40,154 nucleotides of DNA from positions 1 to 40,154 of IMG/VR virus record IMGVR_UViG_3300050821_005496. The stretch is one strand, 5' to 3'. A program made the position numbers and the translations under genes. Numbering within the stretch: position 1 is the first letter of the stretch; the number at the start of each line of letters is the position of its first letter. This document shows positions 1-40,154 of this stretch, one piece after another. Origin of the DNA: a virus. The notes below the pieces were generated by a model, which saw only the letters and a list, made by a program, of their open reading frames with translations, was not told the DNA's origin and did not search any database.

Positions 1-282
1 ACCAGCACCAAATACATTATAACCTTGATCACGTAAATAATTAGCTATTTGTCCAAATCCAATATCTGGGATAACAATGAGATCAATATCATTTTCTTCT
101 AATACTTTACCCCAATCAAGTACTTTAGTAATTTCTGGTACACCAATACCTGGTGCATAATTCTTAAATTCTGGAAAAGCAATCTGCCAATTACAAAAAT
201 AGAATACTTTATTACCATCAATACCACATTGACGAGCAGTAGAAGCATGCATTGCACCAGGATCTAAGAAGAGAATTTGCAC
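1..282 (-). CDS. ATP-grasp / PurD-like protein, N-terminal part only
   Basis: Partial gene: 94 codons are inside the window and the 3' part lies beyond position 1. It starts at a GTG (282-280) directly after the stop of the upstream gene, with AAGGTAA about ten bases upstream as ribosome binding site. The translation begins VQILFLDPGAMHASTARQCG and continues with alternating hydrophobic strands, a VIPDIGFGQ stretch and NVFGAG at the edge. This looks like the N-terminal nucleotide-binding-like domain of phosphoribosylamine-glycine ligase (PurD) relatives that some large phages carry. The ATP-grasp domain itself is not visible, so the enzymatic role is inferred. It could instead be a peptide- or base-modifying ligase. 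Confidence 0.5.
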   Translation of the reverse strand, partial: MQILFLDPGAMHASTARQCGIDGNKVFYFCNWQIAFPEFKNYAPGIGVPEITKVLDWGKVLEENDIDLIVIPDIGFGQIANYLRDQGYNVFGAG

Positions 283-489
283 TTATCTATTACCTTGTTT
301 ATAATTCCAATATTCTTTTTCAAGTTGTACTAATTGTTTTTCAAGATTTTCTTTTAATTTAATTTGATTTTCAAGTTCTTTTTTATTATTATCTAATTCT
401 TTCATAGTAGCTTTAGCTAAAAGTAATGCTCTATCTCTTTGTTCCTTGGCATAAACTAATTCAGACATCAATCCTACATAATTATTCAT
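283..489 (-). CDS. small coiled-coil protein, unknown function
   Basis: 68 residues, highly charged. From about residue 10 to 60 it is a continuous heptad-like helix rich in K, E, L and Q (for example KELENQIKLKENLEKQLVQLE). No signal peptide or membrane segment. It overlaps the end of the upstream ADP-ribosyltransferase-like gene by four bases (ATGA) and is followed without a gap by the PurD-like gene, so it is translated from the same mRNA as the portal region. Function not recognised. A small scaffold or core component is one guess, based only on its place near the portal. Confidence 0.7.
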   Translation of the reverse strand: MNNYVGLMSELVYAKEQRDRALLLAKATMKELDNNKKELENQIKLKENLEKQLVQLEKEYWNYKQGNR

Positions 490-986
490 TTTCTAATAAT
501 TCCAGAAATGAATTCTGCAGGAATAATAGTATTAAATCTCAATTCACACAATTCATAATATACATAATCAGGTTTACTAAATTTTTCATATTCTAATTTA
601 TTTTTTAATCTTTCTCTTTGCAATTCTAAATTACCGCCTAAATTTTTATCCATATGAGTTTTAACCCATTTTTGTGGTAAATTAAATTTAATTACAACAC
701 GTTCACTAATAGGCGTAGATTTAACTTTAGCTCCTGCTTTTCTGAAAGAAAATTCTCCACCAACTCCTGACATAGCTGCATAACCTAAAGCAGTATTGGG
801 GTCAAATGCTAAAGAAATCATACCAGTTTTAACATCTTTTTTAGTTAAACCATTTTTCATTATATTATCTAAATTATCTTGATGGGTTCCATGATACATT
901 ATTAATGGATCAGCATCTTCCCACCAACCTATTTCTGGTTGCCAATCCTTTTCTAATAAGAAAATTAGTTTTTGGGCTTTATTCAT
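486..986 (-). CDS. ADP-ribosyltransferase-like protein with shared N-terminal targeting peptide
   Basis: 166 residues. The N-terminus MNKAQKLIFLLEKD is the repeated leader found on many genes of this window, with a possible prohead-protease site after L-L-E12. The rest resembles the ART/KptA fold: MYHGTHQDNLDNIMKNGL (His32 in the Y-H-G-T motif), SLAFDPNTALGYA (Tyr69) and a late YYELCELRF segment (Glu145/Glu148). This would give an H-Y-E-type triad for NAD-dependent ADP-ribosylation or tRNA 2'-phosphotransfer. It overlaps the portal gene start region by four bases. Known parallel: T4 Alt is a capsid-packaged ART injected with the DNA to modify host RNA polymerase. A similar role here is inference. 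The fold call is by motif only. Confidence 0.6.
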   Translation of the reverse strand: MNKAQKLIFLLEKDWQPEIGWWEDADPLIMYHGTHQDNLDNIMKNGLTKKDVKTGMISLAFDPNTALGYAAMSGVGGEFSFRKAGAKVKSTPISERVVIKFNLPQKWVKTHMDKNLGGNLELQRERLKNKLEYEKFSKPDYVYYELCELRFNTIIPAEFISGIIRK

Positions 987-2959
987 TTATCTCTCTTAAT
1001 ATAATTAGCTAAAACACCACGATATCTAGAATTAGTAACACTTTCTTCTTTTTGAGTACTAATATATCTCTTAGGTTTATCCTGAGCTACTCTAGTAGCT
1101 AGAGGATTATTATCCTTATGTATCTTAGGTTCAATAGGTGGTATATTAGGCACGATAGATTTATTAACCCCAGGGATATTAGTAGGAACAGCTACTGGAT
1201 TACCTGGAGCAGTATTGTCCATTTGCATAAATAAGTTATTAAATCCAACCACATTGAGTTGTTCATTCATCCAACGCATAAATCCAACTACATCTACTTG
1301 ATCAGCAATTGCTGGATGTTGGGTTCTATCTGCCATTTCCATAACAAAGTCTTTTACATTACGTATTAATCCAACAGTAGTATCAATAAATTCTAGTTTA
1401 TCTAAGTTATCAATCTCAATAAGTTTATTATAAAATTCTACTTTAATATCTTGGGTATCAAATTTATACCCCTTATTAGCAAGATGAATATAAACAATTT
1501 GACGAATACCTTCTTCAATTGTTTTCTGAATAGCTTTTAGCTTACGAAGATAACGGGCATATTTTTTAAGTATTTCCCCCTTAGCTGATTCACCTTCAAA
1601 TAACAATTCATAAGGAATACCAATAGAAGCACAAATGACTTTGCGAATATCAGTAACTGAGGCAAGAAGATCATCTGGTTCATCTTGTTTATAATCTAAT
1701 TTCTGAAGTCTACCTGTATCTCCAAATATTGGAACAGCTTTCAAACGACCAGCTGTACCCATAATATTTTCTATAGTAATTTCTTCTAAGATTGGATCGA
1801 CTCCAACCTTTTTATTCATTAATCCTTCAATTTGTTTAGTTGCTTCAATGGCCTTTTCAATGTCATAACCAGGTGGTACTTGAACCCCGACCAAGGTCCC
1901 GTTAGATAATTTACTGAGCTTAGTAGCAGGGACTAAAGCTTCTAGTAATTCTAATTCTTTCAGTTTAGAAACGATACCGTAAATCATGGATTTACCGACT
2001 CGAATAAACTTAGGAATTTCTTTTAGTTCTTTAGGTAGATGTTCCTTTTTTATATTAAATTCTTTAAAAATATCTACTTTAACTCTGGCAGAATTAAGAG
2101 AGAATTTAACAAAATCAGCAGGTTCAGCTCTTTTTATATTACCAGGATTCTTACCACTACCAGCATCACCTATTAAATAACCTTCAGGTGTATTCCATTT
2201 AGTTAAACCAACAACTGATCCTTGATCCAAATTATCTAAAAGATCAATTAGTCCATATTCTTCATTAGGATCTATTTGTGGTTGTTCTAAATTCTTTTGT
2301 ATTTGAGGTCTACTTGGATCTTGACCAGAATATGGTGCATAGTTAGGATTTGTTCCAGTAGGAGAAGGACCTCCACCACCTGGTGTTAACTCATTAAATG
2401 ATTCATTTTCCTGTTCTTCACGCTCTTTAGCAGCAATTACATCAGGGTGTGGATTAATAACAGTCTTTAAAGTATATTCACCATATGCGCAAATATCTGG
2501 AGCAAGAATCATTGCTACTTGATCTAGATCAAATTTCTCTTCTAAATAATCAATTTCTTTTTGTAATTCTGGACGATCGGATGAAATACTAAGAACATCA
2601 CCAGTACCAATTTGAGGTGCTAATGCGTCTTCTACTAGTTGAGTTAAAATAACATCAACCATATAGAATACTCGCATTTTATCTACTTCACGTATTAACT
2701 TCTTACGAGTCTCGGCAACCTTCATATACACAGCCCCATAAGCTGCTGCTACATGAAAATCTGTGATCATATCACGTCTACCATTACCAGATTTCAATGC
2801 TTCTTTAATAGCTAAAGATTGTGCTATTAATACAGGATCATTTATCCTATAACCTTCATACATTTGTATGTCAGCTTTAGCTGATGCTAATTCTTCAGTT
2901 AGTTTTGTAACTTCAGGATTTACAATAGATTTTGATTTAAACCAATCAAATATAGCCAT
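983..2959 (-). CDS. portal protein
   Basis: 658 residues, normal for a myovirus-type portal. It would form the dodecameric ring at the unique capsid vertex through which DNA is packaged. Seen: N-terminal MAIFDWFKSK; a mixed domain with DILEE/PILEEITIENIMGT-like strands; then the typical portal segment DDLLASVTDIRKVICASIG, IPYELLFEGE and a long basic helix; then a C-terminal proline-rich low-complexity tail (about residues 590-640) that may be disordered. A Gly/Pro-rich insert lies near residues 190-215. The gene sits directly downstream of the large terminase in the transcript, the usual packaging pair. Start chosen at ATG 2959 with AAGG seven bases upstream, inside a small hairpin. Confidence 0.85.
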   Translation of the reverse strand: MAIFDWFKSKSIVNPEVTKLTEELASAKADIQMYEGYRINDPVLIAQSLAIKEALKSGNGRRDMITDFHVAAAYGAVYMKVAETRKKLIREVDKMRVFYMVDVILTQLVEDALAPQIGTGDVLSISSDRPELQKEIDYLEEKFDLDQVAMILAPDICAYGEYTLKTVINPHPDVIAAKEREEQENESFNELTPGGGGPSPTGTNPNYAPYSGQDPSRPQIQKNLEQPQIDPNEEYGLIDLLDNLDQGSVVGLTKWNTPEGYLIGDAGSGKNPGNIKRAEPADFVKFSLNSARVKVDIFKEFNIKKEHLPKELKEIPKFIRVGKSMIYGIVSKLKELELLEALVPATKLSKLSNGTLVGVQVPPGYDIEKAIEATKQIEGLMNKKVGVDPILEEITIENIMGTAGRLKAVPIFGDTGRLQKLDYKQDEPDDLLASVTDIRKVICASIGIPYELLFEGESAKGEILKKYARYLRKLKAIQKTIEEGIRQIVYIHLANKGYKFDTQDIKVEFYNKLIEIDNLDKLEFIDTTVGLIRNVKDFVMEMADRTQHPAIADQVDVVGFMRWMNEQLNVVGFNNLFMQMDNTAPGNPVAVPTNIPGVNKSIVPNIPPIEPKIHKDNNPLATRVAQDKPKRYISTQKEESVTNSRYRGVLANYIKRDK

Positions 2960-3012
2960 TAATAACCTTAAGTGAAGGTAATAGTTTTACGGAAAACGAA
3001 TTATAACAGTCT
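2960..3012 (-). promoter_or_regulatory. terminase-portal intergenic leader: CCTGA..TCGTTTTCC element and start-site hairpin
   Basis: One of the few real gaps (53 bases). On the minus strand it contains CCTGAAGACTGTTATAATTC, in which TGTTATAAT fits an extended -10 box (no convincing -35), then TCGTTTTCC. The TCGTTTTCC block recurs in the gaps at about 23.59 kb and 30.32 kb. Just before the portal ATG an inverted repeat TTACCTT-CACTT-AAGGTTA places the AAGG ribosome binding site in a stem, which could limit portal translation. The shared block and the hairpin are seen; promoter and regulatory function are inferred. Confidence 0.4.
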
Positions 3013-5934
3013 TCAGGCCTTTTTCTTCCACATTATATCCATAATATTTTCAGGTAATGGTCTTTGATGTGCTTTTCTAACTACTGTTTGTTCAACCATA
3101 TGTAATAATTTATATTTATGTGAGTTATTTACACAATTAAACACACTACCTGATACACCATCAGAAATATCCTTTGACCCTTTAGTACCATCTATATTTT
3201 TTGTTGGGTGATCAATTTTATTTCCATCAGGTTCTGATTCAAGTTCAAATATTTCTCTTTTTAAGATTTCATTTTTAGGACCCATCCATCTATTTTCATA
3301 CATTAATGATCTCAATACAGCATAAGGTTCTGGGGTTCTATCAACAGAAAGTAATTCGGATTCAAAACCTTCTTTAATAAGTAATTGAATCATATCAGCT
3401 GATTGAAAACCATCAAGTGTAATTTTAGATATTGGATATCCTAGTTTAGACAGCAATGAAAGAAATTGCCTCACTTTATATAACGGCACTTCTTTACCTG
3501 GCTTACACTCAATTCCAAAAGCCCATTCAGTAATTATTCTTGGTACATTTTCTGTTACTTCTTTAAATGAAGAAGGATCTCTAATAGTTCTATCTATGAA
3601 TCCACCTACATAACTAGCACCAATACCAAGACGGTCACCTTTCAATCCTATATCTATATGAATAGATCGAGGAATATGAGGATTTAATGGGCTACTAAAA
3701 TAGTCTTTTACTATTGCATAATTCATTATCTGATCTTGTTCATCATCAAAATCTAATTGGAATGTATCTGGAAATAGTTTTGATACAGAGAGTGATTCAC
3801 TAACCTTATCTTTAAGTCTAAAGAACTTATAATTAGATACAGTAGGTGATCCAGCAATATCTCGAAGTGAGGCTCCAATATCTGATTCAAATCTATCTTT
3901 ATATTCAATTGGTACATGAATACAATTTTCAGGTTCTTTTTCAATCAATGGGTGTTTATCATCTATAATTTCTGGTTGACGAATATCTGAACCTTTATAT
4001 ACATAAAACTTATTTCCTGAATATATAGGTTTATCATCTTTATGAGTAATTACTTCCCAGATTGGGGCCTGATCAACATAAACCCCAGGCTTACGTTTAT
4101 ACTGATCAATAATTTTGTTAACTACGGAAAACTTATCAGTCTCGGAAGAATCAATCCATATCTTACCAGGAATACCACCACCTTCTGATAAAGGTTTGAT
4201 AAATCGAGACTCCATACGAGTGAGTAAAGAATTAAATGTCTCGTATACTTGATCACCAATAATTTCAAAGTTAGCCTCTGACATTATGGCACCAAATACT
4301 GCTTTTCCTAAAGAATGGGTAATTCTTGAACCCATAAAAAAATCAATATTCTTAGGAAATAATGTTGGTCTATCTTTAGACTTAGTATTTAATAATGGTA
4401 ACATTGCTGAAAAATAAGGACTAGACGCCCACATCTGAGTTAGTTTATCCCAAACAACATCATGAGTCAATGATAATGTTACGTTAAATAGTGCAAAAAG
4501 AATAGTTGTACTAGGAAGAAGACCATAAGTCTTTTGAGGATTAGATAAGGATAAAAGTTTATGCAGATCATAACATACACCTGCACAAGCTATACTTGTT
4601 TTTCCTCTTCCAATCGAATTATGAGCTACAATACCACTAGAAAGTACAAAGTTATGATTTTTTTCTATTGTTAAATCATATACTTCTTCATAACCTAATT
4701 TTTTAATTGAAATTACTGAATGATTATAAGTAGGATCTAATTTTCTTATTTCTTCTACTTTGGCTTTATATTCTGGTGAATCTTTACCTTTGAACCTTAT
4801 TGTAGCACTTAATCCTTGTTTTAAACCGATTAATCTTTTTTCTTCTTCTGATTTATTTTTTCTCAATTCTCGCATATGTTCAGCACGTCTGCGAGATTCA
4901 TTTCTACCTTGTTCAGATTTATTATATGCTATTAAATGATCAGTACCAATTCCAGGATATAATTCATGGGCTCTTTTACCCATGTTAATTGCTCTTTCAC
5001 TATTATTTGAAAGCATTTCATTTCTTAATGATTCTTTGTGTTGATCTCTAGAATCTTGATAATTAGGATCATTCCATAAAAGATTTCTACCATAATCTTG
5101 TCTTTCTTTTAATAATTTATGAAATTCTTCTTTACCAATTTCTTTTTTCCATTTTTCTAAAATCCTAGCACCATGTTTAGCATGATATTTCAAATGGATT
5201 TCTTCATCTAAAATACAAAGATTTGAAGGAGTATCATCTAACTTATTAAAATTCTTATGATGAACATGTTGTGTCCATTGTATACAACTTTTCCATTTAG
5301 CAACAATTTTATATCTTGCATTCCATTGATAAGTTTTTGATTCTGGATTTTTAAAACAATGATATCCAGTACTTTCATCATAATAATATGGATATAAAGA
5401 AATACCTTCTTTTAATCCTTTATCAATTGATATCCATTTTTTATTTCTAGATAGAAATTTATGATTACTAGTACACTTAATTTTCTCACCATTATCTAAT
5501 GTAATTTCGTAGATTTCCTTAATACCGGTAGAAAATGCATTTAATACTTTAGCTGGTTCATATTTTTTATTATTTATATTGAATGACATTACCCAATAAT
5601 CTGATTTCTTAGTAAGAAATGTTTCCACAATTTCTTTTATTGGAGTATGAGTTCCATTCAATAATATTACTTTAGTATCACCTGCTAAACAACCACGCAG
5701 GTTTACAAGGTAATAAGGATCATGAAAGGGATTAGGATATATATCATTTAATACTTCACGCCAATATGGAAATAAATTACCTTGAAAATAATTTCCAAGA
5801 TATTTATCTGAATCTATAAATTCATTAATAGTTACTGGGGTAGAATCAAAACTGGATAATGAAGCATATAATGCACATAATTGATCATAGTCCAATTGAG
5901 AGATATATGGTTCAATATCTTTTTCATTTTTCAT
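3013..5934 (-). CDS. large terminase subunit (TerL) interrupted by an intein
   Basis: 973 codons; removal of a 358-residue intein leaves a 615-residue terminase of ordinary size. TerL pumps DNA into the prohead by ATP hydrolysis and cuts the concatemer. After splicing, residues join as L-R-G81 + S-I-G-R-G-K-T, which recreates the Walker A loop GSIGRGKTS. A Walker-B-like VFGAIMSEANF follows. The C-terminal RNase-H-fold nuclease is visible as SIHIDIGLKGDRLGIG (first Asp), ITLDGFQSAD (second acidic site) and GSKDISDGVSGSV (third Asp). The intein therefore sits inside the ATPase site, and the unspliced precursor should be inactive. It lies just upstream of the portal gene. The N-terminal motif DIEPYISQLDYDQ is partly duplicated at 6237-6284. 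Confidence 0.9.
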   Translation of the reverse strand: MKNEKDIEPYISQLDYDQLCALYASLSSFDSTPVTINEFIDSDKYLGNYFQGNLFPYWREVLNDIYPNPFHDPYYLVNLRGCLAGDTKVILLNGTHTPIKEIVETFLTKKSDYWVMSFNINNKKYEPAKVLNAFSTGIKEIYEITLDNGEKIKCTSNHKFLSRNKKWISIDKGLKEGISLYPYYYDESTGYHCFKNPESKTYQWNARYKIVAKWKSCIQWTQHVHHKNFNKLDDTPSNLCILDEEIHLKYHAKHGARILEKWKKEIGKEEFHKLLKERQDYGRNLLWNDPNYQDSRDQHKESLRNEMLSNNSERAINMGKRAHELYPGIGTDHLIAYNKSEQGRNESRRRAEHMRELRKNKSEEEKRLIGLKQGLSATIRFKGKDSPEYKAKVEEIRKLDPTYNHSVISIKKLGYEEVYDLTIEKNHNFVLSSGIVAHNSIGRGKTSIACAGVCYDLHKLLSLSNPQKTYGLLPSTTILFALFNVTLSLTHDVVWDKLTQMWASSPYFSAMLPLLNTKSKDRPTLFPKNIDFFMGSRITHSLGKAVFGAIMSEANFEIIGDQVYETFNSLLTRMESRFIKPLSEGGGIPGKIWIDSSETDKFSVVNKIIDQYKRKPGVYVDQAPIWEVITHKDDKPIYSGNKFYVYKGSDIRQPEIIDDKHPLIEKEPENCIHVPIEYKDRFESDIGASLRDIAGSPTVSNYKFFRLKDKVSESLSVSKLFPDTFQLDFDDEQDQIMNYAIVKDYFSSPLNPHIPRSIHIDIGLKGDRLGIGASYVGGFIDRTIRDPSSFKEVTENVPRIITEWAFGIECKPGKEVPLYKVRQFLSLLSKLGYPISKITLDGFQSADMIQLLIKEGFESELLSVDRTPEPYAVLRSLMYENRWMGPKNEILKREIFELESEPDGNKIDHPTKNIDGTKGSKDISDGVSGSVFNCVNNSHKYKLLHMVEQTVVRKAHQRPLPENIMDIMWKKKA
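4618..5691 (-). other. intein with HNH homing endonuclease inside TerL
   Basis: 358 residues. It begins with Cys (CLAGDTKVILLNGT, block A) directly after L-R-G of the terminase and ends VLSSGIVAHN, followed by Ser (blocks F/G with penultimate His and terminal Asn). Block B is CTSNHKFL (T-x-x-H) about 75 residues in. Between the splicing halves, around intein residues 142-170, lies an HNH nuclease motif HVHHKNFNKLDDTPSNLCIL, followed by a basic helical region rich in RRR, KNKSEEEKR and similar, probably the DNA-binding part. This is the usual mobile-intein arrangement: protein self-splicing plus an endonuclease that would cut intein-free terminase alleles. All splicing residues appear intact, so it is likely active. 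Confidence 0.9.
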
Positions 5935-5944
5935 TTATAATTAT

Positions 5945-6181
5945 TTAAGAATCAATTAATTCATTAGCTTGTTTATTAAGCATATGAATTTTATGAGAAA
6001 GATCATGATATTTTTTAGCTGCTTCTCTATCTTTCCAATAATTTGTTCCACGATTTTGTGGGTCATGTTGTTTGGTAAGTTCTTTCTTTTCTTTACGCAG
6101 AGCATCTATTTTCTGTTGTAATTTCGATTTTTCTGCAGAATTATCTTCACAATTAGCTATTAGTTTCTGTGCTTTATTCAT
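5945..6181 (-). CDS. small predicted internal protein with shared N-terminal peptide
   Basis: 78 residues beginning MNKAQKLIANCEDNSAEK, the recurrent leader, with a possible cleavage site after the hydrophobic/small-x-Glu at residue 12. The remainder is a charged helix (KLQQKIDALRKEKKELTK, then KYHDLSHKIHMLNKQ) compatible with a DNA- or core-binding coiled coil. A strong ribosome binding site (CGGAGAAACAATC then ATG) sets the start. It lies between a chimeric gene remnant (upstream) and the terminase gene (downstream, 10-base gap). No enzymatic motif. Inferred role: small protein packaged in the capsid. Confidence 0.65.
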   Translation of the reverse strand: MNKAQKLIANCEDNSAEKSKLQQKIDALRKEKKELTKQHDPQNRGTNYWKDREAAKKYHDLSHKIHMLNKQANELIDS

Positions 6182-6284
6182 GATTGTTTCTCCGTATGAT
6201 GATCTACTTGATCCTTAAACCAGTTATTAATACCATCTAATCGAGTTGAGAAAGATATGGTTCAATATCTGTGGGTTTACTCAT
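6178..6284 (-). pseudogene. chimeric remnant: TerL N-terminus joined to the tail of a small internal-protein gene
   Basis: This short gap codes for MSKPTDIEPYLSQLD then stop (6284-6237), clearly related to the terminase start MKNEKDIEPYISQLD. In another frame, starting within the same codons, it codes for RLDGINNWFKDQVDHHTEKQ then stop, matching the C-terminal end of the gene at 6498-6800 (DSLNQWISDQADHHTGAV). So a copy of the terminase 5' end is fused out of frame to the 3' end of a small internal-protein gene. No complete product remains. It is best read as debris of recombination that inserted or duplicated cargo genes upstream of the terminase. Confidence 0.7.
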
Positions 6285-6288
6285 TTAT

Positions 6289-6501
6289 TTATTTCGTAAG
6301 ACTATCTAACTTAGTTTCTATATCATCAATTTGCTTATTTATAGAATCATATTGATCCTGAGCTGGATTTGTCTCACCCTTAGATTTTGCTGTTACTTTA
6401 ATAGCTCTTCGTTTCTTGGCTAACTCATCTCTCTTAGCTCTCAATCTAGCTATTTCATCTTTATCTTCACATGCATTAATCAGTTTCTGTGCTTTATTCA
6501 T
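6289..6501 (-). CDS. small predicted internal protein with shared N-terminal peptide
   Basis: 70 residues. Leader MNKAQKLINACEDKDEIARL, almost identical to the leader of the gene at 5945-6181 also at DNA level, then a basic/acidic helix (RLRAKRDELAKKRRAIK) and a second helix ending KQIDDIETKLDSLTK. The two helices suggest an antiparallel coiled coil. It overlaps the upstream gene (ATGA) and has CAGGAG as ribosome binding site. The end ..DSLTK resembles the DSLNQ segment of its neighbour, so the two may be paralogues. Function unknown; packaging into the capsid is inferred from the leader. Confidence 0.65.
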   Translation of the reverse strand: MNKAQKLINACEDKDEIARLRAKRDELAKKRRAIKVTAKSKGETNPAQDQYDSINKQIDDIETKLDSLTK

Positions 6502-6800
6502 TTCACTGCTCCTGTATGGTGATCTGCTTGGTCACTAATCCATTGATTTAGAGAATCAATCTTAGTATCAATAGCATCTAATTGAGTTTTAAGATCATTA
6601 TTATCAGGATTTTGACTAAGTGCTTGATATACTTGATCATGTTTAGCTTCTAAATCACTTTTCTGTTTTTTAAGAAAATCTAATTTACGCTTTACTGCAT
6701 CTGGGACATTGGGATGGAGTTTCAAAAGTGCAACATGATCATCATGCTTATCCTCCATAAGAGGATTCATTACATCTACTACATGTTTAGCTTTATTCAT
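6498..6800 (-). CDS. small predicted internal protein, coiled coil
   Basis: 100 residues. Divergent leader MNKAKHVVDVMNPLMEDKHD, with a possible site after L-M-E. The mature part is helical: KRKLDFLKKQKSDLEAKHDQ and LDAIDTKIDSLNQWISDQAD, ending DHHTGAVK. The C-terminal 20 residues have a decayed copy in the remnant at 6178-6244. It is translationally coupled on both sides by four-base overlaps. No recognised domain. Probable role: internal or scaffold-like capsid protein (inference). Confidence 0.65.
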   Translation of the reverse strand: MNKAKHVVDVMNPLMEDKHDDHVALLKLHPNVPDAVKRKLDFLKKQKSDLEAKHDQVYQALSQNPDNNDLKTQLDAIDTKIDSLNQWISDQADHHTGAVK

Positions 6801-6988
6801 AATTGTTCCAAATCATTTAAGGCAAATTTAAGTAATTTCACTACTTTTTCTACTGAATTAAAATCAGAATGATCAAACATATTACCACTTAACATTTTTG
6901 ATAAAGTTGAAGATGCTTGTTTAATATCCTCAGCTGTTGGAGGATGATCCTCTTTAATCTTACTAAGTAATTGTTTAGCTTTGTTCAT
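6797..6988 (-). CDS. small predicted internal protein with shared N-terminal peptide
   Basis: 63 residues, MNKAKQLLSKIKEDHPPTAE at the start, with a candidate protease site after I-K-E13. The remaining 50 residues are helical and hydrophobic-patterned (DIKQASSTLSKMLSG, VEKVVKLLKFALNDLEQL) and may form a small helical bundle. Overlaps both neighbours by four bases. No membrane segment, no catalytic motif. Inferred to be another packaged cargo. Confidence 0.6.
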   Translation of the reverse strand: MNKAKQLLSKIKEDHPPTAEDIKQASSTLSKMLSGNMFDHSDFNSVEKVVKLLKFALNDLEQL

Positions 6989-7182
6989 TTCTTATTTCTC
7001 CTTAGATCCTTTACTAATTGAGTAATACTCACATCAAGATCAAAACTCTTTTTAATAAAAGATTTATTCTTATCAATATCATCTTGTGATAAGTATTTAC
7101 TTAGCATTTTCTCATAATTATTATAATCTTTGAACATTTTATTTTCTAAACAAAGATCTAATAATTCTTTAGATTTAGACAT
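6985..7182 (-). CDS. small predicted internal protein with shared-type N-terminus
   Basis: 65 residues from ATG 7182: MSKSKELLDLCLENKMFKDY, a variant of the shared leader with L-C-L-E at the expected cleavage place. The rest (NNYEKMLSKYLSQDDIDKNK, ITQLVKDLRRNKK) is helical and ends basic. The open frame extends upstream to 7290, but those codons are an out-of-frame reading of the gene at 7190-7498 and give an artificial hydrophobic stretch, so the shorter start is chosen. No strong Shine-Dalgarno sequence was seen. Function unknown. Confidence 0.55.
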   Translation of the reverse strand: MSKSKELLDLCLENKMFKDYNNYEKMLSKYLSQDDIDKNKSFIKKSFDLDVSITQLVKDLRRNKK

Positions 7183-7189
7183 AAATGTA

Positions 7190-7498
7190 TTAAATACCAG
7201 CACCATCAGACTTAACAGCAGTTCCACCTGTAGTAGTTGTGCCAACACCACTACCACCATTACTAGTACCAGCAATACGTAGAAGATCATCCAATGGAAT
7301 ATTCATTCGATTAGATTTACCAATCATTACATTAGCAGTACCATCAGAATTAGGTGAATGAAAAATAGCCAACATACCTGCATATTGAGTACCATCTTTA
7401 AATACAAGATTATCACCTAATTTAAGATCTTTCAATGCACCAACTGGTGTTCCTTGTAATTCTTGCATGACCTGGATAACTTTACTAGCTTTAGACAT
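7190..7498 (-). CDS. small predicted internal protein, beta-barrel-like body and Gly/Thr-rich tail
   Basis: 102 residues. Leader MSKASKVIQVMQELQGT, with a possible cut after V-M-Q-E or nearby. The body KDLKLGDNLVFKDGTQYAGM and ANVMIGKSNRMNIPLDDLLR looks like a small SH3/OB-type beta domain. The last 25 residues are a Gly/Thr/Ser tail. A ribosome binding site (AAAGGAGAATA) lies before ATG 7498. It is not similar to its neighbours outside the leader, supporting the idea of one leader on many unrelated cargoes. Confidence 0.6.
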   Translation of the reverse strand: MSKASKVIQVMQELQGTPVGALKDLKLGDNLVFKDGTQYAGMLAIFHSPNSDGTANVMIGKSNRMNIPLDDLLRIAGTSNGGSGVGTTTTGGTAVKSDGAGI

Positions 7499-7527
7499 AT
7501 TCTATTCTCCTTTAAATTATTATTTAA

Positions 7528-7908
7528 TTATTTGGGGCCAAGATCATATTTTTTTACTCTATCATCAGGATGTGTTTTAGCATATTCATCTCTAACCTTT
7601 TGAGCAGCTTTGATTGCATCTTCTCTAGTTGCTTCATCCTCAGAACCACCAATATATTTACCACTACTTTTTATCATTACAGATGCACCCCATGTTTTTG
7701 ATCTTTTATCATATTCAGGAACAATTTTTACTCTTTGATCACCATGTCCATAAGCAGAATGTCCATGATAAGCATCATGATCAGCCCCAAATTTATTAAT
7801 TCCAACAGGTGTATGATTTATATATTTCATACCAGGTTCTTTAATTAATGGGGTATCTCTATCTATATCTTCTACTACTAAATTTAATAGTTTCTGTGCT
7901 TTATTCAT
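7528..7908 (-). CDS. predicted internal protein with classic shared N-terminal peptide
   Basis: 126 residues from ATG 7908, chosen because of AGGAGAAACAATC just upstream and because it starts with MNKAQKLLNLVVEDIDRD; codons before it belong to a neighbour read out of frame. Probable processing after V-V-E13. The mature part is rich in His, Gly, Tyr and Lys (DHDAYHGHSAYGHGDQ), then RSKTWGASVMIKSSGKYIGG, a helix EDAIKAAQKVRDEYAKTH and a basic end. The second half resembles small AP2/DUF1508-like beta-beta-beta-helix units (weak). Inference: DNA-associated protein packaged with the genome. Confidence 0.6.
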   Translation of the reverse strand: MNKAQKLLNLVVEDIDRDTPLIKEPGMKYINHTPVGINKFGADHDAYHGHSAYGHGDQRVKIVPEYDKRSKTWGASVMIKSSGKYIGGSEDEATREDAIKAAQKVRDEYAKTHPDDRVKKYDLGPK

Positions 7909-7930
7909 GATTGTTTCTCCTATAAATAGA

Positions 7931-8218
7931 TTATTTCTTTTTAAACTTTTTAGAAAAATTATCTGCACCATCTTCAGTAGTAAACCATTGTAGTTCACCA
8001 TCTAGATTTCTTGCAGCATATATTTGACGGCCATAATAAATAGCAGAATCAATTTTTATCCATTCACCATTTTTTAAATCAACAGTAATATTAGTAATCT
8101 TATTTTCTTCTTTTACCAAATTTAATAACTGTTGATTTTTATTCATCATAACTTTAGATGAAATAATATTTTCAATTAATTCTTGTACTTTTAATAAAAA
8201 TTTATTTAAATTAACCAT
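7931..8218 (-). CDS. small protein with shared-type peptide, start uncertain
   Basis: Two starts are possible. ATG 8218 lies immediately after the conserved intergenic element and gives MVNLNKFLLKVQELIENIIS before the rest. ATG 8149/8146 gives MNKNQQLLNLVKEENK, the shared leader with a cut site after V-K-E. The body TVDLKNGEWIKIDSAIYYG and RQIYAARNLDGELQWFTTED is a compact beta-rich fold with basic end FSKKFKKK. Neither start has a strong ribosome binding site. The upstream choice would carry two leader-like helices in tandem. Function unknown. Confidence 0.5.
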   Translation of the reverse strand: MVNLNKFLLKVQELIENIISSKVMMNKNQQLLNLVKEENKITNITVDLKNGEWIKIDSAIYYGRQIYAARNLDGELQWFTTEDGADNFSKKFKKK

Positions 8219-8225
8219 CTTAATT

Positions 8226-8268
8226 AACTTATCGGAATAAAGTTCTAAAAACAAAAGTTTTATTTTTG
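8226..8268 (-). promoter_or_regulatory. conserved intergenic element, copy A
   Basis: Minus strand reads AAAAATAAAACTTTTGTTTTT, then AGAACTTTATTCC and GATAAGTTAATTAAG before a start codon. It is one of four copies in this window (also near 10.34, 35.60 and 39.87 kb) that share CTTTTGTTTT..TATTCCGATAAGT. Here the first part can fold AACAAAA/TTTTGTT, an AU-rich stem. It overlaps the stop codon of the upstream gene and lies before the next start. Promoter, processing site or weak terminator plus promoter are all possible. Confidence 0.5.
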
Positions 8269-8451
8269 TTTTTTTGTATTTTGATCAATATTAGGCATAT
8301 TAGCTTGGGAAACATTAGTATTAATAGTTCTTTTCAATAAATGATGCTGTTTACGTTGAATACTACCTGGTGTACTGGGAATAAAATTACAACGACTATC
8401 ATGATTAGGTAGAGTATTACGACAGAATGGACATTGAATCATTTTAGGCAT
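8260..8451 (-). CDS. small zinc-ribbon protein
   Basis: 63 residues. N-terminal MPKMIQCPFCRNTLPNHDSR followed by a further Cys gives C-x2-C..H..C zinc-ligand spacing. The C-terminal half is polar, basic and low complexity (RKQHHLLKRTINTN, NTKKQK). It lacks the shared leader although surrounded by genes that have it. It shares TAATG overlap with its upstream neighbour. Likely a nucleic-acid- or protein-binding zinc finger; target unknown. Confidence 0.6.
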   Translation of the reverse strand: MPKMIQCPFCRNTLPNHDSRCNFIPSTPGSIQRKQHHLLKRTINTNVSQANMPNIDQNTKKQK

Positions 8452-8783
8452 TATTTCTTTCCATACCCTGTCATAGCATGACGTATTATTGGTTCTGCTG
8501 ATTTTGATGGTAATTCTTCTTTATCTTTAGTTAATTTATCTAAAGACTTCATTACTTCATCTTTAGTTTCTTTGGGTGAACCTTCTTGCCAACCACTATT
8601 TTTTGTTTTATGACCACCAACAAAATATTGACCATGTCCTACATCACCAGACTTAATATAACATTCTTTACCATTTAAATTAAATTTATCTAATTTAATA
8701 TTATGTTTCTTTTCAAAATCACTATATGGTATTTGTTTAGGACCCCCATTACATATTTGAATAAGTTTCTGAGATTTATTCAT
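8451..8783 (-). CDS. predicted internal protein with shared N-terminal peptide
   Basis: 110 residues from ATG 8783: MNKSQKLIQICNGGPKQIPY. The usual acidic residue after the helix is replaced by N-G-G, so processing may differ. The body has a DFEKKHNIKLDKFNLNGKEC strand-helix, IKSGDVGHGQYFVGGHKTK and a basic helix KDEVMKSLDKLTKDKEE. An in-frame ATG at 8816 would add eleven residues but lies inside the upstream gene, so the downstream start is preferred by analogy with its siblings. Function unknown. Confidence 0.55.
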   Translation of the reverse strand: MNKSQKLIQICNGGPKQIPYSDFEKKHNIKLDKFNLNGKECYIKSGDVGHGQYFVGGHKTKNSGWQEGSPKETKDEVMKSLDKLTKDKEELPSKSAEPIIRHAMTGYGKK

Positions 8784-8784
8784 A

Positions 8785-9027
8785 TTATTTAATATACCCC
8801 AATACTTCTTTTTCATTGTTTTTATTATATTTAAATACCATAACTACTTCATTAGTAAATCCACCCAGATCTTTATAAACAACCCAAACAATATCACCTG
8901 AATTAATATCAGATTGTTTAATATATCTATTTGTTTTTAGATCTACAGTGTATATTACTTTATTACTCCCTAAAATACTTATATTTGATGAACCAATAGC
9001 CAAAACTGTGCCAGCAATATACTTCAT
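8785..9027 (-). CDS. small beta-barrel protein, unknown function
   Basis: 80 residues with alternating strands: MKYIAGTVLAIGSSNISILG, IYTVDLKTNRYIKQSDI, GDIVWVVYKDLGGF and VVMVFKYNKN. The pattern fits an OB or SH3-like barrel such as those in nucleic-acid-binding proteins. No leader peptide, signal or catalytic motif. It sits between a predicted internal protein and a cysteine-protease-like gene on the same transcript. Confidence 0.55.
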   Translation of the reverse strand: MKYIAGTVLAIGSSNISILGSNKVIYTVDLKTNRYIKQSDINSGDIVWVVYKDLGGFTNEVVMVFKYNKNNEKEVLGYIK

Positions 9028-9046
9028 TTATACCATCCATCACTAA

Positions 9047-9427
9047 TTATAAACACTCCTGAATAACTTTTAAAAATACTGGATCAATGAATTGATTGAA
9101 TTTAGATTCTTTAATATAAGAATTACCATCCCAATGATTATAAATATATTTATTATCTGTAACAGCCCAATGATAGGTATCTGATATTGTTAGGTATCCT
9201 ACTATATAGATACCCTCTTTATTTCTATGTTCTACTCTTTCCAATGGAAAACGTAATTTTTTAGCAGCTTGAATTAAATTAGTAATAGATGTACCATTAT
9301 GTGGTTTTCTATTACAATAATTATCAATAGTTTTTATTGATGGTGTTTCAATACCACATAATACAGCAGTATTATATAGAGAAACAGCACCACATACATT
9401 ATGATTAATTTGAGTAATTATATCCAT
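9047..9427 (-). CDS. C39-like papain-fold cysteine peptidase
   Basis: 126 residues. The N-terminus QINHNVCGAVSLYNTAVLCG matches the Q/N-x-x-x-x-C-G-x-x-S-L pattern of peptidase family C39-like proteins (Cys12). It is followed by a GTSITNLIQAAKKL helix and TYHWAVTDNKYIYNHWDG, providing His86 and Asn97/Asp100 for a catalytic triad. The whole domain is the expected minimal size. No leader or signal peptide. Known relatives cut Gly-Gly leader peptides or other short motifs; target here unknown. Its position in the middle of genes with a removable leader is suggestive, but their candidate cut site (x-E) does not match C39 specificity. Confidence 0.55.
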   Translation of the reverse strand: MDIITQINHNVCGAVSLYNTAVLCGIETPSIKTIDNYCNRKPHNGTSITNLIQAAKKLRFPLERVEHRNKEGIYIVGYLTISDTYHWAVTDNKYIYNHWDGNSYIKESKFNQFIDPVFLKVIQECL

Positions 9428-9430
9428 ATT

Positions 9431-9703
9431 CTATTTTAATTTAAAATGATATTTAGTAAGTAATTCTTTTTCTAAATCCGAAATACGTTTTTGAATTACT
9501 GATTTACGGTGTGGATCATGTATTTTACTGATTTCATGTTTAAGTTGTTCTAATTCAACTATTAATGTAGATTTATTTTTAGGGCCACCATTAGCATCAG
9601 CATCCATTACACTAGGGCTATGACCGGGAAATGAGTTTGTATCTTCAGGACTAAGATACCCCATATCTTCAATTGTATTAATTAGTTTCTGTGCTTTATT
9701 CAT
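9431..9703 (-). CDS. predicted internal protein with classic shared N-terminal peptide
   Basis: 90 residues: MNKAQKLINTIEDMGYLSPE, possible cut after T-I-E12. A Ser/Pro/Gly/Asp-rich linker follows (SFPGHSPSVMDADANGGPK), then a coiled coil from about residue 45 (LIVELEQLKHEISKIHDPHR, ISDLEKELLTKYHFKLK). Overlaps the next gene by four bases. The leader DNA is identical over about 18-20 bases to that of several siblings. Inferred to be a capsid-internal protein. Confidence 0.65.
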   Translation of the reverse strand: MNKAQKLINTIEDMGYLSPEDTNSFPGHSPSVMDADANGGPKNKSTLIVELEQLKHEISKIHDPHRKSVIQKRISDLEKELLTKYHFKLK

Positions 9704-9957
9704 AATTTAACACCATATTGTTTTAAATATCTATATAAAGTAGATCTACTAATATTTAATATTTTACTAGTTTTAATAATATTTTGATTATAAATACTAT
9801 ATATACGAAGAATATGATCTTTTTTAACTTTTTCTAGAAAAAGATTTTCATTATATCCATGTTCATCTATTACTTTGATATATTTTTTCTTTTCAATATT
9901 CTTTATTTTTTGATTTACCAATTCCATGGTACCTTTAGGCAAATTATTTATTTCCAT
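9700..9957 (-). CDS. Fis-type helix-turn-helix DNA-binding protein
   Basis: 85 residues. The C-terminal 40 residues (HILRIYSIYNQNIIKTSKIL, then NISRSTLYRYLKQYGVKL) match the Fis/NtrC-type HTH pattern: helix, N-x-x-x-T/A-S/A-K-x-L, I-S-R-S-T-L-Y-R-x-L. The N-terminal half is a basic helix. It would bind DNA as a dimer, as transcription regulator or nucleoid-like protein. Embedded in the internal-protein gene cluster and overlapping both neighbours, so it is co-expressed with them. No shared leader. Confidence 0.65.
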   Translation of the reverse strand: MEINNLPKGTMELVNQKIKNIEKKKYIKVIDEHGYNENLFLEKVKKDHILRIYSIYNQNIIKTSKILNISRSTLYRYLKQYGVKL

Positions 9958-10324
9958 TTTTCTTCCATTTTCTTTTCTTTATTAATGGACCAATTGGTAA
10001 TGCACCAAGTTGATTTACATTACCTTGAGCACCCGGACTACAGGAACTACCACTATGACTACCACCCATTGATCCACCAGCAGATGCACCACCACCCATA
10101 GCTTGATTATTAGGTTTAAGTAGAGATTGTTCTTTTTTTAAAGCATCTAATTTAATTTTAATTAGTTTGATTCTTTCTTGTAAATATTTAGTTTTTTCAG
10201 CTGTCTTTGAATTAGATAACGCTGTTTGAAGATCCCGAATCACTGTCTCATAATTATGGATTCTACTTATCAATGATAATGAATTAACTTCAAGTAGATT
10301 AAGTAATTTCTTAGCTCTATTCAT
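9944..10324 (-). CDS. predicted internal protein: leader, coiled coil, Gly/Ser linker, basic tail
   Basis: 126 residues from ATG 10324 (AGAGGTAA upstream), beginning MNRAKKLLNLLEVNSLSLIS with a candidate cut after L-L-E12. Residues about 20-75 form a helix/coiled coil (TVIRDLQTALSNSKTAEKTK, IKLIKIKLDALKKEQSLL). Then comes a Gly/Ser-rich stretch (MGGGASAGGSMGGSHSGSS) and a strongly basic end LIKKRKWKKNGNK that could bind DNA. The gene directly follows intergenic element B, so it is probably the first gene of the internal-protein operon. Confidence 0.65.
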   Translation of the reverse strand: MNRAKKLLNLLEVNSLSLISRIHNYETVIRDLQTALSNSKTAEKTKYLQERIKLIKIKLDALKKEQSLLKPNNQAMGGGASAGGSMGGSHSGSSCSPGAQGNVNQLGALPIGPLIKKRKWKKNGNK

Positions 10325-10337
10325 TTTACCTCTAATT

Positions 10338-10379
10338 AACTTATCGGAATATTTTTTATAAAACAAAAGGCTTATTTTT
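10338..10379 (-). promoter_or_regulatory. conserved intergenic element, copy B
   Basis: Minus strand: TAAAAATAAGCC then TTTTGTTTTATAAAAAATAT then TCCGATAAGTTAATT, followed by an AGAGG ribosome binding site and the start at 10324. It begins on the stop codon of the baseplate-like gene. No good hairpin is present in this copy, which argues for a promoter or RNA-processing signal rather than a terminator. It would separate the adhesion operon from the internal-protein operon. Confidence 0.5.
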
Positions 10380-11937
10380 AGATAACAGCTGTTCTAATAT
10401 TTAAACTTCTGTAAAAATTAACTATTCTAGTGTTATCTGATCCACCTGTTAAAGTTAATGACCCATTTGGGAGAATCTCATTACCGGTAATATTTAATTC
10501 ACCACCAGAAAAATTAGTAGTAGTTATTACTGAAATATCTGAAGATACAATAGTAATATTATTACCATTTATATTAGGATAGGTTGTTCCAGCAATTAAA
10601 ATAAGCTGATTTAACATAAGATTATTAATTGCTGCTGAATAATTACTACTACCATTGGTATTTAATACAGATAAAAGATTAGCTTGGGTAAGATAGGGTT
10701 GTAATCCAATTAATACCTGATGCCCAGTAGGAGATGAAGATACAAATTCATATATATCATCAAGAGGACCACCATTACTAATAGTAATAGTATCACCTGG
10801 ATTTGGGTTAGTGTTTGTAAATGTTATAGTCCCAGTTGCTGGTATATTACCAATATCTAAATAATTAATAGCAGGTAATTGAGGATTAGAAAAATTAAAA
10901 TCAGCTAAAGTATTAGTAAGATCAGTTTGACCATCAAATGTTATTTCAACATTACCTTTTGCAGTAGGATATTCAGCTTGAAAACTAACACCAGCATAAG
11001 TACCTTTTGAGAAATTACCAAAATATATATATACGGTAAAATCAGTTTGTTCACTAGTGATTAATTGAGCTGTATCTTCTGCTGTTAATGCTACATTAAA
11101 TCTACCTTGTTGTGGGTTAACCAATGTAACTCCACCCGGAAAGAAATTACCTGTTAAATAAGATTTAATAAGAGCAGTACCATCATACTTCCTAAAATGA
11201 ACTTGAATATCTGTAGCATTAGAAATATCAAATGGGTTATAATTAGCTGCTATAATTTTAATAGCTATACTTCTATTCTCACCATTAACTATAGTTAATG
11301 ATTCTTGATGAGGATAAATAGGAGCATTACCATCTACTACTCCAATTAAATTAATAAATCCATATACTGAATCTAGAGTATTAAATATAATACCTTGATA
11401 ATTATCATTACCTGGAGTTCTAGATGAATCAACAGTAGTATAAGTATCATCAGTATATACATAACTAAGTACATAATAGGAATTATTTTGAGTTACTCCA
11501 GTAAATGCACCATAATATACTCCATTAGCTACATGATTCATAATAACTTTTTCAATAAATCCAGTAGTTGGGTTATATACACTACCAGCAACAAAAAGAT
11601 TAGGATTTAAATCATAGGCAGCATAATTAAAACAAAATGAAGAAGATTGAGTATTAATAGATTCATAACATTCAGCAGATGGTGGTCTAGTAGTATCTAC
11701 TGTTAAATAAGTATTATTAGTATATGCTACAGTAATAGTTAAATAATTTTTATTTAATGATCCGGTAAATGATCCTTCATAAACACCACCACCTACATTA
11801 ACATTTGGAATAAATCCAACTAATATTGGAGTATTATTAGTAATATCATATATTGTAGTAGCTATGAATAATCCATTAGATTGATCATAAGCACCATATG
11901 TAAAATTAAATGGTACCCCAGTTTGAATAATCTGCAT
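10378..11937 (-). CDS. baseplate/tail structural protein with Ig-like BppU-type domain
   Basis: 519 residues, beta-rich, no signal peptide. Two N-terminal repeats of about 95 residues begin with Q-x-G-V-P-F-N-F-T-Y-G-A-Y-D and S-S-F-C-F-N-Y-A-A-Y-D, each ending in a TVDTTRPP / TVDSSRTPGND motif. Residues about 200-340 (IAIKIIAANYNPFDISNATD, GRFNVALTAEDTAQL) resemble the Ig-like N-terminal domain of phage upper baseplate proteins. The C-terminal part, rich in Asn, Gly and Thr, resembles adhesin surface loops. It closes the adhesion operon before element B. Exact position in the virion is unknown. Confidence 0.6.
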   Translation of the reverse strand: MQIIQTGVPFNFTYGAYDQSNGLFIATTIYDITNNTPILVGFIPNVNVGGGVYEGSFTGSLNKNYLTITVAYTNNTYLTVDTTRPPSAECYESINTQSSSFCFNYAAYDLNPNLFVAGSVYNPTTGFIEKVIMNHVANGVYYGAFTGVTQNNSYYVLSYVYTDDTYTTVDSSRTPGNDNYQGIIFNTLDSVYGFINLIGVVDGNAPIYPHQESLTIVNGENRSIAIKIIAANYNPFDISNATDIQVHFRKYDGTALIKSYLTGNFFPGGVTLVNPQQGRFNVALTAEDTAQLITSEQTDFTVYIYFGNFSKGTYAGVSFQAEYPTAKGNVEITFDGQTDLTNTLADFNFSNPQLPAINYLDIGNIPATGTITFTNTNPNPGDTITISNGGPLDDIYEFVSSSPTGHQVLIGLQPYLTQANLLSVLNTNGSSNYSAAINNLMLNQLILIAGTTYPNINGNNITIVSSDISVITTTNFSGGELNITGNEILPNGSLTLTGGSDNTRIVNFYRSLNIRTAVI

Positions 11938-11951
11938 ATTAACCTCTTTTA

Positions 11952-12611
11952 TTATCCTGCAGCAATTGCTGAAGCTTCTATTAAACTAATTGCTGGATAA
12001 GGGATAGTCGGAAAATTCCAATTTACTGCTAAACAATCATTGATATTAGTTGTATTATTAATAATATTAACAAAATTTCCTTTATATACATTTATAGTCA
12101 TTAAAAATGTAACAAAAGGTTGTAGATATGATTGTAAAGAATTTAAACTTTGATTAATAGAATTTTGATACATTAAAACTAATAGTAATTGACTTTGAAT
12201 ATCATATTGATCCTGTAAGTAAGTTAATCCATCCGCCACCATTGATCCAATAGTATATTGTTGTACAGTATTAAGAGTAGGAACTTGAATAGAATCAATA
12301 GCAGCAAATGCTACAGATAATAGAGTTCCATTAGGAACAGTAGTAGTAGGTGCATTATCTTGATATTGATCATTAATTGTATAAGTATCAGTTGTACCAT
12401 CAGTCATAAATTGGATAACTCTGCCAAATGCATCTAATGGCATAAGGGAAAACGATCCATCAAAATAACTATCACCAATACCAATACCCATACCATCAAT
12501 AATTATAGTATCAATACCTATATAAGTATATCCTGTTGTTACAGGTAAAGTATCTGAAGTTATAGTAGTCTCAACAAGACCATTAATATTATTTATTTTA
12601 GCATAATTCAT
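11952..12611 (-). CDS. tail-associated protein with N-terminal YAKI motif
   Basis: 219 residues. Starts MNYAKINNINGLVETTITSD, the M-x-Y-A-K-I-x-x-G-x-V pattern common in small phage tail-fibre-adjacent proteins. Then DTIIIDGMGIGIGDSYFDGS, a short beta domain and a helical C-terminal half (ADGLTYLQDQYDIQSQLLLV). Its neighbour at 12613-13101 has the same head pattern, so the two are probably distant paralogues placed between fibre and baseplate-like genes. Role as fibre assembly or connector protein is inferred. Confidence 0.5.
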   Translation of the reverse strand: MNYAKINNINGLVETTITSDTLPVTTGYTYIGIDTIIIDGMGIGIGDSYFDGSFSLMPLDAFGRVIQFMTDGTTDTYTINDQYQDNAPTTTVPNGTLLSVAFAAIDSIQVPTLNTVQQYTIGSMVADGLTYLQDQYDIQSQLLLVLMYQNSINQSLNSLQSYLQPFVTFLMTINVYKGNFVNIINNTTNINDCLAVNWNFPTIPYPAISLIEASAIAAG

Positions 12612-12612
12612 G

Positions 12613-13101
12613 TTATCCTCCAGTTAAATATTGATTTAACAATGCTTGAAATTGAGAAATCAATCCTTGAGTAATTATAACCCCATCAACAGAAATAGTT
12701 GAAAGACTATCATAAACAGTTTGAATTGATCCAGTTTGAAGTAATACAAAATAAGGTAATAAAGTTTGTGCTAAACTAAAAGTTTGAGATGAGGTCAACC
12801 CTCTAGCATTATTTGCTTCAGTAAATAAATCAATTACATATTGTCCAAAATCTGATGGATCAGGATATTGTTGATTCAATGTTAATGGAATAGAAGGAAT
12901 AACTGGAGGAGAAATGAAATTAGATCCATTATAAGTCCATCCAATACTTGGTTGCGGTGAAATGGTAGAAGTATCCACCCAAGTGAAATTAGGATCTAAA
13001 GTATTATTTGGGGCACCAAGATCTATCATTTGCATATTTACTATAGTACCAACCCCATTTCCTGGGGTTGCCATATCTATTTTAGCATATAAACTATTCA
13101 T
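12613..13101 (-). CDS. tail-associated protein, YAKI-type with W-T-Y-x-G-x-x-F module
   Basis: 162 residues: MNSLYAKIDMATPGNGVGTI, then FTWVDTSTISPQPSIGWTYN followed by GSNF. This N-terminal module (YAKI, WVDxS, P-x-P-x-I-G-W-x-Y-x-G-x-x-F) is widespread in small phage proteins encoded beside tail fibres. The C-terminal 80 residues are helical (QTFSLAQTLLPYFVLLQTG). One-base overlap with the glycine-rich fibre gene. Likely adaptor or assembly factor for that fibre; not proven. Confidence 0.55.
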   Translation of the reverse strand: MNSLYAKIDMATPGNGVGTIVNMQMIDLGAPNNTLDPNFTWVDTSTISPQPSIGWTYNGSNFISPPVIPSIPLTLNQQYPDPSDFGQYVIDLFTEANNARGLTSSQTFSLAQTLLPYFVLLQTGSIQTVYDSLSTISVDGVIITQGLISQFQALLNQYLTGG

Positions 13102-16100
13102 TAATTAAACCACTCCACAAATATTGCACCATTAGCACCATTACCTCCTGCTTCAGCAGTTGCAGCTACTGATTTAGCTCCAGCACCACCTGCACCATAT
13201 CCTGTACCAGCAGCACCGGTACCTATAGTAATTCTACCTTGGGTTATTGGACCATAACCTGGACTATCACCACCATTGCCTGAAATACTAGTAGCAGCTG
13301 CAGTAGCAACTGATCCTCCTGTACCACCACCAATAGCTATTGTAGCATTAGTACAAGTCCCACCAACACCACCATCTTTTGATACTCCTGCAGCAGCACC
13401 AGAACCAAATCCTGCAGTATAAGTTGTTGCACTAACAGTTAAAGTGGTAACAGCACCATTTGATCCTGGATTAGCTCCAGCTGTACCACCATTACCTCCA
13501 CCACCAATAGCAATAGTATAACCAGTTGAAGCATTTAATCCAGTCAATTCAACTATACAAACAGCACCACCACCCCCACCAGCTGCTACGTTATTAGCTG
13601 TAGCAGCAGTCCCTGCTCCACCACCACCACCTGCAATTAAAGTAAATTTAAACTGAGTTGCCGAATTAACAGTAGATGGAGTAGTAAATGTAGTTCCTGA
13701 TGTTAAAAATTGTTGCCCACTAGGATTACCATTAGTAATACTAGGAGTTTGCCAAGTAGGTAGAACACTGGCACCATTTGACATTAATACTTGACCTGCT
13801 GTACCTTGACCAGAAACAGATTGTATTGGATTAGTTGAAGTAGTTCCACCAGTTAGAACAGAATAAGCACTTAATGTATTAGTACCAGTACCACCATTAC
13901 TTACTGGAAGAGTACCAGTAACTCCACCATTTGTAGTACTTGCTAAATTAATAGGTGGAATATCAGCACTAACTAATGCCCTAAAGGTTGGAGTTCCAGC
14001 TGAACCATTTGGAGCAGCCCAAACAAAATTAGCAGTTTCACTAGCTAAAGTTGCAGTTAATGTCCCAGTGCTTGTTACAGGTGAACCTGATACAGTAAAT
14101 ATAGCTGGTAATGAAAGAGCAACACTAGTTACTGGTGTACCCCAACTTAATGTTCCAGATCCTGTATTTTCAAGAAATGTAGTTGCAGCACCTTGAGCTG
14201 CAGGCCAAATAATACTGTAAGAAGTTGTAGTAGCTGAAGCTGTTTGAGTAAATAACCCAGAAGTTGAACCATCAAGACCAAATGTGCTTTTAACTTCTAA
14301 AAGATCAGTAGGAGATGCTTGTCCAATACCTAAATTCCCACTATTAAGTAGAGTCATTTTAATTGTATCTGGGGTGGTTAATGCAGTAGACCAAGTCATT
14401 TGGCCACCAGAAGAGCCAGTACCTGCATTAAAAGTTAAATTACCACCAGTACCAGTAGTACTTGATCCAATACCCCCATTACCAGCATTAAAAGTAATAC
14501 CTCCGCCATTGCCCCCTGCAACACCAGCACCACCATTAGCACCACCTATTGTAGTACCTCCACCATTACCAGAAGTTGATGATCCAGCTCCACCTACACC
14601 TGCAATTAATGAAGCAGCTCCACCATTAGCACCTGCACCAGCTGTACCTAATCCACCTACTCCAGCAGTTAAACTAATAGTTCCACCAGAAGAACTTCCT
14701 TTGGATAAACCTGCAGTACCAGATATATTACCACCAGCATGATTAACAGTATTATCTCCACCAGCATTTCCACCATTAAAAGTAATTCCACCTCCAGCAC
14801 CACCAGATCCAGTACCAGTACCTGCAGAACCACTCACTATCATTGCACCACCATTTGATCCTGCTACTGCAGAAGCAGTACCACCTTGTATCGTAGTAGT
14901 TCCACCATTACCTGGAGTGGTTCCTCCACCAGCTCCACCTCCAGATATAAGCATGGCACCACCATTACCACCAGTAGTTCCACCACCTCCAGTACCACCA
15001 GCATAAGTAGTAGCACCACCATTGCCTGAAGTTGAACTACCTACACCACCTGTACCACCTGTATAACTAATTGTACCACCATTAGCCCCTACAGTACCAG
15101 TACCAGTTCCACCTACACCTGCTGAACCAGTAATTCCACCACCAACACTACTACCAACACTTGTACCAGCAGAAAGAGTAAGTGTACCACCAGTATTATT
15201 TACAGTTTGATCTCCATTAGCATTACCAGCAGTTAAACTAATACCACCAGCAGACCCACCAGAACCAGTTGAACTACCAGCTCCACCATTAATAGCAACA
15301 CCACCTGCATTACTTCCAGCAATAGCTGCAGCAGTACCACCAGTTATATTTACGCCACCACCATTACCACCTGAAGAACTACCTACACCACCTGTACCAC
15401 CTTGAATAGTTGTAATACCTCCTGTACCTCCACCTACACCAGCTCCACCATTGCCTGATTTAATAGTAACACCACCACCCACACCTGATGTAGCTGAACC
15501 TGCCCCACCTACACCACCAGTAAGTGATACTGTACCTCCAGATGTACCAACAGTACCAGTACCTGTAGCACCAACACCTGCAGTAATAGCAACTGTTCCA
15601 GCAACACCAGAACCAGATCCAGTACCAGCAGTAACAGTTAAACTACCACCATTATGATTAACAGTGTTGTCTCCAGTAGCATTACCTAATGTAACACTCA
15701 TGGAACCACCACCACCACCTGAATTTGTAGCACCACCACTGGCAGTAACTATAGTAAGAGCACCACCAGTTGGTCCTGTTTGACCTTCAACAGCAGTACC
15801 TGGAGAACCGGTTGTAATATTTACAGCACCACCATTACCAGCTATAGTAGCACCTGAGCCACCAGTACCTGCATTTAAATTTAAATTACCACCTACACCA
15901 CCAGTACCAGTACCTGCTCCACCAGTACCAGGAGTAATAGTTAAATTACCTCCATTGCCTGAAGTAGTTGATCCAGCTCCACCATTACCGGTATTTAAAG
16001 AGAATAACCCACCATTAGCACCTACAGTTCCTACTCCGGTACCTCCAGCACCAGTAGTTAAACTAATAGTTCCACCCGTAGCACTACCCATACTAAGTCC

Positions 16101-17252
16101 AGCAGTAGCAGAAAAATTTCCACCTGATCTACTTACAGTTTGATCTCCTGTTGCATTACCAGATGTAAGAATGATATTACCACCATTACCACCAGTGCCA
16201 GTTACTGTACCATTTGCACCATTAATAGATATAGCACCACCAGCTGCAGCAGATACTGCCCCAGGAGTACCACCACTAATAGTAACTGATCCCCCATTAC
16301 CACCACCTGTACCACCTGTAGCACCAGTACCACCGGAAAATGTAGCAGCACCACCTGCACCATTAGTAGTTGTACCTGTACCTCCAGTACCAGCAGAAAG
16401 AGTAAGTACTCCACCAGCTGGACCAGTAGCACCACTAGAAATACCACCATTACCAGCTAATATATTTAAAGTTCCACCTATTCCAGCTGTACCTGTTCCA
16501 GTAGGAGCATTACCACCTGTACCACCTTGAATAGTTGTAGTCCCTCCTAAACCACCACCATTAGTTCCAGTACCTCCTGTGCCACCTATAAATGATACAG
16601 TTGAACCAACAGCACCAGTAGTTGCAGCACCGGTACCCCCTGTACCACCTTGAATAGTTAATGGTCCACCTACACCACCATGAGAACCATTACCACTAGT
16701 AATATTTACAGCTCCACCAATATTACCTGCTGTACCAGCAGAATTACCTGCAGTAAGATTTATTGTGCCACCTGAATTGCCTATACCAGTTGCATATCCT
16801 GATGCACTATATAAATTTATATTTCCAGTACTACCAGAAATATTAGTAGTATTTTGTATTGTAAGATCATTTGTTGAATCTACTGTGGCTTGACTATATA
16901 TTGAAGTATTATACCCTAATAGTAATTGAGATTGTGAAGAAGAAGTACTTTGAAGAGAACCTTTAGTAGAGGAATAAGCACCAATACTTAAAGCAAAATT
17001 AGTATCATCCCAGAAGAATTTAGTATTATCTTGAGCTAATGAAGTACCATTAGAAAATATTACTGATCCAGCAGTAAATGTACTTGATACACCAGTACCA
17101 CCATAAATAACAGGTACTGGAAATAAACAGCTATGTGTTCCTAGATTAAATATATCACCAGGACAAGATGCACTCCATATAACAGGAGGACCTGCTTTAA
17201 CAATAGAACAAATAAATAATATTATTAAAAGTTTATTGCAAAAACGTTGCAT
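13101..17252 (-). CDS. giant glycine-rich secreted fibre/adhesin
   Basis: 1383 residues from ATG 17252, chosen over the in-frame ATG 17279 because AGGAG lies just before it and because it gives a clean signal peptide (MQRFCNKLLIILFICSIVKA, then GPPV). After an N-terminal beta region (FWDDTNFALSIGAYSSTKG), about residues 160-970 are Gly/Ser/Thr repeats of GGxGGxxxxGxGG type with four super-repeats. Then comes LLNSGNLGIGQASPTDLLEV and a fibre-like head region, and finally a Gly-rich C-terminal domain ending GAIFVEWFN. Glycine-rich tips of this kind in T-even-like adhesins (gp38) form polyglycine-II sandwiches that bind receptors. A signal peptide on a phage fibre is unusual. Confidence 0.65.
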   Translation of the reverse strand: MQRFCNKLLIILFICSIVKAGPPVIWSASCPGDIFNLGTHSCLFPVPVIYGGTGVSSTFTAGSVIFSNGTSLAQDNTKFFWDDTNFALSIGAYSSTKGSLQSTSSSQSQLLLGYNTSIYSQATVDSTNDLTIQNTTNISGSTGNINLYSASGYATGIGNSGGTINLTAGNSAGTAGNIGGAVNITSGNGSHGGVGGPLTIQGGTGGTGAATTGAVGSTVSFIGGTGGTGTNGGGLGGTTTIQGGTGGNAPTGTGTAGIGGTLNILAGNGGISSGATGPAGGVLTLSAGTGGTGTTTNGAGGAATFSGGTGATGGTGGGNGGSVTISGGTPGAVSAAAGGAISINGANGTVTGTGGNGGNIILTSGNATGDQTVSRSGGNFSATAGLSMGSATGGTISLTTGAGGTGVGTVGANGGLFSLNTGNGGAGSTTSGNGGNLTITPGTGGAGTGTGGVGGNLNLNAGTGGSGATIAGNGGAVNITTGSPGTAVEGQTGPTGGALTIVTASGGATNSGGGGGSMSVTLGNATGDNTVNHNGGSLTVTAGTGSGSGVAGTVAITAGVGATGTGTVGTSGGTVSLTGGVGGAGSATSGVGGGVTIKSGNGGAGVGGGTGGITTIQGGTGGVGSSSGGNGGGVNITGGTAAAIAGSNAGGVAINGGAGSSTGSGGSAGGISLTAGNANGDQTVNNTGGTLTLSAGTSVGSSVGGGITGSAGVGGTGTGTVGANGGTISYTGGTGGVGSSTSGNGGATTYAGGTGGGGTTGGNGGAMLISGGGAGGGTTPGNGGTTTIQGGTASAVAGSNGGAMIVSGSAGTGTGSGGAGGGITFNGGNAGGDNTVNHAGGNISGTAGLSKGSSSGGTISLTAGVGGLGTAGAGANGGAASLIAGVGGAGSSTSGNGGGTTIGGANGGAGVAGGNGGGITFNAGNGGIGSSTTGTGGNLTFNAGTGSSGGQMTWSTALTTPDTIKMTLLNSGNLGIGQASPTDLLEVKSTFGLDGSTSGLFTQTASATTTSYSIIWPAAQGAATTFLENTGSGTLSWGTPVTSVALSLPAIFTVSGSPVTSTGTLTATLASETANFVWAAPNGSAGTPTFRALVSADIPPINLASTTNGGVTGTLPVSNGGTGTNTLSAYSVLTGGTTSTNPIQSVSGQGTAGQVLMSNGASVLPTWQTPSITNGNPSGQQFLTSGTTFTTPSTVNSATQFKFTLIAGGGGGAGTAATANNVAAGGGGGAVCIVELTGLNASTGYTIAIGGGGNGGTAGANPGSNGAVTTLTVSATTYTAGFGSGAAAGVSKDGGVGGTCTNATIAIGGGTGGSVATAAATSISGNGGDSPGYGPITQGRITIGTGAAGTGYGAGGAGAKSVAATAEAGGNGANGAIFVEWFN
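14401..16157 (-). repeat. four long Gly-rich super-repeats inside the fibre gene
   Basis: Each unit starts with Asn-Ala-x-Gly-Asp-x-Thr-Val (NATGDQTV, NATGDNTV, NANGDQTV, NAGGDNTV). The starts are at 16157, 15683, 15224 and 14768, giving periods of 474, 459 and 456 bases (158, 153 and 152 residues). Each contains the same order of short glycine modules (SLTAGVGGTGTGTVGANGG, GGAGSxTSGNGG and so on). The DNA is correspondingly repetitive (CCACCATTACC-type units on the plus strand), a substrate for length variation by recombination or slippage. Confidence 0.75.
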
Positions 17253-19140
17253 CAAATTCTCCTGCAGTAGCATTTGCACTTATTGCTATAATACCAAGAC
17301 ATTGACCACTTGGTATTGCCCAATCCATATCCCCCATACCACCTGGTGGTATAATAATAGTATTAACGGTTGAAGATAATGCACCACATGTAGCAGCATA
17401 AGATAAATATAGAGTTTGACCTGAAGAATCAAATACATTTAATTTAGTAGTAGGAGATGTTGTAGAAGCAATTAATGTAACATAAGCTGATGTAGTAACA
17501 TTAGTTGAAGAATATACATTTCTAGTAGTTGTAATTGAAGTTCTACCAGCAGCAACTGATTCAATTATATCTGGAGGACCTGAAACATTTATTTCAGTAT
17601 TTACAGTCCCACTAACTAATGCAGATGCTCTAAGACGAATTTGTTCACAAGCAGCTAATCTAAATATTCTAAAATTACCAGTAGCTGTAATTGCTGTAGA
17701 TTGATAACTAGCATTTGCACCACCAGCTACTCTAAGAGCATTCCAATTTATTCCATCTAATGTACAATCAATATTTAAAGATGCTCCAGTAAAAGTACCT
17801 GTTATATTAAATCTTGAACTAGCTGCTCCATGTATAGGAACAAGAACAACTGAACCAACAGGACAAGAGGCAGTTGGAGTAGAACAAGTAGTAGTAATTG
17901 AACCAAATACATCAAAATCATTTGGCGTAACAGTAGATGAAACTTGGCTAATTTGTGATCCATTAGTTTGATTTGCTAATATATTAGTTGTATTAGTTGC
18001 AGTTGTAGTTTCTTGTGTAATTTGAGATATTTGATTAGAAGCAGTAGATGCATTTGTTGCAAGAGGGAGATTTACAGCTGATATAGGTTGAGTTACAGCA
18101 GAACCATCTACTTTAAGTGCATTAGATACTGTTACTTGAACTGGGGTACCAGAAGGGTTAACAATTTGAGTTAATTGATTACCATTAGTTTGATTTGTAG
18201 CAGTAGATACATCAGAAACAGTAGCAGTTATAGTTCCAGATATGGGAATAGCAACACCAGAAGAAGAACCTTGGATAGTAATTGCAGTACTAGCAGAAGT
18301 TCCAATAGTAGATTGAACATTAGTTTGATTAGAAGCAGTAGATGCATCAGTAGGTAAGGATATAGTACCTGATATATTATTAATATTCCAAGTACCACTT
18401 TGAGTAGATCCAAAGGAAGTATTTCCTATATTTCCACCAGCTTGAAATGGAGATCCTAAAGTAGTAATAATATTAGATTGATTACTAGCTGTAGCAGCAT
18501 TAGTAGCAAGTGGGATTGTACCAGTAATATTAGTAATAGAACCTATATTATTAGAACCAGTATTTAATCCCACATTCCATGTACCAGATTCAGTAACTGG
18601 AATAGAAGAATTAGTTATATTAGTTTGAAATGTACCAGTACCTGCATTAGCAGTAACTGTACCAACTACTGTAGCATTAAGATCTGCTGCTGTAGATTGG
18701 GTTACAATAGTACTAGATGGGAAATTAGATACAGATACTGTACCATTAATAGTTTGATTAGATGGAAAATTAGTTACCTGAGTTAATTGATTACCATTAG
18801 TTTGATTTACTAATATAGAAGATAAATTACCACCTGATTCTAAAGAATAATTTGTATTAGGATTCAATATTGTAACAGATTGATTAGATGGAAAATTAGT
18901 TACTGTTACTCCAGGTATATTAGTAATATCAACAAACCAAGGAGATAAATCAGATCCAGATGTACCTTGATTTACTGTACCTGATATTGTTCCACCAGAT
19001 ACATTAACATTAAGTGCATTACCAGTATTACCAATTAATGTACCATTAGTAGCACCTTTAATTGATAAAGCACCAGGTGGTGGAGTATCAGCATAACATA
19101 TTACTACTATAAACAATAATAAAAATACTATTCTTTTCAT
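17233..19140 (-). CDS. secreted fibre-like protein with NFPSNQ / TASNQ repeats
   Basis: 635 residues. N-terminal MKRIVFLLLFIVVICYA then DTPPPG is a strong Sec signal peptide. The body is Asn/Thr/Ser-rich with repeated VTNFPSNQ, ATxASNQxN and QTNGNQLTQ motifs (about residues 75-400), like repetitive shafts of phage virion proteins. The C-terminal 230 residues are a beta domain with Cys pairs (SITTTCSTPTASCPVG, LNIDCTLDGINWNALRV, RLAACEQIRLRA, CGALS) that could form disulfides outside the cytoplasm. It overlaps the glycine-rich fibre gene by 20 bases, so the two are probably partners. Fibre role inferred. Confidence 0.6.
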   Translation of the reverse strand: MKRIVFLLLFIVVICYADTPPPGALSIKGATNGTLIGNTGNALNVNVSGGTISGTVNQGTSGSDLSPWFVDITNIPGVTVTNFPSNQSVTILNPNTNYSLESGGNLSSILVNQTNGNQLTQVTNFPSNQTINGTVSVSNFPSSTIVTQSTAADLNATVVGTVTANAGTGTFQTNITNSSIPVTESGTWNVGLNTGSNNIGSITNITGTIPLATNAATASNQSNIITTLGSPFQAGGNIGNTSFGSTQSGTWNINNISGTISLPTDASTASNQTNVQSTIGTSASTAITIQGSSSGVAIPISGTITATVSDVSTATNQTNGNQLTQIVNPSGTPVQVTVSNALKVDGSAVTQPISAVNLPLATNASTASNQISQITQETTTATNTTNILANQTNGSQISQVSSTVTPNDFDVFGSITTTCSTPTASCPVGSVVLVPIHGAASSRFNITGTFTGASLNIDCTLDGINWNALRVAGGANASYQSTAITATGNFRIFRLAACEQIRLRASALVSGTVNTEINVSGPPDIIESVAAGRTSITTTRNVYSSTNVTTSAYVTLIASTTSPTTKLNVFDSSGQTLYLSYAATCGALSSTVNTIIIPPGGMGDMDWAIPSGQCLGIIAISANATAGEFDATFLQ

Positions 19141-20828
19141 AATGGTTGAATCCTAAATCTTATAACACTTTCTAATTCAGTTCCAGGAAGATCAGTTGTT
19201 TGATATTGAACTTGACCAGAAGATAGCATTTGAATATTAACACCTAAATCATCTAAATCACCAAAACCATCTACTGGTGCAATAAACCATTCAGATACAG
19301 ATGGGCGATACAATCCGTCAAATTGACCAACAATCATTAATTCAGTTAATGGTAAATCATCAGTAAGTCTAAGCAGTCTATTCCTTACTAAGGCATTAAA
19401 AATAATAAAATCACCACCTAATAAGACAGCACTATTAGCTTGTTCAGTGATGCAATATATATCACCACCATAACTACCAGTGCCTATAGTAGTATAGAAT
19501 TCACTATCTTCAGTACCATCAGCATTTAATTTAATAATACTACCACGTTGATTGCCATTAAATGTAGTAAAATTACCACCAACAAATATTTCATTACTAG
19601 AAGTTAAAGTAATACATTTTACTTCAGCTGGAGAAAAGAGAGAAGTCAACCCAGTTCCAAGATTAGTATAGAATGTAGTATCTTCTACTACTGTTCCTTC
19701 ATCTGTATTTAATCGTACTAAACATAATCTCGGGTTATTATTAAATGTAGTAAAATTACCACCAACTAGAATATTCTCAGTTAAACCTACATTTTGTGGT
19801 GTAATACATTCAACTTGACCATTGAAGCTTGTGCCAAGAGCAGTATACCAACTAGAATCTTCATTACCACCATCATTAAAGCTAACTAAGTATTTTCTAC
19901 TTGAACCATTATAATTAAGAAATGCACCACCTACAGTTATTCCATCACCACCCATAGCAATAGCATAAACGGTATTATCGAATCCTGTACCTAAATTACC
20001 ATTAAATCCAGTATCAAGTGATCCATCAGAATTTAATCTACAAAATCTATTAGTAGGAGAAGTAAAATTCCCACCTACAAGTATTTTACCAACATTGGTA
20101 GTATCCATACAAATAGACCATACTTGACCATTATTAATATTAGCACCCAAAGCATTAACAAAAGAAGTATCTACAGTGCCATCAGAATTAAGTCGAATCA
20201 ATGTATTTAAATTTGATCCATATTGGAATGCACCACCAACTAATATTTTTTGATCTGGTTGGACAACAATACAATTAACATTATTTGTTAATGTTGTTAA
20301 TACATTAGCATTAAATGCTAAATCAGGAGTTCCATCAGTGTTTAATCTAACAAGAAAAGGATTTACTGCTGAACGAAAGAATCCAAAATCACCACCTACT
20401 AGAATTTGTTGATTTGATTGAACAGCTGAGGCTCTAACAACATCATTAAATCCCCCCTCAATACTACCCATACCTAAAAAGAATATATTATCTTCAGTTG
20501 AAGGTACACCAGAATAACGTCTAGCAATATAGACATCAGACATAAAAGATTTGCATAATGTATTATCAACAAAGAATCCTGGAATATCCACCCATTCAGA
20601 CTGTCCATTTACTAAAGCCACAGCAGTAAAATCAGCATAAGGTGAAGGGGCAGCCCCTACCCCAAATTGAAATTGTAATGATGCTGAGACATCTTGAATA
20701 ATAGGAACTATTTGACTATATAAACTATCATCAACAATTTGAACATCACCAAAATTTAATATATATTTTATACCACTAATTGTTAATTGAATTGCTCCTC
20801 TATTTAAACCATTGTAAGTTATAACCAT
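19137..20828 (-). CDS. tail protein with seven delta-60 repeats (predicted beta-propeller)
   Basis: 563 residues. The N-terminal 170 residues are a beta domain without signal peptide (MVITYNGLNRGAIQLTISG). From about 175 to 490 there are seven repeats of about 45 residues built on [I/V]-L-V-G-G-x-F ... L-x-R-L-N-x-D-G-x-x-D-x-x-F (ILVGGDF, ILVGGAF, ILVGGNF, ITVGGAF, ILVGGNF, IFVGGNF, VLLGGDF). This is the delta-60 repeat family; seven copies would close a seven-bladed propeller. The C-terminal 70 residues are a separate beta unit. It overlaps the following secreted fibre gene by four bases. Probable role: receptor binding or tail-tip component. Confidence 0.65.
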   Translation of the reverse strand: MVITYNGLNRGAIQLTISGIKYILNFGDVQIVDDSLYSQIVPIIQDVSASLQFQFGVGAAPSPYADFTAVALVNGQSEWVDIPGFFVDNTLCKSFMSDVYIARRYSGVPSTEDNIFFLGMGSIEGGFNDVVRASAVQSNQQILVGGDFGFFRSAVNPFLVRLNTDGTPDLAFNANVLTTLTNNVNCIVVQPDQKILVGGAFQYGSNLNTLIRLNSDGTVDTSFVNALGANINNGQVWSICMDTTNVGKILVGGNFTSPTNRFCRLNSDGSLDTGFNGNLGTGFDNTVYAIAMGGDGITVGGAFLNYNGSSRKYLVSFNDGGNEDSSWYTALGTSFNGQVECITPQNVGLTENILVGGNFTTFNNNPRLCLVRLNTDEGTVVEDTTFYTNLGTGLTSLFSPAEVKCITLTSSNEIFVGGNFTTFNGNQRGSIIKLNADGTEDSEFYTTIGTGSYGGDIYCITEQANSAVLLGGDFIIFNALVRNRLLRLTDDLPLTELMIVGQFDGLYRPSVSEWFIAPVDGFGDLDDLGVNIQMLSSGQVQYQTTDLPGTELESVIRFRIQPL

Positions 20829-20849
20829 TCTGGTTCACCATATTCTTTT

Positions 20850-21059
20850 TTATTTACATTCTTTTTTGGAATTAAAACCTTGAAATAAAATCATACAATA
20901 TACTTGTTCTTGATCATTTAATGAATCTTTATCTAAACAATCTGTATAATCATTAGCTGTAATTGCTATTGTAAGTAAATTTTCATTTCTTGTAATATGA
21001 GATGTGGCACAACTGGATAGAAATAAAGTTAGAATTAAATATTTCATTGATTTATTCAT
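20850..21059 (-). CDS. small lipoprotein
   Basis: 69 residues: MNKSMKYLILTLFLSSCATS has a basic start, hydrophobic core and lipobox L-S-S-C, so signal peptidase II cleavage would leave a lipid-anchored peptide of about 52 residues. The remainder has two further Cys (YTDCLDKDS, QVYCMILFQ). Its signal-peptide DNA is 39/41 identical to that of the gene at 24109-24324. Known phage lipoproteins include outer-membrane spanins (Rz1) and superinfection-exclusion proteins. The sequence does not decide. It is translationally coupled to the DUF6527-like gene upstream. Confidence 0.6.
   Translation of the reverse strand: MNKSMKYLILTLFLSSCATSHITRNENLLTIAITANDYTDCLDKDSLNDQEQVYCMILFQGFNSKKECK
21007..21047 (-). 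repeat. duplicated lipoprotein signal-sequence DNA, copy 1
   Basis: 41 bases coding MKYLILTLFLSSCA differ at only two positions from 24284-24324. The rest of the two genes is unrelated. This is consistent with duplication of only the secretion module (or gene conversion between the two copies). Confidence 0.8.
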
Positions 21060-21393
21060 TATCTTTCCAATCAGGAATTGGAATAGTCTGACCTTTTAAA
21101 TTATGCCAACAATCATTTAGAAATTGAATATTACCATCTATAATAAATGAATGACATCTTTTGTCAGGCCATGATTTATTTACTAATAAACTAGGGTTAA
21201 AAGTTGGTTTATCTAAACTACCATTCCATTTCCAAGTAGGTAAATTAACATCACCAAACTTCTTTTTTTCTTCTATTTCTTTTGGATCCCATTTAACATG
21301 AATAGGATGAATACTTCTACAACCAGGACAAAAGAAAAAATACATTTCAGTATTAGGATAAGGTTCATACGACCATTTAATTATTTTATTCAT
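21052..21393 (-). CDS. DUF6527-like zinc protein
   Basis: 113 residues. Seen: YFFFCPGCRSIHPIHV (C-P-G-C plus His), WKWNGSLDKPTFNPSLLV, RCHSFIIDGNIQFLNDCWHN, LKGQTIPIPDW. This string of motifs (CPGC...WxWNGSxDxPTFxPSLL...CHxFxxDGxIxFLxDCxHxLxGQT) is the phage family now labelled DUF6527; function unknown. The Cys/His set suggests one zinc site. One-base overlap with the metallophosphoesterase gene. Confidence 0.7.
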   Translation of the reverse strand: MNKIIKWSYEPYPNTEMYFFFCPGCRSIHPIHVKWDPKEIEEKKKFGDVNLPTWKWNGSLDKPTFNPSLLVNKSWPDKRCHSFIIDGNIQFLNDCWHNLKGQTIPIPDWKDNE

Positions 21394-23000
21394 TATAAAT
21401 GTGTCTTCCCACCAATAACTCTAATTAGTTGTCTCATACCATTTTTATATATATCACATCTAGATTGTGTCCAACTAGATAATCCATCTTCAGCATATTC
21501 TGGATCGGTAATACTTGAAGTACCCACTTGATAACACCCACGATAAATTTCATCTACATGGGTATGACCTGATACTGAGTTACCATATGCATTTTCCATA
21601 GCTTGAAGAGAACCTCGAGCACCATTAGCCCCCTTATCTCCATGATTACCACATTCAATACCAGCAATTTTATAATCCTCTTGACGTTGCAACCATTTTA
21701 CTTTATTAGGATCTTTAAGACCAGCTCGTTCTACTGCGGTTTGAAGAGGATCTAATTCTTCTTCCATATAAATAGCTAAATCAAGTGCATAACGAAGATT
21801 AAGTGGATCATAACGAAATTCAAATTCTTCTAACCATCGATTAAGAAATTCATCATGATTAGATTTAACTACTATAACTTCATCTACTAAAGATGTATAA
21901 GAATTAAGATCTTGAGCTACTCTTTTAATTTCAGATCTTAAATCTAATAGATTTAGTTTAGATCTACGTGCTTGAGTAATCTTCTTTTTACGATCATGAT
22001 GATTAATAGAAAGACCATTAAATAGATCATGCATAAATACTTTTTTAGGTTTAAGTTTCTTAATATCTGCTTTCCAACATTTGTCTACTACTGGATCAGT
22101 TTCACCACTATGATAGTCACCTAATACCATAGCTTCAGGAGACATATTAGTAACTTCAGTTCCATTATAAAACTTACCTAAATCAACAAATGCCCCATTA
22201 TTATCAAATTGAATTTGTCTAAAATGGAAATGTTTAGTACTCTCAATTTCTACAATGATAGCACCCATAACATGATCATTATCTGCAATCACAGCAGTAC
22301 GATCAGACATATATCTTGTAGTAGTATAATTTGGTAATGTTAAACAACCTGTAGTCATAAGAGCTACAGGTGGTTTCTTATTAGATGTTGGTACCATTTT
22401 AAGACGTTGTTTAGGAGATGCAAAGATAAAATTACCATTACGTTGACCTAAACGACCAAGAGAAGTAATTGGATCAATATGTTTAGCTGATAGTTTAATA
22501 GTAGATAACCATAGAGTTTGATTTAATGCTAAATTACGACCAACAAAGTACCTATCTTTAAGACATGAATCAAAATCCCACCCAACAGATGCAGCTGGAT
22601 CAGCACAAGTCATAATAAGTAAAAGAGCATCATTTTTCTTACAATAAGTATCAAGACTTTCCAATGCGTCTTGATCAACTTCACAACCAACTACAACACT
22701 AGTAATGACAAATCGTTTATATTCTTTAGTATCTTTCTTTAATTCATCAAATACCTTTTTAGAGAAAACACTTTCATCAACAATATTTTTACATGATTCA
22801 GGATAATGCCTTTTAACAATCTTCTTAAGTTCTTCTCTTGACCCAAATGCACGACGAACTCTATCTTGATTAAATCCAGCATTAGCCATTTGACCTGAAT
22901 TAGGCCACATTTTTTTATCTTCAACTAATTTTACATAAGCTTTTAATATTGCTTCTTTAACTTCTTTTCTCTGTTTTTCATGATCTTCTTTTTGAGACAT
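21393..23000 (-). CDS. metallophosphoesterase, T5 A1-like
   Basis: 535 residues. The N-terminal 70 residues look like a DNA-binding helix-turn-helix (AGFNQDRVRRAFGSREELKK). The calcineurin-type metallophosphoesterase domain follows: MVLGDYHSGETDP, VIVVKSNHDEFLNRW (N-H-D), GIECGNHGDKGANG and SVSGHTHVDEIYRG (G-H-T-H), so the dinuclear metal ligands appear present. The architecture and size resemble phage T5 protein A1, required for second-step DNA transfer and host DNA degradation, and its relatives in other phages. Function by analogy only. It lies after a zinc-finger gene in a tight operon. Confidence 0.6.
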   Translation of the reverse strand: MSQKEDHEKQRKEVKEAILKAYVKLVEDKKMWPNSGQMANAGFNQDRVRRAFGSREELKKIVKRHYPESCKNIVDESVFSKKVFDELKKDTKEYKRFVITSVVVGCEVDQDALESLDTYCKKNDALLLIMTCADPAASVGWDFDSCLKDRYFVGRNLALNQTLWLSTIKLSAKHIDPITSLGRLGQRNGNFIFASPKQRLKMVPTSNKKPPVALMTTGCLTLPNYTTTRYMSDRTAVIADNDHVMGAIIVEIESTKHFHFRQIQFDNNGAFVDLGKFYNGTEVTNMSPEAMVLGDYHSGETDPVVDKCWKADIKKLKPKKVFMHDLFNGLSINHHDRKKKITQARRSKLNLLDLRSEIKRVAQDLNSYTSLVDEVIVVKSNHDEFLNRWLEEFEFRYDPLNLRYALDLAIYMEEELDPLQTAVERAGLKDPNKVKWLQRQEDYKIAGIECGNHGDKGANGARGSLQAMENAYGNSVSGHTHVDEIYRGCYQVGTSSITDPEYAEDGLSSWTQSRCDIYKNGMRQLIRVIGGKTHL

Positions 23001-23015
23001 TAATTTACACCCCTT

Positions 23016-23255
23016 TTACCATTTATTAATAGGACAAGAAGAGCCTTCTAACATTGTTTTCCAATTAGCACGACATTTACAAATAGAACAAGTAGTTCCA
23101 TTATAATGGGGGCATTTTTGACAAATTAATATACGTTTAATAGTTAATTCTGGAGAGACTTTACGAGCCTTAGTTTTAATAACACCTTTAACTGATTTAA
23201 CTACCTCTTTAATTACAGTTACTGATGTTTGATATTTCTTACGAATAATACTCAT
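23016..23255 (-). CDS. small four-plus-Cys zinc protein
   Basis: 79 residues: a basic N-terminal half (KARKVSPELTIKR), then ILICQKCPHYNGTTCSICKC, RANWKTMLEGSSCPINKW. Cys spacing C-x2-C..C-x2-C-x-C..C-P-x-x-K-W matches a small family of phage and bacterial zinc-binding proteins that end in CPxxKW. No enzymatic motif. Overlaps the upstream Nmad1-like gene by four bases. Confidence 0.65.
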   Translation of the reverse strand: MSIIRKKYQTSVTVIKEVVKSVKGVIKTKARKVSPELTIKRILICQKCPHYNGTTCSICKCRANWKTMLEGSSCPINKW

Positions 23256-23581
23256 TTATTTCTTTTACTCTTAATATAACATGCTAATAGAATAGCATAA
23301 TTACTTAGATCTAAAAGAGTATCTTCTACTGATTCATCAGCTACTTGTAATGTACCTTTTTTAACGAATGTAGCAATACGAGTCATTTTATCAGTCATTC
23401 TAGTAAGAAATGCTTGTTCTGCAGTACAGATACCTAAATGTTCAGTAGTCTTAAAATTAGCAAATGGGTCATCAGTAGCACCAGTATAATCAGCATTCTT
23501 CTTAGCAGTAATCTCTTTAATCTTATCACAAAAAGAAGCATGTAATTTAGTAAACTCTTTTCTATTCAATTTTACCTCCAA
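23252..23581 (-). CDS. DUF1599 / nucleotide-modification-associated domain 1 protein
   Basis: 109 residues. Motifs KKNADYTGATDDPFANFK, LTRMTDKMTRIATFVKKG, ESVEDTLLDLSNYAILLACY match the all-alpha DUF1599 (Nmad1) family, distantly MazG/dUTPase-like, with acidic residues that could bind Mg-nucleotide. Known association: phage clusters making modified nucleotides. The substrate here cannot be told. It starts after a regulatory gap with GGAGG as ribosome binding site, so it probably heads a transcript. Confidence 0.65.
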   Translation of the reverse strand: MEVKLNRKEFTKLHASFCDKIKEITAKKNADYTGATDDPFANFKTTEHLGICTAEQAFLTRMTDKMTRIATFVKKGTLQVADESVEDTLLDLSNYAILLACYIKSKRNK

Positions 23582-23609
23582 ACTTGGAAAACGATTGTAA
23601 TCACAGGTC
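23582..23609 (-). promoter_or_regulatory. intergenic TCGTTTTCC element before the Nmad1-like gene
   Basis: Minus strand GACCTGTGATTACAATCG then TTTTCCAAG. The block TCGTTTTCCAAG also precedes 30313 and, as TCGTTTTCC, the portal gene, always just upstream of a start and preceded by CCTG. In a genome where genes normally overlap, these gaps are candidate promoters or processing sites. Confidence 0.4.
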
Positions 23610-23783
23610 TTATTTATTTAAATGTTTGAAATATTGAACTTGTTTCTCTCTTTTTTTAATACCTTTAAGTGACTTAGAAGTACCTAAATTTTTACTTGAT
23701 TTTTTAGATACTAATTTATAACCACTTTTAGTTTTCTTAATAATCTCATCGCATGTATTAATAAGTTTTTGTGATTTATTCAT
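23610..23783 (-). CDS. short predicted internal protein with shared N-terminal peptide
   Basis: 57 residues: MNKSQKLINTCDEIIKKTKS, then a very basic Lys/Ser-rich rest (LVSKKSSKNLGTSKSLKGIK, KREKQ..FKHLNK). The leader lies far from the main leader cluster. The mature part would be strongly positive, like DNA-condensing internal proteins. One-base overlap (TAATG) with the upstream gene. Function inferred from leader and charge only. Confidence 0.65.
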   Translation of the reverse strand: MNKSQKLINTCDEIIKKTKSGYKLVSKKSSKNLGTSKSLKGIKKREKQVQYFKHLNK

Positions 23784-24109
23784 TACCAACCACCTTTAGA
23801 AAGAATAACATCATCTTTATAATTAGGAGTATATGGTGTATTTTCACCAGCTAATGGAATCTTATGTTTTACTTTATAAAAATAAGGCTTATAATTATTT
23901 GTAATATCTTGTTTTCTTTCAATAAATCCCATATCACATAAAAGATTAAGATAATTAGATATTATAGCTATTTCAGATTTACATTTATAACATTCTTTCA
24001 ATAACCCATTAGAATAAACAATTTCAGTCCATTCTTTACTAGATTTGAATATACTAGTAGTATCATCATTAAGTGTTCTAATTAAAGCAGTAAATTTAAT
24101 ATTAGCCAT
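23783..24109 (-). CDS. possible winged-helix protein
   Basis: 108 residues. A Cys pair (ECYKCKSE) leads into IAIISNYLNLLCDMGFIERK and PYFYKVKHKIP, which looks like a recognition helix followed by a beta wing as in small winged-helix domains. The C-terminal tail GENTPYTPNYKDD is polar. No leader or signal. Coupled by single-base overlaps on both sides. DNA binding is a weak inference. Confidence 0.5.
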   Translation of the reverse strand: MANIKFTALIRTLNDDTTSIFKSSKEWTEIVYSNGLLKECYKCKSEIAIISNYLNLLCDMGFIERKQDITNNYKPYFYKVKHKIPLAGENTPYTPNYKDDVILSKGGW

Positions 24110-24324
24110 TAATCGGTATCCTCATTTAAAATAGATTTTAATCTAGAATTTTCTTTTTCTAATTTATCAATTTTATTAATCATTTGCCAATAAACATATT
24201 CATCCATTTTTACTGTATTTTCTAAATAATTTTGATATTCATCTCTTGATTTAAAATCTTCAGTTGGATAATCTTTAAATATAGCACAACTGGATAGAAA
24301 TAGAGTTAGAATTAAACATTTCAT
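24109..24324 (-). CDS. small lipoprotein with coiled-coil C-terminus
   Basis: 71 residues: MKCLILTLFLSSCAIFKDY gives a short type II signal peptide with lipobox L-S-S-C (Cys13). The mature part is an acidic helix/coiled coil (YWQMINKIDKLEKENSRLKS). The architecture (short lipoprotein with coiled coil) is compatible with an outer-membrane spanin subunit, although no inner-membrane partner is adjacent. The signal DNA is nearly identical to 21007-21047. Confidence 0.6.
   Translation of the reverse strand: MKCLILTLFLSSCAIFKDYPTEDFKSRDEYQNYLENTVKMDEYVYWQMINKIDKLEKENSRLKSILNEDTD
24284..24324 (-). repeat. duplicated lipoprotein signal-sequence DNA, copy 2
   Basis: 41 bases coding MKCLILTLFLSSCA, 39/41 identical to 21007-21047. 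See that entry: only the signal module is shared. Confidence 0.8.
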
Positions 24325-24618
24325 TTATTTTTCCACTAATTTAGATATAAATGCTTTAATAATAGGATCACCGCGTTTTATAGCAATATACAATCTATGA
24401 TGTCCATCAATCAATTTATATGACCCTTTAATACATTCAAATTCAATAGGAGGCCATCCAATAGTATCACCCATTCTTAATGCTCTAAATTTATCTTGAT
24501 GTACCTTTTTATATAGGTGTGCATTATGAGCCCATAAATCAATATAATCTTTAAGAGATTGTTCTATTATCATATTAATAACAGGATATTTAATACCCAG
24601 ATAACCATGTTCTTTCAT
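24325..24618 (-). CDS. ParB-like (ParB/sulfiredoxin-fold) domain protein
   Basis: 97 residues. The C-terminal YKLIDGHHRLYIAIKRGDPI followed by IKAFI is the typical ParB-like core (h-x-D-G-H-H-R). WPPIEFECIKG upstream fits the preceding strand. Such domains bind CTP/ATP in ParB or act as nucleases/kinases in phages. No HTH is attached, so it is not a partition protein by itself. It starts downstream of a 50-base gap containing AACCGTTAT and AGGAG. Confidence 0.6.
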   Translation of the reverse strand: MKEHGYLGIKYPVINMIIEQSLKDYIDLWAHNAHLYKKVHQDKFRALRMGDTIGWPPIEFECIKGSYKLIDGHHRLYIAIKRGDPIIKAFISKLVEK

Positions 24619-24668
24619 ATAAAAATTTCTTTATCTCCTAATTAAATATAACGGTTAATTCCTTAATT
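24619..24668 (-). promoter_or_regulatory. 50-base gap with AACCGTTAT motif
   Basis: Minus strand carries TTAACCGTTATATTTAATTAG then GAGATAAAG. The AACCGTTAT motif followed by an AGGAG-type box also occurs in the gap near 35.53-35.56 kb. The AGGAG here is about 20 bases from the ParB-like ATG, too far to be its usual ribosome binding site. A small leader or a promoter is possible. Confidence 0.25.
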
Positions 24669-24851
24669 TCATCTTTTGATGATTCTTTTATAAGGTTTAA
24701 TATCATTAATACTAAAATCAAAATAACCATAGATATCATCCAAGATTACTACATACCTGTTAGATACTGCAGTACCTTGGATGATATTACCTAGTTTACC
24801 TTTATTTACACCATTAATAACAATAATTCTAGTATTGTTTTTAAGCTTCAT
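24669..24851 (-). CDS. small KOW/SH3-like domain protein
   Basis: 60 residues: RIIVINGVNKGKLGNIIQGT is a KOW-type motif (G-x-x-x-G-K-x-G-x-I), followed by RYVVILDDIYGYFDFSINDI as two more strands. Such domains bind RNA or ribosomal/transcription partners (NusG, L24), and phage versions are common. One-base overlap with the tail-like gene upstream. Confidence 0.6.
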   Translation of the reverse strand: MKLKNNTRIIVINGVNKGKLGNIIQGTAVSNRYVVILDDIYGYFDFSINDIKPYKRIIKR

Positions 24852-25832
24852 TATTGAAAGTAGAATGTAAGACCAATTACAGTGCCATCAGCAGGAGCAG
24901 CAATAACAGGTGAATTACTATAACATGCCAATACCATTGAAGCACCATTTGATTCATTAAGTGTAGTATTTGGATCACCTAATGCTTGAATAGTACCACA
25001 ATTGGCACCAGCAGTAGCAGGCAATTCTACCATACCACTACCAGAACCAGCACCACTAACAAGAGCAATAAATGTAACTCCAACAGCAGGTACTACGCCA
25101 AGTGGTACACCTAATGTTTCCCAATCAGTTAATGTACTAGTACCAACACTAACGATAGTATATGCTTTACCTGGAGTTAGATTAGTAACATCAACAGCTA
25201 CGGGAGTACCACTTACTGGAGCAACAAATCCATAAAATCCACCATTATATTGATTAAATGGAGCAGCAAATTCTACTAGAATAAGACCAGCAGCAGGATT
25301 AGGATTACCAGTAGCAGGAGTAGCTGATGTATTCATATATACATTAGAAACAAGATTACCTTTAACATTCTTTAGACTACGAAGACCTAATCCATTACCA
25401 TTAGCATGATCTACAATAAAATCACAACTAAATGAAGTAGGTAGAACTATACCACTATTAGATCCAGGTGTAAGTACTGCAAATGTAAATCCAGTACCAA
25501 AATCAGCAGGTGCATTAGTATAACCACTAAGTACATATTGTACTGTAACAACTGCTCCTGTAGCAGTAGCGGAAAACAAATTAGGATATGTATTAAGAGC
25601 AGCAGCTAAAGCTGTAGCATTAGCATTTGCACTTGAATTAGTAGATACTGATACTTCAATGTCAGTCATACCAGCATATGGACCGGGGGTCAATACCAGC
25701 ACTATTTACATTAAACCAAACATATGCACCACCATTTGGAAATGGTAATGGTAGTTTAAAATATTTTGAATTAAGTGATCCACTTACATCTGCCACACAA
25801 GTAATTGTTAATAATTGAGCTGCTTGATTCAT
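24851..25832 (-). CDS. tail-like structural protein, expressed by apparent +1 frameshift
   Basis: The frame opening at ATG 25832 (AAGGAGATAAT upstream) codes MNQAAQLLTITCVADVSGSL ... YVWFNVNSAGIDP and stops after 56 codons at 25662. The +1 frame continues without break as GPYAGMTDIEVSVSTNSSAN ... to 24851. The join at GAC-CCC-CGG (25691-25683; five C in a row) gives a 326-residue protein whose N-terminus reads like known phage virion proteins (vWFNV-x-G-x-DP ... gi-V-x-v-x-T-x-x-A). The C-terminal part is beta-rich and ends GTVIGLTFYFQ. A GTG at 25702 could start the second frame alone, but that splits a conserved domain. Programmed shift or sequencing error cannot be separated here. Confidence 0.6.
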
Positions 25833-25852
25833 ATTATCTCCTTTTAAGTTAA

Positions 25853-26104
25853 TTATTCTTTTGGTTCATCTTTAACACATTGATCACCAACACGAGACCA
25901 ACCTGGAGGACATTCACCATGTTCAGCCCAATGATCTTCCCATCCGTGATCTTTTACAGCAATAGCTCCTGGCATAGTTACATGTTTATGTCCAGATTTA
26001 TCTCCACCTAACACACCTTTAGCTGACATAGGACTAGTAGCAGATCCTACTTCTCCATCACCATGTTCATTACAAAGATCAATTAGTTTCTGTGCTTTAT
26101 TCAT
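25853..26104 (-). CDS. predicted internal protein with classic shared N-terminal peptide
   Basis: 83 residues: MNKAQKLIDLCNEHGDGEVG, candidate cut after C-N-E13. The rest is His/Gly/Asp-rich (GGDKSGHKHVTMPGAIAVKD, HGWEDHWAEHG) and ends with ECPPGWSRVGDQCVKDEP, a Cys pair in a W-rich loop. It could bind metal or form a disulfide. Good ribosome binding site (AAAGGAAATAAC). An isolated member of the leader family, 15 kb from the main cluster. Confidence 0.65.
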   Translation of the reverse strand: MNKAQKLIDLCNEHGDGEVGSATSPMSAKGVLGGDKSGHKHVTMPGAIAVKDHGWEDHWAEHGECPPGWSRVGDQCVKDEPKE

Positions 26105-26123
26105 TGTTATTTCCTTTTTAATT

Positions 26124-26372
26124 CTAAATATAGGGATTATCAGTTATAATTAAATGCCAATTAGTAATCAAACTTTGAAAATATTTACTGTTTTGAAATT
26201 TAGTATTAATAATAGCTACTAGTTTAGGATCATATTGAGTAGCATGTGGATAAAAATATAAATTACTAGTAGCTATATTAGGATTAAATTGAGTAGCTGC
26301 TCTAATCATTTGATGAATAAAATCTTGAATAGGTAAATTACCTAGATTAATAGTGTAATATATTGGATTCAT
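26124..26372 (-). CDS. hypothetical protein
   Basis: 82 residues: MNPIYYTINLGNLPIQDFIH, then RAATQFNPNIATSNLYFYPH and a C-terminal LITNWHLIITDNPYI. Aromatic-rich mixed alpha/beta, no signal peptide or known motif. It sits between a small basic protein and a leader-family gene. Function not recognised. Confidence 0.5.
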   Translation of the reverse strand: MNPIYYTINLGNLPIQDFIHQMIRAATQFNPNIATSNLYFYPHATQYDPKLVAIINTKFQNSKYFQSLITNWHLIITDNPYI

Positions 26373-26397
26373 TATCTTCAGATTTCTTTAGATAAGC

Positions 26398-26577
26398 TTA
26401 TACACCTAATTGAAATTCTTGTAAATAATCTGCTCTCATTAAATAACATCTAACAGTATCTAAATAGCATTCTTTAATCTTATAAGGCTTCATAGCCATT
26501 ACATATTCAGCTCTAGTGAATAATTTATTATTATTCTTAGTATTAAAGAAATTACAAATTAATTTAAATTTATTCAT
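26398..26577 (-). CDS. small hypothetical protein, weak leader resemblance
   Basis: 59 residues from ATG 26577, placed one base after the stop of the papain-like gene; an upstream in-frame start would lie inside that gene. MNKFKLICNFFNTKNNNKLF resembles the shared leader only in M-N-K-x-K-L-I. The rest has Cys and Tyr (IKECYLDTVRCYLMRADYLQ). Function unknown. Confidence 0.45.
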   Translation of the reverse strand: MNKFKLICNFFNTKNNNKLFTRAEYVMAMKPYKIKECYLDTVRCYLMRADYLQEFQLGV

Positions 26578-26578
26578 A

Positions 26579-27358
26579 TTATTTAGTCGCTGTATGGAAA
26601 TCACATCCATATTTATCTACATAATTATAACTAATTGTACCATTCCCTTTATCACCAGTATTAATACCCCAAGAGTTACGGAAGTTAAATCTCTTAGTTA
26701 AATCATTATATCCAAAGATATATACACAATGTCCACCTTGACTATGTTCAATACTAATATTAGGATCAGGTACATCTCCCACTTTGCCGGGACCAAATGC
26801 TGCTTCAAATGAATCATACACTTCAACACCAATAGCTACTACACATCCTTCATATAATGCATTACGAATACCATTAATACCTATTACTCGCTGAACGTCT
26901 TTCAATTTATGTTGACTAGCAATATCAAAACATTCTTTAGCAGGCTCTTTAGTAAAATCACCATAAGGATACATAGATTCTGGACAAAGGCCAATAGTAC
27001 TTAATATAACGCCACCAGTAGATACCTGAGACCCCGCATCAGTAGGGAATGTACCATCATGCTTTAATTCTTGTTGATATAAGAAATCACGTGATCCAGC
27101 AGTAAATGTATTAATATCAAATACTTCACTAGCATTAGCTGCTTTAATATTAAGATCTCTTAAATATAGAAAATCCCATACACCTCTCCATCCATGGGCC
27201 GTACAACTACCTTGTTCACCTTGATCCAATACAGGACCAAGATTAGCAATATGTGTAACAATAGATGGGAGTTTAGTATTTATAAATCGTGGTAGAAATA
27301 TATTAAGATTATGATTGGGTTTATTAAGTAAACAATTATATTTACGTTTTTTACTCAT
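26579..27358 (-). CDS. papain-family (C1A) cysteine peptidase
   Basis: 259 residues. Catalytic motifs are clear: DQGEQGSCTAHGW (Cys52 with oxyanion Gln47), GGHCVYIFGYND (His210) and FRNSWG (Asn228). No signal peptide and only a short N-terminal segment, so no large inhibitory propeptide. AGAGGATATA precedes ATG 27358. Neighbours are the M15-like endolysin and a small membrane protein, suggesting a role in lysis, entry or host protein degradation; in phages this class is uncommon. The active-site assignment is strong, the biological role open. Confidence 0.85.
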   Translation of the reverse strand: MSKKRKYNCLLNKPNHNLNIFLPRFINTKLPSIVTHIANLGPVLDQGEQGSCTAHGWRGVWDFLYLRDLNIKAANASEVFDINTFTAGSRDFLYQQELKHDGTFPTDAGSQVSTGGVILSTIGLCPESMYPYGDFTKEPAKECFDIASQHKLKDVQRVIGINGIRNALYEGCVVAIGVEVYDSFEAAFGPGKVGDVPDPNISIEHSQGGHCVYIFGYNDLTKRFNFRNSWGINTGDKGNGTISYNYVDKYGCDFHTATK

Positions 27359-27366
27359 TATATCCT

Positions 27367-27813
27367 CTATGGAAGAAAATATCTTTCATTGATTACTGGG
27401 TGAATATCAATATGCACCCAGGTAGTAGTACCTTGTTCCATTCTAATACCTAGTACACTTAAATGTGGTAGCAATGCACTCTTAACTTGAGCAATAGTAA
27501 AATACTGATTACAATCGAAATCACATGCCATTGACATAGAATGAACATCATTACCATTTGGTAATTCAATATTTTGTTCTTTATTATATTCACATGAACG
27601 AAACATACAGTGAACATTCATTGAACAATCTCGACCTAATGATAAACTAAGAATTACTCTAACTGATTCAAGTCTATTAGCTAATTCAGTAATAGTAGTA
27701 AAATTAATACCATCATTAGCAGTAGCTAATCTATTCCAATTATGTAACATTAAACAGTCATTAACTGTAAAATGGGTAGTTACTTGGCAATTAGGATTAG
27801 TCCAATCAATCAT
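27367..27813 (-). CDS. M15-type zinc peptidase endolysin
   Basis: 148 residues, typical for peptidase M15_3 (D-Ala-D-Ala-carboxypeptidase-like L-alanyl-D-glutamate endopeptidases). Motifs: TVNDCLMLHNWNRLA near the start, FRSCEYNKE, then DVHSMSMACDFDC (His91, Asp98 zinc ligands), GIRMEQG (Glu126 general base) and WVHIDIHP (His134 ligand). It would cut peptide cross-links in host peptidoglycan at lysis. ATGA overlap with a small membrane protein gene upstream, a possible holin. Confidence 0.8.
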   Translation of the reverse strand: MIDWTNPNCQVTTHFTVNDCLMLHNWNRLATANDGINFTTITELANRLESVRVILSLSLGRDCSMNVHCMFRSCEYNKEQNIELPNGNDVHSMSMACDFDCNQYFTIAQVKSALLPHLSVLGIRMEQGTTTWVHIDIHPVINERYFLP

Positions 27814-27980
27814 TGATTTTTTCTAAATGGATAACTATTACGTTTATTTGGATTAAATGGAATAACTTTACCCATTTCTACTTTTACTTTTTTAGGTAAA
27901 ACATATTTATTAGATTTATATAAGAAATATATTAATACAGCATATGTAATTAGAACACCAATGATTATTAAATGAGCCAT
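27810..27980 (-). CDS. small single-span membrane protein, candidate holin
   Basis: 56 residues. N-terminal helix MAHLIIIGVLITYAVLIYFL spans a membrane, followed by a basic tail (YKSNKYVLPKKVKVEMGK ... NPNKRNSYPFRKNQ). The stop overlaps the start of the endolysin gene (ATGA). Small membrane proteins placed directly before an endolysin are often holins or antiholins (class III-like with one span). This is inference from position and topology only. Confidence 0.55.
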   Translation of the reverse strand: MAHLIIIGVLITYAVLIYFLYKSNKYVLPKKVKVEMGKVIPFNPNKRNSYPFRKNQ

Positions 27981-28361
27981 TTATCCTAACTTTCCTGGCT
28001 TATTACTAACTAGATCGCCCCAGTTATGTATAAGACCGTTTTGATTAATTACTAAAATATAATTAGCTTTAAGTTGAGTAGAAGTAATTGGTTTAAACTG
28101 AATTTGTCCAGACATAATACTCTTAACAGTATTCTGAGCAATAAATTTAAATGCAGTATTAAACATTGCATATGTAGTTATTTGATTTAATGGAACATCT
28201 GGAGTATCAGCAGAGTGGTATATAATTAGAGCTACTTTACAATTAAATCCAGGAAGATCATCTATATAATATACTGATTTACCTTCTAATCCTAATGATT
28301 GTACTAAGGATGCTATATCAGTTTCATTAACTAGAGATAATAATTTATCTATAGCTCTCAT
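27981..28361 (-). CDS. predicted internal protein with shared-type leader, mixed alpha/beta domain
   Basis: 126 residues: MRAIDKLLSLVNETDIASLV matches the leader pattern (hydrophobic amphipathic helix, then V-N-E13-T), although it lacks M-N-K. The body has GKSVYYIDDLPGFNCKVALI followed by IYHSAD, a helix NTAFKFIAQNTVKSIMSG and a final strand pair NYILVINQNGLIHNWGDLV. It resembles small alpha/beta domains; no catalytic set recognised. Start overlaps the gene before it (ATGA). Confidence 0.55.
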   Translation of the reverse strand: MRAIDKLLSLVNETDIASLVQSLGLEGKSVYYIDDLPGFNCKVALIIYHSADTPDVPLNQITTYAMFNTAFKFIAQNTVKSIMSGQIQFKPITSTQLKANYILVINQNGLIHNWGDLVSNKPGKLG

Positions 28362-28495
28362 TTATTTTCCATTAATTTTTTAATATTCTTTTTACTAAAT
28401 GGATTAGATAGATTAGAAGGTTTAGCAATAATGGTATATCCATGTTTATTAGCTAACTTCTCAATTTCAGACTTAATTTCTTTATTAGCTTTCAT
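28358..28495 (-). CDS. small basic protein
   Basis: 45 residues: MKANKEIKSEIEKLANKHGY, TIIAKPSNLSNPFSKKNIKK, ending LMENK. Start and stop overlap the neighbouring genes (ATGA at both ends), strong evidence for translation. Helix-strand-helix with net positive charge. Function unknown. Confidence 0.6.
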   Translation of the reverse strand: MKANKEIKSEIEKLANKHGYTIIAKPSNLSNPFSKKNIKKLMENK

Positions 28496-29064
28496 GTTTC
28501 CATTCCATTAATACCAAATGCATCTAGAGCAGGTCCAACACCATCATGTAATGGATTAGGTAAATCACCATACCCATACCACCCATAGTTAAATGATTCA
28601 TTATTTAACTTTATCTTACTATTATCAAACTTATTAAGTAATTCACAATGAAATGTATGATAACCATTAGGATGAATGTATTCATTAACTATAGTATGAG
28701 TAGGTACAAATCCTATTTCTTCTCTACATTCTCTTAGAGCAGCATCATAAGGAGTTTCACCATTCTCAATACCACCACCTGGATAGGTCCAATTGAATCC
28801 ATAACTACCAATATCACCAGTAGGAAGAGTACTACCTAGAATAGTCTCTAATGTATTCAATGACTCTCCTCTAGGTTCAGGATTGGTTATCTCAGTATTC
28901 TCACGTGGATCAGGTAGATTAGGATTATCCTTGGGTTGACATAGAAAGAATGCTTCATTATTATGAGTAAATAACATACCAGCGAACTTAGCTGATTCAG
29001 GGAATATTAGATTAGCAGAAGAAGTCTCTTCTAATAATGACAGAAGATGTTTGAGTTTATTCAT
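28492..29064 (-). CDS. Nudix hydrolase with shared-type N-terminal leader
   Basis: 190 residues. Leader MNKLKHLLSLLEETSSANLI with a candidate prohead-protease site after L-L-E12. A complete Nudix box follows at about residues 97-119: G-x5-E-x7-R-E-x-R-E-E-x-G-F (GGIENGETPYDAALRECREE then IGF), so Mg-dependent cleavage of a nucleoside diphosphate linked to X is expected. An insert between strands (residues 45-85) is rich in Pro/Glu/Asn. Known phage Nudix enzymes act on ADP-ribose, NAD-type or nucleotide substrates. If packaged, it would reach the new host with the DNA, like the ART-like protein at 486-986. Confidence 0.8.
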   Translation of the reverse strand: MNKLKHLLSLLEETSSANLIFPESAKFAGMLFTHNNEAFFLCQPKDNPNLPDPRENTEITNPEPRGESLNTLETILGSTLPTGDIGSYGFNWTYPGGGIENGETPYDAALRECREEIGFVPTHTIVNEYIHPNGYHTFHCELLNKFDNSKIKLNNESFNYGWYGYGDLPNPLHDGVGPALDAFGINGMET

Positions 29065-29320
29065 TTGGACCCATTAATATTCTACTTAATGGAATAACAA
29101 ATTCATTTAATTCGTCTTGAGAACATGGTGTTGCAGTATATGCTTTATGTGATACATTACACTTAGGACATTTTGAAACTGAGAATCCAACATAATCTCT
29201 AGTTATAAATGGTTTATCAACTAAAATAGAATTATGACAGTTTAAACATTCTACTTCAATTGGTTTAATACTTGGATATCTTTTCATCCAAGTTTCTTTA
29301 GATACATCAGGAAATATCAT
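29057..29320 (-). CDS. zinc-ribbon protein
   Basis: 87 residues. Two C-x2-C knuckles: VECLNCHNS and SKCPKCNVSHK, separated by 25 residues, forming a rubredoxin-like zinc ribbon in the middle of the protein. The N-terminus (MIFPDVSKETWMKRYPSIKP) and C-terminus (ELNEFVIPLSRILMG) are ordinary. Overlaps the Nudix gene by eight bases. Possible nucleic-acid binding. Confidence 0.6.
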   Translation of the reverse strand: MIFPDVSKETWMKRYPSIKPIEVECLNCHNSILVDKPFITRDYVGFSVSKCPKCNVSHKAYTATPCSQDELNEFVIPLSRILMGPNE

Positions 29321-29379
29321 TTATTTAACCTTATCAATGTAATATATTCTTTAGTATTCTTATGGTTATTTTTTGCCAT
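29317..29379 (-). CDS. very short possible peptide
   Basis: 20 codons (MAKNNHKNTKEYITLIRLNK) filling the gap between two zinc-finger genes and ending with an ATGA overlap on the next start. No clear ribosome binding site. It could equally be non-coding leader. Confidence 0.25.
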   Translation of the reverse strand: MAKNNHKNTKEYITLIRLNK

Positions 29380-29390
29380 GAAAAGCATCG

Positions 29391-29624
29391 TTAAATATGT
29401 TTGATACCACTCTTATTATATATCTTAGTGCATTCACCAAGATGAACCCATTCATCACCATGAGTAAAGAATAACTTGCCTGGTTTATTACAGATACAAC
29501 ATAATTCAAAATAATCATCAATCTCACCACCAGTAGACATCAGATCAAAATGTGATGCAGAAGTAATTGTAGTAAATTCATCTACCTTAATAACAGTAGG
29601 ATCACTTAGTCTTGGTAATTTCAT
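29391..29624 (-). CDS. small Cys/His zinc-finger protein
   Basis: 77 residues from ATG 29624, chosen for the GGGGGAAT ribosome binding site just upstream instead of the in-frame start at 29651. MKLPRLSDPTVIKVDEF, then FELCCICNKPGKLFFTHGDE and HLGECTKIYNKSG: C-C-x-C..H..H..C gives a treble-clef-like zinc site. Function unknown. Confidence 0.55.
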   Translation of the reverse strand: MKLPRLSDPTVIKVDEFTTITSASHFDLMSTGGEIDDYFELCCICNKPGKLFFTHGDEWVHLGECTKIYNKSGIKHI

Positions 29625-29631
29625 ATTCCCC

Positions 29632-30102
29632 CTATTTACTAGTCTTCTCATTAATCTTAGCCATAATCATCTGTTTAACTTTATCTAGCTCTACTGAAGA
29701 TTTCTGATCAGTCTTCTTGATTCGACTCATCTTCTCTTTCTCTAATGCCTTAACAGTATCAAGACCAGTAGTAATATTATTATGAAGACGATTAAGAAAT
29801 TGGAGAGATTTATCCATATTCTCATTAACTAGATCATATAATTTCATAAGTTGATCTGGGGGGAGATCATCCATTATTTTAGGAGTGAATAGCTTATCTT
29901 CAATAGATTTAAGAAGATTACGAGATTTAGCTATTCTATTAAATTCGAATCCAGCTTGACTAAATAGAGCAGCTTCGAGAGTATAGATACCTTTAACCAT
30001 TTCACCACGAAGACGATCAATATCTAAATTCTTAATATCTACTAAGGATATATCTAATTCTTCTGGTTGTTTAGTATTATCAATTAAGGTAAGTTTAGCC
30101 AT
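29632..30102 (-). CDS. helical coiled-coil protein, unknown
   Basis: 156 residues. N-terminal beta-like MAKLTLIDNTKQPEELDI, then long helices (TLEAALFSQAGFEFNRIAKS, DDLPPDQLMKLYDLVNENMD followed by KSLQFLNRLH) and a basic coiled C-terminus (KALEKEKMSRIKKTDQK). The helical build and basic end are compatible with a DNA-packaging accessory or small terminase subunit, but no helix-turn-helix is evident. Coupled to the small helical gene upstream by an eight-base overlap. Confidence 0.5.
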   Translation of the reverse strand: MAKLTLIDNTKQPEELDISLVDIKNLDIDRLRGEMVKGIYTLEAALFSQAGFEFNRIAKSRNLLKSIEDKLFTPKIMDDLPPDQLMKLYDLVNENMDKSLQFLNRLHNNITTGLDTVKALEKEKMSRIKKTDQKSSVELDKVKQMIMAKINEKTSK

Positions 30103-30313
30103 TTGACTTACCTATATGTTTAGATAATGAGTCTAATCTATCTGAATTAGATTGAGAGAGTGTCTTAAAGGTATCTATCTTCTTAGATAATGGAAGACTA
30201 GACATATTATTGATTATTGTATTATCTACTGTATTTATAACAGTATTAAGCTTAGATGATTGATCTTTGATGAGTAATATTAATTTAGATAGTTCTTCAA
30301 TATGGTTTACCAT
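30095..30313 (-). CDS. small helical protein
   Basis: 72 residues from ATG 30313 (a GTG lies one codon upstream; AAGG precedes). MVNHIEELSKLILLIKDQSS and two further helices with S/D/N-rich heptads. No motif recognised. It is the first gene after the regulatory gap at 30.32-30.35 kb and overlaps the next coiled-coil gene, so the two may form a complex. Confidence 0.55.
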   Translation of the reverse strand: MVNHIEELSKLILLIKDQSSKLNTVINTVDNTIINNMSSLPLSKKIDTFKTLSQSNSDRLDSLSKHIGKSNG

Positions 30314-30316
30314 CAC

Positions 30317-30348
30317 CTTGGAAAACGAAGGAATAGGTAATTCAGGGA
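30317..30348 (-). promoter_or_regulatory. intergenic CCTGA..TCGTTTTCC element
   Basis: Minus strand ATCCCTGAATTACC then TATTCCTTCGTTTTCCAAGG, between the HNH gene and the gene starting at 30313. It shares CCTGAA-N-TCGTTTTCC with the portal leader, with identical 14-base spacing between the two blocks, and TCGTTTTCCAAG with the 23.59 kb gap. Candidate promoter or processing signal; no classical -35/-10 pair seen. Confidence 0.4.
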
Positions 30349-30876
30349 TTAAATATCTTTAAATGTTTTATTATTAACAATATAACTGATATTTGATTTA
30401 CATGTATTAAAATGTTCTCTTAATGCTTTATTAGACCATCCAAGAGACTGTAATGATCTAATTTGAATAATATCAGAATCAGATAATTTTCTATTTCCTT
30501 TTACTGGAGGATGCTTTAAGGTTTGGAATCTATGAGTATTGATATTGGACTGAGTAACTAATTCAAGATTATTAGGATTATCATTATTAACATTGCCATC
30601 TTTATGTTTAACTTTAAGATGTGATTCTAAATTACCAACAAATCTAGCATACATAATTCTAGATCTTTTAAGTAATTTTCTATTATTTTTAGGCCCATAT
30701 CCAAATCCAATAGAACCATCTCTACATTTACGTAATCTTACTTCTCTCCAATCTTTCAAAATATGACCTTGTTTACTGAATAAAGAAAATATTATACCAT
30801 CATAATCAATAAGATAGTGTGGATCATTTAACAATTTATAAATATATTCATCATTGGTTGCATATGATTTATTCAT
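30349..30876 (-). CDS. HNH homing endonuclease
   Basis: 175 residues from ATG 30876 (an upstream in-frame TTG at 30906 is less likely). Motifs: YDGIIFSLFSKQGHILKDWR (NUMOD4-like entry strand pair), RSRIMYARFVG, HLKVKHKDGNVNNDNPNNLE then LVTQSNINTHR (HNH core with H-K-D-G-N-x-x-N-D-x-x-x-N-L) and a C-terminal DNA-binding helix-turn-helix (SDSDIIQIRSLQSLGWSNKA). Typical free-standing phage HNH endonuclease that spreads itself by cutting relatives lacking it. It is inserted in a row of small genes and not inside a recognised intron. Confidence 0.8.
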   Translation of the reverse strand: MNKSYATNDEYIYKLLNDPHYLIDYDGIIFSLFSKQGHILKDWREVRLRKCRDGSIGFGYGPKNNRKLLKRSRIMYARFVGNLESHLKVKHKDGNVNNDNPNNLELVTQSNINTHRFQTLKHPPVKGNRKLSDSDIIQIRSLQSLGWSNKALREHFNTCKSNISYIVNNKTFKDI

Positions 30877-30886
30877 TTTAAATCTT

Positions 30887-31021
30887 TCAATTTGAAGAAT
30901 ATTCAATAGTTAAATAAACAATAGAACTACTAATTATAACTGTAGTTACTATTACACCAGTAAAAAATCCATACCAATATGCTTCTTTATAAGATTTATA
31001 TAATTCATAATAATTCTTCAT
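30887..31021 (-). CDS. small single-span membrane protein
   Basis: 44 residues: MKNYYELYKSYKEAYWYGFF, then a hydrophobic span TGVIVTTVIISSSIVYLT and a short tail. TAATG overlap with the upstream membrane-protein gene supports translation. Tyr-rich N-terminal cytoplasmic helix. Function unknown. Confidence 0.55.
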   Translation of the reverse strand: MKNYYELYKSYKEAYWYGFFTGVIVTTVIISSSIVYLTIEYSSN

Positions 31022-31212
31022 TAATATTTCCTAATTAAAAATTCTACAATTTGAGTTATAAACCACAATAATAAACATAAACTAAAAGCCCCACCAAGTT
31101 CTGTAGTTCCAATTAAAATACTAGCATCATTTACCATATAACCTTTAATTAATACCCAATTAATTCCTATTATAAATCCTGTAATTAAATTAAAAGCTAT
31201 AATTAATTTCAT
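31021..31212 (-). CDS. small membrane protein with two spans
   Basis: 63 residues: IIAFNLITGFIIGINWVLI and FSLCLLLWFITQIVEFLI are two membrane helices joined by the loop KGYMVNDASILIGTTELGG; the end is IRKY. Possible holin-like or superinfection-related membrane protein, but no family recognised. Coupled with a second small membrane protein downstream. Confidence 0.55.
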   Translation of the reverse strand: MKLIIAFNLITGFIIGINWVLIKGYMVNDASILIGTTELGGAFSLCLLLWFITQIVEFLIRKY

Positions 31213-31532
31213 TGTTTTACTTTAGCAGACATCATAACTTCAAAATCACTAAGAAATGATTTTTTAAGTGAATTGAACATTCTACCAGTTTCTGTATTAT
31301 TAAGATAAGGTACCACTCTTTTATTATTATTAGGATCTACTCTAAATTCTGATCTAGGATTATACATAGTAGTATTTGCTACAATTCTATCAATAATATT
31401 TATAATAGCTTTATATACTTTAATATCAGTAACTACATCAGTATTACGATGAAGTACAGTAGCTGGAAGTTCTAAGAACTTTTGTCTTAATACTGCATTT
31501 ACCCAATTATGATAATCATTATATGAAATCAT
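31209..31532 (-). CDS. hypothetical protein
   Basis: 107 residues from ATG 31532, placed after a GGGGGG run that serves as ribosome binding site. MISYNDYHNWVNAVLRQKFL, then KAIINIIDRIVANTTMYNPR, and a C-terminal helix ETGRMFNSLKKSFLSDFEVM. Mostly helical, basic/polar. No motif. Its end overlaps the membrane-protein gene by four bases. Confidence 0.5.
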   Translation of the reverse strand: MISYNDYHNWVNAVLRQKFLELPATVLHRNTDVVTDIKVYKAIINIIDRIVANTTMYNPRSEFRVDPNNNKRVVPYLNNTETGRMFNSLKKSFLSDFEVMMSAKVKQ

Positions 31533-31550
31533 TTTACCCCCCAATTTTAT

Positions 31551-31631
31551 TTATTTTAAAATAATTTTAAAAATAAAATCTATAATTATCATACATAATA
31601 TTACACCAATTAACATAATCAGTGTTTCCAT
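31551..31631 (-). CDS. tiny membrane peptide
   Basis: 26 residues: METLIMLIGVILCMIIIDFI then FKIILK. One membrane helix with a Lys-containing end. It begins one base after the stop of the previous gene. Short, but compact spacing suggests translation. Confidence 0.35.
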   Translation of the reverse strand: METLIMLIGVILCMIIIDFIFKIILK

Positions 31632-31632
31632 T

Positions 31633-31812
31633 TTAATCTTTACTTTCTAAATTAATAATATTTTTACATACTTCTTCAAGAATTTGTTTTTCAACTAATA
31701 ATTTTGCTATTTCTGTATCATGATTTGGTGGAATTTTCATTTCCATATAAGCTGAAGCAATTTCTTTTACAGTCATTTTATCTTTTCTTATTTCAATGCA
31801 TAATATACACAT
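31633..31812 (-). CDS. small helical protein downstream of the structured RNA
   Basis: 59 residues from ATG 31812, chosen because GGAGATAGT precedes it; a second ATG lies at 31776. MCILCIEIRKDKMTVKEIAS, then MEMKIPPNHDTEIAKLLVEK. An N-terminal C-x-x-C and a helical body. It is the first gene after the GC-rich RNA candidate at 31831-31974, whose 3' U-run is only a few bases before this ribosome binding site. Confidence 0.5.
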   Translation of the reverse strand: MCILCIEIRKDKMTVKEIASAYMEMKIPPNHDTEIAKLLVEKQILEEVCKNIINLESKD

Positions 31813-31830
31813 ACTATCTCCAAATAAAAA

Positions 31831-31974
31831 GAATCAGGTAGGACGCGACTCCTACTATAGCCTTCTTTACGGCCCAGATTGTATTCCCTCCCGGGTCATA
31901 TCCTGCGTGTCTCTAATGGCTCATTCAACCAAGGTTACCCCAAGTGTACACCATAGCTTCCACGCCTCTGATTC
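31831..31974 (-). ncRNA. GC-rich structured RNA candidate, family unknown
   Basis: 144 bases with about 51% G+C (counted), far above the surrounding sequence. Minus-strand folding by eye: outer stem GAATCAG/CTGATTC closing the whole element; GCGTG/CACGC enclosing a CTATGG/CCATTAG arm; CCCGG/CTGGG with a 13-base loop; GCC/GGC; and a perfect GTAGGA-GTCGCG-TCCTAC hairpin. TTTTTATTT follows the outer stem, like a terminator tail. The stop codon of the deaminase gene overlaps the first base of the element. Not a tRNA (no T-arm or CCA-type acceptor seen). It could be a regulatory leader of the next gene or an independent phage ncRNA. I cannot name a family. Confidence 0.65.
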
Positions 31975-32374
31975 AAACTTTAGTAACTTTAATTCCTGCA
32001 TTCTTTAATAATTCAAGTGAACTTTTATCACGATATTCAACATCATAATATACTTCTTTAATACCAGCATTAACAATAAGTTTAGCACAGTTTGTGCAAG
32101 GAGAATGAGTAATAAAAATCAATTTATTTTTAACTGAATAATTAGCTTTTATAATAGCATTACATTCAGCATGAATATGACCACAATTTCCAGGAACAAG
32201 ACTTTCACATTCATTAGATAACCCACGAACACCACCATTATAACCAATTGCATCAATACAAGTCATATCTTCATTAGTTATTACACAACCTACTTGTAAT
32301 CTAGAACACGTGGATCTATTAGAAAAGACCCACGCTACTTCCATCATACTATCAATTAAACTAGGTCTACTCAC
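31973..32374 (-). CDS. dCMP/cytidine deaminase-family enzyme
   Basis: 133 residues. Zinc and catalytic motifs are intact: GHIHAECNAI (His68, Glu70) and HSPCTNCAKLI (Cys93, Cys96), plus the N-terminal NRSTCSRLQVGCVI strand typical of ComEB/dCMP deaminases. It would convert dCMP to dUMP to feed thymidylate synthesis; size is slightly short for the family but complete. The stop lies at the edge of the ncRNA candidate. Confidence 0.8.
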   Translation of the reverse strand: MSRPSLIDSMMEVAWVFSNRSTCSRLQVGCVITNEDMTCIDAIGYNGGVRGLSNECESLVPGNCGHIHAECNAIIKANYSVKNKLIFITHSPCTNCAKLIVNAGIKEVYYDVEYRDKSSLELLKNAGIKVTKV

Positions 32375-32390
32375 AATACCTCAAATAAAT

Positions 32391-32834
32391 TTAAACACCA
32401 AATTTCTCTGCCAAATTAAGAACACGTTTTCTATTTTCTGGATCATTAACAAATCCATTAAAACTATTTAGCCTTTGTTTAACAACCATCAATTCAGAAG
32501 AATTAAATGTTACTTCTAATTTTCTAGAAGCAAATTCAGTAAGTTGATCACTAAATTCTTTAGCTAATTTAGTATTAGATTCAATTTCTTCTTTAGTATA
32601 TTGTTTACCATCAGCTGGTTTAGGCATTTGTGGATTAGGTGGTTCTGGGAGAAGAGAATCAACTTTTTTCAATAAATTATCAATCATACGGAAATCTTTA
32701 ATAGAATGTCCTTGATTATTAGATGATTGATTTACAACATTTCGTACCATAGCTAATTCAGGTGGTGTAAAAACCATTACTTCTTCTCCTTTAACTTTTT
32801 TCTTTAGATCTACCACATTATTATTTACTTCCAT
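32391..32834 (-). CDS. helical protein of unknown function with repeated ELxxVxxxx motif
   Basis: 147 residues. Two similar segments, VMVFTPPELAMVRNVVNQSS near the start and VTFNSSELMVVKQRLNSFNG near the end, suggest an internal duplication of a strand-helix unit. Between them is a Pro-rich linker (LLPEPPNPQMPKPADG) and a helix NTKLAKEFSDQLTEF. AGGAGGGAAA precedes ATG 32834. No known domain recognised. Confidence 0.55.
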   Translation of the reverse strand: MEVNNNVVDLKKKVKGEEVMVFTPPELAMVRNVVNQSSNNQGHSIKDFRMIDNLLKKVDSLLPEPPNPQMPKPADGKQYTKEEIESNTKLAKEFSDQLTEFASRKLEVTFNSSELMVVKQRLNSFNGFVNDPENRKRVLNLAEKFGV

Positions 32835-32976
32835 TTTCCCTCCTATTGTTTGTTTTTATTGACTCATTTAATTCTAAATATGACCAAAATAAAATAATAA
32901 TATAACAAGTTACTAATTTATAATAAATTGTATTATTAGTATTCCAAATAAATTTTATAGCTTGATAACGATTCAT
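32821..32976 (-). CDS. small membrane protein
   Basis: 51 residues: MNRYQAIKFIWNTNNTIYYK, then LVTCYIIILFWSYLEL as one membrane span, and a basic tail ENGSK. It starts right after the stop of the upstream gene and ends 14 bases inside the next one; the gap it fills would otherwise be the only 140-base space here. Function unknown. Confidence 0.45.
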   Translation of the reverse strand: MNRYQAIKFIWNTNNTIYYKLVTCYIIILFWSYLELNESIKTNNRRENGSK

Positions 32977-33216
32977 TTATTCTTTTTCATTTAATTCAAA
33001 AGTAATTCTATCCAACCAAGCTATTTGTTTTTCTGACATCATTTCAATATTTTTATTTTTATTATCTAAATAAAAAGTTTGTACTTTATTCCAATAAGGA
33101 TTTCCATCAGCCAATTCTTCTAATAATTCTTCATCAAAATCATATGATTCTTTAACAGACCATTCTTTTTGTTTATTTGTTTCATTCATTAATAGGAACC
33201 AAGCCTTTCTTTTCAT
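32977..33216 (-). CDS. hypothetical acidic protein
   Basis: 79 residues from 33216, or 70 from ATG 33189 (MNETNKQKEWSVKES), which overlaps the upstream gene by only eight bases and may be the true start. DFDEELLEELADGNPYWNKV, then TFYLDNKNKNIEMMSEKQIA. The NIEMMSEKQIAWLDRI segment resembles a small helical motif seen in phage replication-associated proteins (weak). No catalytic signature. Confidence 0.45.
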   Translation of the reverse strand: MKRKAWFLLMNETNKQKEWSVKESYDFDEELLEELADGNPYWNKVQTFYLDNKNKNIEMMSEKQIAWLDRITFELNEKE

Positions 33217-33388
33217 TTACATTTAATGGTAATACTTTTAAATCAGTAACATTTTTCCATTCATAAACAATTAAATGTCTACCCATATCAATACTTATTA
33301 ATCCATCAGGATAAGTAACATTAATTGCCTCATGCACCATTAATTCATTATTTTTCAATAACACTTTCACTTTCAATGTTTTGTTCAT
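33182..33388 (-). CDS. small beta-rich hypothetical protein
   Basis: 68 residues: MNKTLKVKVLLKNNELMVHE, YPDGLISIDMGRHLIVYEWK, VTDLKVLPLNV. Four or five strands, SH3-like. ATG 33388 has AAAGG eight bases upstream and overlaps the sigma-like gene by 41 bases. The M-N-K start is not followed by the helical leader, so it is not a member of the leader family. Confidence 0.45.
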   Translation of the reverse strand: MNKTLKVKVLLKNNELMVHEAINVTYPDGLISIDMGRHLIVYEWKNVTDLKVLPLNVNEKKGLVPINE

Positions 33389-34619
33389 TATTAATACCTT
33401 TCTTAATTGAAACTAAAGATTCAGTAAATCTGGAAAAAGAAGCATTGAGTTCAGTATATTGTTTTAATATTGTATCTACTGGAAGATCATCAGACTTATC
33501 AACTAATTTTTGAAATAAAACATCAAGTGATTTAACTGAAATCACTAATAGATTAATTAACGCTTTACTATTATTATCCTCTTTAAATACATCAAATGTT
33601 TCAATAACTTTAGATATAGTTTTAGTTATTGTAATACCAGAATTAAATACTAAATCATAATCATATTTAATTTTATTAAGATTACTTATAGGATCTTCAC
33701 CTTCCATTACAGATTTAGAAATACAAACAATAGACCCTATAAGAGTTTCGAGATCTTTTTTAGTAGGAACTTTAATTACTTTACCACCAGCTACAGCTAC
33801 TAATCTATTAAGTGAATCAATATCAAGAGATAATAATAATTCTTTTGAAAATAAATTACTGTTAGCTACTGTAGCTAACATAATGGTAGATCTAGTAGCT
33901 GATAGTAATAATTTTTGTAAATCATCTTTTTTTATATCAATTGAAAAATTAATATTGCTTTGATAAGTTAATTTTTTAGCTAAACAAATTAAAGTTATTG
34001 TAAAATCTTTAATTTCATTTGGAATATTATCAGAAATTAAATATGATTTATTAGAATAAATAAGATCTAATGATATATATAATAATCGTCTAATATCTTC
34101 AAAACTATAAAATATTCTTAATGATTTTAATAATTTTTTGGCATAAAAGAAATTTTGCAAATTATTTTCTATTGGATTAATTTCATCAAATGATTTTGCT
34201 TCTTCATCACCAATTTTATTTAAATAAAATTCTAAATCTTCAACTAAATTTTTCCAACCATTTTCTTTTTTCATAGAAAAGATTGTATCTCTTATATTTA
34301 AGTTAATATAATTTTGAACAGGAAATCTACCACCTGGATTATTTGCAACAAATCTAAATGGTTTCTTTCCTTCATTTGTTTCAGGTTTAATAATTCGTTC
34401 TAATAAATTTAATGCATATTCATATGCAGTTTTATCAAAATCAATTTCATATTTAACAAAATCACCAACTGAAAGTATTGCATATGCTATATTTTTAATT
34501 GATAAAAATAAATTAGTTCTTAATGTATGATCTAATTTATTCTTTTCCCATTCATGATAAGAATGAAGAACTTTTTCTTCAAGTTCAAATAAATTAAATC
34601 TATAATGTTTTACACTCAT
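33348..34619 (-). CDS. possible divergent sigma factor (T4 gp55-like N-terminus), helical C-terminal extension
   Basis: 423 residues, largely alpha-helical. Residues about 10-140 follow the order of sigma region 2 in T4 gp55: a leading ELEEKVLHSYHEWEKNK helix, LFLSIKNIAYAIL, KTAYEYALNLLERII, then GRFPVQNYINLNIRDTIFSM followed by KKENG (compare G-x-F-x-T-Y-x-x-x-x-I-R-x-x-I in sigma factors). The remaining 280 residues are helical with no motif I recognise. Gene order (Mre11, Rad50, resolvase, then this gene) resembles the T4 47-46-55 neighbourhood. If right, it directs late transcription from motifs such as those at 8.2, 10.3, 35.6 and 39.9 kb. Moderate to low confidence. Confidence 0.4.
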   Translation of the reverse strand: MSVKHYRFNLFELEEKVLHSYHEWEKNKLDHTLRTNLFLSIKNIAYAILSVGDFVKYEIDFDKTAYEYALNLLERIIKPETNEGKKPFRFVANNPGGRFPVQNYINLNIRDTIFSMKKENGWKNLVEDLEFYLNKIGDEEAKSFDEINPIENNLQNFFYAKKLLKSLRIFYSFEDIRRLLYISLDLIYSNKSYLISDNIPNEIKDFTITLICLAKKLTYQSNINFSIDIKKDDLQKLLLSATRSTIMLATVANSNLFSKELLLSLDIDSLNRLVAVAGGKVIKVPTKKDLETLIGSIVCISKSVMEGEDPISNLNKIKYDYDLVFNSGITITKTISKVIETFDVFKEDNNSKALINLLVISVKSLDVLFQKLVDKSDDLPVDTILKQYTELNASFSRFTESLVSIKKGINNEQNIESESVIEK

Positions 34620-34882
34620 ATAGTAATTTTTATTATCTTTTTTTGTGATAAATCATTAATGATGTTTTTAGGATCCAAATTTACATCTATATGTAATAAA
34701 CCTTCGCCTATTTTAGTAAAAGTAGATGAAGATAACATAATTTTATCACCAATATCCAATGAAATTAGAAATGTAAAAGCGGAAGAAAATACTTTTTCAG
34801 CTCTATCTCTTTCAGATTCTGGAATTTCAAAATAATCAAAAACTTGAGATGGTTGAATAATATTTGGATTATTTTGTCGCAT
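34616..34882 (-). CDS. small hypothetical protein beside the sigma-like gene
   Basis: 88 residues: MRQNNPNIIQPSQVFDYFEI, helix ESERDRAEKVFSSAFTFLIS, then IGDKIMLSSSTFTKIGEG and NLDPKNIINDLSQKK. Mixed alpha/beta. Four-base overlap with the sigma-like gene, so tight coupling suggests the two act together. A small partner (co-activator or anti-sigma) is only a contextual guess. Confidence 0.5.
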   Translation of the reverse strand: MRQNNPNIIQPSQVFDYFEIPESERDRAEKVFSSAFTFLISLDIGDKIMLSSSTFTKIGEGLLHIDVNLDPKNIINDLSQKKIIKITI

Positions 34883-35477
34883 TAACAGTTTCTTTTCTAT
34901 TGGGATTATTTTTAATCATAACCCCTTGTGGAGTATTACCAATAGCACGAATCCATTTTTCATTAAAATTATTTTGAGAATTTCTTAAAGATTGTATTCC
35001 TGCAAAATCATAATTTGATGTACCATAATTACCTAAAATAACTAATTTATAATTACCATTATATTCACGAAGTTCAAATACACTAAATTCATATCCCAAT
35101 TTAGACCAAATTTCATTTTCAACTGTAGTTAAATGACTATATCTAAAAAATAAACCATTCCAAAATGTTGGGTTTAATGCTTGAACAAAGAATTCACGAA
35201 AATTAGAATTTAAAGAATTAAATGATTCATAATCAAACCAACAAAGATCTTTTTCAATTTCAGCTTTTTTGAGATCTTTAAGTCTCATATCATATTCTTC
35301 AGAAATAATTGCACTTTTATTACTAACCAAATTTTTATTAGTTGATTTAACTTTTGGTTTCTTTTCTTCTTTAGCTGCTTTAAGCAATTCTAATCCAATA
35401 GGAGAATTAACTATCTGGTTTTCATCAAATGTTTCAACTGAGTTATTAATCAAATTACAAATATTACCTTTAGACAC
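34869..35477 (-). CDS. hypothetical protein
   Basis: 202 residues from GTG 35477 (CAAAGGATTT gives the ribosome binding site). A polar N-terminal third rich in Lys/Ser (KAAKEEKKPKVKSTNKN), then DLCWFDYESFNSLNSNFREF, FVQALNPTFWNGLFFRYSHL and YEFSVFELREYNGNYKLVIL. The C-terminal two thirds looks like a compact alpha/beta domain with aromatic core. No family recognised. First gene after the regulatory gap with element C. Confidence 0.5.
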   Translation of the reverse strand: MSKGNICNLINNSVETFDENQIVNSPIGLELLKAAKEEKKPKVKSTNKNLVSNKSAIISEEYDMRLKDLKKAEIEKDLCWFDYESFNSLNSNFREFFVQALNPTFWNGLFFRYSHLTTVENEIWSKLGYEFSVFELREYNGNYKLVILGNYGTSNYDFAGIQSLRNSQNNFNEKWIRAIGNTPQGVMIKNNPNRKETVNATK

Positions 35478-35632
35478 ACAAATCCTTTGGTTAATTGTTT
35501 TATAAAATACTAAATCAATTGATAGTTAATTTAACTCCTTTCAGGCTTAATAACGGTTACTATTAATTTCAAATATCTTTTAACAACCAATTGACATTTA
35601 ACTTATCGGAACATTTTTCTAAAACAAAAGGT
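35478..35632 (-). promoter_or_regulatory. 155-base intergenic region with conserved element copy C
   Basis: The longest non-coding gap besides the RNA candidate. On the minus strand, directly after the resolvase stop, is AAAAATAAACC-TTTTGTTTTAG-AAAAATGTTCCGATAAGTTAA (copy C, 35599-35640), whose first part can form an AACAAAA/TTTTGTT stem. Then come GTAACCGTTATTAAGCC and TGAAAGGAG, the latter followed by no long reading frame, and finally AAGGATTT before the GTG start at 35477. The region probably holds a promoter for the sigma-like operon. A short leader peptide is not supported. Confidence 0.5.
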
Positions 35633-36145
35633 TTATTTTTGTTCTAACAATTTTATTTTTCCATAATAAGCAATCATTAAAGCATCAATAAGACCATCAT
35701 GTGGTACTGGTTCATTTCTCATTCTTTTAGTTTTAACTGGGGTGAAAACTTTAGTTAAATCGGGGTATAATCTTGTAGCTGCATCTAAAGTTCTTTGTTT
35801 AGCTTTAATTTCTTTTGAATATTCACCTTGATGACAATATGATTGCCATTTCTTTGGAGCAACTAATTTATATTTAAGACCTAATGCAGTTATAACACCC
35901 CTAACAATACCAATATTAATACCCAATTTAAAATTTTGTGTGGCACCAATACCAAATATTGAATGAACGTCTTCTAAATAAATAGTTAATGGTTCTCTTA
36001 ATTTTGATTTAATCCAATCATATATATATTGACCATTGATATCACCTTCTTTATCCAAAGGCATTATCATATATTGAATATCACCAATTTCAGGAATAAA
36101 AACAAATGCCCCATTTGATCCAGGATCTATACCTAGTATGTTCAT
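35633..36145 (-). CDS. RuvC-like Holliday junction resolvase
   Basis: 170 residues, RNase-H fold. Catalytic acids are visible: NILGIDPGSNGAF (Asp7), TIYLEDVHSIFG (Glu58) and VPHDGLIDALMIAYYG (Asp150, Asp154). The length matches RuvC and its phage relatives. It would cut branched recombination and packaging intermediates. Next to the 3'-phosphatase and Rad50/Mre11 genes, it completes a recombination set. Confidence 0.8.
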   Translation of the reverse strand: MNILGIDPGSNGAFVFIPEIGDIQYMIMPLDKEGDINGQYIYDWIKSKLREPLTIYLEDVHSIFGIGATQNFKLGINIGIVRGVITALGLKYKLVAPKKWQSYCHQGEYSKEIKAKQRTLDAATRLYPDLTKVFTPVKTKRMRNEPVPHDGLIDALMIAYYGKIKLLEQK

Positions 36146-36156
36146 TTATAAACCTT

Positions 36157-36618
36157 TCAAAAATCAGATTGTTGTACCTGAAGACATGAAACATTTAAAT
36201 CACGCCACATTTTTACTACTTTTGTACGATCTTCAAGAACAAATAAAACATCATAATAAGGTTTAATATGTTCATTATAAATACGAGTTTTTAAAGTAAC
36301 ATCACTTTCATAATTATTATCTTCTCTCATAAAAATATGACCACTAAGTTTAGTTTTATTATTTAACCAATCATTTGTTTCACTACGAAATCTTTCTGGT
36401 CTACCAGTTACAAATAAAATTATATAATTATCATCATAAAATTTTTGAACTATTTCTTCAATATGTTCAAATACAGTATCAGTGTGAATATTTTGATAAT
36501 ATCTATCATATTCTTTTTCACCCCATTCTTTAACACCAATAATATCTTTAATATTATCTTTACGATTATCATCATTACAAAGAGTTCCATCTAGATCACA
36601 AATAATAGCTTTTAACAT
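36157..36618 (-). CDS. HAD-family phosphatase, polynucleotide 3'-phosphatase-like
   Basis: 153 residues. HAD motif I AIICDLDGTLCND (Asp8, Asp10), motif II FVTGRPERFR, a basic helix RSETNDWLNNKTKLSG and motif IV VLEDRTKVVKMWRDLNVSCL followed by QVQQSDF. This follows the C-terminal 3'-phosphatase domain of T4 polynucleotide kinase; the kinase domain is absent. Likely repairs 3'-phosphate ends of DNA or RNA. One-base overlap with the Rad50-like gene. Confidence 0.75.
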   Translation of the reverse strand: MLKAIICDLDGTLCNDDNRKDNIKDIIGVKEWGEKEYDRYYQNIHTDTVFEHIEEIVQKFYDDNYIILFVTGRPERFRSETNDWLNNKTKLSGHIFMREDNNYESDVTLKTRIYNEHIKPYYDVLFVLEDRTKVVKMWRDLNVSCLQVQQSDF

Positions 36619-38276
36619 TAATTCCTCGATTCATTGTCAAAATAAGATCTTTCATTTTCAATTTTAATATTAATCACAGAATCAAACATAGATTTTAATC
36701 CTTGATTATGTGTAATAATATATATTGCTGTATTTTTACCAAATAAAGTATCCATACTATTTAATATACTAGTAATACCTTCAGAATCAAGACTATCAAA
36801 TATTTCATCGAATACAAGCATATTGCTACTTATTCCGCTATTTTCTAATAGAAATTTCTGGAAACTAAGAATAGAAATAATATCTACACGCCTACGTTGA
36901 CCCCCAGATAATTTCTTATATGAATATGGTTTTCCATTATAAGTAACTTCAATTTCAATTCCTTGTTCTTTAGTATCTAAAATTAATTTAAAAGAAATAT
37001 TAGGGAAAATTAATGGACATACTGATTCAATAATAGTATTAACAAAACTTAAATATTTTGATAAAACTTTGGCTCTAAATTTAGAAGATGGTAATAATAA
37101 ATTAGATAAATATTCTGTCCCATTAATAATTTCATTTAGTGAATCATTTTCTTGTTTAACTGAATTAACTTCGTTTACCAATTCATTTAATTTTATTGTT
37201 AATACTTCAATATCAATAATAGCTGATTCTCGTTTTGAAACTAAATTTATTACTTGATTTTGTAAATTGGTTTTATCTCTTTCATTATTAGATATTTTTA
37301 ATTCATTTTCATTTACTAATTTAAATATAGATTCTAATTCATTAATAGATTCTTTTAGTTTATTGAATTTAGGCTCTAGAAACTTAATCTCTTTCTCAGC
37401 ATTAGATATTTTTTCTTCAGGAAATAATTGAGTACAAGTAGGACAAATTTTATTAGTAATCACATCATTAAGATTACTAATTTTATTACCAATATTATGA
37501 AATGAAGAATACAATTCTTTTATATGCTTTGTTATTTCTAAACTGTTATTATTAGTTATATTATTTCTTTCTAATTTTAATGCTTCAATTTCTTTAATTA
37601 CTTTAAATATTTGTTGTTTAATATTCTTAATATCATCATCAGATACTGGATTATAATTATTTAATGCTTCAATCTTAGAATTAAGATTAATCATTTCTTC
37701 TTTTTTAGTATTATATTTATCTTGAACAGTATTATTTTCTAAAGTTTTCTCTCTGGCATAAGCTTTAATTAATTGTGTATATTTAACCCATACAGAAAAT
37801 CCTACCATACTTTCAATGATAGATTTACGAATAACAGGAGTAAGAGTTGAAAAATTATTGGGTAAACCTTGCAATACAGTAATAGTAGATATGAATAAAT
37901 CTTCTGTAATTTCAATGATATTTGGTATTTCTTTTTCTGTACCTGAGTTTTTACGAAGACTAAGATCTTCATCATTAAAAAGGATTTTAACCTTATTTTC
38001 ATATTTTTCATCCTTAAAATATCTAGTAATTGAATATCGTTCTTGATTCTTTTTAAAATTAATACTAGTTTCACAATTTCCTTTACCTTGAAAACTTGGA
38101 TCTTTATCTTTTGAAAAATGTTTAAATAATATCCAGGATGGTAACTCAAAAATACTACTTTTACCTGAACCATTAATACCTGTAATTAAATGACGACCTG
38201 GTTTAACTTTAAATTCAAGTCTTTCCCATGAATTATAATTTTTAGCTGACCAACCATCAAAAGTAAAGTGGTTCAT
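36618..38276 (-). CDS. Rad50/SbcC-like recombination ATPase (T4 gp46-like)
   Basis: 552 residues. Walker A GINGSGKSS at about 33-41; two coiled-coil arms (residues about 175-275 and 290-385) around a zinc-hook motif C278-P-T-C281; ABC signature KLSGGQRRRVDIISIL; Walker B NMLVFDEIFDSLDSEG; and a final TAIYIITHNQ. It is short-armed like T4 gp46. With the Mre11-like protein it would resect DNA ends and feed recombination-dependent replication. Start and stop are tightly coupled to its neighbours. Confidence 0.85.
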   Translation of the reverse strand: MNHFTFDGWSAKNYNSWERLEFKVKPGRHLITGINGSGKSSIFELPSWILFKHFSKDKDPSFQGKGNCETSINFKKNQERYSITRYFKDEKYENKVKILFNDEDLSLRKNSGTEKEIPNIIEITEDLFISTITVLQGLPNNFSTLTPVIRKSIIESMVGFSVWVKYTQLIKAYAREKTLENNTVQDKYNTKKEEMINLNSKIEALNNYNPVSDDDIKNIKQQIFKVIKEIEALKLERNNITNNNSLEITKHIKELYSSFHNIGNKISNLNDVITNKICPTCTQLFPEEKISNAEKEIKFLEPKFNKLKESINELESIFKLVNENELKISNNERDKTNLQNQVINLVSKRESAIIDIEVLTIKLNELVNEVNSVKQENDSLNEIINGTEYLSNLLLPSSKFRAKVLSKYLSFVNTIIESVCPLIFPNISFKLILDTKEQGIEIEVTYNGKPYSYKKLSGGQRRRVDIISILSFQKFLLENSGISSNMLVFDEIFDSLDSEGITSILNSMDTLFGKNTAIYIITHNQGLKSMFDSVINIKIENERSYFDNESRN

Positions 38277-38638
38277 TATTCCACTCCAATAGTAATAATT
38301 TTACTATAATGACGAAATAATCCAAAACTGCTATTATCTTGTGGGAATCTAATTACCATATTAGTTGGTTCTTTATTATTTAATACATTAAATAATTCAA
38401 ATACAGCTTTTGATCTATCTTTACCAATAACTGGAAATTTAAATACTTGTTTATCATCACAAATTAATATTAATAATTTACATTCTTTACTTTTTTCTAA
38501 TTCATAAAATGGTTTATAAAATGATACAATATCTTTTGTTTTAGATGATAAAACATTATGTACAATAATATTATATACAAAATCAGTTAATTCTAATTTT
38601 TCAACTACAAAATTATCAGTTTGAAGTAATACTTTCAT
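38276..38638 (-). CDS. small protein between Rad50- and Mre11-like genes
   Basis: 120 residues: MKVLLQTDNFVVEKLELTDF, NIIVHNVLSSKTKDIVSFYK, CKLLILICDDKQVFKFPVIG, MVIRFPQDNSSFGLFRHYSK. Alpha/beta, no known motif. It starts 23 bases inside the Mre11-like gene and ends at the Rad50-like start codon, so it is expressed in step with both and may be an accessory subunit. Function not recognised. Confidence 0.55.
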   Translation of the reverse strand: MKVLLQTDNFVVEKLELTDFVYNIIVHNVLSSKTKDIVSFYKPFYELEKSKECKLLILICDDKQVFKFPVIGKDRSKAVFELFNVLNNKEPTNMVIRFPQDNSSFGLFRHYSKIITIGVE

Positions 38639-39680
38639 TTTTATCCTTTAAAATATCATTCAAAATTAACAAATTATTAGGATTTTCTTCTTGAATATGA
38701 TTACGAAGTAAATCTAATGGTTCAATAATATTATAGTTACTATAAGTAACTTTATTAGATTCATCTTGTTTAAATTCTGGAATAATAAAATATTCATAAC
38801 CAGATAGTCTTTCAGATATCTTTTCTTTATTCCAGGATGATATTACTTGTAAACATACTCTTTCTTTAGGCAATAGCATCATCTTTTCATCATCACAAAG
38901 ATCTTTATCATAAATTCTTACATAATGTTTAGATTTAGTATTAGGTAATCTAATTACTTTTCTATTATTTAATTCATCTACACTAAATAGTAAACAACCA
39001 CCTATTTGATTTAAATCAGATTTATTAAATTTATTTTGAATTAATGATCCACCATAATGAACTGACCCTATTTCTTGTGGTAGGTGGATATCTCCTGATA
39101 AAATAGGAAAGTTATATTGATTAGGTAAATAAGAATCAGATCTTTGTCCAGATTCATACATACAATCTTTAAAATTTTGGTGAGTTAATCCCACAAGACA
39201 ATTATCTTGATATTGAGTTAATAATTCATAAACTGTTCCAACATTAGATGAGTATGGTATGCAACCAAATTTATAACCAAATCTTTCAATAATTTCTGGT
39301 TCTTTAATAAATCTATCAACCCAAGCTTCAATTAATCCAGTATTAGATATACCTTTATTTTCATTTAATATATCATGATTACCATCAAAATACCAGTGTT
39401 CAGTACCAGTATCTTTACAAGTGGCTCTTAATTTTCTATAAGCTAAATAAATACCATGTAATGTTTGACATGTTTGAAATTCAGTAACTTGAACAGTATC
39501 ACCTAATCCTACTAAGATTTTAGGTTTATATTTATATAAACACTCACATATAAAATCAACACCAGTTAATATATTATTTAATTCTCGTGTTAAACCGTTT
39601 GAATCTAGTTGATTAAAAGGTGGGAAGCTGCCTACGTCTCGGAAATGTATGTCAGAATATGAAAGTATTAAATTATTCAC
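38616..39680 (-). CDS. Mre11/SbcD-like nuclease (T4 gp47-like)
   Basis: 354 residues. Phosphoesterase motifs in order: ILSYSDIHFRD (Asp10, His12), ILVGLGDTVQVTEF (Asp61), WYFDGNHDILNEN (Asn101, His102, Asp103), GLTHQNF, and ILSGDIHLPQ as the last metal-binding G-D-x-H. The C-terminal 150 residues should be the capping and Rad50-binding part. Expected activity: Mn-dependent DNA exo/endonuclease. Four-base overlap with the zinc gene upstream. Confidence 0.8.
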   Translation of the reverse strand: MNNLILSYSDIHFRDVGSFPPFNQLDSNGLTRELNNILTGVDFICECLYKYKPKILVGLGDTVQVTEFQTCQTLHGIYLAYRKLRATCKDTGTEHWYFDGNHDILNENKGISNTGLIEAWVDRFIKEPEIIERFGYKFGCIPYSSNVGTVYELLTQYQDNCLVGLTHQNFKDCMYESGQRSDSYLPNQYNFPILSGDIHLPQEIGSVHYGGSLIQNKFNKSDLNQIGGCLLFSVDELNNRKVIRLPNTKSKHYVRIYDKDLCDDEKMMLLPKERVCLQVISSWNKEKISERLSGYEYFIIPEFKQDESNKVTYSNYNIIEPLDLLRNHIQEENPNNLLILNDILKDKNESITSN

Positions 39681-39862
39681 TCTTCAACTTTCCCACAAAC
39701 ATTGCAATAATAAGTAGTACCAGCATAATCTCTTGAAATATCCCAATTATGAGAACATTCTTTTTGAAGTTCTACTATAGTATTTTCAAACTTTTTTCTA
39801 GCTTTTAAATATTTAATATCATTTTCTTGAATTAACTTTTTAATTTGTTTTTTAGTTTTCAT
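39677..39862 (-). CDS. small zinc-binding helical protein
   Basis: 61 residues: MKTKKQIKKLIQENDIKYLK, an amphipathic charged helix, then KECSHNWDISRDYAGTTYYC with NVCGKVEE, giving C-x-H..C-x2-C zinc ligands at the C-terminus. It starts five bases after conserved element D and is the first gene of the recombination operon. Function unknown. Confidence 0.6.
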   Translation of the reverse strand: MKTKKQIKKLIQENDIKYLKARKKFENTIVELQKECSHNWDISRDYAGTTYYCNVCGKVEE

Positions 39863-39865
39863 AAT

Positions 39866-39915
39866 TACTTATCGGAATATTTTTCTAAAACAAAAGGGTT
39901 ATTTTTAGATAACCC
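39866..39915 (-). terminator. terminator-like hairpin plus conserved element copy D
   Basis: Minus strand: GGGTTAT-CTAAAA-ATAACCC, a 7-bp stem with 6-base loop, followed at once by TTTTGTTTT, a rho-independent-type terminator for the gene at 39922-40152. The T-tract is part of the conserved element (CCTTTTGTTTTAGAAAAATA then TTCCGATAAGT), whose right end lies just before the start at 39862. So the same block may end one transcript and begin the next. Confidence 0.6.
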
Positions 39916-39921
39916 TCTTTT

Positions 39922-40152
39922 TTATTTCAATTTATTTTTAAATTTCTTCTTACGAATATCAGGATCAAATTTATCAATCAAAATCCTTAATTTATTTCTT
40001 ATCAATTTCATTTCTTTATTCCATATTTTATTCTTAACTAAAAATTCCTTTTCTACTAAAATATATGCATTCATTTCATCAATAAGAACTTCTTTACAAT
40101 AACCAGTATCTAATAATGCTTTTCTTAATTTCTTCAATGAAGATTTTGACAA
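39922..40152 (-). CDS. small basic helical protein, possibly cut by the window edge
   Basis: At least 76 residues, ending in a strongly basic tail (DPDIRKKKFKNKLK). The open frame runs to a TTG at 40152, at the edge, so the real start may lie outside. Seen: SSLKKLRKALLDTGYCKEVL, then MNAYILVEKEFLVKNKIWNK. Helical with basic patches. No motif recognised. It ends just before the terminator at 39.9 kb. Confidence 0.5.
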   Translation of the reverse strand: MSKSSLKKLRKALLDTGYCKEVLIDEMNAYILVEKEFLVKNKIWNKEMKLIRNKLRILIDKFDPDIRKKKFKNKLK

Positions 40153-40154
40153 AT

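Follow-up and report, generated by a model that had tools for sequence, protein, structure and literature searches.

Sixteen minus-strand genes in a viral DNA fragment share a short N-terminal leader on otherwise unrelated proteins. Comparisons at the sequence level make it very probable that this leader is a capsid-targeting sequence like that of T4, expanded and lineage-specific, and that it is removed by the prohead protease. The fragment, hereafter the window, is a contig of 40,154 nt (40 kb) from IMG/VR (record IMGVR_UViG_3300050821_005496). Its leader genes and the two leaderless genes among them are given below; the higher coordinate of each leader gene is its start codon, and a slash marks the predicted cut.

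486..986, minus strand: leader MNKAQKLIFLLE/K with an ADP-ribosyltransferase (ART)/Tpt1-like domain (GWWEDADPLIMYHGT...); leaderless K471 homologue starts at the K13 equivalent
983..2959, minus strand: portal protein without leader (weak match to PHROG 1497; 46% identical to the L201 portal)
3013..5934, minus strand: terminase large subunit with intein, without leader
5945..6181, minus strand: leader MNKAQKLIANCE/D with a charged small protein
6289..6501, minus strand: leader MNKAQKLINACE/D with a charged small protein
6498..6800, minus strand: leader MNKAKHVVDVMNPLME/D with body
6797..6988, minus strand: leader MNKAKQLLSKIKE/D with body
6985..7182, minus strand: leader MSKSKELLDLCLE/N with body; the start codon is an ATG inside a longer mechanical ORF
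7190..7498, minus strand: leader MSKASKVIQVMQE/L with body
7528..7908, minus strand: leader MNKAQKLLNLVVE/D with a body weakly resembling a portion of the HNH endonuclease family PHROG 99 (E=0.0015)
7931..8146, minus strand: leader MNKNQQLLNLVKE/E with body
8451..8783, minus strand: leader-like MNKSQKLIQICNGG with body, without Glu
9431..9703, minus strand: leader MNKAQKLINTIE/D with body
9944..10324, minus strand: leader MNRAKKLLNLLE/V with body, Gly/Ser-rich stretch
23610..23783, minus strand: leader MNKSQKLINTCDE/I with a basic body
25853..26104, minus strand: leader MNKAQKLIDLCNE/H with body
27981..28361, minus strand: leader MRAIDKLLSLVNE/T with a body of unknown family
28492..29064, minus strand: leader MNKLKHLLSLLE/E with a NUDIX hydrolase domain (Pfam NUDIX, E=1.8e-11, above cut-off)

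A Common Leader on Unrelated Proteins

The original prediction had assigned MNKAQKLI-type starts to these 16 genes, and all 16 carry them. A weak member that it had placed at 26398 (MNKFKLICNFFNTKN) lacks an acidic stop and is dropped from the set; a look-alike at 25832 (MNQAAQLLTITCVADVSG) probably belongs to a structural protein and is likewise not counted. In several genes (starts at 7182, 7908, 8146, 8783, 10324, and 23783) the leader ATG lies inside the longest mechanical ORF, and most leader starts are preceded by Shine-Dalgarno-like sequences. The bodies proved unrelated beyond the leader, as claimed, the best match in an all-against-all BLASTP comparison covering 14 residues (E=0.011), and the predicted amphipathic character holds (Eisenberg moment 0.45 vs. 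0.27 in shuffles; z=5.4).

Blind clustering, in which candidate starts are grouped by residues 2-13 and residues 17-36 must be unlike, places 13 window proteins in one group. Across 157 loci it yields a group of at least 3 in only 8, and the same clustering of a control segment (residues 14-25) yields no groups in these loci. Applied to T4 (60-110 kb, i.e., 50 kb), it recovers exactly ipI, ipII, and ipIII, and nothing else.

Leader Clusters in S77-Protease Loci

The window's protease-scaffold and Gp23 genes are expected past the contig end, within several kb beyond coordinate 1, and an S77 protease is not visible in the window because the contig stops where head genes should come next; the leader-rich relatives, as well as L201 and L042, have a gp21-family protease and Gp23 with a matching site. 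L201, the closest relative of the window (portal 46% identical; TerL E=8e-193), has seven leader genes (e.g., MSKAQKLLEQFN and MSKAKKLLELIE) interleaved with those for the portal, a gp21/S77 protease-scaffold fusion, and the MCP, and its Gp23 capsid protein reads QICE/EDGN, i.e., ICE/E at the T4 processing position. Compatible cleavage sites in the capsid protein, which had been proposed as a check, are thus seen in the MCPs of relatives. L042 (TerL 48% to the window) has the same type of protease and MCP as L201, and L070 (TerL 46% to the window) has four leader genes immediately upstream of TerL, a window-like arrangement. In L003 and L018, the protease and the MCP match Pfam Peptidase_S77 and Gp23, respectively, above cut-offs; these are the families of T4 gp21 and gp23. 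Another candidate relative, L002, came from a single-sequence portal search and was rejected as a chance match.

Leader clusters occur in 16 of 63 S77 loci and in 2 of 73 others (Fisher p=9e-5), these 2 being T4 and the window itself, in a test that counts loci, several of them interrelated and many fetched with these very genes. The 16 include clusters in L152 (MKR[FY][IV][KR][SA]) and L193 (MAMxIKV), where the usual hydrophobic-x-Glu is absent and which we do not claim as leaders. The remaining 47 of 63 S77 loci give no cluster by this method, so presence of the protease does not imply a tag; the stretches fetched from the T4-like marine phages HTVC008M and P-SSM2 contain no clusters either, and a combined DNA pattern for the MSxAS-type leader gave no match.

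The leader consensus differs from lineage to lineage, and the same pattern recurs in other phages. In the cultured Vibrio phage 1.031.O, leaders end in ICE and the MCP site is FCE; its six ICE leaders all lie in the late module, and a further 100 kb fetched from this phage contains none. Leader proteins of 1.031.O include NVP1031O_178, 179, 181, 182, 183, and 184.

Predicted Cleavage Sites and Putative Cargo

An [ILVMF]xE motif at residues 10-16 is found in 35 of 40 independently fetched leaders (88%), compared with 20% of neighboring ORFs, and in 76% across all leader sets. When the last position of this motif is varied ([ILVMF]xX), Glu is the sole residue that stands out in leaders. Similarly, a site of the L/I-x-E type with its E within residues 9-20 occurs in 67 of 80 leaders, vs. 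20% of body windows. In MCPs of the related group, the T4 processing position still has hydrophobic-x-Glu, often as ICE, MCE, or FCE.

The hydrophobic-x-E that the original prediction had put near residue 12 stands in its strict form ([ILVMF]-x-E) in 9 of the 16 window leaders; the other 7 deviate, with NCE, ACE, CLE, TIE, CDE, or CNE, or no site at all (8783). This absence of a strict aliphatic P3 in 7 of 16, and of any Glu at 8783, counts against a capsid-targeting reading. Because Glu is absent, the 8451..8783 protein may be targeted but not processed, or it may be a degenerate member.

In Vibrio phage K471, a homologue of the ART-like protein at 486-986 (55% identical) lacks the leader, and its Met1 lines up with K13, the residue directly following the predicted cut, a comparison that points to the leader being a separable module on its cargo. 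Enzymes or domains resembling them are found among the tagged bodies (ART, NUDIX, InPase, AAA+, DnaJ, and a zeta-like kinase), including Pfam ART-PolyVal in L114 and Pfam InPase in 1.031.O, and most bodies are not common to relatives. No phage homologues turned up in searches with 27981-28361, 7528-7908, and the L114 ART, and an AlphaFold model of the ART-like protein from a two-sequence alignment (pLDDT 32) was set aside.

Proposed Mechanism and Alternatives

The capsid-targeting reading draws support from the S77 protease and Gp23 of the closest relatives, with matching Glu sites in the MCP, from the concentration of leader clusters in S77-protease loci together with the blind recovery of the T4 internal proteins, and from the leaderless ART homologue that begins at the predicted mature residue. 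The leader, its modularity, its cleavage-site match, and this concentration are features of the sequence; for the leader proteins themselves we infer virion presence, cleavage, a docking partner, and injection. Through the amphipathic N-terminal helix (hydrophobic at 7, 8, and 11; small at 4), each protein would bind to the prohead core, a role probably filled in these phages by the scaffold portion of the protease-scaffold fusion. Cleavage by the S77 protease after hydrophobic-x-Glu, at about residue 12-13, would then free the bodies inside the maturing head for ejection with the DNA as early effectors; in the window phage these would comprise a NUDIX hydrolase, an ADP-ribosyltransferase resembling Alt, and many small uncharacterized proteins. 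The leader is modular, sitting on unrelated bodies and able to be missing from a homologue, and its variation between lineages is expected if it follows its receptor.

Alternatively, the tag could mark prohead core (scaffold) parts that enter the prohead, are cut, serve assembly, and are mostly degraded rather than injected, as are the T4 prohead core components gp67 and gp68. In its favor, many bodies (window 5945-6800) are small and charged, and a leader-like protein of RHph_TM30 is annotated "prohead core protein"; the enzyme-like domains among the bodies, however, make this unlikely, as does the fact that relatives do not have most bodies in common, unlike essential scaffold parts. Targeting to the tail-tube lumen, the baseplate, or a host site (membrane or cell pole), with an incidental Glu motif, is less probable still. 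Membrane binding is possible for amphipathic N-terminal helices, and N-terminal signals direct cargo into the tube of contractile injection systems, but such targeting predicts neither the Glu-specific enrichment nor the S77-locus concentration nor the MCP-matching sites, and what the blind method caught in T4 are capsid-targeted proteins.

That the shared leader acts at the RNA level, in translation control or regulation, is a possibility that the original prediction had allowed for, but it seems very improbable. Five leaders have nearly one codon string (GCA CAG AAA CTA/CTG), but the codon differs in 35% of pairs of identical residues, vs. 38% expected from body codon usage, and the 20 nt upstream match at 6.6/20, vs. 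6.8/20 between other genes, leaving this alternative unsupported. We give just as little credence to recent paralogy or an ORF-start artefact (i.e., remnants of a duplicated gene or wrong starts): several starts do lie within longer ORFs, yet the bodies have no significant similarity, Shine-Dalgarno-like sequences accompany most starts, and other phages repeat the pattern with different consensus sequences, while the control segment gives none.

Implications and Comparison with Known Systems

Proteins that enter the host with phage DNA act ahead of phage gene expression, include anti-restriction and host-takeover factors, and are hard to recognize. We lean toward a general picture for many myophages whose protease is fused to the scaffold: a cleavable tag particular to each lineage and probably matched to its scaffold would be carried by 3 to 16 or more unrelated proteins and could be gained or lost as a module, making the head-delivered repertoire of an uncultured phage readable from its genome. 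Related phages tag likewise, each with its own version, so likely cargo could be read from phage DNA: N-terminus clustering near an S77 protease detects the tag, which would turn injected proteins into a searchable set, with roughly a hundred candidates suggested in the loci fetched. The leaders are also lineage-specific candidate loading signals, for which cultured systems exist (e.g., Vibrio phages 1.031.O and 150E35-1). We found no description of this leader family in a search of the open literature, with most subscription papers outside its scope.

According to excerpts of PMC9026906, 10 residues of the T4 capsid-targeting sequence suffice, residues 4 and 7 target, and the cut follows L/I-x-E. 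The T4 sequence (IPI, IPII, IPIII, and the Alt propeptide) is likewise a short N-terminal peptide on unrelated small proteins, with key residues 4, 7, and 8, a hydrophobic-x-Glu end, an S77 (gp21 family) protease and Gp23 capsid, here seen in the group, and an ADP-ribosyltransferase among the tagged proteins. For T4 IPIII, processing is reported to be lost when the P1 Glu is replaced by Asp. Unlike T4, the leader sequence here is different and varies by lineage, there are 16 tagged genes in 40 kb rather than three internal proteins and Alt, many sites are ICE/NCE/VNE-like, and in the group the protease is fused to the scaffold and tagged genes are interleaved with those for terminase, portal, protease, and MCP. 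Agreement with the T4 leader MKTYQEFIAEA is confined to hydrophobic spacing and the Glu, the two not being otherwise alignable, and the leader is too short to tell descent from convergence.

The head-protein propeptides of phiKZ and SPN3US offer a Glu-specific gp21-like protease and many ejected internal proteins, whereas a short leader common to many unrelated proteins is not described for them in those excerpts (PMC9026906). In phage P1, an N-terminal signal suffices for head loading of the injected protein DarB, but its authors report no N-terminal consensus across Dar proteins, and the capsid is of another type (PMC9024508); DarB-like proteins overlap with the tagged set in the InPase domain only. 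ART-PolyVal and InPase domains also occur in the polyvalent proteins of phages and conjugative elements, which are thought to be packaged and injected (PMC5512222). There they belong to one giant multidomain chain, whereas here they sit on separate small tagged proteins; if the tag can be gained or lost as a module, such domains would travel in these phages as separate packaged proteins.

The Leader Peptide and Its Genes in the Window

All 16 gene starts of the M-N-K-A-Q-K-L-I/L type in the original prediction were found in the window (16/16), and their proteins share residues 2–13 but not the bodies that follow; a common start on otherwise unrelated proteins is what it had claimed. A weak member at 26398 lacks the acidic stop and was dropped. 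The genes lie in a 40,154-base virus record with the following layout.

Gene order in the window, in the direction of transcription
First, minus strand: tail/fibre and miscellaneous genes
10324–5945, minus strand: leader cluster
5934–3013, minus strand: terminase large subunit with intein
2959–983, minus strand: portal
986–486, minus strand: single leader gene, followed by the contig end

A shared translation-control leader had been offered as an alternative. Where leaders share a residue, the codons differ in 35% of the pairs compared (38% would be expected from codon usage in the bodies), and sequences upstream of leader genes are no more similar than those of other genes, which argues for the peptide, not the nucleotides, as the conserved entity. 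Nearly one codon string is common to five leaders and may reflect recent copying of leader DNA.

Leaders and Head Genes in Relatives

Terminases similar to the window's occur in Rhizobium phage RHph_TM30, Thermus phage phiLo, and E. coli phage IME392, among others; the intein of the window's terminase (within 3013–5934) contains an HNH-type endonuclease domain. Among the fetched viral loci (L numbers), L070 has a 46% identical terminase with four leader genes directly upstream, and appears to share the intein insertion, since the match extends over it. The closest relative, L201 (95.7 kb contig; portal 46% identical, terminase E=8e-193), carries in the surrounding region leader genes (MTKAKMLLMIVE, MGKAKELLIHLLE, MSKAQKLLEQFN, MSKVEELLSLIFE, MSKAKELLESIS, MSKAKKLLELIE, and MHAKEVLALVE) and an S77-type (T4 gp21-type prohead protease) protease-scaffold that matches the alignment at E=3e-135. 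Its capsid protein, in the same region (E=1e-187), contains QICEEDGN. As far as the comparison allows, L201 would thus supply the head genes missing from the window; L042 (terminase 48% identical to the window's) carries the same pair, protease and capsid.

L003 and L018 were picked up by scanning DNA for the leader. They are myophage late regions, each encoding a capsid protein of the Gp23 family and a protease fused to scaffold (Pfam Peptidase_S77); L018 has 12 leader genes within 14 kb. Further loci came from scanning with alignments of capsid, terminase, and protease. Leader clusters with other consensus sequences occur as well.

Leader consensus sequences in relatives
L041: MSKAKxLL
L114: MSKARDILEMID
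L171: MGKFKDLLE
L172: MNRAQELIKMCEQ
L173: MKLIKELNQLLED
L180: MGIAKDLLNSIQES
L183: MSKAQELIGVLNE
L184: MNLSQEVLRLLEK
Vibrio phage 1.031.O (cultured): MKTAQDILTICES

For most sets, mean leader similarity within lineages is at least that between lineages. One leader type is common to the window, L018, and L003, and the sets of L070 and 1.031.O are loose. In L114, about 15 leader genes occupy a single late region (3250–19059), which also includes a DNA methylase, an asparagine-synthase-like protein, and a cupin without leaders.

Blind clustering of candidate starts (residues 2–13 alike, residues further on unlike) in T4 60–110 kb gave a single cluster, exactly the internal proteins ipI, ipII, and ipIII; the control segment, residues 14–25, gave no cluster in any locus. 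Among loci of at least 9 kb, clusters occur in 16/63 with an S77 hit and 2/73 without (Fisher p=9e-5). The two exceptions are T4, whose gp21 is not caught by the S77 model used, and the window, which is truncated. The 16 include L152 and L193, both without the usual Glu motif, whose clusters may be something other than the leader type claimed. L152 (a contig from an Oscillospiraceae MAG) has a Gp23-like capsid gene and four proteins starting MKR[FY][IV][KR][SA] without hydrophobic-x-Glu (18700–20675), perhaps another leader; in L193 (4687–9878) three proteins close to an S77 protease start MAMxIKVxxxK, a leader-like set of another type. All six ICE-type leaders of Vibrio 1.031.O fall within the late module, with none in the other genes fetched (100 kb).

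Predicted Cleavage Sites

Hydrophobic-x-Glu stands just ahead of the mature domain in every near-group capsid protein with a recognisable anchor (ICE, LCE, VNE, FCE, MCE, etc.) and, by reading, in those of L038, L041, L045, L047, and L072, in which no anchor was located. T4 gp23 has FLTE/A at the corresponding position, and PMC9026906 gives gp21 specificity as L/I-x-E. In leaders, [ILVMF]xE with Glu at residues 9–20 occurs in 67/80, against 20% of equal-length body windows; in sets fetched by protease, not leader, it occurs at residues 10–16 in 35/40, compared with 20% of the remaining ORFs of these loci. Ten residues were tested at the Glu position, and Glu alone stands out.

Similar sites shortly precede the catalytic domain in protease N termini (L003:1531 IEEA, L018:2617 LSEA, L041:8418 LEEA, L114:19103 LCEA, and L201:14903 VEEA), possibly for self-processing.

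The 486–986 protein has weak profile similarity to the Tpt1/ADP-ribosyltransferase superfamily; a leader protein in the equivalent position of L114 is 32% identical to it and hits Pfam ART-PolyVal above cut-off. Vibrio phage K471 has a homologue, 55% identical, that begins MNFNPKVGWWEDADP and has a good Shine-Dalgarno sequence. The aligned window region reads MNKAQKLIFLLE/KDWQPEIGWWEDADP (slash, predicted cut), and K471 Met1 aligns with window K13, the first residue past that cut.

Other Proteins With and Without the Leader

Leader proteins further include a NUDIX domain protein in the window (28492–29064), an inorganic pyrophosphatase of polyvalent-protein type in Vibrio 1.031.O, AAA+ ATPases in L018 and L041, a DnaJ (just under cut-off), and a zeta-toxin-like kinase (just above it). 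A leader-bearing AAA+ ATPase of L041 (2461–5304) is split by an intein that carries a homing endonuclease.

Elsewhere in the window, a papain-like peptidase without leader (26579–27358; Pfam Peptidase_C1) is flanked by leader genes, and 21393–23000 strongly matches PHROG 1745 (E=1.5e-99), a family of phage "DNA transfer proteins," presumably T5 A1-like; the heads of this phage's relatives are T4-like. Overlapping ORFs 24851–25702 and 25662–25832, possibly a frameshift, together read like one structural protein resembling the L018 tail sheath insert.

Proposed Mechanism and Known Systems

From sequence, we propose that leader proteins are packaged, cut, and injected. The leader helix would dock onto the scaffold portion of the fused protease-scaffold protein, a step inferred from T4, where ten residues of the capsid-targeting sequence are enough and targeting depends on residues 4 and 7 (PMC9026906). 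In leaders, residue 7 is hydrophobic in 77/80, and residues 8 and 11 in 74/80. The protease would then cut after Glu, and the bodies would remain in the head and be ejected with the DNA. Such cargo has functional parallels in the injected ADP-ribosyltransferase Alt of T4 and in polyvalent proteins (PMC5512222).

Capsid-targeting sequences are already known in T4 and P1. Within the open literature searched, the number of tagged genes appears new, as do the wide occurrence of lineage-specific leaders in a group that is not among the classical T4-like phages and the resulting means of listing candidate head cargo from sequence.

Follow-up and report, generated by a model that had tools for sequence, protein, structure and literature searches.

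A predicted structured RNA family of uncultured phages, with a tRNA-like outer geometry and a chromosomal branch in one order of Pseudomonadota

Few families of phage noncoding RNA are known to have an intricate and conserved fold, and GOLLD, ROOL and the T4 RNAC remain without assigned functions. GOLLD and ROOL, which are large and structured and occur in phages and prophages, have unknown functions and are often located near tRNA genes; a Met-tRNA is found upstream of GOLLD env-38, and tRNAs occur within some GOLLD linkers (PMC12286853). RNAC (species 1) and RNAD, from the tRNA region of T4, are small late phage RNAs whose roles are also unknown (PMC3014915, PMC9697503). These are the nearest known relatives in kind of the RNA described here, with which they share the setting and not the fold. 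As with GOLLD and ROOL, copies of our family adjoin tRNA-Met and some contain tRNA-like inserts; however, they span approximately 120–306 nt, versus more than 800 nt for many GOLLD, have a different core and are not matched by the Rfam models. T4 RNAC is alike in that L191:1409-1547 contains the word AGUAGCGU twice and has a tRNA-like 3′ end, but we rejected it as a homologue: covariance model R1 did not match the region (best score of 9.5 bits, to a bare stem) and, in the RNAC homologues from Karamvirus and Gelderlandvirus, the 3′ AGUAGCGU is in a stem and changes, indicating that the loop is not conserved.

The window examined is a stretch of 40,154 nt from an uncultured phage (IMG/VR record IMGVR_UViG_3300050821_005496). 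The RNA is 144 nt long and is read from the minus strand, from its 5′ end at 31974 to 31831, in the same orientation as all the adjoining genes; it lies between the gene for a dCMP deaminase (31973–32374, minus strand; phrog_174, E 2e-39) and an ORF of 59 aa without an assigned family (31633–31812, minus strand). A preliminary description, made without database searches, had delimited here a G+C-rich island in AT-rich DNA, closed by the stem GAATCAG/CTGATTC and situated between the deaminase stop codon and a ribosome binding site. Its boundaries proved exact, the G+C content is 50.7%, compared with 25.2% for 2 kb of flanking DNA, the minus strand does run from GAATCAG to CTGATTC, and a GGAG (31821–31818) precedes the ATG at 31812. 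GAATCAG begins within the deaminase stop codon TGA (31975–31973), at its middle base. Also found as described were a U-run, UUUUU, right after CTGATTC (31826–31830, minus strand), where many relatives have T-rich tails, and a 6-bp hairpin, GTAGGA-GTCGCG-TCCTAC, which in the family corresponds to a stem of 5 bp closing the conserved loop AGUCGCGU of 8 nt. Elsewhere in the window, an HNH endonuclease gene (30349–30906, minus strand) is located around 0.9 kb downstream of the RNA, and the large-terminase ORF (3013–5934, minus strand) contains, by eye only, an intein-like insert from CLAGDTKV... to ...VVAHN. The portal protein (983–2959, minus strand) is approximately 31% identical to those from Rhizobium phages of the Kleczkowskaviridae, and the window phage is therefore a distant relative of this family.

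Searches for described elements were consistently negative. Rfam 15 gave no matches up to E 10 for positions 31750–32050, including those to known ribozyme families, and no gathering-level match anywhere in the window; likewise, ARAGORN and Rfam identified neither a tRNA nor a tmRNA in the window. This supports the initial impression that the island resembles no tRNA or known riboswitch motif. Blast comparisons of the element and of the consensus words against the INPHARED phages retrieved only short chance matches. The predicted folding energy of the minus strand was −48.1 kcal/mol (z of −1.40), which is not significant as 17 of 200 shuffled sequences were equally good, and the plus strand gave a z of −0.85. 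With such unremarkable values, energy alone is no proof of structure, and the proof has to be comparative, from covariation.

Relatives of the RNA were not found by following its neighbours. Homologues of the deaminase are common, although not syntenic, and none was accompanied by a copy of the RNA. Six distant cultured or named relatives, reached through the portal, the deaminase or a flanking protein, were also without a copy by the model (Rhizobium phages RHph_TM30, TM39 and TM21B, Vibrio phage Va2, an uncultured 44-kb phage and Myxococcus phage Mx1); as a positive control, the same model finds the copies in 46 records that carry them. A scan of IMG/VR with the hairpin only produced mostly chance matches, and L043–L047 and relatives, L051, L054 and L058 were discarded as members for this reason, but L048 and L053 are real: these loci, from unrelated phages, contain GGCGTGGAAAGCTGTGG, GAGACACGC and the hairpin in the same order and outside protein genes. 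The phage region L054:2401-3500, for its part, contains a tRNA that is exceptionally long (100 nt by Rfam), together with a noncoding, G+C-rich stretch in which the hairpin GTAGGAGTCGCGTCCTAC occurs without the remaining core. Two-motif patterns seeded by the finding of L048 and L053 yielded dozens more copies, bringing the total aligned to 99, in 93 clusters at 80% identity and from diverse uncultured phages (57 in alignment A2 and 42 in A4). The window itself holds a single copy according to the covariance model (92.3 bits, E 9.7e-21 with R1).

All members share a common plan, in the order P1, a 2-nt linker (usually CG), P2, an internal loop, P3, a middle domain, P5 and the 3′ strand of P1, with approximately 25 near-invariant core positions and variable peripheral stems. 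In the window (all coordinates on the minus strand), the 5′ strand of the 7-bp closing stem P1, GAATCAG (31968–31974), overlaps the deaminase stop codon and pairs with CTGATTC (31831–31837); its assignment rests on the covariation within the family and on the 7-bp length. After the linker AG comes P2, whose strands GCGTG (31961–31965) and CACGC (31905–31909) correspond to the near-invariant GCGUG/CACGC of the family. The internal loop, with the family sequences GAAAGC against RGAGA, consists in the window of GAAGCT (31955–31960), one A fewer than the consensus GAAAGCU in alignment A1, and TAGAGA (31910–31915; consensus URGAGA). P3 pairs ATGG (31951–31954) with CCAT (31916–31919), and a variable middle domain of 49 nt (31856–31904) separates P2 from the P5 hairpin, GTAGG-AGTCGCGT-CCTAC (31838–31855), with the conserved loop AGUNGCGN. 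P5 is a 5-bp hairpin that directly abuts P1 without a linker, a linker being absent in 88 of 90 copies; its loop is 8 nt long in 89 of them and is AGUNGCGN in nearly all 90. The window copy thus has P1, P2, P3, P5 and the AGUNGCGN loop and meets the requirements for membership in the R1 family.

As judged from these alignments, the predicted stems P1, P3 and P5 show covariation in almost all of their pairs. In alignment A1, changes on both sides were seen in all eight pairs of P1, all four of P3 and all five of P5, while A2 contained 309 double-change cells versus 83.6 in shuffles; pairing in A2 was 95.8%, and dropped to 24–50% after sliding the partners by 1 to 3 columns. P2 seldom varies, yet compensatory changes appear in divergent copies, such as GAGUG/CACUC in L176 and ACGUG/CACGU in L184. 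The former led us to abandon a putative pairing of the GCG from the P5 loop with the CGC from P2, because the loop of L176 is unchanged. These alignments favour structure, since the presence of P1 and P5 was a criterion for choosing the members of A1, and the model served to fit A2 and A4; we therefore searched with a pattern blind to P1, comprising only CTGGAGACACGC and GAGTMGCG. It retrieved 33 sites, of which 31 had the P5 stem, and every one of the 29 sites with an upstream GCGTGG had at least six of the seven P1 pairs at a fixed offset, against a chance expectation that we estimate at around 1.3% per site. P1 pairing was 86–100% over its first 7 bp, fell to 61% at the eighth and was approximately 40% further out, which is the background for these sequences. 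Covariation in homologues was the deciding test proposed for the original suggestion of a structured RNA of unknown family, and it was passed. Conservation in the family extends to P2, P3 and P5 among the internal helices suggested, whereas those from the middle domain are copy-specific or remain unproven. We conclude that the putative RNA from the window belongs to a large, previously undescribed family of structured RNAs.

The middle domain varies in length, from around 30 nt up to 120 nt or above, and in many members could fold into an H-type pseudoknot, with 1–3 nt between its last strand and P5. When ranked together with 20 shuffles each, 34 of 75 copies were among the best four of 21, versus approximately 14 expected. 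The window copy shows no H-type pseudoknot by the rule used.

A sister branch of the RNA occurs in chromosomes from one order of Pseudomonadota, where a single-copy version was found in 26 of 76 genomes with R1 and in 29 of 76 with the branch model R2. One of these 29, L264:1515-1640 (G354), is a truncated remnant that conserves the 3′ half and has lost the 5′ half with P2. The chromosomal branch lacks P3, its core being GCGUG-GAAYGCAGA-CACGC, and its version of the pseudoknot has ACGCAC/GUGCGU and GGCCAU/AUGGCC as crossing helices, with two covarying pairs in the latter. In most of the inspected chromosomes the RNA follows a treY-like gene (maltooligosyl trehalose synthase, by eye), with a different gene in the others; the downstream genes vary, and are in the opposite strand at some sites (L235, L237). 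A TGTAA-like hexamer resembling a promoter is found 14–18 nt before P1 in 26 of 26 chromosomal copies, although the pattern was chosen after inspection and the sequences are related. Across eight chromosomal loci, Rfam gave one sub-threshold match in all, outside the RNA coordinates. Copies elsewhere in cellular genomes are rare: there were matches in 2 of 299 sampled Pseudomonadota, in 1 of 288 genomes from the phylum of G042, which was G042 itself, and, in the class of G185, in one genome outside the order among 385 (G913), with a copy that reads as phage-type and sits just before a ribosome site.

In phages, the copies are intergenic, usually in the same strand as their neighbours, and lie beside unrelated functions, including dCMP deaminase, GroEL, an IlvE-like aminotransferase (by eye), terminase, RNA ligase, methyltransferase and helicases. 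The RNA often starts from a few to 40 nt past the upstream stop codon and, at many phage loci, a Shine-Dalgarno sequence begins from a few to around 20 nt after P1. A consistent class of downstream gene, as would be the criterion for a riboswitch, was not seen across the phage and chromosomal loci inspected. Whole phage records contain one to three diverged copies, some of them in tandem, 16–83 nt apart and with no intervening gene. In G002 and G039, a gene for the same protein (52% identity) follows the copy, while the RNA sequences have diverged; the maintenance of this orthologous site despite RNA divergence indicates selection on structure. Two genes for IlvE-like aminotransferases (by eye), L122:11739-12656 and L110:2-895, 73% identical to each other, are directly downstream of the RNA or of the RNA plus a tRNA-Met, and an endonuclease VII-like gene adjoins L183.

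The outer part of the RNA has the geometry of a tRNA. The acceptor and T stems of tRNAs form an uninterrupted stack of 7 plus 5 bp, with a 2-nt linker on the 5′ side, and the family likewise has a 7-bp closing stem, a 2-nt linker, an arm and a 5-bp hairpin stacked without a linker. Nevertheless, the family lacks a T-loop (UUCRANY) in P5, a CCA in the 3′ flanks and an anticodon, and ARAGORN identifies none as a tRNA. The resemblance is one of shape and not of membership, and this is not an ordinary tRNA. Similarly, it shares its outer geometry and the presence of pseudoknots with tmRNA, but has no tag and no match to tmRNA with ARAGORN or Rfam. Text typical of a tRNA T-arm was found inside P3 of four copies (L048, L063, L102:8400-8614 and L204), with the whole insert of L102 weakly aligned by the Rfam model for tRNA-Sec (E 0.17). 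By eye, the P3 arm of L204:86-280 reads as a circularly permuted tRNA, with a T-arm, acceptor strands joined by UUCG and a D-arm. Three of the five tRNA genes present on member loci are at 120 nt or less from a copy and in the same strand, two of them for tRNA-Met; the association with tRNA genes rests on these five only.

The conserved fold, the unrelated contexts, the multiple and tandem copies and the single-copy chromosomal branch are what the comparison of sequences itself supplies. We judge it somewhat likelier to be right than wrong that they reflect a new family of structured noncoding RNAs, mainly from tailed phages, that stand alone, are excised by tRNA-processing nucleases and act in trans, an inference from shape and context made without data on expression, processing or phenotype. 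Phage copies would be co-transcribed with the adjoining genes, as phage tRNAs are, and the RNA would be cut out at the edges of P1. Since the continuous 7 plus 5 bp of P1 and P5 have the dimensions of the acceptor and T stems of a tRNA, host tRNA-processing nucleases, such as RNase P, would be the likeliest to excise it. The mature RNA may then bind a host RNA, the ribosome or a protein through the invariant GAAAGC/RGAGA internal loop and the AGUNGCGN loop, although this is a guess.

A stand-alone RNA is favoured over a riboswitch tied to one gene by the unrelated neighbours, the tandem copies and the arrangement in the chromosomes. On the other hand, the position of phage copies, often shortly before a ribosome site, would also be compatible with control in cis or mRNA processing. 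A cis-acting 5′ leader, either a riboswitch or an attenuator in which P1, together with either the U-run or the adjacent ribosome site, serves as expression platform for the next gene, would explain the closeness of the Shine-Dalgarno sequence in many phage loci, the U-run immediately 3′ of P1 in several copies and the riboswitch-like combination of a variable P1 with an invariant core. We consider it unlikely, however, as the downstream genes have no function in common, tandem copies have no gene between them, and the chromosomal copies are downstream of genes and, at some sites, next to genes in the opposite strand. Rather unlikely, in turn, is that the RNA protects mRNA, its compact pseudoknotted fold stopping exonucleases and stabilising the upstream or downstream message: the frequent start from a few to 40 nt past a stop codon, the location directly after the treY-like gene in most of the inspected chromosomes, the irrelevance of gene identity, the pseudoknot and the tandem copies all agree with this role, but the strict conservation of core and loop sequences exceeds the needs of a plain barrier, and the promoter-like hexamer of the chromosomal copies suggests independent transcription.

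A ribozyme whose self-cleavage divides polycistronic phage mRNA at intergenic sites would likewise be compatible with a generic intergenic placement in multiple and tandem copies, and with some 25 near-invariant core positions surrounded by variable peripheral stems and pseudoknots. No ribozyme family in Rfam matches the RNA, though, there are no conserved nucleotides outside P1 that could mark a cleavage site there, and it is bigger than most small ribozymes, so that we find this, too, rather unlikely. Hardly tenable is the idea of a mobile or parasitic element spreading between intergenic sites, despite the several copies per genome, the HNH gene at around 0.9 kb in the window and the endonuclease VII-like gene beside L183, because its ends are variable and covarying instead of fixed, the copies within a genome are highly diverged, with one kept at an orthologous locus, and no constant enzyme is associated with it. 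Returning to the stand-alone RNA, a more specific and only tentative proposal, which we would not expect to hold in full, is that of a class of trans-acting phage RNAs with a tRNA-like outer half, present in several diverged versions per genome, cut by tRNA-processing enzymes and targeting a core host machine, from which one bacterial order may have domesticated a copy as a chromosomal gene, unless it was itself the source for the phages.

Our claim of novelty is at the level of the RNA family: it has no Rfam match, and we found neither a description of it nor its motifs in such a context in the open-access PMC literature, although publication outside of this literature cannot be excluded. Being small, widespread in uncultured phages, present in multiple copies and strongly backed by covariation, the family should be solvable and testable and, because of the chromosomal branch, it could be tested in uninfected bacteria, unlike an RNA found only in phages. 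Additionally, its covariance model would allow the annotation of a feature that is now missed in phage genomes.
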